From Meghimatium bilineatum (Eukaryota; Mollusca; Gastropoda; Stylommatophora; Philomycidae), in assembly GCA_034231615.1 (NCBI GenBank), contig CM067306.1, forward strand, positions 67,971,579 through 68,035,578: a DNA stretch of 64,000 nucleotides, read 5' to 3'. Below the pieces are notes generated by a model. That model did not search any database, was not told the origin of the DNA, and worked only from the letters and a program-made list of their open reading frames with translations. The position numbers and the translations under genes are program-made. Positions within the stretch are counted from its first letter, which is position 1. Each line of letters begins with the position of its first letter. Positions 1 through 64,000 of the stretch are shown here, piece after piece.

Positions 1-97
1 TACAGGCCAGATCTTTAATGTGAAGAAGCTGTGCGTTGTGTTAACACGGACTGTGATTAAATCGTCTTATCTGTGGAATTCGAGGACAGCATATGGA

Positions 98-460
98 TTG
101 AGCCTCACTGTTTCCTGTTCTCTATAGAATACAGGGACAACACATGTATCTCTCCTTTCTAGACTACAGGGACAACAAATGGATATCTCTTTTCTAGACT
201 ACAGGGACAACACATGGATCTCTCCTCTCTAGACTACAGGGACAACACATGGATCTCTCTTTACTGTAATGAATATAGGGACAACATATGGCTCCATCAT
301 TTCTGTTCTCTGTAGAATATATGAACAACACATGGCTCCATCCTTTGTGTTCTCTGTAAAATATGGTACAACAGATGGCTCCATCCTTTCTGTTCTCTGT
401 AAAATATGGTACAACACATGGCTCCACCCTTTCTGTTCTCTGTAGAATATAATGTGACAA
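98..460. repeat. Minisatellite, about 40-45 bp unit
   Basis: About eight degenerate copies around the core ttctctgtagaatatatg plus acaacacatggatct. The same family returns at 2040-2455, so one array has been split by a LINE fragment and a second, unrelated array. The short open frames here are products of the periodicity. 461-609 holds no recognisable feature. Confidence 0.8.
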
Positions 461-609
461 ACGGGACTTGGACGTCTAGTTCAAGGTGCAACGAATAGAA
501 CCACTATATTCTTTCCAGGCATGTCCTTGGAGGTCTGTCTGTCTATTATATCCATCCATCCTATCTAATCTATCTTATCAATGTTAACGATCGATCTATC
601 TATTGCCTT

Positions 610-1130
610 TTCTCTGCTTATGTGAGACGTCACAGGATTGAATAGCAATCTGTTTTCGGGCTATTGCACGTCTGGACGCTTCATATGCAGTAATGTCAGA
701 ATGTTGGTAACTCCTTCAATCCACCTTCTTCTTGGTCGTCCTCTGTATCTTGCTGTTTCCATTTTCATGTTGTATGCTCTTGCTGCTGGCCAATGAGCGC
801 TCATTCTCATTAGGTGGCTGAACCATTTCAATCTCTGTTTTTCATTATATTTGACAACTGATGTTATTCCAACAGTCCTTGTAATCGCTTAATTTCTCAC
901 ATGATATTTTCCTGCTCTGTTTACTGCTTTTCATCTTTCATGTTACATCTCATTTCACACGTAGTTAACTTTCTCTCTCTTGTTCTTTAGTTAGAGTCCA
1001 TGTCTGACATTTAAAACATAATGTTGGAATGAATATTGAATTTATGATTTGCTTTTTAATTTCCATCGGGATAGATGTGTGTTTCAAAATTGGCTAAAGT
1101 TCATCATTTAAGATGATGACTAAAAAAATT
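610..1130 (-). mobile_element. RTE-like LINE 3' fragment
   Basis: The minus-strand translation contains QRLKWFSHLMRM, then PAARAYNMK and RGRPRRRWIEGV. This is the C-terminal LKWFGHL-R-M...RGRPR-RWxD pattern of RTE/BovB-like reverse transcriptases. It is interrupted by stops and truncated. 1131-1395 shows nothing clear. Confidence 0.7.
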
Positions 1131-1395
1131 TGGTGAACTGCATGGCGTCTCTCAATTCATTACTTTTGTCTTCTGTCTTACTTATACATTTTGCTGCTTG
1201 ACTAGTTAGCATGAGAGTGCATTAGGCTAAGGAAGTTAACACCAGGAGAAAGTAGCAGGAGAGACCCTAAGGCAGTCGATGATCTATAAACATTCTGGTA
1301 TCTCCTGCAGCTCTGCTTTTCCTTTTCTGGGAACTAATCAACAGAGACGACACGTGATTAATGCATATGGGCAATGCACTTTCTCTATAACATCT

Positions 1396-2036
1396 GCCCG
1401 GCAAGCAGTCGTGTGTAAACGGTAGTGGCTGGATAGTGACTGTGTTTCTCAGTAAGCAGTCATGTGTAAAAGGTAGGGGCTGTGTATCTCAGCAAGCATT
1501 CAAGTGTAAAACTGTGTATCTCAGCAGGCAGGCATGTGTAAAAGGTAGGGGCTGTGTATCTCAGCAAGCAGTCATGTGTAAAAGGTAGTAGCTGTGTGTC
1601 TCAGCAAGCAGTCATATGTAAAAGGTAGTGACTTTGTGTCTCAGTAAACAGTCATGTGTAAAAGGTAGTGGATGTGTCAGCAAACAGTCATGTGTAAAAT
1701 GTAGTGGCTGTGTCTCAGCAATCACTCATGTGTAAAAGTTAGTGACTGTATCTTAGCAAGCAGTCATGTGTAAAAGGTAGTGATTGTGTGTCAGCAAGTA
1801 GGCATGTGTAAAAGGTAGGGACTGTGTATCTCAGCAAGCAGTCATATGTAAACGGTAGTGGTTGTGTGTCAGTAAGCAGTCATATGTAAAAGTTAGTGGT
1901 TGTGTGTCAGTAAGCAGTCATATGTAAAAGGTAGTGGTTGTGTGTCAGTAAGCAGTCATATGTAAAAGGTAGTGGTTGTGTGTCAGTAAGCAGTCATATG
2001 TAAAAGGTAGTGACTGAGTATCTCAGTAAGCAGTCA
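1396..2036. repeat. Minisatellite, about 38-40 bp unit
   Basis: Roughly 16 copies of a unit with core agcagtcatgtgtaaaag followed by gtagtggctgtgtatctc. Copies diverge moderately and vary in length through loss of a few bases. Confidence 0.85.
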
Positions 2037-2039
2037 TAT

Positions 2040-2455
2040 TCTATTCAGTGTGTATTCTGTAGAATATAAGTACAGCACATTGATCCATTCAGTGTGTACT
2101 CTGTACAATATAAGTACAGCACATGGATCTATTCAGTGTGTACTCTGTAGAATATAAGTACAGCAAATGGATCTATTCAGTGTGTATTCTGTAGAAAATA
2201 AGTACAGCACATGCATCCATTCAGTGTGTACTCTGTAGAATATAAGTACAGCACATGCATCCATTCAGTGTGTACTCTGTAGAATATAAGTACAGCACAT
2301 GCATCCATTCAGTGTGTACTCTGTAGTATATGTGTGCATAACATGAATCCATGCTTTGTGTTCTATGTAGAATCTAGGGATATCACTTGTATCCATTCTT
2401 TGAGTTCTCTGTAGAATATATGAATATCTCATTGATCCATTCTTTCTGTTGCAGC
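2040..2455. repeat. Minisatellite, about 45 bp unit, same family as 98-460
   Basis: About nine copies with core tactctgtagaatataagt then acagcacatggatccattc. It ends in an acceptor-like tttctgttgcag, but the following 150 bp (2456-2607) has no useful reading frame. Confidence 0.85.
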
Positions 2456-2607
2456 TAATATATATATTAACGAAAGTGAAGCGATATTAAGGAGTATTTA
2501 ATATATTGGTTATTCCATCCTGTATAAGATCGAAGAAGATTGAGAAATTATAGCACATCAGGATTTAATGAACAACAAAAATTTGTATGAAATGACTTAC
2601 AAAATTA

Positions 2608-4240
2608 CTGTTAGTTAGTTAGTTAAACGTTGGATCATCGTCACTGGACTCCGGACAAGCCCATAGGTGCTCAGATATCTCCTTGAGTGTAGCCGCCATT
2701 ACACGTTGACTAATGGTCCCAGTACGCAGTTGATTGACCATCATTCTTTCTTGCCCACTAAACCGCTCTTTCTAGCGATACCACATTTCAAACCAAATTC
2801 CCTTACTCTAGTCATGTAACAAGAGTCATCGTCACTTATACAGTCATTTGCTCGTGCAAATGCTCGTTTTCCCATAGGACGTTCAAAATATCTGCTCGAT
2901 CCATCGCTCCACCAACAGCCGTAGTAGCAGCTTGTACGGCCAACCTATCTTCTCTCAATATCCCGGACTACCGCATGTCCCTGCACAAAAATGAAAGTCA
3001 TTTTACGCATACGGGAATTATTAACTGCATCCAGCCACTGTTCCCGAATGTATCCCGCCTGAACTTTCACAATCATGCTCATCGAGTCACTGAGTATGCA
3101 GGCATGCTCGCAGATAGTCTGCGAGCAGACACATTTCAAAGCTTTGGTTACTGCCAAAATCTCCATTGTCATGCTGCTTGTCGTCTGAGCGAATTCACCA
3201 CTTTCCTCTCTGATGGTTCTCTCTCTCCTCCCCTCACCACCTTTGAGCCGCTAAGGCCCAGTCAATTCTGATTTGTCTCTCAACCGACCCATTTGTATAT
3301 ACAATCATATCATCTTCCCTTGAATTTTCAACGATTAGAGCGAGCACCTCTGACTCCACCACTGACGGACACAATTCCCTGCATTCTCTATTGAGTGTTA
3401 TTATTACTTTGAAGGCTGTCGGTCAATCTAAGGGCGCACGACTCCATTCCGCATCAGGTAGCACATCTTCCAATCTGCACACCCTCTATATAATATCCTC
3501 TGTGCGCCCCATCCACGACTTTCCTTTCTTAAGTCGACTGCCTTTCACTTTGAGAAATTCAGGGTGTAGAGGATGTTCTTTATCAGCGGTGATTTGTAGG
3601 TAGTCCCGCGCCCTGCAGATTTGCATTCTTTGCTATGCAGTTGGGCAATCCAGTAATTATCGCATAGCCCGTGCCGACGTATCTCTCGTACACCCCAAAA
3701 GGATTAGCATTGCCTCATTCTGGATTCTATCCAATCTTTCTTTTTGATTCTGACTCAGTGTTAGAATCGCAAGGGTGTACTCTACCACCCCACCACCAAT
3801 CTCTGATATAGCAGAAATAGCAGCCTCTGTTCACATTGAGCAGCAGCCATAATGTGCATCGCCGTAAGACTTTTATAAGTCTTTACAATGATGTGGTCAA
3901 CATGATCTTTGAAACTCAGAAAGCGGTCCAACATAACCCCTAAGTACTTCATTGTGCTGGTTCTCTCGAGGACATCCCCTCTCGAAGTAACCGATGGCGT
4001 GGGCGTGTTTACTATGTGGTTATTTAGGAAAAACCATTTTATCGATGCTTTCGATGGATTAACAAAAACTCCAGAATACTGCTGCAATCCCCTATACGAT
4101 CGAGCTCCCTCTGCAAATTCCTGGCGCTCGTTTTTCTATCTCTGCCCTGCCTATATACCAAGGCAAGCTGTCAGATTTCAGGTCCGGGGAGAACTATGTC
4201 CTATGCTGATGACAAAATTACTGTGATGAATACTCATGAA
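2608..4240 (-). mobile_element. LINE B (I/Nimb-like, RNase H-bearing) 3' part, degraded
   Basis: On the minus strand, 4087-3782 encodes the end of the reverse transcriptase (NPSKASIKWFFLNN and STMKYLGVMLDRFLSFKDHV). Then come a TNGSV-type RNase H start, SSMTMEILAVTKALK, an ILSDSMSMI segment and FVQGHAVVRDIERR. These match the YTDGS, ME-x(3)-A, TDS and GHAGVxGNERAD positions of I-superfamily RNase H. It ends in short TTAG/AACT repeats at 2609-2626. Several frameshifts and stops are present. Its 5' truncation lies about 40 bp before receptor exon 1. Confidence 0.75.
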
Positions 4241-4279
4241 TATCATTATAATTTGTTTTAACAATGTTGTGTTTTCCAG

Positions 4280-4392
4280 AAAAACATGTCCACTGCATGA
4301 AGAATCTTAGTGCTAACTTGCTAGAACCAGTTTACACTTGTGTTTGTGAACCAGAATGCCAAGGAAAGACATTCTGTAACACTTCTGGGAAG
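4280..4392 (+). CDS. Type I receptor exon 1 seen here: first half of ligand-binding domain
   Basis: Acceptor ends gttttccag and donor is AG|GTAAGT. The exon enters with two leftover bases, so a coding exon must lie upstream. It reads K-H-V-H-C-M-K-N and later CVCEPEC and FCNTSGK, matching the CxC...C...C-x(3)-G-x-C opening of type I receptor ectodomains. It ends in phase 0 and continues directly into the CYVHKG start of exon 2. The only bases between it and a LINE remnant are about 40 bp containing the acceptor. No signal peptide is present. Confidence 0.88.
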
Positions 4393-7300
4393 GTAAGTTT
4401 CTTTATCTGTATTATCTGGCGTATACAATGAAAAAGTTGACCTTACCAACTCTTGAATTTATCAACAACTCTTAAAATTAGCAACTTTTGAGCTTACCAA
4501 TCCTTGTACGTAGCAACCCTTGAACTTACCCACCAAAGTTTTATCAACCCCTTGAACTTAACAATCCCTAAGCTTATCAACCTTACTAATCCTTGAACTT
4601 ACCAACCCTTGAACTTATGAACCCTTGATCTTACCAATCCATGTACTTACCAATCATCTTCTCAGGGCTGCTATGTACAGAGTGGTATATCGGTTTCACA
4701 GTTGCCCATAAACTAGTTAGTTGATGCATTACTGAGGTATTATATATTTGCTGTTTTTTATAACCTTGTTAATAATTTTGGTTTAAAACTGGCCCGAGAG
4801 TCAGTCGTGACTGAGACATCAATGCAGAATGAGGTATCACTTCTGTATGAACTACATGAAATGAAATGTAACTTACTACATGCATTTATTTATTTATAAT
4901 TTCTATTTGGCATTCATTCTCACACTCCTGGATGCTCTAAGCCTCGAAGGAGCCCACCCTCAGCGACTGGTGGTACCTCTGTCTCAATTTGTGGAGCCAG
5001 GAAAAGAGATCTGAGGAAAAAACTACTGGTTAAAAAAAATCACATATAGATCATGATGCAGACAAAGACAAAAATAAGCACTTAAAAATATTGCAGTGGA
5101 ATGCAGAGGGTGTTTACAATAAAAAGAATGCACTTGCAAACCGATTACACACAGAGAAAATCGACATAGCATGCATACAGGAAGCACACCTCACAAACAA
5201 CAATAGATTCAACATCCGAGGATACCAAACATATCGGAACGATAGAGAAAAAAGACATAAAGGAGGAGTTATTATACCTGTGAAAAACAATATCGTTGCC
5301 TCTGAAATTCGAGTAGACACAGAAGAACAGGCTGAAATCATTGGAACCTGTCTAACCCTTCCAACTAAAGAGGTCACAGTATATAACTATTACTGTCCAC
5401 AAGACAAGAGCCTATCACTACACACAATTAACACAGACAAAGATAACTGTCTTGTAATTGGTGACTTCAATAGCCACTCACAGAGTTGGGGATATACAGA
5501 ACAAGATACTAGAGGAGAAGAAGTGGAAGACAGGCAGTGTGAGGTGAAACTTCAACTGCTTAATGAACCTGAAGACCACCCAACTCTGCAATGTATGCAG
5601 ACGATCTGGCGATATGGTGCAGTGAAGAGAGCGTAGGCACAACAAAAATAAGGTTGCAAGAAACTATGGACAATTTGGCCAAGTGGACAGACCAATGGGC
5701 CATGTCTATCAATGCCCAAAAAACTACCTATACCATCTTCAGCATGTCCACCAAACCACAGAAAATCCTAACCATAAATGGTCAAACATTGCCAAAAGAT
5801 GAGACACCTACATACCTTGGAGTCACTTTTGATCCAAGACTTACATGGAAACAGCACATAGACAAGTGCCAAACAAAAGGTACAATGAGGACAGCACTCC
5901 TTAAAACATTGGCTGGAACAGTTTGGGGTGTAAATGGAAAAATTCTAAATAGAGCATATACAGGTTATGTAAGACCAGCTTTGGAATATGGAATGTCAGC
6001 ATGGGGGACTACAGCCAAGAGTAACACTCAAAAGATCTCAAAGATACAAAACCGCAATCTCAGAATTATAACAGGAGGTATGAATACTACCCCAATCACA
6101 GAAATGGAAACATGCACAGGTTTGCCATCAATGGAAGAAAGAAGAAATGAAAAAAATCCTCACACAGTATGCAAAGTTCAAATGTTTGGAGTCATCAAAT
6201 GAACCAAAGACTAAGCAGACCTACAAAAGAGCAACTCAAAAGAGGTAGCTTTCTACACTCCGCTAAACAGCTCCAGAAATCACTCACAGATACAGACCTA
6301 CAAAACCTAAAACCACTAAACACCTTTAACACATACCCAACATGGGACAGGAAAAACTTCCCAAGAATTATGGACAATATACCAAGCATTATTTCGAAAA
6401 CAGAAACTACTATACAAGTACTAAAGGAGACAACTAAGAATCACATACAGAAAGCATACCCAAAGGATATATGGACACATGTATATACAGATGGATCAGC
6501 GAAAGAGGCAGTATTAGATGGAGGATCAAGAATATATATAGTAACACCAGATGGAAAAGAAATAGAGAAATTCATACCCACTGGCAAACATTCCACAAAT
6601 TAAAAGCAGAAATGGAAGCCATAATAGAGGCAGCCATAATGCTCATGAATTGCTTGCCGAGTCACAACAGACATGTAGTATTTCTAACGGATGCAAAATC
6701 AGTATTGCAGGCATTGAAAGATCCAAAGAACAGGAGCATGAATGAACTTACGGCCTGCTTACTACACCTCAGCAGTACCACCAAAGAAACAGTACTGCAG
6801 TGGATCCCAGGTCACTGTGGCATACCTGGAAATGAAAAAGCAGATCTCCTGGCAAGGAAAGGGGGATCACTGGAACAAATAGAAAATGATAATACGTACT
6901 ATGAAAGTAAGACCATGTTAAAAGCAGAATATAAGAAAAAGTGGAAGCAAATGCACCCAACTGCAGAACCAAATGACCCCTACCACCAAATGTCACGCAA
7001 GGAACAAACCATCATTTTCAGAATACGAACTGGTCACAACAGACTGAGAAGTCACATGTTCCGAAAGCTGAAGATTGGTGAGACAGACCTGTGCAACTGT
7101 GGACTGAGCCCAGAGATTGCAGAACACATTCTTCATGCCTGTCAACTCTACCAAGAGGAGAGGGAGAAAATATGGCCTACTGAGATGGCACTGCTTCCAG
7201 ACTTGAGGGGTTCCATGGATGACCTGAAGCGAATTACACAATTCATTGAAGCTATTGGTGCTGTAACCTGATATCTGGCTGAAGAACGATGAAGAAGAAG

Positions 7301-10300
7301 AAGACACTTTTGGATCTCTCTTGTAGCAGAACAGTGGTACTACTAGATTTCTAGCAGGATGTTACCCACAGAACGAAAATGTGATGTGTTGCCATTTTTA
7401 GCGCCATTGGCAAAACACATCCGTATTTGGCAGTGGTAATTAATACTTATAGTGTTTTCACCACTTCTACTGATTAGTGGACTTCTGTAATCATGTCGCT
7501 AATAGGACAAACGTATGAAAAAAACTGGTTCCCATACTACACACACCTGGTATCTGAAAGCTGGTTCCAATACTACACACACCTGGTTTCTGAACGCTGG
7601 TTCCCATACTACACACACCTGGTTTCTGAAAGCTGGTTCCCATACTACACACACCAACCTGAAAGCTGGTTCCCATACTACACACACCAACCTGAAAGCT
7701 AGTTCCCATACTACACACACCAACCTGAAAGCTGGTTGCCATACTACACACACCTGGTTTCTGAACACTGGTTCACATACTACACGCACCTTTTTTCTGA
7801 AAACTGGTTCCCATACTACACACACCTGGTATCTGAAAGCTGATTCCCATACTACACACACCAACCTGAAAACTGGTTCCCATACTACACACACCTGGTA
7901 TCTGAAAGCTGATTCCCATACTACACACACCAACCTGAAAGCTGGTTTTCATACTACACACACCTGATTTCTTAAAGCTGGTTTTCATACTACACACACC
8001 TGGTTTCTGAAAGCTGGTTCCCATATTACACACACCTGGTTTCTGAAAGCTGGTTCCCATACTACACACACCTGATATCTGAAAGCTGGTTCCCATTCTA
8101 CACACATTTGGTTTCTGAAAGCTGGTTCCCATACTACACACACCAACCTGAAAGCTGGTTCCCATACTACACACACCAACCTAAAAGCTGGTTGCCATAC
8201 TACACACACCTGATATCTGAAAGCTGGTTCCTATACTACACACACCTGGTTTCTGAAAGCTGGTTCCCATACTACACACACCTGGTTTCTGAAAGCTGGT
8301 TCCCATATTACACACACCTGGTTACTGAAAGCTGGTTCCCATATTACACACACCTGGTTACTGAAAGCTGGTTCCCATATTACACAAACCAACCTGAAAG
8401 CTAACCACGTTCAAACTTGCTTGACCTTTTTGCTGTTGTCAACGGTGTTTCGCAGTGTTACATGAATAATCTGAACTATCCTGGGGACAGTGTTACATGA
8501 ACAATCTGAACTATCCTGGGGACAGGTCTGAAGATATAACACGACTACTGGTCTAAAGAAGATTAGACTGTTCTGGAGACAGCGAATCAAATATATCATC
8601 AGCACTATACTGGACAATGTGGATTATTATGAAGACAGCTTGGAAGTTTTAGAATGATCAATATCCTCGAGAAGAATGTGCTGTTCTGGATAAATCGTAG
8701 AAAATTTAGCATGGCCACTGACTTGGAAAATATTAAATTGTTTCTGCGACAGCTTGGAAAATATAGCATGACAGCTAGACTAAAGAATGTAAACTGGAGA
8801 CAGCTTGGAAGATATAGCATGACAACTAGACTGGAGAATGTAAACTGGAGACAGTTTGGAAGATATAGCATGACAACTAGACTGGAGAATGTAAACAGTT
8901 CTGGACTGAGTAAAGAACCTAGAAAGTTGTAATGTTAATGTAAAAAATATTGTAATGTACAAAAACTAGTAATTTACAATGTTAAACACAAAAATTAGAA
9001 ATTTGTAATGTTACCGGTAATACAAAAACTAGAAATTTGTAATGTTAATACAAAAAACCTAGAAATTTTAAATGTTAATACAAAGAAATCACTACAGCCA
9101 AAAAATGCTGGGTTGATGACTACGTCCTGAATAAGATACGCTAGCAAATACAAAAACTTGAAATTTGTAATGTTAACACAAACAATAGAAATTTGTAATG
9201 CTACCGATAATACAAAAACTAGAAATTTGTAATGTTTAACACAAACAAGAAATTTGTAATGTTAATGCAAATAGAAAGCTGCGATGCTAATACAAAAACT
9301 AGAAATTGCTAATATCCACCTGTCACGGGCAATGATGACAGGGTTGATGTCGGGAGATGTAAACAAGTTTTAGGGGATAAGCCATAGGGTCGTAAAAAAT
9401 GAAACTGTGTTAGCGCGAATTTGACAAATATAACTTGGGTGGGGTATAGCTTATTGTAGTATTTGTATTTGTAGTATTGTAGTATTTGTATTTCTCAACC
9501 TCACACAGATACCTTCTATTGTTGTCAATTCTGTAAAAGAACATTTTGTGCGCGCATTGGACTTGCTAGTCATTTACGTAAAAACGCACTATTAACTTTA
9601 TTATTTTATTATTTATTGTTATTATTATTATGGTTGAGTTTTTGGTTATCGTCGATCACGACGGACGAACATTATCATTTGTGAGGGAGGGGGTTATGAT
9701 TGGTGTTAAGAGTTCTAGCATTGTGGAGTAGAATGTGTAGTTGTTGGGAGGGGAGTGGTTTCACGGGTGATGTTAGGGGTTGTGTTAGCTACAGTAAAAG
9801 ACATCTGCGATTGCATTACCCAATTTTGGTTTAACATGTACTCGTCTGTTAGTGTTGCTCGTCAAGTGATGACACGAAGATGCGCAAATTTTGGCTCTGC
9901 GCATAACATTACAAACGTTAGACTGTTATGACGTGATGATTTGGTCACATCTGCCGGTTATGTACTGATGACAGTAGTTTTAAGCTTGTGTTTTTGTATC
10001 CTATCTGGTGTGTGTGGAAATGACCGAAAAGTCTTATTATGGCATATAATCGTGTGTTGACCAGCAAATGTTCTCTGTGCCTCTCATATTTCATACTTCT
10101 CAATGATGTAAGCACCTTTGCTGGCGTTGCTTCTGTAATAACATACCATCTGGCACTATAGAGGTAAGTTCTCCAAATTGTTGAAAGCCACCGTGTAAGA
10201 TACCAATCATAACGACATACGTTCAAAGAATATCAGAGACACTGAAGATAATCAGTCTTGAATCCAGGTAAACATCAACTATGCATGCTTCTCAGTGGTA

Positions 10301-13300
10301 TGAACACATTTGCTGGTGTTACTCCATCACGCTGGCCGATTATGAGCGACATATTCCCAGAATCTCATGTTGAAACTCTAGACACACTCTGAGAAGAGTA
10401 TTTTTGAAGTGTTTCTTCTGTCCACCGGAACATTCTATTTTTTAATACACAAACTGGAAAATTGTAAAGTGAATACAAAACTAGAAAGTTCATATGAAAA
10501 CTAGAAAGTTGATGATGGGGATGATAACGTAATCCCTTTAGCGGTGAGCAGGTAACTCTTGACAACACATAGCACTTTTGTTGACTAAAGCAGATGTCCT
10601 CCTCAGTTATAGTAGCCGAGGTGACACCTGAATTTGTATCAGGTTTGTTGTCTTAAAGACATGGTAATGTGGGGGTGGGGGGTGGTTATGGATCAATTCA
10701 TAGTCCCCGGAAGGATATATTCCGATGCAGCAGTATCCAAGGATCACATTTTGTCAGGATATTAGAATACAATTCAGGACCAACTAATTCATCATTCTTC
10801 TGTCAGATTTGTTGACCCATATGACGTGAGGATACACCTGACATTTCCCACCACCTAAGGAATCTGACACAAAAGTGTGGGGGCTAACATGTATGTATAT
10901 CACAACCTATCACATTATATACAGCACATTATATATATATATATATATAATATATTTGCTATCCATGGCAACCATGTGGCAGAAGACAAAAGTAAGAAAT
11001 GGAGACAATACATGCAGTGACAATGATGATTTTTGTCCACAGATAACAGGTTGTCAGCTTATTCCCCAACTTTCCATACTCACCTGTGACATGTAGGAAA
11101 GAAGACATTGGTCGTATTCTTTGTACGATAACCTAGAAGTTCAGGCTCCCTTTACCACAAGGGCGAACTAGAAAGTTGTAACATTGATACAAAAACTAAA
11201 TAGTTGTAACATTAATGCAAAAACTAGAAGGTTGTAACATTGATACAAAAACTAAATAGTTGTAACATTGATACAAAAACTAGATTATTGTAACATTGAT
11301 ACAAAAACTAAATAGTTGTAACATTAATGCAAAAACTAGAAAGTTGTAACATTGATACAAAAACTAGAAGGTTGTAACATTGATACAAAAACTAGAAAGT
11401 TGTAACATTGATACAAAAACTAGAAAGTTGTAACATTGATACAAAAACTAAATAGTTGTAACATTAATGCAAAAACTAAAAAGTTGTAACATTGATGCAA
11501 AAACTAGAAAGTTGTAACATTGATACAAAAACTAGATAGTTGTAACATTGATACAAAAACTAGATAGTTGTAACATTGATACAAAAACTAAATAGTTGTA
11601 ACATTGATACAAAAACTAGATTATTGTAACATTGATACAAAAACTAAATAGTTGTAACATTAATGCAAAAACTAGAAAGTTGTAACATTGATACAAAAAC
11701 TAGATAGTTGTAACATTGATACAAAAACTAGATAGTTGTAACATTGATACAAAAACTAAATAGTTGTAACATTGATACAAAAACTAGATTATTGTAACAT
11801 TGATACAAAAACTAAATAGTTGTAACATTAATGCAAAAACTAGAAAGTTGTAACATTGATGCAAAAACTAGATAGTTGTAACATTGATACAAAACTAGAT
11901 AGTTGTAACATTGATAAAAAACTAGAAAGTTGTAACATTGATACAAAAACTAGATAGTTGTAATATTTATACAAAAACTACAAAGTTGTAACATTGGTAC
12001 AAAAACTAAATAGTTGTAACATTAATGCAAAAACTAGAAGGTTGTAACATTGATACAAAACTAGATAGTTGTAACATTGATGCAAAAACTAGATAGTTGT
12101 AACATTGATACAAAACTAGATAGTTGTAACATTGATACAAAAACTAGATAGTTGTAATATTTATACAAAAACTACAAAGTTGTAACATTGGTACAAAAAC
12201 TAGAAAGTTGTAATGTTAATACAACTACTACAAAGTTCATGAAGCATATAATATAATTCACAAATGTCAGAAAATTGTTGTACTTGACATGTTGCTGCTT
12301 GGTATAAACAAGATACATGATGTATTGTGTATTTACAGTGTTATGTCCACAAAGGCAAACAGACAGGGTTGCTGTCTCGGAACTGCTTCCAGTCCATGGA
12401 GCAGTCACTACTAGTCTGTAACTCCAAAGCAGATTATGGCTACTTTAAGTGTTGCCAAGGCAATTTGTGCAACTTTAATATGACCATAGATCCATTGCCT
12501 GTAAAAACAGTTGGTAAGTAGGCTAGATAGAATGATGGTTGGGGAGAGTTGATGGAGGGGATATATATGTCTTATGAAAAAAAACTTCTAACTAGATATT
12601 AGTAGAGATAGAGAGTGAGAGAGGGCTCTAACAACAGAATTGAAGATAGATAGGGTGTACATTACGATGATAGGTGAGCAATCTATCACATTACATACAG
12701 CACAGTACAATCTATCACATTACATATAGCACAGTACAACCTATCATAGTATATACAGCACCGTACAACCTACCACATTATATACAGCACCGTACAACCT
12801 ACCACATTACATACAGCACCGTACAATTTATCACTTCATATGCAACATGATTATACATCAGAGAATCATGGATAAAAGCATATACCAACTGATCAGCTAC
12901 CAGAGCATTGAAGAATGGAGGTGCTGGCATGTACATAAATTATCCAGAAAAAGAAAATGAATCCACATGTTCACCAACTAGAATATTCTGCTCCAACTAC
13001 TCTGCAGAATCACATGCACTAAACATTGCTGCAGAGATAATTAAAAACACAACAAGCCAGTATTGACAGGTGCAATAATGCAATGTCTTACTGATGTTCT
13101 TACTGATGCAGTGTCTGTCCTACAAGTCCTTGTCAACGATATACTCTCAGGCCTGAAGGAAGGCATATGAGAAGTGAGCATCCAAAATAGGATAGTACTA
13201 CAGTGGATACCATCTCACTTGGCATACTGGGAAATTAAGAGGCAGATAGACTGGCAAAGAATGGAGCAACACAGAAACAAAAAGACAAAAAAAATCACCT

Positions 13301-16300
13301 ATCAAGAAAAGAGGACCGCCATCAAAGCTATCAGGAAAGTCAATCACCCAAAAGACAACTATCACTATCTTGACAGAGCTTAGATTATTATCTTCCGTTT
13401 CAGAACAGGACGCAACAGACTAAACAGCCACTTAACTAGACTAAGACTGGTTCAAATAGACTAAGACTGGTTCAAATAGACTAAGACTGGTTCCATCGCC
13501 TCTGTGTCTATGTGGGCAGGCAGCACAGACCACTGAAAATATCCTGCAAGACTGCAATGCACTAAACCAGATAAGGGAAGAACACTGGCCCACAGAGATG
13601 GGTATCCACAGAGAGCTGTATGGGAGCACCGAGGAGCTTTCAAATACAGCAGCATTTATTAAGTAAACCTGACTTGTAGTGTAGACTTGTCAAACTGTGA
13701 ATGAGAAGACGAAGATCACTTCAACATTGTACAACTTAGAACTTAATAACATGCCAAAAACGGATGTGCTGGCTTGGAAGATTTCAAAATAATGCAGCTT
13801 CATAGTAAAACCAGCAGTACAACATACTTCACACTCCCTGGCAGAAACCAGCAGTACAACATACTTCACACTCCCTGGCAGAAACCACACAAACGTATGT
13901 GCTGGTTATCAGAGTGCGCACAGAAGAAGAGGAAAAAGAAGCACTTTATATACATTTTACCAGCTATCACACCACATACAACATTTCACAGTTTGTTGTG
14001 AAATCACATACAATATATCACAACTTGTTGTGAAACCATATACAAAATATCACAACTTATTGTGAAACCACATGCAACATATCACATATAGTTGTGAAAC
14101 TACATCCAACATATCAGATCTAGCCATGAAATCACATACAACATATCACATCTTGTTGTAAAACCATATACAAAATATCACAGCTTATTGTGAAACCACA
14201 TACAACGTATCACATTTCTGTGAAACAACATACAATATATCACAGCTTGTGAAATTATAAATAATATATTACAACTAGTTGTAAAACCACATAAAACATA
14301 TCACAGCTTGTTGTAACACAGCAAACACTATATCACTTCTTGTTGTGAAACCACATACAACATATCACATATAGTTGTGAAACCACATACAAAATATGTC
14401 TTGTGAAACACCAGCACAATATCACATATAGTTGTGAAACCACATACTGCATATGATATCTTGTAGCACCAACATACAACATATCACAGCTTCTTGTGAA
14501 ACCACATACACAATATCACAGTGTGACACAACATATAACATATCACATCTAGGTGTGAAATAGCTTGTTGTTTAACGACATACAGCATATCACAGCTTGT
14601 TGAGAAATCACATACAATATATCACAGCTTATGAAACCACATATCACATATAGTTGTGAAGCCACATACAGCATATCACATTTATGAAAGAACAGACAAC
14701 ATATGACATCTTGTGGCACAAACCACATACAATAGTTTACTGAAATTATCATCATCATCATCATGTGCCATGCCGATTGGCATAGGCAATCGTGGATCAG
14801 CACAACTACTTCCAGTATCTTTTATCAGCATCATGTTGTTGACTCTTAGGCCATACCACCATGTCAGATTATCTAATATATTCTCAAGCTGTCATTCTCG
14901 ATCTCTCTTACCTTCTATCTAACATATTGTACACATATTTTCTAGATCTCCGTGCCTCATGACGTGTCCAAAAAATAAATATTTTCTGTTTGATATTACT
15001 AAGACCATTCTCGCCTTTGACTCTTTCTGCACCTCCTCTTTAGACTTTAAAGCTGTCCATGATCCATTCTTCTATAGAACCACATCTCTGCTGTCCACGA
15101 TACTCTCAGCATTCTTCTATAGAACCACATCTCTGTTGTACATGATACTCTCAGCATTCACTATAGAACCACATCTCTGCTGTCCACGATACTCTCAGCA
15201 TTCTTCTGTAGAACCACATCTCTGTTGTAAATGATAACTCTCAGCATTCTTCTATAGAACCACATCTCTGTTGTAAATGATACTTTTGACATTCCTATAT
15301 AGAACCATACCTCTGCTGTCCACAATAGTCTCAGCATTCTTCTATAGATCCATATCTCTGTTGTAAATGATACTTTTGACATTCCTATATAGAACCATTC
15401 CTCTGCTGTCCACAATAGTCTCAGCATTCTTCTATAGAACCACATCTCTGCTGTCCACGATACTCTCAGCATTCTTCTATAGAACCACATCTCTGCTGTC
15501 CACGATACTCTCAGCATTCTTCTATAGAACCACATCTCTGTTGTAAATGATACTTTTGACATTCCTATATAGAACCATTCCTCTGCTGTCCACAATAGTC
15601 TCAGCATTCTTCTATAGAACCACATCTCTGCTGTCCACGATACTCTCAGCATTCTTCTATAGAACCACATCTCTGCTGTCCACGATACTCTCAGCATTCT
15701 TCTATAGAACCACATCTCTGTTGTAAATGATAACTCTCAGCATTCTTCTATAGAACCACATCTCTGCTGTCCACGATACTCTCAGCATTCTTCTATAGAA
15801 CCACATCTCTGTTGTAAATGATAACTCTCAGCATTCTTCTATAGAACCACATCTCTGCTGTCCACGATACTCTCAGCATTCTTCTATAGAACCACATCTC
15901 TGTTGTAAATGATACTTTTGACATTCCTATATAGAACCATTCCTCTGCTGTCCACAATAGTCTCAGCATTCTTCTATAGAACCACATCTCTGCTGTCCAC
16001 GATACTCTCAGCATTCTTCTATAGAACCACATCTCTGTTGTAAATGATAACTCTCAGCATTCTTCTATAGAACCACATCTCTGTTGTACATGATACTCTC
16101 AGTATTCTTCTATAGAACCACATCTCTGTTGTACATGATACTCTCAGTATTCTTCTATAGAACCACATCTCTGTTGTACATGATACTCTGTATTCTCTAT
16201 AGAACAACATCTCTGTTGTACATGATACTCTGTATTCTCTATAGAACCACATCTCTGTTGTAAATAATAACTCTCAGCATTCTTCTATAGAACCACATCT

Positions 16301-19300
16301 CTGTTGTAAATGATAACTCTCAGCATTCTTCTATAGAACCACATCTCTGTTGTAAATGATAACTCTCAGCATTCTTCTATAGAACCACATCTCTGTTGTA
16401 CATGATAACTCTCAGCATTCTTCTATAGAACCACATCTCTGTTGTACACGATACTCTCAGTATTCTTCTATAGAACCACATCTCTGTTGTAAATGATAAC
16501 TCTCAGCATTCTTCTATAGAACCACATCTCTGTTGTACACGATACTCTCAGTATTCTTCTATAGAACCACATCTCTGTTGTACATGATAACTCTCAGCAT
16601 TCTTCTATAGAACCACATCTCTGTTGTAAATGATAACTCTCAGCATTCTTCTATAGAACCACATCTCTGTTGTAAATGATAACTCTCAGCATTCTTCTAT
16701 AGAACCACATCTCTGTTGTACATGATACTCTCAGTATTCTTCTATAGAACCACATCTCTGTTGTACATGATACTCTCAGTATTCTTCTATAGAACCACAT
16801 CTCTGTTGTACATGATACTCTGTATTCTCTATAGAACAACATCTCTGTTGTACATGATACTCTGTATTCTCTATAGAACCACATCTCTGTTGTAAATGAT
16901 AACTCTCAGCATTCTTCTATAGAACCACATCTCTGTTGTAAATGATAACTCTCAGCATTCTTCTATAGAACCACATCTCTGTTGTAAATGATAACTCTCA
17001 GCATTCTTCTATAGAACCACATCTCTGTTGTAAATGATAACTCTCAGCATTCTTCTATAGAACCACATCTCTGTTGTAAATGATAACTCTCAGCATTCTT
17101 CTATAGAACCAAATCTCTGTTGTACATGATACTCTGTATTCTCTATAGAATTATATCTCTGTTGTACATGGTACTCTCAGAATTCGTCTATAGAATCCCA
17201 TCTTTATTGCCTCAAATATTCCACTATCCAGTTGATTTATTGTCCAAGACTGGCATCCATATGTTAGAACTGGTGTTATGTAGCTCTGCAGAAATCTCTT
17301 CGCTTATTAACTTACAACATAACACAGTTAGATTCAGGCAACATAATTAATCTGTCTATTCTGCAGACAAAGAAGAAACAAGTTTTACCCTGGTTGTAGT
17401 CATCACAACGTCAGTTGCTCTCTCCATGTGTGTGTTCATCATAACAGCTGTCTGCCTAGTGCGTCGGCACCTACGAAAACGCAGACCAGAGAGTTTGCTT
17501 CTCCCACCAGAAGTCAGACTTCTGGAAGATGACATCTTGTGTAGAGGTTTCCATGGTGGATCAAAGCAGGTATGCCATCTTTTCTTGTATTCACCTAATC
17601 TTCTTCTCATTTGCAATTTGACATGTCTACACAGCAAGTTCATTTTTCTTAATAAATACTGTTGTATTTGACAGTTCCTCTGTGGGCCAGTGTTCTTCCC
17701 TTAACTTGTTTAGTGTATTGCAGTCTTACAGGATAGGTTCAAAATTGTGTGCTGTCTGCCCACATAAACACAGGTGATGGAACCAGTCTTAATCTATTTA
17801 AGTGGTTGTTTAGTCTGTTGTATCATGTTCAGAGGCAGAAGTAATAACCTGCTCAGCTCTATGGAGATAGTGAGTTGTCTTTTGGGTTGTCAACTTTTCT
17901 GATAGCATTAATGAGGGTCCTCTTTTCTCATTAGCTGATTTTTTGGGGTCTTTTTGTTCTTTTGTTGCTCCCTTTTTGACCAGCCTTTCTGCCTCTTCAT
18001 TTCCTGGTATACCAAGTGAGATGGTATCGACTGTAGTACTACCCTTCTTTGGATGCTCACTACTCGTATGGCTTCCTAATGGTCTGGTAGTGTCATTGTC
18101 ACGCACTTGTAGGACAGACATTACATCAGTAAGAACACCAGTAAGACATTGCATTATTGCACCTGTTGATATTGGGTTGTTGTGTTTTTAATTATTTCTG
18201 CAGAAATGTTTAGTGCATGTGATTCTGCAGAGTAGTTGGAGCAGAATATTCCAGTTATTGAACATGTGGATTCATTTTCTTTTTCTGGATATTTTATGTA
18301 CACTCCAGCACCTCTATTTTTCACTGCTCTGGTTGCTGATCCGTCAGTATATACTTGTATCCATGTTTCTCTGGGGTACATATTTTCAATCATGTTGCAT
18401 ACTATTGTTTTCTTTTGGAGATTATTCAGTTCTATCATAGTGTAAGTGTTCTTCATGTTGGTTCTGATAGTGAGACTTTGTTATTGCTCCCATGTAACTG
18501 GGAAAAGTTTTGGTGTTATTTCACTTGTTCTGTCTATTAATTATTCCTTAAATTCTCTGTTTAGTTTTTTTTAGATCGGTGAATAAAACTGCCCCTTATC
18601 AGCCTTCCACTGACTAGGTCACAGAATCTGGCGTTCATTGGATGTGCTGGCATGCACTTGTATTTGTCTGCATATGCCATGGTCTTAGTGTCCTACCTGG
18701 ATGGTAATGGGTGGTGGGGGGTGTTGATGCCTGTAATATTTTCCATTTGATTTATAGGAGAGGTCTTCATGGTACCATAAGGCGAAAGGTGAAATGCTTG
18801 AATTTGTATATTGTTCAGGGCTTGTAGATGGGAAGTGACTGCTGGAGTTCATGCTGTTGATCCATATTCTAATACTGGTCTAATTGCTCATATATATATA
18901 TATATATATAATGTTTTTTAAGGTTGCCTCATTGCGGCCCCCCCCCCCCCCCCAGCTTGTCCTGCCAATTTCCTTAGGATATCTAGTTTCTTTCTTGCAT
19001 TTGCTTCTGTTTTCTCAATGTGTGGCCTCCATGTCAGTCTCTTATCTAGTGCAATGCCTAAGTACATTGGCTCATCTTCTGTTTAGACATGTATTTTCAA
19101 ATTTTATCTCTCCTCTTTTGTCCTATTTGAGAGAAGAGTTGTTGATTACTTTTCAGCATTTATATAATAATGTTTTTTTTACACACAATTTTCTTACCCG
19201 TATAACACACAAATTGAAAGAAAACTCATAGGAATGTATTAGAACTTGAACTGTTTTTTTTCTATATGATTGAACTGTTGTTTATCAATAGGATTGACCC

Positions 19301-22300
19301 AATTCATGATGAAACTGTTGTTTATCTATATGATTGACTCAATTCATGATGGAACTGTTGTTTATTTATAGAATTGAACTATTATCTATATGATTGACCC
19401 AATTCATGATGAAACTGTTGTTTATCTATATGATTGACTCAATTCATGATAGAACTGTTGTTTATCTGTACGATTGAAATGTTGTTTATCTATACGATTG
19501 ACCCGATTCTTGACGGAACTGTTGTTTATCTAGAATGTTAAAAAAAAATGAAGCGCAACAATATTTCAAACATGTACCAAAATTTTCTTTTACCCAATGA
19601 ATGCTTCAACTTTGACATGAAGAAACTTTCAGACTTTAAATAAACCAAACCCATCTCCAGTCATTCCCAACAGTCCATTGACAATGCTGGTTCGCCCATT
19701 GCAGTTAATTTTGGCGATGCTGGTCCATAAGAGAATAAGGCCTGTATAGAGTCTTCTAGCCCAGAGACCAGCGTCATGCAGCTGGTTCTTGACCGTTTTA
19801 TCTGAAATTTTACGAGCTGCTGGCATTGACTGGACTGTGGAAGATTCAGATGAAAATCGATTCCTGAGGTGATGCAGCCATATGAAGTAGTCTTCAGCAG
19901 GAGTTGTGACTCTGGGTCTGCCATTGAAATCATCTCTAACCACATTAAATTTTTCCATTCTGTTATCTCTCTTTATATGGCCAAAAATCTCAGCTTGTTA
20001 TAATATTGTTTTGTAGCCAAACATCTTTGATGCCTACCACTTCTTGATTAGTTTTTCTCACTGTCTACAATATTCTCAATCTATTTCTGTAGCATCTCAT
20101 TTCCAAGGCAACATTTATCTTTGCCACTACTTCATTAAGTGTCTATGTTTCACAGCCATAAATTGATATTGTAAATATACTTGCTCTAATAAAATGTAAT
20201 TTAGCTTTACAGCTATCTTGCCAAAGATATTTAATTTGCTATAATTTTTAAAGTTGCTATTGCAATTCTTCTCTTGATTTCTGCTGCAAAATCCTCTGAA
20301 CTTTTTCTGTTTGCACCCAAATATTCATAATTAATGATATCGTCTAGCCTTTGGCTATGGATTAGACTTTTATTCATGTTCTGACTTTATCTGTTGTCAT
20401 GATTTGCATTTTATTTGTGTTTAGCCCTCAAACTACCAAGATTTATTGTTCACTTGCTACCTTAATTTAACTAAAACCATATATTTTGTAATGATAATCA
20501 ATAGAAGGTGGTACTGCTAGTAGAACATAATTGAAAATAATACTCACGTGTAAGACAGGTAATGAAGTCCTACTTGATGATGACTAACACACTATCACTA
20601 GCGGATGTTAACATGAATAAATATGGTACATACAACAAAACAAAAAAACACAGAATATAATCATACAAATGACAATACACGGGACAAAGTCGACTTTTCA
20701 GACCAATAGGCCTTTTTCAAGATACGCACATAACATACAAACATAAAAATACCACAAGTAGAAATGAATGTGTGTAGATACCGGAAGGATACGAACAGGA
20801 AGTACACAAAGATGATAATACAGGTGGAACGAGAGGAACAAAATGATGACATAAATGGCGGCACAAAATTAATAAAAACAACAAAGACCAATCGGACCGA
20901 GAACTAAGCGAAAGAGTGGTCAGAATTGAGTCCAAATGGCTTGATGGTACCCAACTCGAAAATGAGACGATTTTCTAGGGCGTACCTAGATCTATCATTG
21001 GTGGTGCAGGATCTGATGGCGGTGACCTGAATGTCAAGGACACCACGGTGACCATCGCCGTTGAAGTGATTAGCAACAAGAGTGGGTGTTCTGTGTTTGA
21101 TAGCATGCAGGTGGTTACAGAAGCGGTCGCTCAGTCTAAGGCCAGTCTCACCGATATATTGCTTACCGCAGCGTTTACATATGATCACGTAAATAACATT
21201 ACGGGATTCACATGTAAAGACCTCATCGATGGAGAAACTGACCTTGGGAAATGAGATGGAGCACATCTGAACCACATAAGAACATGTGTAGCAATGACCT
21301 AGTGAGCAACGAACGGTACCAAAATGGTCAGGTGCAGAGGACCTGAGGTCGCTGTGGATCAAGATGTCCTTCAGATTTTTTTCGCTTATAGGCCACCAGA
21401 GGTAAGTTGTGGAAAGCGTCACGGGTGTCAGAATCAGACTGGAGAAGGGAATAATGTTTAAGCAGGATGCGACGGACAGTCGAGTTATGGGGATGGAAGG
21501 TTAAGAACCAGTTTAACCCTATCAGAGGAGGAGGAAGAACCATGGGAATTATTCAAGGTATCAAGGCGAGATAGCTGGCGTACACAGAGCCAAGCCAATG
21601 AAAGAATGCTGTCAGGGAAGGAGCGTCTACGGAAGAACTCAATCACCTCAGAGGATTTGTCGAGAAAATCGTCATCATCGCTACATAAGCGACGAAGGCG
21701 AAGAAGATGTGAGTAAGGTAGAGAGTTGCGACAGGTGGGAGGATGAGAAGAAGTGTAGAGCAGAAAGCCATGTGCATCAGTGGGTTTGTAGTAGACTGAT
21801 GTGCTGAGGTAAGGGTGATGAATAGTGACAATGATGTCCAGGAAATGGACAGAGGTGGTGGAAATGGTAAATGTGAATTAAATAGCGGGGTTGAAATTGT
21901 TGATGAAGTTGATGAAGCGAGACAGTTCTGCTTCTGTCATGTCAGTAATACCTATCCCATCAACAATGTATCTGTGGAAAAGAGATGTTCTAGATGAAAA
22001 GAGATGAGACCAAACTAGATGTTCAAGATGTCCCTCTCGTTCCACCTGTATTATCGTCTTTGTGTACTTCCTGTTCGTATCCTTCCGGTATCTACACATA
22101 TTCATTTCTACTTGTGGTATTTTTATGTTTGTATGTTATGTGTGTATCTTGAAAAAGGCCTATTGGTCCGAAACGTCGACTTTGTCCTGTCTATTGTCAT
22201 TTGTATGATTATTTTCCGTGTTTTGTTTTGTTGTATGTACCATATTTATTCATGTTAACATCCGCTAGTGATGATGATGATGTTCGTCCGTCGTGATCGA

Positions 22301-25300
22301 CGATGACCAAAAACTAAACCATGATAATAATAACAATAAATAATAAAAGTTAATAGTGCGCTTTTAAATGACTAGCAAGTCCAATGCGCACACAAAATGT
22401 TCTTTTACAGAATTGACATCAATAGAGGTTATCTATGTGAGGTTGAGATGTTTTTTCTTTTCTACGTGTCCGCTTGTCTTGCAATTTCTTGTCTGAATTC
22501 TTCCGCCGATAGTGCTCCCAATCTAATGCTGTAACGCCATGCTGTTCTATCCTGAACGAGGCTCTCCCAAGCGCCTACGTCAATGTTAAGATGTTTCAAT
22601 GATAGTGATAGTGTGTTAGTCATCATCAAGTAGGACTTCATTACCTGTCTTCCACGTGAGTAATATTTTGTAATGCAAATTCTTTTAATTTGGATCTATT
22701 AATCATTACAGTGTATTTAGATAAAGAAATAGTTTAATATCTGACTTACATGTATGGGTCCAGCATAGAATCTTGGAAGTTACACAGTGCAGCAGTCACA
22801 AGCAATGTTCTTATGTTGGTCACAAGCAATGTTCTTATGTTGGTCACAAGCAATGTTCTTATGTTGGTCACAAACAATGTTCTTATGTTGATCACAAGCA
22901 ATGTGTCACAAACATATTTGTTTTTTCTTCTTCTCATTCACTTGAAACATGTCTATATCTGTAATTCTGTCTCCTTAATAAAATTCAGTCTTTTGTAGTT
23001 CATACAGTGGCCCATAGAGCTTTGATTCCAGTGTTGTTTCCTCTGGCCAATATGTCTGCCTCAGCGTTTCATCCTCCGAACACTCTTGAAGCATATGTTT
23101 GGCACTCTGTGCCACATGTCCACACGTACACATGGCCGTGTTGCCAATCTTGAACTTTGTCGATGTGACTGCGGAGTTGAGTGTGCCCCGTTCTGAGTCA
23201 TAGAATTACAACTTGTTCTGATCTGTTCATAATGTGATAGTCATCTTGTGTTGGTGTTTATCATTGATTTGATCATCGGTTTTTTTATGGTAGGTGATTG
23301 GTACATCTGATTGGTCTTCAGCAGCACCTTCTTTAGCCAGTAGGTCTGCTTTTTAATTTCCTGGTATTCCACAGTGAGAGGGTATCCACTACATGGTTAC
23401 CCTATACTGGTAAGACAGTTCATTAAGTAGTTTTTTTAAGTCTGTTAGTTTTCCAGACTGGTGAATTTGAAGCACTGACCTTGCATCTGTCAGGAATACC
23501 ATGGGCTGTGGGCAAGGGTTAGAGTTCAGTATTTTTCAGTTGTCACCCTAATATGGAAAAACAACAAAATAGAAATGAAACTGCTAATGCTACAAACTTT
23601 TATTTTTCCGGTTGCTACATACGGCTGTGAGACATGGACCCTAAGTAAAACAGCAGCAAAAAAAAGATCAACACCTTTGAGATGAAATACTACAGAAGGA
23701 TACTTAGTATATCATGGAAGGGAAAAGAGAAACTCAGATATTATAAACACATTGAAGATTCCAGAGTGTTGGTTACTAAACACGGTACAAAAAGAAAACT
23801 ACACATGTTTGGTCATATAAAAAGACACAATTGTTTAGAAAGACATAATGGAAAGCAGACCAAGAAGACGATGGACTTATGACATTAAAGATAACATGAA
23901 TACGTCATTGGAAAATGCAAGCAGCATCGCCAAAGACAGAGAAGGGTTCAGGGAGTTTATTGGGAAGACAACGTTCTGGAGAGAATTCATCACATAATGC
24001 GCACCCTTATTGCCTGGATTTCTGCATCATAATTATTGCAGAATTTTCATGTTGGTGAACTGATCGTATCTCTAGGCTTGTGCGGATATTCTATATATAC
24101 ACCTGCACCTCCATTCCTCACTGCATCCTGTACTGAAACATCTGTGTATACTCTAACCCATATGCCTTGTGGATATTCCTCGTCCAGAAAATTGAGGGTG
24201 ACTGTTCTTCACAAAACACTGTTCTGTTTGTCTTTGCTTTCACGTGAATATATTAATGTACGAGGGGGAGTCAATAAGTAAGTCACAAATTGATGTTGGA
24301 TGGCAGGAAAATGCAGTAGGTGGTTTCTAAAGCTGTTTATAGTTGATATCATCATAGAACTTTATGTTTATGTTCGCTAGATGGCGCTAGCTGTACCTTG
24401 CGCATGCGCAGCACAAAAAACAAAATGGCTACTGTACTTACAGAGTGTACAATCAATGAACAACGTGCTGTTGTGCGTTTTTTATGGGCAAAAGGACTGC
24501 CTGCAAAAGACATTCATAAAGAAATGCTTCTTGTTTATGCTGACAATTGTTTGTCCCGTAAAGCGGTGCACAGCTGGGTAAAAAATTTTTCTCAAGGACG
24601 CTCTAAAATTGTTGACGAAATCCGATCTGGTCGTGCTGTTGAAATTGCAACAGACGCATCTGTGCAGCGGGTTGAGGAGATGATTCGAGGTGACAGACGA
24701 GTAACGATAGACGCTGTAGCAGCTGCAATAGGGTGCTCACATGGTTCAGCATACAGCATCATGCATGACCGATTGAAATTTAAGAAAGTGTGTTCAAGGT
24801 GGGTGCCCAGACAATTGACGGACGAACACAAAATGAACCGATTAGGCTTGTCATTGGAGCATCTCTGTCAATACGCAAATGAAGGAGAAGACATGATGAA
24901 CAGGATTATTACTGGGGACGAATCATGGGTGCATCACTACCAGCCTGAATCAAAGCGTGCTTCAATGCAATGGAAACATCCTTCTTCGCCTTGTGTCCAA
25001 AAATTCAAGGTTACACCATTAGCAGGGAAGGTTATGCTGACAGTGTTCTGGGATTGTCAAGGAGTGCTTTTAACCAATTTCAAAAAGAAAGGTGACAATG
25101 TGAATTCTGAATCATACTGTGAAGTTCTATCAGTGCTTCGGGATGCAATTCGAAGAAAACGTCCAGGGCTGCTGACTAGAGGAGTGCTACTCCTTCATGA
25201 CAATGCTAGACCACATACGGCTCGATTAACTCAGGAGAAAATAAAAAATCTTGGTTGGAAAATTCTGGAACATCCTCCTTACAGCCCCGATTTAGCCCCT

Positions 25301-28300
25301 AGTGATTTTCACCTTTTTGGTCCACTAAAAACCGACCTTGGCGGGAAGCATTTCGCGACTGACGCAGAAGTTGAATGTGAAGTGAAAATGTGGCTTTAAA
25401 AAGCAGAGCACGCAGTTCTACGCAGCAGGTTTGGGAGGACTCATAAAACGATGGGATAAATGCATCAATGTTGGTGGAAATTATGTTGAGAAGTAAAGGA
25501 TAATGTATGTGTAAAAATAAACAGTTTTCAGGTTTTTATCGTCTTCAGTTTTTTTCTAAAGAGCCATTTGTGACTTACTTATTGACTCCCCCTCGTATTT
25601 TGGTATTCCATACCTTTCACTCCAAGGGGTTTGTTCTGGTACAGACCTTAAGGGGCTGTTAACTTTAGGTAGATCTGTAAGTTGTCTATAGAGTTGTTTA
25701 GCTTGGTTGATAAAGCTTCTTCTTTTCAGTCGCCCCATTGCTAGATTTTGGAATCTTTCCTTCATTGGAAGACATGGCACACACTAAAACTTTTCTGCTT
25801 GTATTAGTACCTTTGTGCGTTTGCCAAGTTTTGCATTCTTCCCATTTCTGCATCTCTATGATGGGTGTTGATTTCATTGCTCCCAACATTACTCTAAGCA
25901 CTTGGTTTTGCAGTTTATCTAGATCTTGTAATGTGGTGTTTGATGCAAGACACCATGCAGCTGAAGCATATTCCAGGTGTGGTCTTATGCCTTGCTTGTA
26001 AAATTTACGGAGTATATTTCCACTGTCTCGCCATGTGGTTCCACTTAGTTTTCTCAGGATAAATAACTTCCTCCTGGCTTTTGTTGTTGCTTTGTTTATG
26101 TGTTGCTTCCATGTCAGCTTATCATCAAAAGTAACTCTGAGGTATGTAGGTTGTTTGTCTTCTTTCAAGAGCTCTCCATCTATCTTGATATCATCGACTT
26201 TTTGTTTTGGTGAGAGGGTAAAGAGTGTAGTGCTGATCTGTGTTCTTATCTGTGAGAGTTATCTGTGTTAACGCTGACACACCATCTATTTGCCCATAAG
26301 GTTAAGGCTTCAATAGCTTTTCGTATTTGTTTAGTTGCCACTGTTGCATGTTCTTCCGTGCACCAGATCATTAAGTCGTCAGCATACATTGCCACTTTGA
26401 TCCCATGTGGTAGTTTGGCAACTAGGTCATTGATGTAAACCATGAAAAGTGTGGGTGACAGGACTCTTCCCTGGGGTACTCCACTATGCATTCATCCAAT
26501 TATGCCCTGACTCTGCTATTATGCAGGTACCCATTTGTACATTCTTGAGTTAACCCTGCAATTTTGTAGTTTCTGTAAGAGTCCTTCTTTCCTAACCTTG
26601 GCAAATGCTTTCCTGGGGTCTATCCATGCTGCTAGTACCAGTTTCTTATCTTGGAAGGCATCCTCAATCTCTTGGAGAGGCAGTGGCGTAGTGTGTGTCA
26701 ATGGGGCCCGGGCAGAATCATAATTTTCCACCGTTGACATAAAAAATATGTCAGTGATTGTGAAAGACTGGATGGAAATATATTTACTGCCCTCCCAAAG
26801 ATGCTGCCCGGGGCAGTCCGCACCTCCGCCCCTCACTCGCTACGCCACTGTGGAGAGGTAGGTTGCCTGATCTAGACAGCTTGTGAGGCTGATGGGACTG
26901 TATTGACATCTTTTCCCAATTTGAGAAGTGGTATCATTATTGCTTCCCTCCATGTCTGCGTAACATTACCTGAGGTAAAGCTTGTGTTGAAGATCAGCAG
27001 TAGCTATGCTCTTGCTGCAGTTCCCAGGTATTTAATAATTTCATTAGACATTCCATCAGCTCATGGGGACTTTTTCTTTTTCAATTTGGATATTGCATGC
27101 TCTAGTTCTTTTATTGTGATTGGGGCCTCCATGACTTCAGGTATAGATTCTTCTTGTCCAATGTTTTTCTGTTTCTCTCGAACCTCCTGTTGTTTGTCTG
27201 GGCTAACTTTGATGTTATTGTCTTCTGCAAAGGAATCTGCAAAGTAATCAGCTGCATGTTTACCTTTTAAAAAGTTTCTATATAAAGTGTGTATTTCTCA
27301 CTGTAACTTCATCATTTAGTTGTTTACCAGTTTCCACAATTTCCTGCACTCTTATAGTTCTACTTAGTGAGTGTGCTGCTGTCCTAGATAAATTCATTGT
27401 GAATTTCATAAAATACTGGTCTCTGGTCACTACCCTCAAGCTGCTTTCCAATGACACTGTGATGTTCCATTCAAGGCCCGGTGAGTGAAATGCCAGGTCT
27501 GGTGTAGAGGTGGTGTGCCATGCTCTGGAGTATAAGGTTGGTGAGCCTGCTGACTGGTTAATAAGTATGTGATTATTTTCATATGCCAGCTCTCAAGTTC
27601 CTCACCTCACTTGTCCATGTGATCATAGCCCCAGCTCTGAGAGTGCTGTTGAAGTCACCATGCACCATAGGTCTCTCTTTTTCTGGGATTGTGTCTAGTG
27701 CCAATGGTAAATCATTTGGGCAGTAGTAGTTCAAGAGATGGAATTCTGTACTGTCTGTTTTTAGGTGGAGCATCTGGTATACCACCCCCTCCATACACGC
27801 TTCCAGCTGACATACACTGATATTGTTTTTAACAAGTGTCAGAATTCCGCCCTTTCATCTGTCCTTTCAGTCTGATCAGTAGCACTGGTAGCCTCTGCTT
27901 TTAAAGGCTATACCACTGCTAAGGTGTGTTACTTTAATACAGCACACTCCAATATCTGCAAATTTTCCATTTGTCTTGGAACATACAAATCCCTTCTTTG
28001 TTTATCCATGTCAGTATATTTTCTGTCAATATTTTTGTCACAATCAAGTGTAATATTGTTTAACCGTGAAAGTGTGCTATGTTTCTATAGAATAGACAAT
28101 GGAGTCCATTTGGACCACACTGATAACAAGTGCTATAGCTTATGATATAAAAAAAAATTTCTGTTGATTTAAAAAAAATATTTTAGCATGTTGTTCAAAG
28201 ACATATTTGTGACAGTCATAAAATATCAATCATATTCAAACAAATTTCAATAAACTGGAAAAAGTAAAAATTAACAGTGAGGTCCATTTGGACCCCATAG

Positions 28301-31300
28301 TAGTTTGAGGGTTAATTACATGTTCTGGACTTTATTACTGTGATATTGTATGAGACAATTTGTTCAAATAATGCTATTTCTTGACAAATATTTTATTCAC
28401 CTTTGTCTTATTCCAGGATCAGTGGTCATCAGGTAGTGGGTCAGGTCAGCCCACATTGGTACCCAGGACAGTTGGAAAACAAGTTACTCTCATTGAGAGG
28501 ATAGGTAAGTCTATGGGAACTGTAATAGTTTGAAGTATATATACATCTGTGGTGAACTATAGTAGTTGATATCCCGAGGCCACGCCCGTCAGAGGGTCGG
28601 CGAGTCAAAAGCAATCACTTCCCTCGCCTGGTCGAGCGGGGTCGCGGTGGTGGCACAATCTTCTTCCGTGCTCGAGGGAAGATAAATGTTGCTGTCACTG
28701 GGGCTCAGTGGAAGCGCGATGGGCTCTCGAGGATCGCGACAGATCTCTGTGGCCTCAAGTGCATGCTGCGCCATCTATCCCTATGGTCGTCCAACAAATC
28801 TCTTCATCCTCCTTGCAACACGAGCGGCTCTTGATTGCATATTCCTGGCGGTGGAGATTCTCGTACTGTTGCTACTGACGCCGCTGCTGCTGCTGTTCGG
28901 CAGGACTCGGATCGATAGTAGTTGAATGGATAGGTAAGTGTGTCTTGAGGAACTGTGGTAGGTGAAAGGAAAGGAAAGTCTGTGGGGAACTGTCATAGTT
29001 GAGAGGTTAGATAAATCTGTGGGGAATTGTAGTTGGAAGGTTAGGTAAGTGTTATGAGGAACTGTGGTAGTTGGAAGGTTAGGTAAGTGTTATGAGGAAC
29101 TGTGGTAGTTGGAAGGTTAGGTAAGTGTTATGAGGAACTGTGGTAGTTGGAAGGTTAGGTAAGTGTTATGAGGAACTGTGGTAGTTGGAAGGTTAGGTAA
29201 GTGTTATGAGGAACTGTGGTAGTTGGAAGGTTAGGTAAGTGTTATGAGGAACTGTGGTAGTTGAGATGATACATACGTCTGTGGGGAACTGTGGTAGTTG
29301 GATGGATAGGTAATTCTGTGTTGAGAAACTGTGGTATTTCAGAAGATAGGTGAATTGTGGTAGTTGAGAGAATACATTATTCTGTTGGGAACTGTGGTAG
29401 TTGGAAGGATAGGTACGTACGTCTGTGGTGGGGAATTGTGATAATTGGAAGGGTAGATACGTACGTCTGTGGTGGGGAATTGTGATAATTGGAAGGGTAG
29501 ATAAGTCAGTGGGGAACTGTCGTAGTTGAGAGGATAGGTAAGTCTGTGAGGTACTGTCGTAGTTGAGAGGATACCTGATCTGTGGGGAACTGTGGTAGCT
29601 GAGAGGATAGGTAAGTCTGTGGGGAACTGTTACAGTTGAGAGGATAGGTAAGTGTGTGAGGAACTATGGTAGTTGAGAGGATAGGTAAGTCTGTGGTGTG
29701 AGAAACTGTGGTAGTTGGAAGGATAGGTATGTCTGTTGTGGTAAAATGTGGTAGTTGAGAGAATAGGTAAGTCTATGGTGAGGAACTGGTAGTTGAGAGG
29801 ATAGTCAAGTCTATGGGGAACTGTGGTAGTTGGGAAAATAGTTTAGTCTGTGGTGAACTGTGGTTAGTTAGTTAGTTCCTTTCGTGCTGCAGGCGGTACA
29901 TAGGACAGAAGTTTTGATTTCCATGTGTTGTGGTCCGCTGCTTGCAGTTTTAGCTCTTGTATGGTCTAGCAGCTTATTGTTTCCCCTTCTTTAAGTATGG
30001 TGTTTTTTAGGGTTGCTTTAGGTCTTCTTTATTTTCTTTTATCCTCAGGTGTCCACAGAAGGGCATGTTGGTTTATTCTGTTTTCATCTAGTCTTAAAAC
30101 GTGAATCCGGTATTTGCATCTGCATTTTCTTATGATGTTTGAAACATATTCTTGGTGTGTTTTGTTTCTTAAATCACTATTTGTGATGAAATCGCTCCAT
30201 TTTATGTTCATCAGTTTCCGGAGACATTTGTTTTCGAAGCTGCTTATTGGTCAGAATTTTTGGTCTGTTGCTTGAGTTGATTTCCAGCTTTCACTTCCAT
30301 ATGGTAAAACTGGGACAATTTAGGAGTTGAATAGCTTTAGCTTGGTGTTTCTTCCTAGATCATTTGATTTCCAGATATTAGTTAGTTTAGTGAATGTGCT
30401 AGCTGCAACTGCTATGCGTGTATTTATTTTTTTCATTGAGTCTCCATCAACAAACATTTGACTGCTCAAGTAATTAAAGTTGGTGAAATTTTCTAGTATT
30501 TGGTTGTTTACTGAGATGTTTGTTGAACTGGTAAATTCCATGATTTTTTTATTTAGATGTGTTGGTTTGGAGGCTTTTTGAACTGCGAGTGTGCATAGTC
30601 TGTTGGTTATATCATGTGTTTGTTGATGAGTAGAGTTTAAGATTGGGATGTGATTTGCAAAATCAAGGCCAGTTAATATGTTGTTTTTGAGCCATTGGAT
30701 GCCCACTTTTTCGTCTGGAATGGTTTTATGCATGATAAAATTGATGGCTATTCCAAATAACATTGGCGATAATACGCAGCCCTGTTTCACTCCTGTGTCG
30801 ACATTGAACCATTTTGAAATTTCTGTTTCTGTTCTTACACAACAGGTTGCTTCTTAGTAAAGGGCTTTTATGATGATTATATATTTTATTTGGAATCCAT
30901 AAATCTTTAGGATTTCCCATAGTGCAGGTCGATGTATTCTGTCCAATGTCTTTTGGAAGTCTATAAAGTTAATAACTAAAGGAGTTTGAAACTCAATTGA
31001 AATTTTTATATTTCTAGGCATGAAGGTGTGGTCTACACATGAACGGTTAGGTCTAAAGCCGGCAAACTGTGGTACTTGGAATTATTTGTATGTCTGTGGG
31101 GAACTGTGATAGTTGGAAGGATAGTTAAGTCTGTTGTGAACTGTGGTGGTTGGAAGGATAGGTAAGTCTGTGGGAACTGTGGTAGTTGGAAGGGTAGATA
31201 AGTCTGTGATGAATTTTGGTACTTGTAAGTATAGATTACTCGGTTGTTCGGTTGTGTAAACTACTGCCAACATAAAACCTACCACTGTTTATGAACCAGA

Positions 31301-34300
31301 ACCATAGTTACTATTATGTCCTCATCAAAAGAAATTTTACACCGTATTGCCCTTGCAGCGGGTGCTTTCAATAAACTACGCAACATATGGACGTCAAACA
31401 CACTAAGAAACACCACAAAACTCAAGTTGTTTAACTCCAACATCATCCCTATTCTATCATATGGGTGCGAAAGTTGGAAAGCCACAAAAGCCACAGATAA
31501 AAGACTCGACTCCTTTGAAAACAACTGCCTACGTACCATTCTGAATGTTAAGTGGAGTGACTTTAAATCTAACACTACTATAAGAGAGGAAAGCAAACAA
31601 ACCTATATATCTTCCTTCATTAGACAAAGGCGTTGGACTTACATCGGCCATGTTCTCAGAATGAACAGCCTAAGAATTCCCCAGCAATCACTATATTGGG
31701 TGCCACCTGGAGTAAGAAGAAGAGGGAGACCTAGAGAAACTCTACGAAGAACCATTAATAGAGAAGGCATGTCAATGAACCTAAACAACACGCAACAATT
31801 GAAAGACCTGGCAACACAAAGACAGAAATGGAAGGCTATGGTTTCTGCCCTATGCGCCGCCTATGGCCCTGGAGGAACATAACATAACATAACAAGGATA
31901 GGTAAGTCATAGGGGAACTTTGGTATTTGGAAGGATAGTTAAGTCTCCGGTGGGGAATTGTGATAGTTGGAAGGGTAGATAAGTCATTGGGGAACTGTCA
32001 TAGTTGAGAGGATAGGTAAGTCTGTGAGGAACTGTTGTAGTTGAGAGGATAGGTAATTATGTGGGGAACTGTGTTAATTGGATGAATAAGTTAGTCTTTG
32101 GAGAACTGTGTTAATTGGATGAATAAGTTAGTCTTTGGAGAACTGTGTTAATTGGATGAATAAGTAAGTCTTTGGAGAACTGTGTTAATTGGATGAATAA
32201 GTAAGTCTTTGGAGAACTGTGTTAATTGGATGAATAAGTAAGTCTTTGGAGAACTGTGGTAGTTGGATGAATAAGTAAGTCTTTGGAGAACTGTGGTAGT
32301 TGGATGAATAAGTAAGTCTTTGGAGAACTGTGTTAATTGGATGAATAAGTAAGTCTTTGGAGAACTGTGGTAGTTGGATGAATAAGTAAGTCTTTGGAGA
32401 ACTGTGGTAGTTGGATGAATAAGTAAGTCTTTGGAGAACTGTGGTAGTTGGATGAATAAGTAAGTCTTTGGAGAACTGTGGTAGTTGGATGAATAAGTAA
32501 GTCTTTGGAGAACTGTGGTAGTTGGATGAATAAGTAAGTCTTTGGAGAACTGTGGTAGTTGGATGAATAAGTAAGTCTTTGGAGAACTGTGGTAGTTGGA
32601 TGAATAAGTAAGTCTTTGGAGAACTGTGGTAGTTGGAAGGATATCTACATCATGTTTAGCAACTGATGGTTGGAAGGAAATTACTTATATACACAACAAA
32701 CTCACATATACACAACAAACTCACATATACACAACAAACTCACATATACACAACAACACATGTGTTAACTTACACAATATCCACTTTTTACAACACTCAC
32801 TTATGTAAGAAAACACCCTCATTTGTAAGTACAACACCCACACATGTAAACACGACACCCACAGTCTAGGTTACTCATCTGTTTGTTTGTTACTCCTCAT
32901 GCCTTCTTTTTTGTCCCTCCCCCTTCAACTCAAATGTTCTCTCACTCTGTAATGATATGATATGGGACCTTGTATATTGCAGGCAAAGGTCGATTTGGAG
33001 AAGTCTGGCGTGGCAAGTGGCTGGATGAGGATGTTGCAGTGAAGACTTTTTCATCACTGGAAGAGATCAGCTGGAACCAGGAGACAGAGATCTACAACAC
33101 AGGCATGTTACACCACGAGAACATCTTGGGATACTATGCGTCTGATACTGTTGGAGTCCTGTCTTGCACACAGAACTGGTTAATCTTGCAGTATCATCGC
33201 AATGGATCTTTGTATGATTATTTGCAGGTATGTGTGTGTGTGTGTGTGCCTTGTCTAGGATTCTTGATTAGAGTCAGCACGCAGGACATTCTCACATGTG
33301 CTCCACTCCAGCAGCCATCCAAGAGTATACAGAATCAAAGTCCCAGTCAGATGATCTTTGTAACTTTCCAGAGATGGCACACTTTCTCCCTTCACCCCTG
33401 GTTATCCATACATCTATTATTTTGTGTAAGATTATGTTATTATATCCAGCATTATCTTCTTCACTCTGTAGTAAATCACTTCTACAATCTGTAGTAAATC
33501 ACTTCTTTACTCTGTAGTAAATCAATAACATCTTCACTCTGTAGTAAATCAATAATGTCTTTACTCTGTAGTAAATAACTTCTACAATCTGTAGTAAATC
33601 ACTTCTTTACTCTGTAGTAAATCAATAACATCTTCACTCTGTAGTAAATCAATGATGTCTTTACTCTGTAGTAAATCACTTCTACAATCTGTAGTAAATC
33701 ACTTCTTTACTCTGTAGTAAATCAATAACATCTTCACTCTGTAGTAAATCAATAACATCTTCACTCTGTAGTAAATCAATGATGTCTTCACTCTGTAGTA
33801 AATCAATGATGTCTTCACTCTGTAGTAAATCAATGACATCTTCGCTCTGTAGTAAATCACTTCTTTACTCTGTAGTAAATCAATAACATCTTCACTCTGT
33901 AGTAAATCAATGATGTCTTTACTCTGTAGTAAATCAATGATGTCTTTACTCTGTAGTAAATCAATGATGTCTTTACTCTGTAGTAAATCAATGATGTCTT
34001 TACTCTGTAGTAAATTACTTCCTCATTCTGTAGTAAATCAATGACATCCTCACTCTGTAGTAAATCAATGACTTCTTTACTCTGTAGTAAATCACTTCTT
34101 TACTATTTAATAAATCAATGACTTCTTTACTCTTTAATAAATCAATGACTTCTTTACTCTGTAGTAAATCACTTCTTTACTCTTTAATAAATCAATGACT
34201 TCTTTACTCTTTAATAAATCAATGACTTCTTTACTCTTTAATAAATCAATGACTTCTTTACTCTGTAGTAAATCACTTCTACACTCTTTAATAAATCAAT

Positions 34301-37300
34301 GACTTCTTTACTCTTTAATAAATCAATGGCTTCTTTACTCTTTAATAAATCAATGACTTCTTTACTCTGTAGTAAATCACTTCTTTACTCTTTAATAAAT
34401 CAATGACTTCTTTACTCTTTAATAAATCAATGACTTCTTTACACTTTAATAAATCAATGACTTCATTACTCTTTAATAAATCAATGACTTCTTTACTCTT
34501 TAATAATCAATGACTTCTTTACTCTGTAGAAAATCTCTTCTCCCTCTTTAATAAATCAATGACTTCTTTACTCTGTAGAAAATCTCTTCTCCCTCTTTAA
34601 TAAATCAATGACTTCTTTACTCTGTAGTAAATCACTTCTACACTTTAATAAATCAATGACTTCTTTACTCTTTAATAAATCAATGACTTCTTTACTCTTT
34701 AATAATCAATGACTTCTTTACTCTGTAGAAAATCTCTTCTCCCTCTTTAATAAATCAATGACTTCTTTACTCTGTAGTAAATCACTTCTACACTTTAATA
34801 AATCAATGACTTCTTCACTCTTTAATAAATCAATGACTTCTTTACACTTTAATAAATCAATGACTTCTTTACACTTTAATAAATCAATGACTTCATTACT
34901 CTTTAATAAATCAATGACTTCTTTACTTTGTAGAAAATCTCTTCTCCCTCTTTAATAAATCAATGACTTCTTTACTCTGTAGAAAATCTCTTCTCCCTCT
35001 TTAATAAATCAATGACTTCTTTACTCTGTAGTAAATCACTTCTACACTTTAATAAATCAATGACTTCTTTACACTTTAATAAATCAATGACTTCTTTACA
35101 CTTTAATAAATCAATGACTTCTTTACTCTTTAATAAATCAATGACTTTACTCTGTAGTAAATCATTTTGACTTACTTCACTCTGTATAGAAAGCGAATAC
35201 ATAACTATAAGTAATCCTACACAACAAAGACATACAAGCAATCCTAGGCATGAAATCCTATGCAACACACATATATACATGAAAATCCTTCACAAAACAT
35301 ACATGCATATAAGTAATCCTACACAACACACACATGTAATGCTACATAACACAAACATATAAGTAATCCTACACAACACACGCATGTAATGCTACATAAC
35401 ACAAACATATAAGTAATCCTACACAACACACACATGTAATGCTACATAACACAAACATATAAGTAATCCTACACAACACACACATGTAATGCTACATAAC
35501 ACAAACATATAAGTAATCCTACACAACACACACATGTAATGCTACATAACACAAACATATAAGTAATCCTACACAACACACACATGTAATGCTACATAAC
35601 ACAAACATATAAGTAATCCTACACAACACACACATGTAATGCTACATAACACAAACATATAAGTAATCCTACACAACACACACATGTAATGCTACATAAC
35701 ACAAACATATAAGTAATCCTACACAACACACACATGTAATGCTACATAACACAAACATATAAGTAATCCTACACAACACACACATGTAATGCTACATAAC
35801 ACAAACATATAAGTAATCCTACACAACACACACATGTAATGCTACATAACACAAACATATAAGTAATCCTACACAACACACACATGTAATGCTACATAAC
35901 ACAAACATATAAGTAATCCTACACAACACACACATGTAATGCTACATAACACAAACATATAAGTAATCCTACACAACACACACATGTAATGCTACATAAC
36001 ACAAACATATAAGTAATCCTACACAACACACACATGTAATGCTACATAACACAAACATATAAGTAATCCTACACAACACACACATGTAATGCTACATAAC
36101 ACAAACATATAAGTAATCCTACACAACACACACATGTAATGCTACATAACACAAACATATAAGTAATCCTACATAGTAAATCAATGACTGATCTTAAATG
36201 ATTGGCCCTATCACTCTTGAATACTCTGCTATCAATCACAGCATTATTCACCAATGTGCTCTTTTTATTTCGTCTGAACCCCACATGACCAGAGCCATAT
36301 ATCCATGTAATACTTTGTACAACCGAGTTGTTTAGTAACATGACTCCATTGCTTTCGTATGCTGCATTCGGCTTTCTATATTCAGCAGCTTTTTTGTGTA
36401 GGATTATATGTAATAAAAATATGTAGGATCGCATATGTTTGTGATGTGTAGGATTACTTATAGATATGTTTTTATTGTTTAGGATTAATTGTATATATTT
36501 GTGTGTTATCTAGGATTACTTATATGTTTGTATTATTTAGGATTACTTATATGAATATGTGTGTTTTGTGTAAGATTTTCATTTACCTGTATATAAGTGT
36601 GTTGCATAGGATTTCATGTATGTTGTATAGGATTATTTGTATGTCTTTGTTGTGTAGGATTACTTATATGTGTGTACTATGTAGGATTACTTATATGTTT
36701 GTGTTATGTAGGATTACATGTGTGTGTTGTGTATGATTATTTATATGTATGTGTGTTTTGTGTAGGATTTCATGCATATGTGTGTTGCATAGGATTTCAT
36801 GTATTTTGTATAGGATTCTTGTATGTGTTAATTGTGTAGGATTACTTATATGTATGCTTTAATTGTATGAGATTACTTATCTGTATTATGCTTATGTTGT
36901 GTGAGATTATGCATATGTATGTTTATGTTGTATATGATTACTTATGTGTATGTTTGTATCATAAAGCGTTTACAAGGTTTGCCAAAACAAGAATTTCTTT
37001 TGACAGATTGTATGCAAATGTGTGGCATAGAAATAGCATCAACCTATAGACAGCTGAAAGTTTACAGAGCAGTGGTACTTCCAGTGCTGTTATACACTAG
37101 TGAAATATGGACTCTGTATAGTCGTCACATGAAGAAACTCAATCACTTTCACACAACTTGTCTCAGAAAAATTATGACCTTCAGATGACAAGACACGATT
37201 CCGTATACCACAGTCCTTGACAGATCTGGTATTGACATATATACCTAGCATTGACACTAATTCTGATGCAGACACAGATTCATTGGGCAGGTCATCTGGT

Positions 37301-38689
37301 ATTGAAATATATACCCAGCATTGACACTAATTCTGATGCAGACACAGATTCATTGGGCAGGTCATTTGGTATGTATACCAGATCATCGCCTGCCAAAGAT
37401 ACATCTACATGGTGAGCAGGAGAAGGGCACAAGACCTCAAGGTGGCAAAAGTAAATGCTACAAGGACTCGTTAAAGACGTCACTGAAAGCCTTTGAAATA
37501 GACCAACATACATGAGAAGAACTTGCACAAAGTAGATCTACAGTCAAAAAGATTGCATGATTTTGTGAAAAGATGAGAAATGCAGCAGCTCAACAGTGGA
37601 GAGTAGCTAGAAAGTCACAGACAGACCCAAAACCGTCAACAATGATCATCTCATGCCCAGACTGTTCAAGGACATTTGCGGCTCAAATAAGGCTTATTAG
37701 CTATCTACAAACTCATAATCAAGAACATATCATCAACTGAATTTCAAAAGTGGATGTAACAAATGGTCATCATCATCATGTGATGGACAAATAACAAACA
37801 AATATGTATGGTTATGTTGAGTAAGATTATATATATGTATGTTTATGTTGAGTGAGATTATATATATGTATGTTTATGTTGAGTGAGATTATATATATGT
37901 ATGTTTATGTTGAGTGAGATTATATATATATATGTTTATGTTGAGTAAGATTATATATATGTATGTTTATGTTGAGTAAGATTATATATATGTATGTTTA
38001 TGTTGAGTGAGATTATATATATATATGTTTATGTTGAGTAAGATTATATATATATATATGTATGTTTATGTTAAATGTAATGTTTATGTTGAGTGAGATT
38101 ATATATATATATGTTTATGTTGAGTAAGATTATATATATATATGTATGTTTATGTTGAGTAAGATTATATATATATATATAATATGATTATATTATATAT
38201 ATATATATATATATGTATGTTTATGTTGAGTAAGATTATATATATGTATGTTTATGTTGAGTGAGATTATATATATGTATGTTTATGTTGAGTAAGATTA
38301 TATATATATATATGTATGTTTATGTTGAGTAAGATTATATATATATGTATGTTTATGTTGAGTAAGATTATATATATGTATGTTTATGTTGAGTGAGATT
38401 ATATATATATGTATGTTTATGTTGAGTAAGATTATATATATATATATGTATGTTTATGTTGAGTAAGATTATATATATTTTATTATATATATGTATGTTT
38501 ATGTTGAGTAAGATTATATATATGTATGTTTATGTTGAGTAGATTATATATATATATGTATGTTTATGTTGAGTAAGATTATATATATATTTTGATTATA
38601 TATGTATGTTTATGTTGAGTAAGATTATATATATATATGTATGTTTATGTTGAGTAAGATTATATATATGTATGTTTATGTTGAGTAAG

Positions 38690-38780
<91 letters not shown>

Positions 38781-41700
38781 GTTGAGTAAGATTATATATA
38801 TATATATGTATGTTTATGTTGAGTAAGATTTTATATATGTATGTTTATGTTGAGTAAGATTTTATATATGTATGTTTATGTTGAGTGAGATTATATATAT
38901 GTACATTTATGCTGAGTAAGATTACTTATATGTACATTTATGTTGAGTAAGATTTTATATATATATGTATGATTATGTTGAGTAAGATTACTTATATGTA
39001 CATTTATGTTGAGTAAGATTTTATATATATATATGTATGATTATGTTGAGTAAGATTACTTATATGTACATTTATGTTGAGTAAGATTACTTATATGTAC
39101 GTTTATGTTGAGTAAGATTACTTATATGTACGTTTATGTTGAGTAAGATACTTATATGTACGTTTATGTTGAGTAAGATTACTTATATGTACGTTTATGT
39201 TGAGTGAGATTACTTTAATTTCTTGGTTAAAATTCCACCTGATCTCCAGCGCAGTGAAATAGACATTGAAGAGATGCTGTTACTTGCCCACTCAGCTGCT
39301 GCTGGGCTTGCCCATCTTCACACAGAAATCAAAGAGGGAACAGGGAAGCATGATAAACCTGCAATAGCTCACAGGTAGATAGGTGTTGAGAGGAAGAGAA
39401 AACTTTGAGAGAAGGTTTTGAGAAGTATTGTGTGTGTGTGTGCTGAGATCAATTTTTAAGAGTTGGCATTTAGAAAACAATTGGGGTGCTACAGGTAATG
39501 TATTGCTCTCGTGCGGACTCAGGGTTAGCAGTTAGCCAAGATCCTAAAAGTACCTCCTCGTGGTGCACCCTGGAAATAGAAAAATTGCGGCTTGTGATGT
39601 TTCCGTTCAACACTTTTGGAGATGGTGTCTGTAAATATGGAGCCTGCAGATGGAATGTGAATTGACTGCAGAAAGACAAGCAAAATCTCCCACACCTCTG
39701 TTAACACATACAGCGGCACTGTGAACACACACACAGTACCACAAGGCAGTCTGGCTCTGGCAGTATAAACACAGATGCATTGGAGGGGTGGTCAATGCAA
39801 ATGTCTCGAAATGGGTAGATGGTGTTTGTACAGATAACCAAGTACGATGAGAGGGCATCACAGTGCCTGAGGGCAGTACCAAGTGAAAATAGAATGGGAA
39901 AATGCTACATGGAAATCTGAATTAAAAGTCTTGTTCAGCTCAAGCTAAAGAACAAGCTTCTAGTCCCTGATGCTCTTAGATATGTGTAGAGACTCAGATT
40001 TGGATGAAGGGTTCACGATGTCAGTGAGTGACACCTCAATTAAGAGGGCAAACAAAACCGGACCAATTCTACTGTCAAGTTTTTCCTATACCGAAATCAT
40101 ACTTATAGAAGAGAAAAGGTTTAGTACTCAATGGGCACAGGCACAATACGTCTAATTACGCAAGACAAGTTCACTGGTAGGGGAACACCTCATGCAAGAG
40201 AGACGTAGTTGACCCAAGCTTAAATCCCTGATTACCGCCTCCTCAGAGACTGCCATCCAGGGATGTGTTTTAATCTGAAAGTCCAAGGGCACAGTGGGTG
40301 ATAAACCATCACTCTGAAGAGTCGTACTTATATAGAACACAGGTCTTAGAAGTTTCACTTGTTGACAACTAAGGGGCTATGGGGTGTAAATATTAACAAA
40401 TTTCAGTTTTACAGCAGTATTACCTTTTATTGATCTCTGAAGAGATCTGTCACCTGGCAACAAATTGTAAGGCTGTCACAGGCTAAGGAAGCTCACCTAA
40501 ATCAAAGGCATGTTTAAATCAGATGTGCTGGATCTTCCAAGGTGCAAATAACATGGCTATGTTGTAAACTTGCAGCACAACATACTTCTCGGCCCCCTGC
40601 GGAAATCATACAAACTTTCTCATGATGGTTATCAGAGAGCAAGCGCAGAAGAAGAAAAGAATTGGTAGAAAATATTTTTGTTTAATTTGAGAGAAGAAAA
40701 TTTATAGAAAGTTTAGAGAGAAGGTATTGAGAGAAAGTTTGGAGAGAAGGTATTGAGGTATATCTGTCATTTATCATCTAACCATCTTCAGGGTTGTAAG
40801 CCATTTATGCTCATACATTTTAAGGGATATCAATCATTTATGATTACTTACACATCTTCAGGGATATCAGCCATTTATCATCTTACATATCTTCAGAGCC
40901 ATTTATCCTCACACATTTTAAGGGATATGAACCATTTATGATCCACTTACACATCTTCAGGGATATCAAATCCAAGAATATCCTAGTTAAAGATAATGGC
41001 CAGTGCTGTATTGGAGACCTTGGTCATGCAGTCAGAAGCAGCAATCTAAGCACAGATGCGGGACTTTACAAACTGGTAAGCCTAACCCTGTTGCTTAATA
41101 TCATCAATTTCATAACCCCCCCTCCCCCAAATTTAAGGGGAGCTACTTTAGAAATATAAATACAAACGTTCAGCAATGCCTCTATGTTCTCAGTTCATGG
41201 TTTGAGAATATAGAAATTTAATCCCACCATGCCTCTCTTTTCCCAGTTCCTGGTTTGAGTGTAGGGAAAGTACTTAATCCCATCATACCCCTCTGTTCTC
41301 AGTTCCTGGTTTGAGTGTAGGGAAAGTACTTAATCCCATCATACCCCTCTGTTCTCAGTTCCTGGTTTGAGTGTAGGGAAAGTACTTAATCCCATCATGC
41401 CTCTCTGTTCTCAGTTCCTGGTTTGAGTGTAGAGAAACATAATGCCATCATAAGGTTCTGCTTTTAGTTCTCTGTTTCATTGTAGAGAAATGTAATCCCA
41501 CCATGCCTCTTTGTTCTCAGTGTGTAGTAGTGTAGAGAAGCTGCCATACATCACATACGTTGATCAACAGAGAGATGAAGCTGTCAGACATCACATAATT
41601 GTAGATATACCTAAGGGAGATTTAACATATGTCCCCAAGCAAGATTAAAGCAACTATGGACATGTCATGTGTACAGTCATATATGTGACTGGGAATCTCT

Positions 41701-44700
41701 TGGTTTTCAGATGATCTATTGAGATAATTGGTAATAGGGGAAGTTGAGCTGAGAGGTAATAGTGGGAAGTTGAGGTGAGAGGTAATAGTGGGAAGTTGAG
41801 GTGAGAGGTAATAGTGGGAAGTTGAGCTGAGAGGTAATAGTGGGAAGATGAGGTGAGAGGTAATAGTGGGAAGTTGAGGTGAGAGGTAATAGTGGGAAGT
41901 TGAGGTGAGAGGTAATAGTGGGAAGTTGAGGTGAGAGGTAATAGTGGGAAGTTGAGCTGAGAGGTAATAGTGGGAAGTTGAGCTGAGAGGTAATAGTGGG
42001 AAGATGAGCTGAGAGGTAATAGTGGGAAGTTGAGGTGAGAGGTAATAGTGGGAAGTTGAGGTGAGAGGTAATAGTGGGAAGTTGAGGTGAGAGGTAATAG
42101 TGGGAAGTTGAGGTGAGAGGTAATAGTGGGAAGTTGAGCTGAGAGGTAATAGTGGGAAGTTGAGGTGAGAGGTAATAGTGGGAAGATGAGCTGAGAGGTA
42201 ATAGTGGGAAGATGAGCTGAGAGGTAATAGTGGGAAGATGAGCTGAGAGGTAATAGTGGGAAGATGAGCTGAGAGGTAATAGTGGGAAGATGAGCTGAGA
42301 GGTAATAGTGGGAAGATGAGCTGAGAGGTAATAGTGGGAAGTTGAGGTGAGAGGTAATAGTGGGAAGTTGAGGTGAGAGGTAATAGTGGGAAGTTGAGCT
42401 GAGAGGTAATAGTGGGAAGTTGAGCTGAGAGGTAATAGTGGGAAGATGAGCTGAGAGGTAATAGTGGGAAGTTGAGGTGAGAGGTAATAGTGGGAAGTTG
42501 AGGTGAGAGGTAATAGTGGGAAGTTGAGGTGAGAGGTAATAGTGGGAAGTTGAGGTGAGAGGTAATAGTGGGAAGTTGAGGTGAGGTAATAGTGGGAAGT
42601 TGAGCTGAGAGGTAATAGTGGGAAGTTGGGGTGAGGTAATAGTGGGAAGTTGAGCTGAGAGGTAATAGTGGGAAGTTGAGGTGAGAGGTAATAGTGGGAA
42701 GTTGAGGTGAGAGGTAATAGTGGGAAGTTGAGGTGAGGTAATAGTGGGAAGTTGAGCTGAGAGGTAATAGTGGGAAGTTGAGGTGAGGTAATAGTGGGAA
42801 GTTGAGCTGAGAGGTAATAGTGGGAAGTTGAGGTGAGAGGTAATAGTGAGAAGTTGAGGTGAGAGGTAATAGTGGGAAGTTGAGGTGAGAGGTAATAGTG
42901 GGAAGTTGAGCTGAGAGGTAATAGTGGGAAGATGAGCTGAGAGGTAATAGTGGGAAGTTGAGGTGAGAGGTAATAGTGGGAAGTTGAGGTGAGAGGTAAT
43001 AGTGGGAAGTTGAGGTGAGAGGTAATAGTGGGAAGTTGAGGTGAGAGGTAATAGTGGGAAGTTGAGGTGAGGTAATAGTGGGAAGTTGAGCTGAGAGGTA
43101 ATAGTGGGAAGTTGAGGTGAGGTAATAGTGGGAAGTTGAGCTGAGAGGTAATAGTGGGAAGTTGAGGTGAGAGGTAATAGTGAGAAGTTGAGGTGAGAGG
43201 TAATAGTGGGAAGTTGAGGTGAGAGGTAAAGGTAACCCAAACTATGAGTCATTATCTTATTACCACACAGTTTTACTGTAAGTGCTTAGTTGCCTAGCCA
43301 CCTGCTGACCAGAGCTTAAGTTACCTGGCCAGCTACTGACCATAGCTTAATTGCCTAGCTAGCTGTTTACCATAAGCATCCTATCTAATGTTACCTACCA
43401 CAATTACTAAGTAGCGATGCTGCCATTCATAAACCTACCCTGAAATTCTACCCCCTTGTGGCTGGGTGAACCACAGGAGTAATTTTTATTTCAAACTATG
43501 GATAAACTTCAAACCCCAGTCTTCTGGATGGAGGGCAAGTGACTTAGCGCTGAACTATGTGGGGGAGAGAAGTTAGCAAATTGTTTACTCTTCCATAGTA
43601 CTAAATCTAATATGATATTTTCCTAAGAGATGGCATATGTACAATGATGGATCTGATACTTGATATCAGTCAATTGCTACAAAAATGAACAGGACACTCA
43701 TGGAAGAGAAAGTTCTAGTTTATCACACCTCATCCTTGCCTTATAGGTCTAAATCCAAGAATTCTTATAGGCAGTTGCATGTTTTTATTTGACCTTCAAA
43801 CTAATTATTTTTATACCTATTCTTGGTTTCAGCTGGTCGGCACCAAACGTTACATGGCACCAGAAGTACTCACAGAGACATTAAATCCAGATGTGTTTGA
43901 GTCATTCAAATTTGTTGATGTTTATGCATTTGGACTGGTTTTGTGGGAGATTGCAAGAAGGGCACACCGTGAGTCTCTTGTTTTGCTTCTTTTTTTTTCC
44001 AGCATTTGTTTTCAAACTCCCTCTGGAACTTTCTTGCAGTAGAACAATTCGATGTTGATTCTTGATTAGGAACAAGCTTCACATCACTAGGAGCATTCCC
44101 ATACATGCTCTGCTTGCCGTTCCGTCAGCCATCTAAAAGTGTATAAGCTCAGTGTCCCAGTCAGTTGCTTATTACATGTTCTTCTGATCTTTCCAGAGAG
44201 CGGAGAGGAAGCTCTTTCTCCCATCACCTCTAGTCCCTCCTATTTCTACCATTCTCTGAATACGTACATTGTCTCATTTGACCTCTTCATCTTCTCGTAG
44301 GGCATCCATGACTTCTCTAATCAATTAAAACTTGTCTCTTATCTCAGTGCCGTTCACCAAGACTTTACCAGCGAACACATCAACTCTTTTGTATCTTCTT
44401 ACCCCAGCATGACTTGGACAGAAGATCCATGTAATGCTCTGCGCATTGTTGAGCACAGTGACCCATTCAGTTCTGATCACACGCTTTTCTATCTTGCACA
44501 GCATACCTTGAGAGTCCGATAGAATCACTGAGTCTGTTGTTGGTTGCATTGCCAGCCAAGTGAGAGCTGCTGTGACCGATTCTATTTCCATTCTCATACT
44601 GGATGTTGTAGTGGAATGCAAAGCTGACTTCTCAGCTAATTTCTTGCCATTTTGATAGGCCACGAAACCCCAACCACATCTGTTTGTTTCTTGTGTTACT

Positions 44701-47700
44701 GAGCCGTCTGTGTAAATTATTGTATTGTGTGGCTTCGAGTGCTGCAGTATGAATTCTTAAAAAGTGAAACTGTTCCACAAAATTTCAGGGATATAACAAT
44801 TATACACTTGTATAAACATAAAGGTAACCACAAGTCCTATAATAACCTTCGTGGTATCTCTCTACTGTCCATCGCTGGAAAGATATTTGCTAAAATTCTT
44901 TTGAACCATCTTAAATCTCATCTTAATGAAGGATTACTACCCGAAAGCCATTGTGGTTTCAGAAAAGAATGTGGAACAACTGATATGGTCTTTGCTGAAA
45001 GACAACTTCAGGAAAAATATCAAGAACAACACTTTGACCTGTACACAGCATTCATAGACTTGACAAAAGCATTTGACACAGTAAGTAGAGAGGGACTGTG
45101 GAAGATTCTAGCAAAATATGGATGCCCACAGAAATTTATCACAATGGTGCAGCAATTGCATGATGGAATGCAAGTTAGAGTTCAGGATGATGGAGAGTTA
45201 TCTAAAACTTTTCCCGTCTCAAATGGAGTAAAACTGGGATGTGTATTACCACATCTATCCTATCATGTTCTCTGCTATGTTAGATGATGCATTCAGAGAT
45301 CTAGACTTGGGAGTAAACATCATATACCGCATCGATGGAAAAACTGTTCAACCTTCGGCGGCTCCAAGCAAAAACCAAAGTAAAATCACACACAATCAGG
45401 GATCTCTTATGTGCTGATGACTGTGCCATAAATGTCAACTCTGAGGCTGATCTACAATGTATTATAGACAGATTCTCCACAACATGTACCAACTTTGGAC
45501 TTACTATAAACACAGAGAAAACAGAAGTCATGTTACAAACAGCACCTGGCAAAAGCTATCTCGAGCCCTGCATAAAGGTAAATGGCATAGCACTGAAAGT
45601 TGTGAATAGATTCACATACCTAGGTAGTACGTTATCACAAAATGCCATCGTTAATAATGAAGTGTATACAAAGATCATCAAGGCAAGCAACACTTTTGGC
45701 AGATTGTACGTACATGTGTGGCGTAGAAATGACATTAACCTATAGACTAAACTGAAAGTCTACAGAGCAGTGGTGCTTCCAGTGATACGCTAGTGAAACA
45801 TGGACTGTGTACAGACGTCATGTGAGGAAACTCAATCACTTTCACACAACTTGTCTCAGAATAGTCATGAACATCAGATGGCAAGACATACCACTGTCTT
45901 TGACAGATCTGGTATCCCCAGCATTGACACTGTCTTTGACAGATCTGGTATCCCCAGCATTGACACTGTCTTTGACAGATCTGGTATCCCCAGCATTGAC
46001 ACTGTCTTTGACAGATCTGGTATCCCCAGCATTGACACTGTCTTTGACAGATCTGGTATCCCCAGCATTGACACTGTCTTTGACAGATCTGGTATCCCCA
46101 GCATTGACACTGTCTTTGACAGATCTGGTATCCCCAGCATTGACACTGTCCTGATGCAGACACAGATTAATTGGGCAGGTCATTTGTTACGTATGCCAGA
46201 CCATCGCCTGCCAAAGATACTTCTCTATGGTGAGCTGGAGAAGGGTAAACGATCTCAAGATGGCCAAAAGAAGCACTACAAGGACTCATTAAAGACCTCA
46301 CTGAAAGTGTTTGAAATATACCAAGATACATGGGAAGAACTTGCCGAAAATAGATCTACATGGCACTCTAAAGTCAAAAAGAATGCATTATCTTGTGAAG
46401 AGAGGAGAAATGCTGAAGCCCAACAATTAAGAGTAGCTAGAAAGTCACGGATAGACCAAAATCCATCTATAGTGCTCATTCCATGTCTGAACTGTCCAAG
46501 GACATTTACAGCTTGAATAGGGCTCATTAGCCATGTATGAAATATTATGTATGGTCATAATTCTAACTGAATTTTCAAAAGTTGATGTAAAAAATGGCAA
46601 TCATCACTTGTGATGGACTAATGAAAAGAATAAGTTCTTGAATCATTCCCTCTGTTATGTTGGCAGCCCTATCACTGAACTCTCTTCCCATCTGTATCAG
46701 AACTGTTGTCAATAACTTTCTATCCTTGCCAAATGCCACCATTCACAGCCTCTTCCAACTTCCTCCATCCCACAAACTCTGAGTAAGGTATCTTCTGCTT
46801 CTGCCATACAAGTCATTCTTCTCTTGATACACCTTCCTTTTGTGTTGTCTAGAGATTGGTGTAAGAGGTGATGATCATTATTGGTGACATTATGTAGTAG
46901 AACAATGGTCCTACTAGATTATGCAAACTCTCTTGTAGTAGAACAATGGTCCTACTAGATTTCTCAAACTCCCGCTGGAACTCTCTTGTAGTAGAACAGT
47001 GGTCCTATTAGATTTCCAGATGATGTAGCCCAATGAACATATGTGTATTGTGTCCCTTGTTTTATTTTATGTGACAATGGCCAGGCACATCCCTCTTCAG
47101 CAGTAGTCTCTCTTTAAATTTTATATTAACTAATACATTTCTTAAATCATGATTGATTGCATCATTTGTGTTTTCTCGTGTGAAATCCATCATTGCTAAA
47201 CTTTGGTCATATGATATTCAGGGTGCTCAAAGAGTAGGCATGCGTATATGAAATGTGCCTATAGTCTGGGAATTGAAGATTGATAAGTGAGAAGGCATGC
47301 ATATATGAAATGTGCCTACAGTTGATTAGAGGAATGCTCTCAAATTGCAAAGAAATCAGATTTTAGTATTTCTTTGATGTCATCTATCCATCTTCGTCTG
47401 GGTCTTCAGCACCTGCAGTATGAGTACACTTCAACACCTATAGTAAGTGTACACTTCAACACCTGTAAACAGCCTGAAGTCGGATGTGTCAGGCCAAAAA
47501 ATGCAGATATCGCAGCAATGCTGTAAACCATGACACAACACATTCCGTTCTCCGGACTACATCCTGCTAATCTGCAGGAGTTTGAGAATGAACGCAGAAG
47601 AAGAAACACCTGCAATATGTATACACTTCAACACCTGTAGTATATTATACTTCAACACCTGCATCATGTGTACACTTCAACACCTTCAGTATGTGTACGC

Positions 47701-50700
47701 TTCAACACATATAGTATGAGTACACTTCAACACTTATATCATGTGTAAACAATACCTGCAGTATGTGTACACTTCAGTACCTGCTGTATGTGTACACTTC
47801 AGTACCTGCTGTATGTGTACACTTCAGTACCTGCTGTATGTGTACACTTGAATACCTGAAGTATGCATACACTTAAACACCTGCAGAATTATGTGTACTT
47901 TTCCACACTTGCATCATGTGCACACTTCAACATCAGCAATATGTGTACACTACAACACATACATCATGTGTACACTTCAATACCTGAAGTATGTGTACAC
48001 TTCAACACCTGCAGTATGTGTACACTTCAACACCTGCAGTACTGCAGTATGTTTACACTTCAACACCTACAGTATGTGTACAGTCCAACACCTGAAGTAT
48101 GTGTACACTTCAACACCTGCGGTATGTGCACACTTCAACACCTACAGTATGTGTACACTTCAACACCTACTGTATGTGTACACTTCAACACCTGCTGTAT
48201 GTGTACAGTCCAACACCTGCAGTATGTGTACACTTCAACACCTGCTGTATGTGTACAGTCCAACACCTGCAGTATGTGTACACTTCAATACCTGCTGTAT
48301 GTGTACACTTCCAACACCTGCAGTATATGTACACTTCAACACCTGCAGTATGTGTACACTTCAATACCTGCAGTATGTGTACACTTCAATACCTGCAGTA
48401 TGTGTACACTTCAATACCTGCAGTATGTGTACACTTCAATACTTGCAGTATGTGTACACTTCAACACCTGCAGTATGTGTACACTTCAATACCTGCAGTA
48501 TGTGTACACTTCAATACCTGCAGTATGTGTACACTTCAATACCTGATTGAGTATCTATGAGTTTGCTTGAGTGCAATGACGTCATTTCATATTAATATTT
48601 CAGCTATTTGTGTTCCAATATCTTTTGTATAGGGAAACATTTCGACCACAGAGTACAAACATTCTAACATTAGCAAGATTTCATTTGGAATATTTCAGCC
48701 ACAGAACACAAACATTCTAGCATTTGCAACTGGTATTGAAGTGTACACATACAGCAGGTATTGAAGTGTACACATACAGCAGGTGTTGAAGTGTACACAT
48801 TCTGCAGGTATTGAAGTGTACACATACTGCAGGTGTTGAAGTGTACACATTCTGCAGATGTTGAAGTGACACCAGAAATTTGGTGTCAAGCAAGGTTGTG
48901 TAATGTCACAGGACCTTTTCTCCCTGTATACAGAATACATTATGCGAAATATAGAAGATATGCCAGGAATAAAAGTGGGAGGATACAATATAAATAACTT
49001 GAGATATGCTGATGACACAGTACTGATCGCAGGAAGCGAACAAGAACTACAAGTCCTATTAAATAATGTAGTGAAGGAAAGTGAAAACAAAGGCCTCAAT
49101 TTAAACAAGAAGAAAACAGAAATAATGGTTGTATCAAAGAGACATACACCACCAAGATGCAACATAATAATTAATAACACAAAATTAGCACAAGCTGAAA
49201 AAGTGAAATATCTTAGCACTTTGTTAACATCAGAAGGTAGATGCTAAAGTGAGATAAAGAGCAGAACAGCACAAGCCAAATCAGCATTCCCAAAAATGAG
49301 AACCATTTTTTGCAATGGAATTCTATCAATGCAGACCCGAATTCGGGTGCTGAGATGTTATATTGAACCAATTCTTTTTTATGGATGTGAAGCATGGACT
49401 GTAAACAAGAAAATTCAAAGCGAATTAGAGGCTACAGAAATAGGGTTTCTGAGAAGAATGATGAAAATACCATGGACAGCCAAGAAAACTAATGCAGAGG
49501 TTCTCATTGATGCTGGCGTAAAAAGATCAATTGTATCAAACATTAGGGGCAGACAGTCAAGGTTTCTAGGGCATGTGCTGAGAAGAACACAGCTTGAACA
49601 CTTTATAACCACTGAAAAGATCAAAGGGAGAAGAGATAGCGGTCGACAAAGAGAAAAGTTATTAGATGGGCTTGTATCATGGCACTGTGGAAGCTCACCA
49701 ACCGAGCTTATTGACAACACAAGAGACAGAGAGTCATGGAGAAACATGATCGCCTACGCAGTCGGCATGGCACTTGATTGATTGAACTCTCTCCTGTGTC
49801 AATTAATTCCATGATTATTTATGATTCATTTTTATTCATTATCTGGCGTCTGTGACAGCCATAGCATCAGGTTTGTTTTTCGCCATAGGAAATTGCATAT
49901 TCAGACCATTCTGAAAATAATTGCGAACTACTGAATGTATATGCTACCTAGAAGATCACAACAGCCAAAAATGCTGAGTTAATGGCTACATCTTGTATAA
50001 GATATGCTGGGTTTTCCATGCAGTTTTAATTAGGTTATGGGATGGCTATTCTTCTGAGGATCACTTGCCCTGTCTTGCAAGACAGTTAACATTATGAGGA
50101 TCCCTTGACCTGTCTTGCTAGACAGTTTACATGCTGAGTCTATGCATCAAGCCCCAAAAGAACATTGATCTTTCCAGTGTTTGCGCACACATGCTCTGAC
50201 TTAATGACAGGTGTTCTAACCCTCAACTACCTCATTTTTAATAATTAGTTGTTCCTTTGGTGCCAATGGCAGTACATTGGCTGAAGTTATTTTTCTCCAT
50301 GTCGTACGGTCCACTGCAAGTTGTTATATAGGGTGTTACAAAATACATGCCACTGTTTAAAAATGTGCAACTATTTGACAGTTACGCATGAAATTGTCAC
50401 AAGTGTTTTATAAACATAATGACATAATGTAGAAATATTTGTATTACAATTAAACCAAAAATGTTCAATTTGTCTATATAATGTATGTACACAAACACTA
50501 AAGATTTTTGTGTTAAAAATAATGAAACTACCGTACATGACTATTTGAGGGGATGGAGAGCAGGGAATTGATGGGAATACTCCCAGTGTTTCCTGAGATA
50601 TCGTAAGAGAAAGAGTTCATGTCATATCAATTCTACAATACTCCCAGTGTTTCCTGAGATGTCATAAGAGAAAGAGTGCATGTCATATCAATTCTACAAT

Positions 50701-53700
50701 ACATACAAAATCAACAAATGCAATGGTTTGGTCATCTGGAAAGAATGCCATGTGATTCATTAGTTTATAAATCATATGGTTATTTAGATGTAAACAATTC
50801 TATAGCAAATCCAAAAAATGTGCATTGTGCATATGCCACATATAAGCCTCATAATCTATTTGGAGAAATTACTGTATAATTAATTTCTTCTGTCAAAATC
50901 TTCTTCTTCTGCGTTCATTCTCAAACTCCCACTGTATCTCCTTTATAGCACAACCATGGTCCTACTAGATCTCCAGCAGGATGTAATCCAGAAAATGGAA
51001 ATGCATTGTGTCGCCGTTTTATTTGCGCCAATGGCCCGACACATCTGTCTTCGGAAAGTTCTGTCAATATAGTAGTCATACATTCACAAACATCAAAAGA
51101 ATTTGCTGTCACATGCAAATGGCAACACCTGGTGAAATACAATTTTTAAATTCCTTTATGTCATTCAGTATTTAAACTGCTATGCAAAATCTCATTAAAT
51201 TCCACTTACTTGTTGAAATATTACAGTGAATGTATGAGCAACTATTTTGAAATGTACTATAGTTCTCAGTTGGTTTTAATACCCATTGTCATTGCCATGT
51301 TATGTTTGCAATAATTAATCAACTGTAAAATATCCTGAATATTTCAGCATTTGCAGAAGAGTACAGAATTCCATTCTGGGATGTGGTTCCAGCAGACCCC
51401 AGTTTTGAGGACATGAAAAAAGTAGTTGCTATAGACAGACTAAGGCCACCAATACCAAATAAATGGTCTAAAGAACCGGTCAGTTATCTTGATATTCCTT
51501 CTCTTACAATGTAATCATAACACATTTCTCTCATCTCCAGTAAGCAATTTCACTACTTCAACACTTTAGCATGTAACAGATCAGATATCTATTTCTTCAG
51601 CATTCTTCTCATGTTTTGCAGCTCAGTTGTCATAACTGTATCTAACTTCATCGCTGTGTTTTAGATATGGATTATGAACTGTATGTTCATACACTTGAAC
51701 TAAGCTTGGCCTTCGCAATGATGGTAGGAGGGCCTGGATGCTATTAAATAATCTATCAGGGAAAAAAACATACAAACCCAAAACCATTGTGGTGTGAAAA
51801 CCAGGTACTAGTGGAAAACATTGACAAAGCACACAATTTCAACAAATACTTTTCAAGCATCAACAAAACCTCCCGCAGGAACGTACTAGACAATACAATT
51901 GGCAAGATTCTAAAATTTAAAGAAAGATCCAAACCAGCAAACACTGCACTCTTTGAAAACTTCACCATTCAAGAACTCCAGACCGCACTAAAGAAACTAC
52001 AACCAAGAAAAGCACCAGTTCCACCATCTAGGAAATGATCCACCATCTAGGAACCAAAGGAAAAATAGAGCTCCTAAACTTCATAAATATAACTTGGCAT
52101 AGTGAAACCCTACTAATAGCCTTGAAGACTGCTATTGTCAAGCCAATACTAATGAAAGATGACATAAAAAGCTTTCGACCAAGTACTTTGACATTATTAA
52201 ACTTGCAGAACGAATGTTGAACAACAACAGATTATACTGGTGGTTGGAAGCTTCAGTATCTCTCAACAACTTTCAAGCTGGCTTCCAGAGAGGATCAAGG
52301 ACTGAAGACCAACTCTTTTTCTTCACCCAGAATGTGAAGGACAATTTTCAGCAAGGGACAGTCTCTGTCTTTTTAGACGTAATGCAAGCAAGTGACAAGG
52401 TATGGAGAAAGGGACGATTACTAAAAATGCAAATCATGGGCCCTGTGGGAATATGTAAAAATGGATTAAAAGACAGAACCATGCAAATTGCAGTAAATAA
52501 CAAAATATTATCCAAACACATGCTTAAGGGAAAGCTATCCCAAGGCTCATCCCTCAGCTGCACTCTATTCTTAATCTTCATAAATGATCTCTCTGACTTG
52601 CTTAAAATCCACAAAGCCATGTTTGCAGATGACCTTGTCATATGGACAAGAGTATCAGACTTAACCTGGCTGCAGAGACTTAGAAAAACCTTTCTCACAA
52701 TATCAACATACTGCAACTTCTGGAAACCAAAGGTAAACACCAGTTAAACCACATATAACATACTTAGACTTAACAACAAACCAAAATTAAAAACTTAAAA
52801 TCACTCTTGAAGAAGACCAAATAAATCATGAAGACAACCTAATATACCTAGGTGCTCAGCTGGACAGGAGGCTAACTTTCAACAACTTTATTAACAATAT
52901 CACAGAAAAAGGGTCTAAGGCGACTAAAGCTTACTAAAGCGACTTGCAAGTACATCCTGGGCAGCTGACAAGACAATACTTAGAGATGCATACATAGGAT
53001 ATGTCAGATCTATATTAGACTATAATCTCTCCTTGCAGGTCACATCAGCAAAAAGCTCTTGCATACACTTGGACAGAGTACAAAGCCAGGCTCTCCACTT
53101 CACTTGTGGTTGTATGAGATCAACATGCTTTATCTGTGCTTTATCTTGTGGAATCCCGTGAGGCGAATGAAGTGCCGGGCTCTAATCCTCGAAGGAGCCC
53201 ACCCTCAGCGACTGGTGGTACCTCTGTCTCAAATTGTGGAACCAGGACAAGAGATCAGAGGAAAATAACTACTGGTTAAAAAAAATACACATAAAGAATA
53301 TGATGCAGACTCCATAGACAAGAATAATAACTTGAAAGTATTGCATCAGAATGCAGAAGGTGTCTACAATAAAAATACTGCACTTGCAAACCAATTACAC
53401 AAAGAGGAAATTGATATAGCATGTATACAAGAAACATACCTCACATACAACAATAGATTCAACATCTGAGGATACAAAACATTTCAGAATGATAGAGAAA
53501 AGAGACACAAAGGAGATTTATACTGGTCAAAAATAATATCGTTGCCTCAGACATCCGAGTAAACACTGAAGAACAGACTGAAATAATTGGAACCTGTTTA
53601 ACCCTTCCAACTAAAGAGATCACAGTATATAGCTATTACTGCTTATTCTTTCCTACTTGACTTTCTTCTTTCCTATATTTCACATTACCATTTCTTCTTT

Positions 53701-54122
53701 CCTATTTTTCACTAGACAGCTTCTTCTTTCTGAGCTTTTACTTGACTTTTTGTTTCTACTTTACTATCTTTCACTTGACTGTTTCTTCTTTCCTATCTTT
53801 TACTTCATTTTTTTAATTTCTTCCTTCCTATATTTCACATGACCATTTGTTACTTCTTATGTGTAACTTTATTTTGTTAACATAACTTCATCTCATATTT
53901 CAGTTGATGTGTGGTGTAGCTGGGCTTATATGTGAGTGCTGGACAAGCAACCCTAAAAATCGTCTCACTATTCTTCGAGTCAAGAAAAACTTATACAGCA
54001 TGTTAAAATCAACCAGTGGCAGCCAAGCTCAAAAAATGAAGAAATTCTGCCCAAGAATTGTAGACAGCAGTTGCAGAAGTAGTTCAGGAAACAGTTCAGG
54101 AAACTTTAGCAGCCGGATATGA
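4280..54122 (+). CDS. TGFBR1-like: TGF-beta superfamily type I receptor kinase gene, ten exons, 5'-incomplete
   Basis: Exons: 4280-4392, 12339-12513, 17367-17569, 28417-28504, 32983-33227, 39250-39374, 40961-41075, 43833-43968, 51348-51478, 53904-54122. All introns begin GT and end AG, and every phase joins, giving about 515 codons and a TGA stop. Domain order is cysteine-rich ectodomain ending CCQGNLCN, single membrane helix, SGSGSG box, and kinase with GKGRFG loop, VAVK lysine, HRDIKSKN catalytic loop, DLG magnesium motif and [10 protein letters not shown] activation segment. The GS box plus DLG and [11 protein letters not shown] identify a type I, not type II, receptor. Such receptors sit in the plasma membrane, are phosphorylated on the GS box by a type II partner after ligand binding, and phosphorylate R-Smads. 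The signal peptide exon is not found. Subtype (ALK4/5, ALK3/6 or ALK1/2) is uncertain. An unusual serine-rich tail of about 35 residues follows the kinase. Confidence 0.93.
4435..4660. repeat. Short degenerate tandem repeat in intron 1
   Basis: Fourteen or so copies of a 14-18 bp motif around cttaccaacccttgaa. 4661-4930 holds no gene or clear repeat. Confidence 0.7.
4935..7303 (+). mobile_element. LINE A (I/jockey-type with RNase H), internally deleted copy
   Basis: Starts with a 5' region shared with 53150-53645. An endonuclease follows ([53 protein letters not shown]; 5090-5570). The frame then jumps at about 5590 straight to [12 protein letters not shown], so most of the reverse transcriptase is missing. 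The rest continues with [19 protein letters not shown], an RNase H ([59 protein letters not shown]) and a C-terminal zinc-knuckle-like [17 protein letters not shown]. It ends in a GAAGAAGAAG tail. The remaining frames are long and only lightly damaged, so the copy is fairly young. Confidence 0.88.
7309..7432 (-). mobile_element. SINE-1 copy, partial
   Basis: Matches other copies at 46890-47085, 47475-47612, 50885-51065 and 55013-55176 over tctcttgtagcagaac, tactagatttctagcagga and the gccattggc...acacatcc end. It abuts the GAA tail of the LINE A copy, as if inserted there. Confidence 0.7.
7505..8405. repeat. Minisatellite, 31 and 36 bp variants
   Basis: About 26 copies of a unit with gctggttcccatactacac followed by either acacctggtttctgaaa (36 bp) or acaccaacctgaaa (31 bp). 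The two length variants are interspersed. Open frames on both strands are artefacts of the repeat. Confidence 0.92.
8445..8935. repeat. Two small tandem repeats
   Basis: 8445-8535 holds two near-identical copies of a segment with gtgttacatgaa and atctgaactatcctgggga. 8560-8935 holds about eight degenerate copies around gacagcttggaagatatag plus catgacaactagactgga. Confidence 0.8.
8935..9310. repeat. Minisatellite, about 28 bp unit, with a SINE-2 fragment inside
   Basis: Units of tacaaaaactagaaatttg plus taatgtta. This is the same family as the larger array at 11165-12235. Positions 9084-9148 are a SINE-2 3' piece (cactacagccaaaaaatgct). 9310-9470 is unassigned. Confidence 0.8.
9470..9680 (+). 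mobile_element. RTE-like LINE 3' end with C2H2 zinc finger
   Basis: Translates to [20 protein letters not shown] with C-x2-C...H spacing, then a tail coding region ending near cgtcgatcacgacggacgaac. The same end, in reverse orientation, is at 22271-22600. Similar zinc-finger ends occur at about 37660 and 46490. Confidence 0.75.
9681..11160. other. Intronic DNA without recognisable genes
   Basis: No conserved domain seen on either strand. Two diverged copies of a segment of about 70 bp lie near 10095-10155 and 10285-10350 (cttctcaatgatgtaag / cttctcagtggtatgaac). An (AT)n run is at 10925-10950. 10440-10510 contains stray copies of the 28-bp repeat. Confidence 0.5.
11165..12235. repeat. Minisatellite, 28 bp unit, about 38 copies
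   Basis: Unit is tagaaagttgtaacattg then atacaaaaac, with recurring variants (aaatag, gatag, aatgc). Blocks of several units repeat in the same variant order, showing expansion by multi-unit duplications. It lies 100 bp before exon 2. Confidence 0.93.
12339..12513 (+). CDS. Type I receptor exon 2: second half of ligand-binding domain
   Basis: Flanked by gtatttacag and GTAAGT. It enters in phase 0 and leaves in phase 1. The 58 codons contain cysteines at exon residues 1, 16, 27, 38, 39 and 44; CCQGNLCN (38-45) is the hallmark CCxxxxCN ending of the activin-receptor three-finger fold. NMT at residues 47-49 is a possible N-glycosylation site. A 28-bp minisatellite ends about 100 bp upstream of the acceptor. 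Confidence 0.92.
12660..12845. repeat. Tandem repeat, about 28-29 bp unit
   Basis: Six copies around acaacctatcacattatat then acagcaccgt. A single related copy lies near 10895-10930. 12514-12659 is unique intron sequence. Confidence 0.8.
12862..13720 (+). mobile_element. LINE A-type RNase H fragment
   Basis: Degenerate frames read [46 protein letters not shown] and a final Cys-rich segment with [19 protein letters not shown]. It is close in sequence to the oppositely oriented copy at 17690-19150. The 20-bp motif actaagactggttcaaatag is triplicated at 13437-13496. Confidence 0.8.
13750..13945 (+). mobile_element. SINE-1-related copy with an internal duplication
   Basis: Begins acggatgtgctgg and ends cagaagaagaggaaaaagaag like the other SINE-1 members. 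The segment from accagcagtacaacatact to ccctggcag occurs twice in tandem. Closest relative in the window is 40505-40668. Confidence 0.6.
13965..14745. repeat. Minisatellite, about 33 bp unit
   Basis: About 24 degenerate copies of a unit with acatacaacatatcacat then cttgttgtgaaacc. Confidence 0.85.
14746..17340 (-). mobile_element. RTE-like LINE 3' region containing a huge internal array
   Basis: Minus strand. 17340-17205 reads [20 protein letters not shown] and then [19 protein letters not shown], the end of the palm/thumb region of an RTE-like reverse transcriptase. 17200-15055 is an array whose unit continues this reading frame. 15055-14746 resumes with the KYLFFGH-like segment and ends in YANRHGT-like coding and an (ATG)n tail (catcatcatcatcat on +). 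The element therefore appears as one LINE 3' end blown up by internal tandem duplication. Confidence 0.75.
15055..17200 (-). repeat. 45-bp minisatellite derived from LINE coding sequence, about 47 copies
   Basis: Unit on + is tctatagaaccacatctctg, tt/cgtaaatgatac and tctcagcattct; some units carry one extra base. On the minus strand the unit is 15 codons, [15 protein letters not shown]. That motif is the conserved [13 protein letters not shown] of RTE-like reverse transcriptases. Variant orders repeat in blocks, indicating block duplications. Confidence 0.9.
17367..17569 (+). CDS. Type I receptor exon 3: transmembrane helix and juxtamembrane region
   Basis: Acceptor is ttctgcag and donor is CAG|GTATGC. 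Two bases complete an aspartate codon begun in exon 2. A KEETS linker precedes a hydrophobic stretch starting [20 protein letters not shown], then basic stop-transfer residues (RRHLRKRR) and an acidic cytoplasmic piece ([10 protein letters not shown]). This fits a single-pass type I membrane protein with its C-terminus inside. It leaves in phase 0, directly before the GS-box exon. Confidence 0.92.
17690..19150 (-). mobile_element. LINE A-type fragment: RT end and RNase H
   Basis: Minus strand. 19100-18950 reads [19 protein letters not shown] and [11 protein letters not shown]. 18440-18154 reads [20 protein letters not shown] and [17 protein letters not shown], and the segment downstream has a [16 protein letters not shown] ending. 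A (AT)n run (18886-18909) and a C homopolymer (18940-18953) interrupt it. It follows exon 3 closely. Confidence 0.82.
19240..19530. repeat. Tandem repeat, about 30-60 bp unit
   Basis: About seven copies of gaactgttgtttatctata plus tgattgacccaattcatgat. 19151-19239 and 19531-19635 are AT-rich with no feature. Confidence 0.8.
19636..19940 (-). mobile_element. Tc1-family transposase remnant
   Basis: Minus-strand frames read [20 protein letters not shown], then [20 protein letters not shown]. These match the GRPRxTTxxxDRxI and TVRxRLxxxGLxxRRP helix-turn-helix block of Tc1 transposases. Only this DNA-binding region remains, in two frames. No catalytic DDE region or terminal inverted repeats were found. 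Confidence 0.85.
19940..20460 (-). mobile_element. RTE-like LINE 3' fragment
   Basis: Minus strand, much decayed. INLWL...YGCET-like and [18 protein letters not shown], then [14 protein letters not shown], correspond to the [10 protein letters not shown], EMxxYRRxLRIxW and LRFFGHIKR positions. It is a relative of the + strand piece at 23548-23998. Confidence 0.6.
20539..22270 (-). mobile_element. Penelope-like element with GIY-YIG endonuclease and inverted terminal repeats, degraded
   Basis: Minus-strand coding includes the RT end ([20 protein letters not shown] and the [10 protein letters not shown] region), then a GIY-YIG nuclease ([36 protein letters not shown]). That combination is specific to Penelope-like retroelements. 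Arms of about 240 bp at 20596-20836 and 22033-22270 are inverted copies of each other. The left arm continues to 20539, and its partner lies at 22600-22665 beyond a LINE insertion. The element looks 5'-shortened and carries several breaks; arm similarity suggests moderate age. Each arm has a cttgaaaaaggcc...gaaacgtcga-type motif resembling a decayed hammerhead ribozyme. Confidence 0.85.
22271..22600 (-). mobile_element. RTE-like LINE 3' end inserted in the Penelope-like terminal repeat
   Basis: Minus strand reads [34 protein letters not shown] and the shared tail cgtcgatcacgacggacgaa followed by (CAT)n. It splits the right arm of the Penelope-like element. A short tagtgat-type repeat flanks it on both sides, consistent with a target-site duplication. 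Confidence 0.75.
22786..22912. repeat. 24-bp tandem repeat, five to six copies
   Basis: Unit is gtcacaagcaatgttctt plus atgttg, nearly identical between copies. Confidence 0.92.
23548..23998 (+). mobile_element. RTE-like LINE fragment nested in the LINE A element
   Basis: Reads [17 protein letters not shown]-like coding, [16 protein letters not shown] and [11 protein letters not shown], the C-terminal RTE-like pattern. LINE A RNase H coding stops at about 23535 and resumes at about 24005 without apparent loss, so this piece inserted there. Confidence 0.75.
24261..25595 (+). mobile_element. Mariner transposon with perfect 30-bp terminal inverted repeats
   Basis: Inside the LINE. TA target duplications lie at 24259-24260 and 25596-25597. 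The terminal repeats cgagggggagtcaataagta + agtcacaaat (24261-24290) match 25566-25595 base for base. The 1335-bp element carries one transposase gene. Perfect ends and an almost undamaged gene make it the youngest element in the window. Confidence 0.96.
24425..25496 (+). pseudogene. Mariner transposase, one frameshift near the C-terminus
   Basis: Chosen start is [13 protein letters not shown], the usual mariner N-terminus. An N-terminal helix-turn-helix region is followed by the WVPRQLT linker and catalytic aspartates in [21 protein letters not shown] and [16 protein letters not shown]. The last two are 34 residues apart, the DD34D mariner signature. The open frame ends at 25399 with a TAA. 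Reading on in the next frame gives [20 protein letters not shown] then GGNYVEK and a stop at 25494-25496, the normal mariner C-terminus. One base gained or lost near 25395 (a T/A run) therefore explains the break. Confidence 0.93.
26681..26850. mobile_element. Non-autonomous hAT-type MITE, 170 bp
   Basis: Begins cagtggcgtag and ends ctacgccactg, an 11-bp terminal inverted repeat. The octamer tggagagg flanks it at 26673-26680 and 26851-26858 as an exact 8-bp target duplication, the hAT hallmark. It interrupts LINE A coding, which reads on either side. No coding capacity. Confidence 0.92.
28064..28311. mobile_element. PiggyBac-type MITE, 248 bp, flanked by TTAA
   Basis: TTAA lies at 28060-28063 and 28312-28315. 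Outer ends CCGTGAAAGTG and (reverse) CCCTCAAACTA are similar. Inside each end sits a matching subterminal block, gtccatttggacc with cactgataa / cactgttaa. The interior is AT-rich and non-coding. Confidence 0.82.
28417..28504 (+). CDS. Type I receptor exon 4: GS domain
   Basis: Acceptor is cttattccag and donor is ATAG|GTAAGT. The exon starts [18 protein letters not shown], the glycine-serine regulatory box phosphorylated by type II receptors, and ends in I-E-R-I plus the first base of the kinase glycine. The vertebrate TTSGSGSGLP has become SSGSGSGQP, so the leucine next to the FKBP12-contact proline is replaced. The last 12 exonic bases together with the donor form the unit of the minisatellite that fills the following intron. 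Confidence 0.94.
28570..28914. mobile_element. GC-rich 345-bp insertion of unknown type
   Basis: Base composition is strikingly richer in G+C than everything around it. It is flanked by the exact 11-bp duplication atagtagttga (28559-28569 and 28915-28925), so it inserted into the donor-derived array. The minus strand holds an open stretch including [20 protein letters not shown]. There is no poly-A tail and no visible terminal inverted repeat. It could be a short retroposed gene piece or an unknown non-autonomous element. Confidence 0.7.
29865..31065 (-). mobile_element. RTE-like LINE fragment in the intron 4 array
   Basis: Minus strand reads [76 protein letters not shown] and [20 protein letters not shown]. 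It ends in (AACT)n at 29864-29877 (+: tagttagttagttc). Several frameshifts are present, and it is truncated on its 5' side. Confidence 0.85.
31300..31893 (+). mobile_element. RTE-like LINE 3' end, intact reading frame
   Basis: An open frame of 188 codons (31316-31882) reads [78 protein letters not shown] and ends [11 protein letters not shown]. It is followed by (ACATA)n. It is a relative of the oppositely oriented copy at 29865-31065 but with a different tail repeat. 5'-truncated, young by its unbroken frame. Confidence 0.85.
32695..32755. repeat. 19-bp tandem repeat, about four copies
   Basis: Unit is acacaacaaactcacatat, nearly perfect. 32756-32960 has no other feature before the exon 5 acceptor. 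Confidence 0.85.
32983..33227 (+). CDS. Type I receptor exon 5: kinase N-lobe
   Basis: Acceptor is tatattgcag and donor is TTTGCAG|GTATGTG, followed at once by a (GT)n run. It encodes [13 protein letters not shown] (glycine loop), VAVKTF (ATP-anchoring lysine), the alpha-C segment with [16 protein letters not shown], and a hinge ending [11 protein letters not shown]. The L45 loop, which selects Smads, reads [11 protein letters not shown]. It matches none of the usual classes exactly but is closest in length and edges to ALK1/2. It leaves in phase 0. Confidence 0.95.
33245..33415 (-). mobile_element. LINE B 3'-end fragment
   Basis: Minus strand reads [16 protein letters not shown] and ends gattcttgattag-type sequence like the LINE B ends at 44057 and 63352. 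The MSLHTLGWLL-type segment is the C-terminal end of LINE B. Confidence 0.65.
33420..35175. repeat. Intron 5 minisatellite, 17-27 bp units
   Basis: Two alternating variants, ctctgtagtaaatcaatga and ctctttaataaatcaatga, each with cttcttta. About 65 units. Longer blocks (for example 34510-34560 and 34700-34760) are duplicated. Confidence 0.93.
35285..36175. repeat. 50-bp minisatellite, about 17 almost identical copies
   Basis: Unit is aagtaatcctacacaacaca, cacatgtaatgctacataac and acaaacatat. Only one base differs (a g for a near 35381), so the array is very recent or actively homogenised. It matches the reverse complement of the degenerate array at 36395-36960. Confidence 0.96.
36178..36395 (-). 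mobile_element. LINE B RNase H fragment at an array inversion point
   Basis: Minus strand reads [39 protein letters not shown], equivalent to the AVQSITWIxCxGHAGVRxNExAD block of LINE B. It separates two oppositely oriented arrays of one repeat family. Confidence 0.75.
36395..36960. repeat. Degenerate 25-bp repeat, inverted relative to 35285-36175
   Basis: Units of gttgtgtaggattacttata plus tgtgt with many substitutions. It continues, after a LINE, as the 37795-39215 array. Confidence 0.8.
36965..37765 (+). mobile_element. LINE E (RTE-like, C-terminal zinc finger) 3' part, with internal duplication
   Basis: Frames read [66 protein letters not shown] and [19 protein letters not shown]. About 75 bp (ctggtattgacatatatac to cattgggcaggtcat) is tandemly duplicated at about 37225-37370. 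Many stops are present. The same element, less decayed, is at 44737-46620. Confidence 0.8.
37795..39215. repeat. AT-rich minisatellite, about 30 bp unit, with (AT)n
   Basis: About 45 copies of tatgtttatgttgagtaag plus attatatatatg. Toward exon 6 the units change to attacttatatgtacgttt. 38692-38766 is a pure (AT)n run of about 75 bp. Length is likely unstable. Confidence 0.93.
39250..39374 (+). CDS. Type I receptor exon 6: kinase alpha-E helix to catalytic loop
   Basis: The best acceptor is gatctccag before CGC, which preserves phase 0 after the exon 5 hinge. It encodes [15 protein letters not shown], then [12 protein letters not shown], corresponding to the conserved SGLAHLHMEI of type I receptors, then KPAIAHR with the last base of the arginine codon in exon 7. 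The KEGTGKHD loop is longer than in vertebrate receptors. The donor AG|GTAGAT is weaker than the others. The exon follows directly on a long AT-rich array. Confidence 0.9.
39375..40504. other. Intron 6 DNA without an identified gene
   Basis: Weak open stretches on the minus strand (for example around 40152-40358 and 39607-39882) carry no recognised motif. No repeats of note. It could be an old, unrecognised transposon. Confidence 0.4.
40505..40668 (+). mobile_element. SINE-1-related copy
   Basis: Shares agatgtgctgg, cagcacaacatacttct, tggttatcagag and the gcgcagaagaagaaaag end with the copy at 13750-13945. Confidence 0.55.
40755..40960. repeat. Tandem repeat containing copies of the exon 7 splice acceptor
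   Basis: About five degenerate units of tcttcagggatatcagcca, tttatcatc and ttacaca. The stretch cttacacatcttcag/ggatatca is identical over 23 bases at the true exon 7 boundary (40961) and at the decoy boundary 40862. Another partial unit has accatcttcagggttgtaag (40781-40800). Confidence 0.88.
40961..41075 (+). CDS. Type I receptor exon 7: catalytic and magnesium-binding loops
   Basis: Acceptor is cacatcttcag and donor is CTG|GTAAGC. The first base completes arginine, giving [11 protein letters not shown], the RDxKxxN catalytic loop (catalytic aspartate and magnesium-binding asparagine present). [12 protein letters not shown] follows; DLG replaces DFG as in all type I receptors. The exon ends with a short activation-loop stretch, STDAGLYKL. 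The acceptor and first exonic bases recur in the tandem repeat just upstream. Confidence 0.93.
41165..41530. repeat. 56-bp tandem repeat, about six copies
   Basis: Unit is cctctgttctcagttcctgg, tttgagtgtagggaaag and tacttaatcccatcatac. The middle copies are almost identical. Confidence 0.9.
41735..43230. repeat. 26-bp minisatellite, about 58 copies, with higher-order structure
   Basis: Unit is agaggtaatagtgggaag plus ttgaggtg, with variants ttgagctg, atgagctg and a shortened form lacking two bases. A multi-unit block near 43140 recurs about 486 bp away near 42655 in the same variant order. The long minus-strand open frame across it is a by-product. Confidence 0.95.
43270..43385. repeat. Short tandem repeat, about 46 bp unit
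   Basis: Three degenerate copies around agcttaagttacctggcc and agctactgaccat. Confidence 0.6.
43440..43565 (-). mobile_element. tRNA-like SINE fragment
   Basis: Minus strand: catagttcagcgctaag resembles an A box and gactggggtttgaagttta a B box, with an anticodon-arm-sized gap between. It is not a functional tRNA because stems do not pair properly. Confidence 0.5.
43833..43968 (+). CDS. Type I receptor exon 8: activation segment and alpha-F helix
   Basis: Acceptor is ttggtttcag and donor is CACC|GTGAGT. It reads [18 protein letters not shown], then [18 protein letters not shown] and [17 protein letters not shown] and D-x-YAxGLVxWEIARR are diagnostic of type I receptors. The residue before VGTKRYM is leucine rather than the usual arginine. 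It enters in phase 0 and leaves in phase 1. Confidence 0.95.
43998..44050 (-). mobile_element. SINE-1 fragment
   Basis: tttcaaactccctctgga and actttcttgcagtagaacaa match the left part of SINE-1 copies at 46925 and 50920. Confidence 0.5.
44055..44735 (-). mobile_element. LINE B fragment: RNase H and C-terminal end
   Basis: Minus strand reads [84 protein letters not shown] and finally [13 protein letters not shown] with WECS. All RNase H motifs (TDGS, ME, SDS, HAGV) are visible. Frameshifted between RNase H and the end. Confidence 0.88.
44737..46620 (+). mobile_element. LINE E (RTE-like with C-terminal zinc finger), 5'-truncated
   Basis: Begins [20 protein letters not shown], then [139 protein letters not shown] and a last [10 protein letters not shown] zinc-finger start. 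A handful of stops and frameshifts. A 36-bp segment is repeated seven times in frame near 45890-46150. Confidence 0.9.
45888..46152 (+). repeat. 36-bp in-frame tandem repeat inside LINE E, seven copies
   Basis: Each unit encodes [12 protein letters not shown]; the copies are identical in DNA. The flanking LINE frame runs through, from RWQD-like sequence to [15 protein letters not shown]. The ancestral element would carry a single copy. Confidence 0.95.
46890..47085 (-). mobile_element. SINE-1 copy with partial duplication
   Basis: caaactcccgctggaactct, cttgtagtagaacagtgg, tcctattagatttccag and the ccaggcacatccctcttcag end match the family. The left third occurs twice (46895-46930 and 46965-47015). 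46621-46889 is unassigned; 47086-47404 has only a duplicated 30-bp motif (aggcatgcgtatatgaaatg). Confidence 0.7.
47405..48560. repeat. 25-bp minisatellite, about 40 copies
   Basis: Unit is gtatgtgtacacttcaaca plus cctgca, with variants caata and ctgctg. A SINE-1 copy sits near its start. The long open frames here only reflect the repeat. Confidence 0.94.
47475..47612 (+). mobile_element. SINE-1 copy inside the 25-bp array
   Basis: Runs from cggatgtgtcaggcc through acacaacacattccgttctc and actacatcctgctaatctg to gagtttgagaatgaacgcag and aagaagaa. Repeat units lie on both sides. Confidence 0.75.
48728..48865. repeat. Inverted arm of the 25-bp minisatellite, about six copies
   Basis: gcaggtattgaagtgtacac is the reverse complement of the 47405-48560 unit. 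About 170 bp of non-repeat DNA (48561-48727) lies between the two arms. Confidence 0.92.
48868..49800 (+). mobile_element. RTE-like LINE 3' half
   Basis: Reads [13 protein letters not shown]-like sequence across a frame change, then [100 protein letters not shown] and [12 protein letters not shown]. It ends in [19 protein letters not shown] and a stop. Few breaks, 5'-truncated. Same family as the 14746-17340 element. Confidence 0.88.
49801..51347. other. Intron 8 DNA with small repeats only
   Basis: Contains a SINE-2 3' piece (49955-50022), a 65-bp segment duplicated at 50577-50702 (tactcccagtgtttcctgag), a scrap of RTE-like coding (50670-50755: [16 protein letters not shown]) and a SINE-1 copy (50885-51065). 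Otherwise no feature. Confidence 0.6.
50885..51065 (-). mobile_element. SINE-1 copy, nearly complete
   Basis: + strand runs cttcttcttctgcgttcatt, ctcaaactcccactgtatct, agcacaaccatggtcctact, agatctccagcaggatgtaa and finishes ttgcgccaatggcccgacac with atctgtcttcgg. This is the best template for the family: about 160 bp ending in GAAGAAGAAG on its own strand. Confidence 0.8.
51348..51478 (+). CDS. Type I receptor exon 9: kinase C-lobe
   Basis: Acceptor is gaatatttcag and donor is CCG|GTCAGT. Joined to the leftover C of exon 8, it reads [20 protein letters not shown], then [20 protein letters not shown]. This matches the EYQLPYYDLVPSDPS and RPxIPNxW blocks of the family. The segment between IARR and EEY is a few residues shorter than in vertebrates (no GGIH-like stretch). 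It leaves in phase 0. Confidence 0.93.
51740..53130 (+). mobile_element. LINE D (I-like) reverse transcriptase fragment
   Basis: Frames read [91 protein letters not shown] and then [12 protein letters not shown]-like coding. These are RT fingers and palm with motifs B (LSQGSSLSC) and C (FADD). The motif A aspartate is present. About four frame breaks; no RNase H follows because another LINE piece abuts. Confidence 0.85.
53150..53645 (+). mobile_element. LINE A 5' fragment
   Basis: cctcgaaggagcccaccctc and gcgactggtggtacctctgt match the start of the LINE A copy at 4935. Endonuclease coding follows ([34 protein letters not shown]) and stops abruptly at 53645. 5' regions are rarely kept without the rest, so it is 3'-truncated or deleted. 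Confidence 0.85.
53645..53880. repeat. Pyrimidine-rich tandem repeat just before exon 10
   Basis: About seven degenerate units of tttcttctttcctatattt plus cacttgac. The end of each unit resembles the exon 10 acceptor, catatttcag/ttgatg, with C in place of the acceptor G. Confidence 0.75.
53904..54122 (+). CDS. Type I receptor exon 10: end of kinase, tail and stop
   Basis: Acceptor is catatttcag. [20 protein letters not shown], then [14 protein letters not shown], match the ECWxxNxxxRLTALRIKKTL ending where vertebrate type I receptors almost stop. Here about 35 more residues follow, rich in serine and glycine ([18 protein letters not shown]), before TGA at 54120-54122. The arginine that pairs with the APE glutamate is present. 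The tail could be real or a recent extension. Confidence 0.92.
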   Translation: MMCGVAGLICECWTSNPKNRLTILRVKKNLYSMLKSTSGSQAQKMKKFCPRIVDSSCRSSSGNSSGNFSSRI

Positions 54123-54149
54123 ATTGTTGAGTTACTTTAGAAACATGAT

Positions 54150-54680
54150 AAACTGATGTTCAATCATTTCAGCAGCAGAAGCAGCAAGAATTGAATTGTA
54201 AAATATTCAACCATTTCAACACCAGAAAATGCAGTGGTTGATTGTAACATGTTCATCAACATAAACTGCTAGAATTGTTTGTAAATCTTCAATCATTTCG
54301 GCAACAAAAACTGCATTGAAAAGATTGGTAGCTTATATAGTCATCAATCCAGACATTTTTTGGCTGTAGTGATTTTCAAAGAAATATAAATACATTCAGT
54401 TTAGTAGTTTACCATTGTTTTCGGAATGATCCAGTTACACAAAATTGTGGAGGGATTCGAAGCCAGTACCTAGTCTGCCAGACAGGCGCTTTGTGCCACA
54501 GAGCCAGACTGCAGGGATTGATTGTAAATTTTTTAGTAATTTCATCAACAGAAACTGGAGAGATTGATTGTAAGATGTTCAATAATTTGAGCAATAAAAA
54601 CTAGTGATTGATTGTACAATGTTCAGTTATATCATCAACCACGGATTACAATTGAATGACATGAAAACAGATGGTATTGT
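54150..54680. repeat. Degenerate tandem repeat in the 3' region
   Basis: Seven or so loosely similar units of about 50 bp around gattgattgtaaaatgttca plus atcatttcagcaacagaaac. A SINE-2 copy interrupts them. 54681-54905 carries a second loose repeat (ttgatgtacaagatatctga). Confidence 0.65.
54360..54515 (-). mobile_element. SINE-2, tRNA-derived, with head and tail
   Basis: Minus strand: ctggctctgtggcacaaagc is an A-box-like stretch and ggcttcgaatccctcc a B-box (consensus GGTTCGAATCC). The tail region ends aaaatcactacagccaaaaa + atg. The tail matches 9084-9148, 49955-50022 and 56708-56770. Confidence 0.75.
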
Positions 54681-54909
54681 ACTTGACAATCATGTTGTAC
54701 TTGCAGTCATCTGAAGCTGGAACAAAGTAGAGGTTGTGTTCACATCAACAACAGCAAATAATTTGTTGTCACAGAATTTTGATAGATAGAAAGAATGTAT
54801 ACTTGATGTACAAGATATCTGATTAGTACAAGAATGAATATTTGATGTATGCAAAATCTGATAGTACAAGCATGTACAATTGATGTACACAATGTCTGAT
54901 TAGTATTGT

Positions 54910-55440
54910 TTATAAAATTTTGTCAGTGTGAAGTCAGAATTTGTTTATCAAATGTAAGTTTAAAGTCAGAGTTTGTTTATAGAATGTTGTAAGTTTGAAT
55001 CAAAATTTACCACAGAAAACGGATGTGTCTGGCCATTGGTGCAAATAAAAAGGTGACACAACACATTTCCATTCTCTGGACTACATCCTGCTAGATATCT
55101 AGTAGGTACATTGTCCTGCTACAAGAGAGATCCAGCGGGAGTTTGAGAATGAACACTGAAGAAGAAGAAGAATTTTTTAAAAAGAATGTTGTCAGTTTGA
55201 AGTCTGAATTTGTTTACAGAATATTGTAAGTTTGAAGTCAGAATTTCTTTATAGAATGTTTCAAGTTTAAGTCAGAGTGTGTTTATAGAATGTTTCAAGT
55301 TTAAGTCAGAGTGTGTTTATAGAATGTTTCAAGTTTGAAGTCAGAATTTGTTTATAGAATGTTTCAAGTTTGAAGTCAGAATTTGTTGATATAATGTTTC
55401 AAGTTTAAGTCAGAGTGTGTTTATAGATTATAGTCACATT
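54910..55440. repeat. 35-bp tandem repeat split by a SINE
   Basis: About ten units of agtttgaagtcagaatttg plus tttatagaatgtttca. A SINE-1 copy sits at 55013-55176. 55441-56234 has an (AT)n run near 55803 but no gene. Confidence 0.88.
55013..55176 (+). mobile_element. SINE-1 copy, complete-looking
   Basis: Runs aacggatgtgtctggccatt, ggtgcaaataaaaaggtgac, acaacacatttccattctct, ggactacatcctgctagata, tctagtaggtacattgtcct, gctacaagagagatccagcg and ggagtttgagaatgaacact to gaagaagaagaag. Confidence 0.8.
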
Positions 55441-56234
55441 TTGATCTACCTGCAATTGTTATATGCAGTCATGTAATACTAGTCTTCATTTTTCACTGTA
55501 GCAGAGTCCATTAAATAAATGTCTATCCATTATTGAGGTGAATCAGAAATTGAATGAATTCGCATACCCAAATATGTTATGTTATATGATCATAATTATA
55601 TAGGAAAAGTGGTCCAGTTTGTCACTATGTAAATCACCTGTTACCAACTTATGTGTCATGACCCCATGAAAGGTTATCTGCGGAGCCGCCATTTGAAACA
55701 GAACTAAAATAATGTTGATTTTAGATTAATTTTCATTCATAGTGGGAATGATAAATCCCAAAAATTACCATATTTGTGTTTTGAGTTTTAATTTTATTTT
55801 CTTATATATATATATATATATCTGTGAGATTGGATTTGAAATGCTTCTCCATTTAAAAACAAAAACTAGATACAAATATTGAGAATGACATGAGGTTAGC
55901 ATTAATTAAAACTCAACCCCCAAATTTTGAAACTTGATAACGAGTTATAATATTTTTGTAAGTTAAAATTATATTCAATAATCTATATTATGAAAAATCT
56001 ATTTTCCTGTGTTTTTATCCTATTAAAAAGTCTTTATTAAATGTATTGGGGGTCACTATGCTTAAATGAGATCTAGAGGTGTTGGAAACCTGTTCTGTGA
56101 ATGTTAAATAGGTAATGTAGTCAGACAAAGTTATGTGCCAAATTGTTATATTATTATTATGTATAACTTTCAATCAGTTATCTTGTGTAGTGTGTTCCAA
56201 CTAATCATCTATGTCACTGCAAATCATTTAGTTA

Positions 56235-56660
56235 AAGTTGTGATATTAATGCAGGTTTTGATATCAACACAACAGAAGCTGTGATATTAACACAAGTTAT
56301 GATATCACCACAACACAAGTTTTGATATCAACACACGACAAGTTTTCATATCAACACAACACAAGTTTTGATATCAACTCAACACAAATTTTGATATCAA
56401 TACAACACATGTTCTGATATCAACACAAGTTTTTATATCAAGACAACACAAGTTTTGATATCAACACAATACAAGTTTTCATATAAACACAACACAAGTT
56501 TTTATATCAAGACAACACAAGTTTTGATATCAACACAACACAAGTTTTCATATCAACACAACACAAGTTTTCATATTAATACAACACAAATTTTTATATC
56601 AAGACAACACAAGTTTTCATATCAACACAACACAAGTTTTCATATTAATACAACACACAC
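56235..56660. repeat. 22-bp tandem repeat
   Basis: About 18 units of atatcaacacaacacaagtt + ttg/c, with an alternating gatatca / catatca / tatatca variant. A SINE-2 tail fragment follows at 56708-56770. Confidence 0.9.
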
Positions 56661-56876
56661 ACATTTTGATAAAAGTCAGTTATATATCTTAATCAGGAGA
56701 ATGCTGTCAACATTTTTTGGCTATAATAATTTTCATGACAATATTTGTGGTTAGTAGGTTGCCATTAAAATTAACGATATTTAATTCACATATTAAAAGG
56801 GTATTGATCTGGAAAAATGTAATATTGTTACTTGTGTGAACTAATAGCTGACAAATAGTAAAACTAATGTCAAAAA

Positions 56877-57168
56877 GAAATCACAAAACATAAGGACTTT
56901 ATCCATGCTAATATCCAACTAGGACCTTTTTTCAAGAAACAAAAAAAACATACACATAGATGATTTCACCAACTCCATTTCCCAGTATTAGAAATGTATT
57001 CTGTCAAACATATTCTAATACAGGGAAATGGAGGTGCGTGAAATCATCTCTGATATTTCAATTTGATTTTGTGTATTTATTTTTGTTTGTGTTTGTTTCT
57101 TGAAAAAGTTCCCAGTTGGAACATAATGTGGAAAAAGTCCATGTTTTATGTGATTTCTATTAGACATG
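56877..57168. mobile_element. Fold-back element resembling paired Penelope-type terminal repeats
   Basis: Two arms, about 125 bp (56877-57005) and 155 bp (57008-57165), are inverted copies with almost no loop. Shared arm blocks include gtttcttgaaaaaggtcct, gggaaatggag and tgaaatcatct. No coding sequence. Confidence 0.75.
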
Positions 57169-57289
57169 AATTTTATTATTGGTGAATTATTAGTTAGACC
57201 AGCTAACAATAGTAACATTAGCCTACTTACCTCTTCTTGGATTTATTACTGTGGCACTCTCCACCTTGTCGGATATCCTCTAGCAGTTT

Positions 57290-57620
57290 GGTTATTTATA
57301 TTGAAAAGGGTAGTGTTGTATGGCTCAGAACATGGAGAATAACAAAGGGACAATCAGAAAACTACAAACATTTATCAAGGAATGCAAGCAAAGAATAAAA
57401 GATGTGAAATAGTATTAGACCACCAATGAGGATTGAAAATAGTAAACACACTCCAATGGAGGAAGAACTAAAGAAGTACACAGGAGATGGACAGGACATA
57501 TGTGAAGAAGAGCTAAAGAAATGGCATTGGAGATGGTATACATGAAGAAAAGTTAAGGAAATGGTACTGGAGATGGCATACATAAAGAAGAGCTAAGGAC
57601 ATGGCATACATGAAGATGGT
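57290..57620 (+). mobile_element. RTE-like LINE scrap with a tandemly repeated end
   Basis: Reads VLYGSEHGE, then RKLQTFIKECKQRIKDVK-like sequence, equivalent to LLYGSETW and KLQTFINxCLR. From about 57455 a 40-46 bp unit (ggagatggtatacatgaaga + aaagttaaggaaatggtact) is repeated about three and a half times. Confidence 0.55.
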
Positions 57621-59976
57621 ATATCCTTTGGGTATGCTTTCTGTATGTGATTCTTAGTTGTCTCTTTTAGTACTTGTATAGTAGTTTCTGTTTTTGAAAT
57701 AATGCTTGGTATATTGTCCATAATTCTTGCGAAGTTTTTCCTGTCCCAGGTTGGGTATGTGTTAAGTGGTTTTAGGTTTTGTAGGTCTGTATCTGTGAGT
57801 GATTTCTGCAGCTGTTTAGCGGAGTGTAGAAAGCTACCTCTTTTGAGTCGCTCTTTTGTAGGTCTGCTTAGTCTTTGGTTCATTTGATGACTCTCCAAAC
57901 ATTTGAACTTTGCATACTGTGTGAGGATTTTTTTCATTTCTTCTTTCTTCCATTGATGGCAAACCTGTGCATGTTTCCATTTCTGTGATGGGGTAGTGTT
58001 AATACCTCCTGTTATAATTCTGAGATTGCGGTTTTGTATCTTTGAGATCTTTTGAGTGTTACTCTTGGCTGCAGTGCCCCATGCTGACATTCCATATTCC
58101 AAAGCTGGTCTTGCGTAGCCTGTATATGCTCTACTTAGAATTTTCCCATTTGTACCCCAATCTGTTCCAGCCAATTTTTTAAGGAGTGCTGTCCTCATTG
58201 TACCTTTTGTTTGGCATTTGTCTATATGCTGTCCATGTAAGTCTTGGATCAAAAGTGACTCCAAGGTATGTTGGTGTCTCGTCTTTAGGCAATGTTTGAC
58301 CTTTTATGGTTAGTAGGATTTTCTGTGGTTTGGTGGACATGCTGAAGATAGTATAGATAGTTTTTTGGGTATTGATAGACATGGCCCATTGGTCTGTCCA
58401 CTTGGCCAAATTGTCAAGTTTCCTGTAACCTTATTTTTGTTGTGCCTACACTCTCTTCACTGCACCATAACGCCAGATCATCTGCATACATTGCAGCATT
58501 TACTTTACGTGAGAGGATTTGGTCAATGTCGTTCATGAATATAAGGAATAGAGTGGGGGATAGAACTCCTCCATGTGGTACTCCATGCTTGAAGAGTTTC
58601 TTTCTGCTGTGCTTCATTTCCATCTTCACTGCTGCTTTTCGGTTGTGCAGGTAGTGTTTTATCCAGTAATACATGCGCCCTGTCACTTTGTTTTGTTGTA
58701 GTTTAAGGAGGAGTCCATCTTTCCACACACAATCAAAGGCTTTTTCCATATCTACCCACAAAACTGATGTGTGCTTTTTTTCATGGAAAGCATCCTCTAC
58801 TTCCTGGGCAATTAGTGTAATTTGGTCTTCGGTTGATCTACACTTTCTGAATCCAGCTTGCTGATTTAGCAGGATTTTATTTTTTTCTAGGAACCACAAC
58901 ATTCTTTTGTTTACCAGGCGCTCCATTAGTTTGCAAACATAGTTGGTCAGACTTATTGGGCGATAGCTGTCCACCTTGTTTTTTGGTTTTCCTTTCTTGT
59001 GGATGGGTATCATTATGGCGGTTTTCCACACCTGTGGCACTAGGCCTCTATCCCAACAGTTGTTAAAAAATGTTATTAGTTTCTTTTTTGCTGATGGTCC
59101 GATGTGAATTAGTAGTTCATTTGTATGTCGTCTGGGCCAGGTGATTTCCTAAGTTTTAATACTGCTAGTTCGTCATTTAGTTCATTGATAGTGAATGGAA
59201 TATTCATGACATCTTTTTTATCTTTGCTGATCTCTATTTCGATATTCCGTAGTTCTTTTCTTACTTCTCCTCTTTTCATCGACTTTGTGGCAGGCAGTAC
59301 TTTGGTAATGTTGTATAAAGTTGTTTGCAGCCTTCTTTCCTGTGAGTACATCTCCGCCATTCTCTATAGCCACTGGTGCTGTTTTGTTATCTTCATTGTT
59401 AAACATTTTTGTTATTTTCCATAGTTTTATTCCCTCTTTGTCGAAGTTTAAATTTCCTGTTTTTTCATGCCAGCTATTCCTTGTGTTTGTAATTGTCTTT
59501 TTTCTTAGTTTGGCTACAGCAGCTTTTAGTGATATATTGTTTTCTGTGGATGGGCTTTTTTCTGCTGTGTCTCTGGCCTTTGACACTTCTTTCTCCACCT
59601 CATGGAGTTTGTCAGACCAGTACGGTTTGTAAAGTTTCCTAGCACCTCTTGGTATGGTTTGCTTGGCGGCTTGAAGAAGTGCAGAAGCCAGGAGTAGTGC
59701 AGTTTTGTTCACATTTTTAATCCTTGGATTTAGGGATTTTGTTAATTTGTCTGTCAGGTCAGCATACTTACTCCAGTTTGCTTTCTTGAAGTTCCATCTA
59801 GGTGTGGTTGTGGGGCCAGCAGGGGTATGGTTAATGTCAATGGTGAGTTTGATGGGGAGATGGTCACTTCTACCAAGCTGCTCCAGCACTTCCCTGTATG
59901 TTATTTTAGCTAAAGCGTCTGTTGCAAAGGCTAGGTCATGGGTTGAGTTGGTGTGCCATCTTCTAGAGTAGAAAGT
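57612..59976 (-). mobile_element. LINE A, truncated at both ends, with nearly whole reverse transcriptase
   Basis: Minus strand. Endonuclease end (LEQLGRSDHLPIKLTIDIN), linker, KSPGPDDIQMNY, then [132 protein letters not shown]. It stops before RNase H. Only about three frame shifts in 2.3 kb. It is the best RT reference for the internally deleted copy at 4935-7303. Confidence 0.9.
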
Positions 59977-60099
59977 TAAAATTCAAATTTTAGGCCATAG
60001 ACTTTCCTGCTACAGTTGGGACACATATAGTCAGAGTTTGAACATTTGTATGTTTATTGTTCTTTCTTTCATGAATGCATTTTCTGTGGTTCTGAAGTT

Positions 60100-60232
60100 T
60101 GATTGTACACTCAAGATGCAGACAATTCTAAGCTGTACACTCAAGATACAGACAATTCTAAGCTGTACACTCAAGATACAGACAATTCTAAGCTGTACAC
60201 TCAAGATGCAGACAATTCTTAGCTGTACACTA
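60100..60232. repeat. 30-bp tandem repeat, four to five copies
   Basis: Unit is agctgtacactcaagatgca + gacaattcta, nearly identical copies. 60233-60679 is AT-rich and featureless apart from a short SINE-1-like piece near 60570 (gttcattctcaaactcccac). Confidence 0.9.
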
Positions 60233-60679
60233 AATGTTTTAAAGAATTCATTATTGGTATATGAAATGTCTGGTTTAATTTGAATGATATACCATTCCTT
60301 GCTAAGAGGTTCACTTTTTTTTTCATTTCCTATTGTATCACAGTGGTATGGGTTCCATTATAATATTGTTTATTTAGTAATAGGGCTGATTGGGAGATAC
60401 AAATTCTACTTCCTGTAAAACTGCACTGACCTGAAGTCAAACATGTTACGTTTTTATTTAATACATGATTGTTTTTTTCTTTGGGATTATTATTTTGTAT
60501 ATATGTAAATAAAATAATTTATTACAGATCAACAGCTGTGTTTGTTATTGGAGTTTTTTAATTTTTTAATAGTTCATTCTCAAACTCCCACATTTAGTAG
60601 GCCATTGGTGAGAACCACAGACGCAACAGCATGTGTAATCTTTCTTTTCGCTTTATACCCCTAGATGGCTTTTTTGTGT

Positions 60680-61545
60680 GCTTCATATATGTTTTGTTTT
60701 CATTTCCAAGTCTATCGTTGTAACTGCAGAATCTTCTTTGTTCTGAAAACCTCCATAAACCACATATGCAAGAACTGCAGTATTTGTGACTGTGTCTCGT
60801 CTAGGTCTGTATGCACCTAGGTTATTTGGGAGAACTCCTTTTATCTCTAGTTCCCTGGTTATGCGTCTAGCAACAATTTGTTCCAGAATCTTACCGCCCA
60901 CATTCTGCAGTGTGATGATGGGATAACCTTTTATGTCTGTAGAATCTTTGCCTGGTTTTGGCACGGGTATAAGACAGCTATGTAGCCACTCCTCTGGTAC
61001 TACTCCTGTTTTAAGACTCGCATTATAATCGTCTGTTATTTTAGCTAGCATATTTTCCCAAATGGTCGCTACTATGATGTTTGAGAGCTGTCCATCTCGC
61101 ATCTTTCGCTCCATGACCTGAGATCAGTGCGAGGTCAGTGTTTGAATCGGAGTCTGTTTCTTTGGTTGCTAATCTAGTCATGCTCATGCAGTTCAGAAGA
61201 GCAAGATCAGTCTCGAGTAGCGCTTGATTTAAAGCCAGTCCTTGAGGGTTGTTGTTTGGGTTTCCACCAGAGACATTTTGTGCATTAAAATTTCCACAAA
61301 CCAGTAGCATTTCTCCAGGGAGAAATTTGCTCAAGTTTGCTGATGAACTCCCAGTCAATTTCCCATGTAGACGTTGATGATATTCCACCTTCTACCTTGG
61401 AATGTTATCTACACTCCCTGCAGTAGCCCTCTGTTCTCTCTATCCCACGCTGTTAAATTGAATAGTGTGTGGGGTATTCTTTGCCTAACGAGAATGGCTT
61501 CCCCGTGGTGTGTTGGACTTACAGGATTGACGTGACACTCGAAGT
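60680..61545 (-). mobile_element. LINE B 5' half, inverted relative to its 3' half
   Basis: Minus strand: endonuclease (MLLVCGNFNAQNVSGGNPNN, DLALLNCMSMTRLATKETDS, HHSSDHLG) and the start of RT (PEEWLHSCLIPVPKPGKDST, GYPIITLQNVGGKILEQIVA, LGAYRPRRDTVTNTAV). It breaks off in motif A right after VTTIDLE. The 3' half starts at 61548 on the other strand at exactly this point. Confidence 0.85.
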
Positions 61546-61547
61546 CC

Positions 61548-63360
61548 ATGACAGAAGACATGGAAGATGAATACACTAGAGTTAGCTACACCCATCTTAT
61601 CGACATTTTAACGGAACAAGATATCCACCCCTGGATCATACGCTGGATAGCAAATATACTAATCTGTAGAAAAGTCACTCTGAGGTGTGGATCCTGGACG
61701 TCTGAGATCAGAACAATAGCACCTGGTCTGCCACAAGGATTTCCTCTGTCCCCAGTACTGTTTAATGTGTATACATTGAGAATTGCCCAATTGCAAACTC
61801 CCAGCAATTGTAGAGTTCTAACATACGCTGAAGATATCCTACTATACAATACGGGTAGGAACAGAACCGATATCGCTGACAGTGTACAGAATGGACTAGA
61901 TCAGTTGTCGATATGGTGCAGAACATACAACGCTGTGATCAATCCCTCGAAAGCAAAGGTCGTCTGGTACTACTTAAATAATAATCTGGTCAATGACTCA
62001 CTGCCAGCTGCTAGTTGCATGGGCTCATTCATTGAAAGAGAACAGGACCTTAAATATCTTGGGATAATCTTTGATAGAAGTATCTCATTCAATAAGCATG
62101 TCACAAATATGATTCAGTAGGCTAAAAGAGGGATCAGTGTTATCAAGGTTATTGCGACCTTCGACATGCAGCAATGGGTACTTTTTCTGCTTCTGCAAGT
62201 GGTGGTGCTATCTGTAATAGATTATGCCCTTGGCCTACTAACTTTGTCACAGACACAAGTCGATAGATTGGAAAAGTTCAAAATGAGGCATTGAGAGTGG
62301 TACTGGAGTGTACTAGAGATACACCCATCTCTGCTATGAGATTTCTGCTTGATCTCCCCAGCATTAGAGTGCGACATCAGGTAGCACAAGTTAAGTCGTA
62401 CCTTAAAGTGACAGAATACAACCACCACCCATTACACCATCGTCTAGATGAGTTAAAGGGAAAACGAATCAAGCGTTGCAGATCATGGATGGCAGAGGCT
62501 GAAGACACACTGCGAAGAGTATGTGAATTGGAAGAAATAGGAAAAGACAGTGAATGAGTGGAGGTAGACACTGAGAAGAAATCACTGACTAAAGTAATAA
62601 TACAAGTAGATAAAGCGTGTCGAAAATGGACGGCAGTCAGGGCTCAGGATACAGTGAACGAACTTGCCCAACTACACTCGAAACCACAAGACATAATTAT
62701 ATACACAGATGACTCCGTTAGCAGAAACACAAATAAAAGTGGTTGCGGTTTTGTTGCCTACAGAAATGGCGTGAAGTTGGTTGAGAAATCTTCAGCATAT
62801 TCTACTGTCACATCGAGCATGCGGATGGAGATAGAGAGTTACAGCAGCTCTTAATTGGTTGATAATTGATACATCAACACACTCTGTAATACTCACAGAC
62901 TTTCAAAGCATGTTGCACAAGATAGAAAAGTTCATGCTAAAAAAGAATGGTGGTACTTATTGAACAACTCAGCTGTCCAGAGCATTAGGTGGATAAACTG
63001 CACTGGTCATGCTGGGGTCAGAGGAAACGAGAGAGCCGACTTACTGGCAGGCAATGCGGCGATAGACGGCACATTGCTGAGAAGAGATAAAGCAGATTTA
63101 ATAAAGGCAATAATAAATTCATTTCAAGATGCAGATGATGTCAATGAGGTTGAGAACATACACATACAGAGAATGTTAGAAATGGGAGTATTCAGAGGTG
63201 AAGGGAGGAAAAGTAAATCTTTTGGAAAGTCCCGAAGATCACACAATCAACACATGACCGGAACTATGAGTCTACATACACTGGGATGGCTGCTGAAGCG
63301 GATGGCGAAGCACTTATGGGAATGTCCCGCGTGCTGCGAAGCTAGTTTCTAATCAAGAAT
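61548..63360 (+). mobile_element. LINE B 3' half: RT and RNase H
   Basis: Starts EDEYTRVSYTHLIDILTEQD, then PGLPQGFPLSPVLFNVYTLR, a LTYAEDILLYNTG motif C (YAED for YADD), [61 protein letters not shown]-like sequence, INCTGHAGVRGNERADLLAG and the C-terminal MTGTMSLHTLGWLLKR with LWECPACCEASF. Three or four frame breaks. Confidence 0.88.
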
Positions 63361-63369
63361 CAAGAATTT

Positions 63370-64000
63370 GTTTTCATTTACTTTTTTATTTTTGTAATCC
63401 ATAATTTGCAAGGTCTTTTCCTGGCTGTGTACCCTTCATGTCTGTATAGTAATGCTTTTTGAAGGGCACTATCTCATGGTAAGACGCACTATCTGAAACA
63501 TGAAAAAACCACAATCTGTTGTCTTCTCTGATGTAATCCAGAATTGGCATTGTGTGTAGTCTTCTGATGTTTTCATTTCTGAGTCTGTCTCTTATTGTTA
63601 CTCCTAGAATTAGATGTAGACAAGTCATTTCTGTTGTAACACGTTTTCTTTTGGATTCTGCATTTAGTGTCCATGGTTGACATTGGTAGCATAGTGATGG
63701 TATGATGATCGTTTTATATAGTGCAGGTTTGGTGTTCATGCTCACATGTTTGTTTTTGAAAATAGAAGACATATGCCCCAATCCAGTATGTTCCAAGATA
63801 AGTGAACTATTTCACCTGTTTGTTACAGATCATGGATTAGTTTCTTTCTGTTTTTGTGACTGACATTACCTCAGTTTTTTTATGTGTTTATCTTCCATGT
63901 TAAAATCCCTACATGTTGTGTGGAGTCTACATGTTGTTCATTTGTTATTGCTATCATAACTTGATTATCTGCAAAAAAGTTCACTCAGGAGGTTGTTTAG
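63370..64000 (-). mobile_element. RTE-like LINE fragment running off the window
   Basis: Minus strand reads TKPALYKTIIIPSLCYQCQP, WTLNAESKRKRVTTEMTCL, RDRLRNENIRRLHTMPILDY and FFHVSDSASY. This is the [10 protein letters not shown]...EMxxLRxIxGxxxRDRxRNExIR...WFGHV pattern of BovB/RTE-like elements. Its 5' part lies beyond the window. Confidence 0.8.

Follow-up and report, generated by a model that had tools for sequence, protein, structure and literature searches.

How does the 5′ splice site of a gene come to be repeated dozens of times within the intron that it opens, and what becomes of splicing once this has happened? The question is raised by a TGF-beta/activin type I receptor gene on the plus strand, most of which lies inside the 64,000-bp stretch of DNA analysed here (the window). 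One intron of this gene holds a minisatellite with a unit of approximately 37 bp, the left edge of which falls inside the preceding exon, at position 28493. The initial annotation had described the true donor as the first unit of its own array, and the present analysis agrees: unit 1 (28493-28528, plus strand; local parse and 12-mer search) consists of the last 12 exonic and the first 24 intronic bases and contains the true 5′ splice site at 28504/28505.

The host gene was modelled by tblastn using a human ACVR1 query, and the exon borders were then set by reading for GT-AG. All modelled borders are GT-AG by this reading, and the splice sites are predicted ones. Nine exons were placed (12339-12513, 17367-17569, 28417-28504, 32983-33227, 39250-39374, 40961-41075, 43833-43968, 51348-51478 and from 53904), and when spliced they form one open frame of 478 codons up to the stop. 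Neither tblastn nor border reading located the first coding exon in the window; the model starts at the ligand-binding exon, and numbered from there the GS-box exon is the third. The best PDB match of the spliced protein was activin receptor type-1 (E 4.9e-116), with an alignment that runs unbroken through the 28504/28505 junction. Pfam placed a protein kinase domain in the spliced protein, together with a GS motif at 20.8 bits, slightly below the cut-off of 21.3. Identity to human ACVR1 was 50-65% over seven GS/kinase pieces (tblastn), values that do not settle the phylum. Judged by its sequence, the host is an ACVR1-like TGF-beta/activin type I receptor gene. Its GS-box exon (28417-28504, plus strand, 88 nt; placed by tblastn, the open spliced frame and the ACVR1 alignment) ends in L-I-E-R-I-G, with only the first base of the Gly codon, and supplies the exonic part of the repeat. 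The phase 1 intron holding the donor-seeded array has predicted borders at 28505 and 32982 (plus strand), and thus extends beyond 32640, where the stretch considered in the initial annotation (28505-32640) stops.

A local parse against a typed consensus (cut-off score at least 11) detected 53 matched stretches, the first at the junction itself; three of them, with scores not above 13, are perhaps not true units. Similarity continues in register through the junction and ends 12 bases into the exon, upstream of which the exonic bases are, by eye, unlike the end of a unit. The junction TTGAGAGGATAG/GTAAGTCT had been reported as exactly repeated at 29526, 29673 and 32004 and was found there, and a further copy, at 29636, matches it over 18 bases. 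The exonic 12-mer TTGAGAGGATAG occurs seven times on the plus strand of the window (28493, 29526, 29636, 29673, 29793, 32004 and 32041) and not at all on the minus strand, and apart from the exon-end copy at 28493 every copy in the window lies within the intron. This variant is present in 7 of the 53 matched stretches. Among 1476 12-mers of the modelled exons only the one at 28493 equals it, the next best agreeing at 8 of 12 bases, and the other seven donors of the gene match it at between 1 and 6 of the 12 positions.

To compare every junction with every intron, 16 junctions were scored against eight introns. Donor 28504/28505 scored 12, 11, 28, 12, 11, 14, 10 and 12, where 28 is the value for its own intron and 14 the maximum among the other seven. 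With a 26-nt query the donor scored 19, a value reached by none of 200 dinucleotide-shuffled versions of the intron, and none of 2704 exonic-26-mer by intron scores reached even 17.

The array is not continuous. Following unit 1, a degenerate unit 2 (28530-28565, plus strand; local parse) scores 18 of 37 and is succeeded by a 356-bp insertion (28566-28921), unmatched in the parse and GC-rich within AT-rich surroundings, for which neither a copy elsewhere in the window nor an Rfam match was found. Indeed, an Rfam search of the window returned 0 matches, and a structured RNA was rejected on this basis. The first main block (28922-29864, plus strand; TRF, unit parse and decoy list) includes 11 of the 15 identical-core decoy donors beyond 28934. 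It is followed by a minus-strand insertion (29865-31039; unmatched in the parse, window comparison, Pfam), a fragment of a LINE-like reverse-transcriptase element, then by an array remnant (31040-31221, plus strand; local parse) and a plus-strand insertion from the same element family (31222-31894; parse, window comparison, Pfam DUF6451), which the remnant separates from the first fragment. The last array block spans 31895-32670 (plus strand; TRF and unit parse). The two element insertions are inverted relative to each other and 61% identical over 592 columns, one scoring above the Pfam DUF6451 cut-off and the other just below it; the first of them also matches 45051-45248, inside an open reading frame with a reverse transcriptase domain. 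Neither main array block matched anything elsewhere in the window (E up to 1e-3). Five identical 38-bp units at 29071-29260 in the first main block, and 15 units carrying TTGGATGAATAA at 32078-32632 in the last, show local homogenisation at the level of sequence. The edges score 28 (unit 1), 18 (unit 2) and 11 (last unit) and the inner blocks are homogenised, as judged from parse scores.

Tandem arrays of period at least 10 cover 19613 of the 64000 window bases, from 4-5% to 77% of individual introns. Another intron contains a 350-codon open reading frame (24347-25396) with a mariner-type transposase domain (Transposase_1, HTH_48), and reverse transcriptase or endonuclease reading frames of several retroelements lie at 44703-45742, 58417-59148 and 5034-5633.

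The repeat, its register and its three insertions are directly readable, and together they suggest a history. A tandem duplication of approximately 37 bp would have taken in the final 12 bases of the GS-box exon together with the 24-25 bases that open a pre-existing intron; slippage or unequal exchange would be the cause. The duplicated segment would then have been amplified and partly homogenised, and the array afterwards split by the three insertions. Taken as a whole (duplication, amplification, insertions, and the exon as source), this explanation is very probably correct.

That the exon is the source and the array the derivative had been claimed from the outset, and the claim held up. In human ACVRL1, a splice variant in intron 5 is designated c.625+1G>C and p.Trp217* lies at c.651, positions from which it can be calculated that intron 5 interrupts codon 209 after its first base, eight residues upstream of Trp217. 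The array-bearing intron likewise follows the first base of a Gly codon eight residues before a Trp, that of G-KGRFGEV-W. We take ACVRL1 residue 209 to be the equivalent Gly in the family alignment. The shared phase and position indicate that the intron predates the array; the exonic bases of the repeat encode I-E-R-I-G, the ACVR1 counterpart being L-E-C-V-G. Because these bases encode conserved receptor residues at an ancient intron position, the exon is likely to be the source.

What the array means for splicing is a separate matter. The initial annotation had pointed to dozens of decoy donor sites, and GTAAGT, the donor consensus, does occur 29 times in 28506-32640 (the mean in shuffles of the intron being 3), 15 of these sites carrying the whole TAG/GTAAGT of the true donor from -3 to +6. 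It had also predicted that failure at the true donor would read as 12 residues and then a stop, with which our translation agrees. There are therefore 16 sites with identical -3 to +6 bases, the closest 88 nt and the farthest 3599 nt from the acceptor that they share, and since the decoys are so alike in sequence, it must be context that singles out the true site. The exon measures 88 nt when the true donor is used and 517 nt with the nearest decoy identical from -3 to +6, longer with the others; exon definition would favour an 88-nt exon over one of at least 517 nt. Unit 1 is most likely still the donor in use, since its site lies 88 nt from the acceptor of the exon and keeps the frame, and the decoy donors are most likely by-products. 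The locus offers a natural test of how the spliceosome chooses among 16 donors with identical -3 to +6 bases.

The alternative that survives best is that the array is kept for a function, the decoys binding U1 and thereby tuning splicing or preventing early polyadenylation, with decoy use or donor failure yielding a receptor without its kinase. The abundance of matching decoys and the short read-through extension are compatible with such a role, and the human IFI6 gene is described as using downstream repeat units as donors (PMC4526556). However, the largest homogenised block, of 15 units, has A and not G at -1, so that donor strength has not been kept throughout; the decoy exons would be at least 517 nt long; and the lancelet arrays called mirages, discussed below, are reported to splice normally (PMC3902484). 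We consider a retained function unlikely.

A second alternative reverses the direction of copying: the end of the exon would have been overwritten by the array through gene conversion, or a dispersed repeat would have landed beside the exon. The exonic 12-mer is a common array variant, which speaks in favour of this, but the exon end encodes L-I-E-R-I-G, which aligns with L-L-E-C-V-G of ACVR1, and no other intron has a comparable match. With no 12-mer copy outside the intron and the array blocks unmatched elsewhere in the window, a dispersed repeat was rejected, and the alternative as a whole appears very unlikely. It is more unlikely still that the duplication created the intron, as in Rogers-type intron gain. 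The unit does contain AG/GT, but the intron shares its position with ACVRL1 intron 5, which would require the same position to have been gained twice, and its acceptor at 32982 lies outside the array: no copy of this acceptor was detected in its own intron by cross-intron scores and shuffles (15, against up to 14 elsewhere, a score reached by 31 of 200 shuffles). An array-made intron was rejected on both counts. Finally, chance likeness between a GTAAGT-containing repeat and a donor, which the initial annotation had named as a threat to its own reading, is hardly credible although GTAAGT is what a donor would be expected to carry, since all 12 exonic bases match in register, as does the intronic rest of the unit, and the cross-intron scores, the shuffles and the exonic 12-mers all oppose it.

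The preferred history, tandem duplication across an exon border, would also account for a second array in the same gene. At 40753-40960 (plus strand; cross-intron scores and copy search) there are six copies of a 3′ splice junction, CACATCTTCAG/GGATATCA, spaced by 33, 37, 35, 26 and 38 bases, the last of which is the true acceptor at 40960/40961; eight exonic bases are included. In its own intron this acceptor scores 28, compared with no more than 17 in the others; 0 of 200 shuffles reached its score, and TRF did not report the array. By sequence it is a second clear exon-boundary case, two introns downstream of the donor array, and it would have been made by the same process. The copy ending at 40861 lies 99 nt upstream of the true site, in frame and without a stop, and its use is predicted to lengthen the kinase catalytic loop by 33 residues following the HRD Arg, while use of the copies at 40791 and 40895 would shift the frame and meet stops.

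A third case is probable. Arrays of 31-bp units at 36433-39212 (plus strand; TRF, cross-intron scores, shuffles) resemble the donor junction 33227/33228, 21 of 31 bases agreeing in register with the array unit compared with at most 18 in 1296 exonic 31-mers, and 0 of 200 shuffles reached 17. Against this case, the donor query also scores 15 in an unrelated intron, through a 15-base chance-like match, and a longer query scores 24 in its own intron against 19 elsewhere, values inflated by a GT run. The minisatellite at 36433-37000 has an adjacent inverted relative at 35306-36173, on the opposite strand and 72.5% identical over 550 columns. Acceptors 51347 and 43832 were weak in shuffles (4/200 and 1/200, respectively, reaching their scores) and are not claimed as further cases. 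Just before acceptor 53903, a pyrimidine-rich repeat of 29-64 bp (53640-53880) may supply the pyrimidine tract; cross-intron scores and shuffles gave no sign of exonic bases in it.

Do splice junctions seed arrays preferentially? Using queries of 26 nt for donors and 32 nt for acceptors, 3 of the 16 junctions reach a score of 17 in their own intron, whereas 270 of 779 random intronic 26-mers have an own-intron copy scoring at least 17, as do 9 of 96 intronic 26-mers near donors and 21 of 96 near acceptors. A junction-biased birth of arrays was therefore rejected in this comparison, which gave no excess. Tandem arrays occupy 14267 of the 41654 bases of the gene, and if founders were placed at random, 0.34 arrays would be expected to span a junction by six or more bases on each side. 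This figure is too low, since degenerate arrays, one of the junction arrays among them, escape TRF. Set against this expectation are two clear junction arrays, or three with the probable one; the probability of two or more is approximately 0.05 by arithmetic. The high array coverage of the introns and the frequency of copied 26-mers mean that an array can overlap a junction without any special cause. On the sequence evidence ordinary tandem duplication suffices, with no mechanism specific to splice sites, and a mild bias towards junctions is possible.

The initial annotation knew of no described class of donor-seeded minisatellites, but precedents exist in lancelet mirages (PMC3902484) and in the human 6-16/IFI6 gene (PMC4526556). 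Mirages are tandem duplications of minisatellite type that extend across exon-intron boundaries, 5′ or 3′, in Adh3, the globins BflGb6 and BflGb9, and troponin C and PGBD5 (PMC3902484), and they reportedly splice normally (PMC3902484). Many but not all units keep AG/GT; concerted evolution acts inside the cluster and leaves out the edges, and length is unstable between haplotypes or cells. The receptor array shares the boundary-spanning unit, here approximately 37 bp with 12 exonic bases compared with 10-72 bp in Adh3; it retains the splice signal in part, with 15 decoys plus the true donor carrying TAG/GTAAGT among 53 stretches; and both kinds of boundary are duplicated in one gene, at donor 28505 and acceptor 40960. 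It is thus, with the high probability attached to the explanation as a whole, an exon-boundary minisatellite of the previously described mirage kind. The two BflGb6 haplotypes have 3 and 6 units, whereas the receptor array has approximately 53 stretches and element insertions and is known from one sequence.

The human 6-16/IFI6 minisatellite likewise provides several splice donors, and its downstream units are used (Turri, Cuin and Porter 1995, described in PMC4526556 and cited in PMC2915984), whereas the receptor decoys are candidates by sequence. In Rogers-type intron gain a segment with AG/GT is also tandemly duplicated (PMC4974935, PMC3443670), both splice sites then coming from the duplicated segment at a new position; here the duplication came after the intron, whose acceptor is not part of the array. 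Variable minisatellites, in the form of internal tandem repeats, also lie at exon-intron boundaries in human segmental duplications, where they have been reported as possible sources of new introns in recent paralogues (PMC2812944). It is decidedly unlikely, though conceivable from the sequence, that mirages are general among animals and that some copies are used in this gene, decoy donors giving a kinase-less receptor and acceptor 40861 the in-frame catalytic-loop insertion, two length-variable arrays acting as a splicing rheostat on one receptor. As an exon-boundary minisatellite the donor array is very large, its source exon can still be recognised, and a second one of opposite polarity lies in the same gene. 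The examples given the name mirage in the sources consulted are all cephalochordate, and if the host is not a lancelet, mirages would extend beyond the group for which the name was coined.
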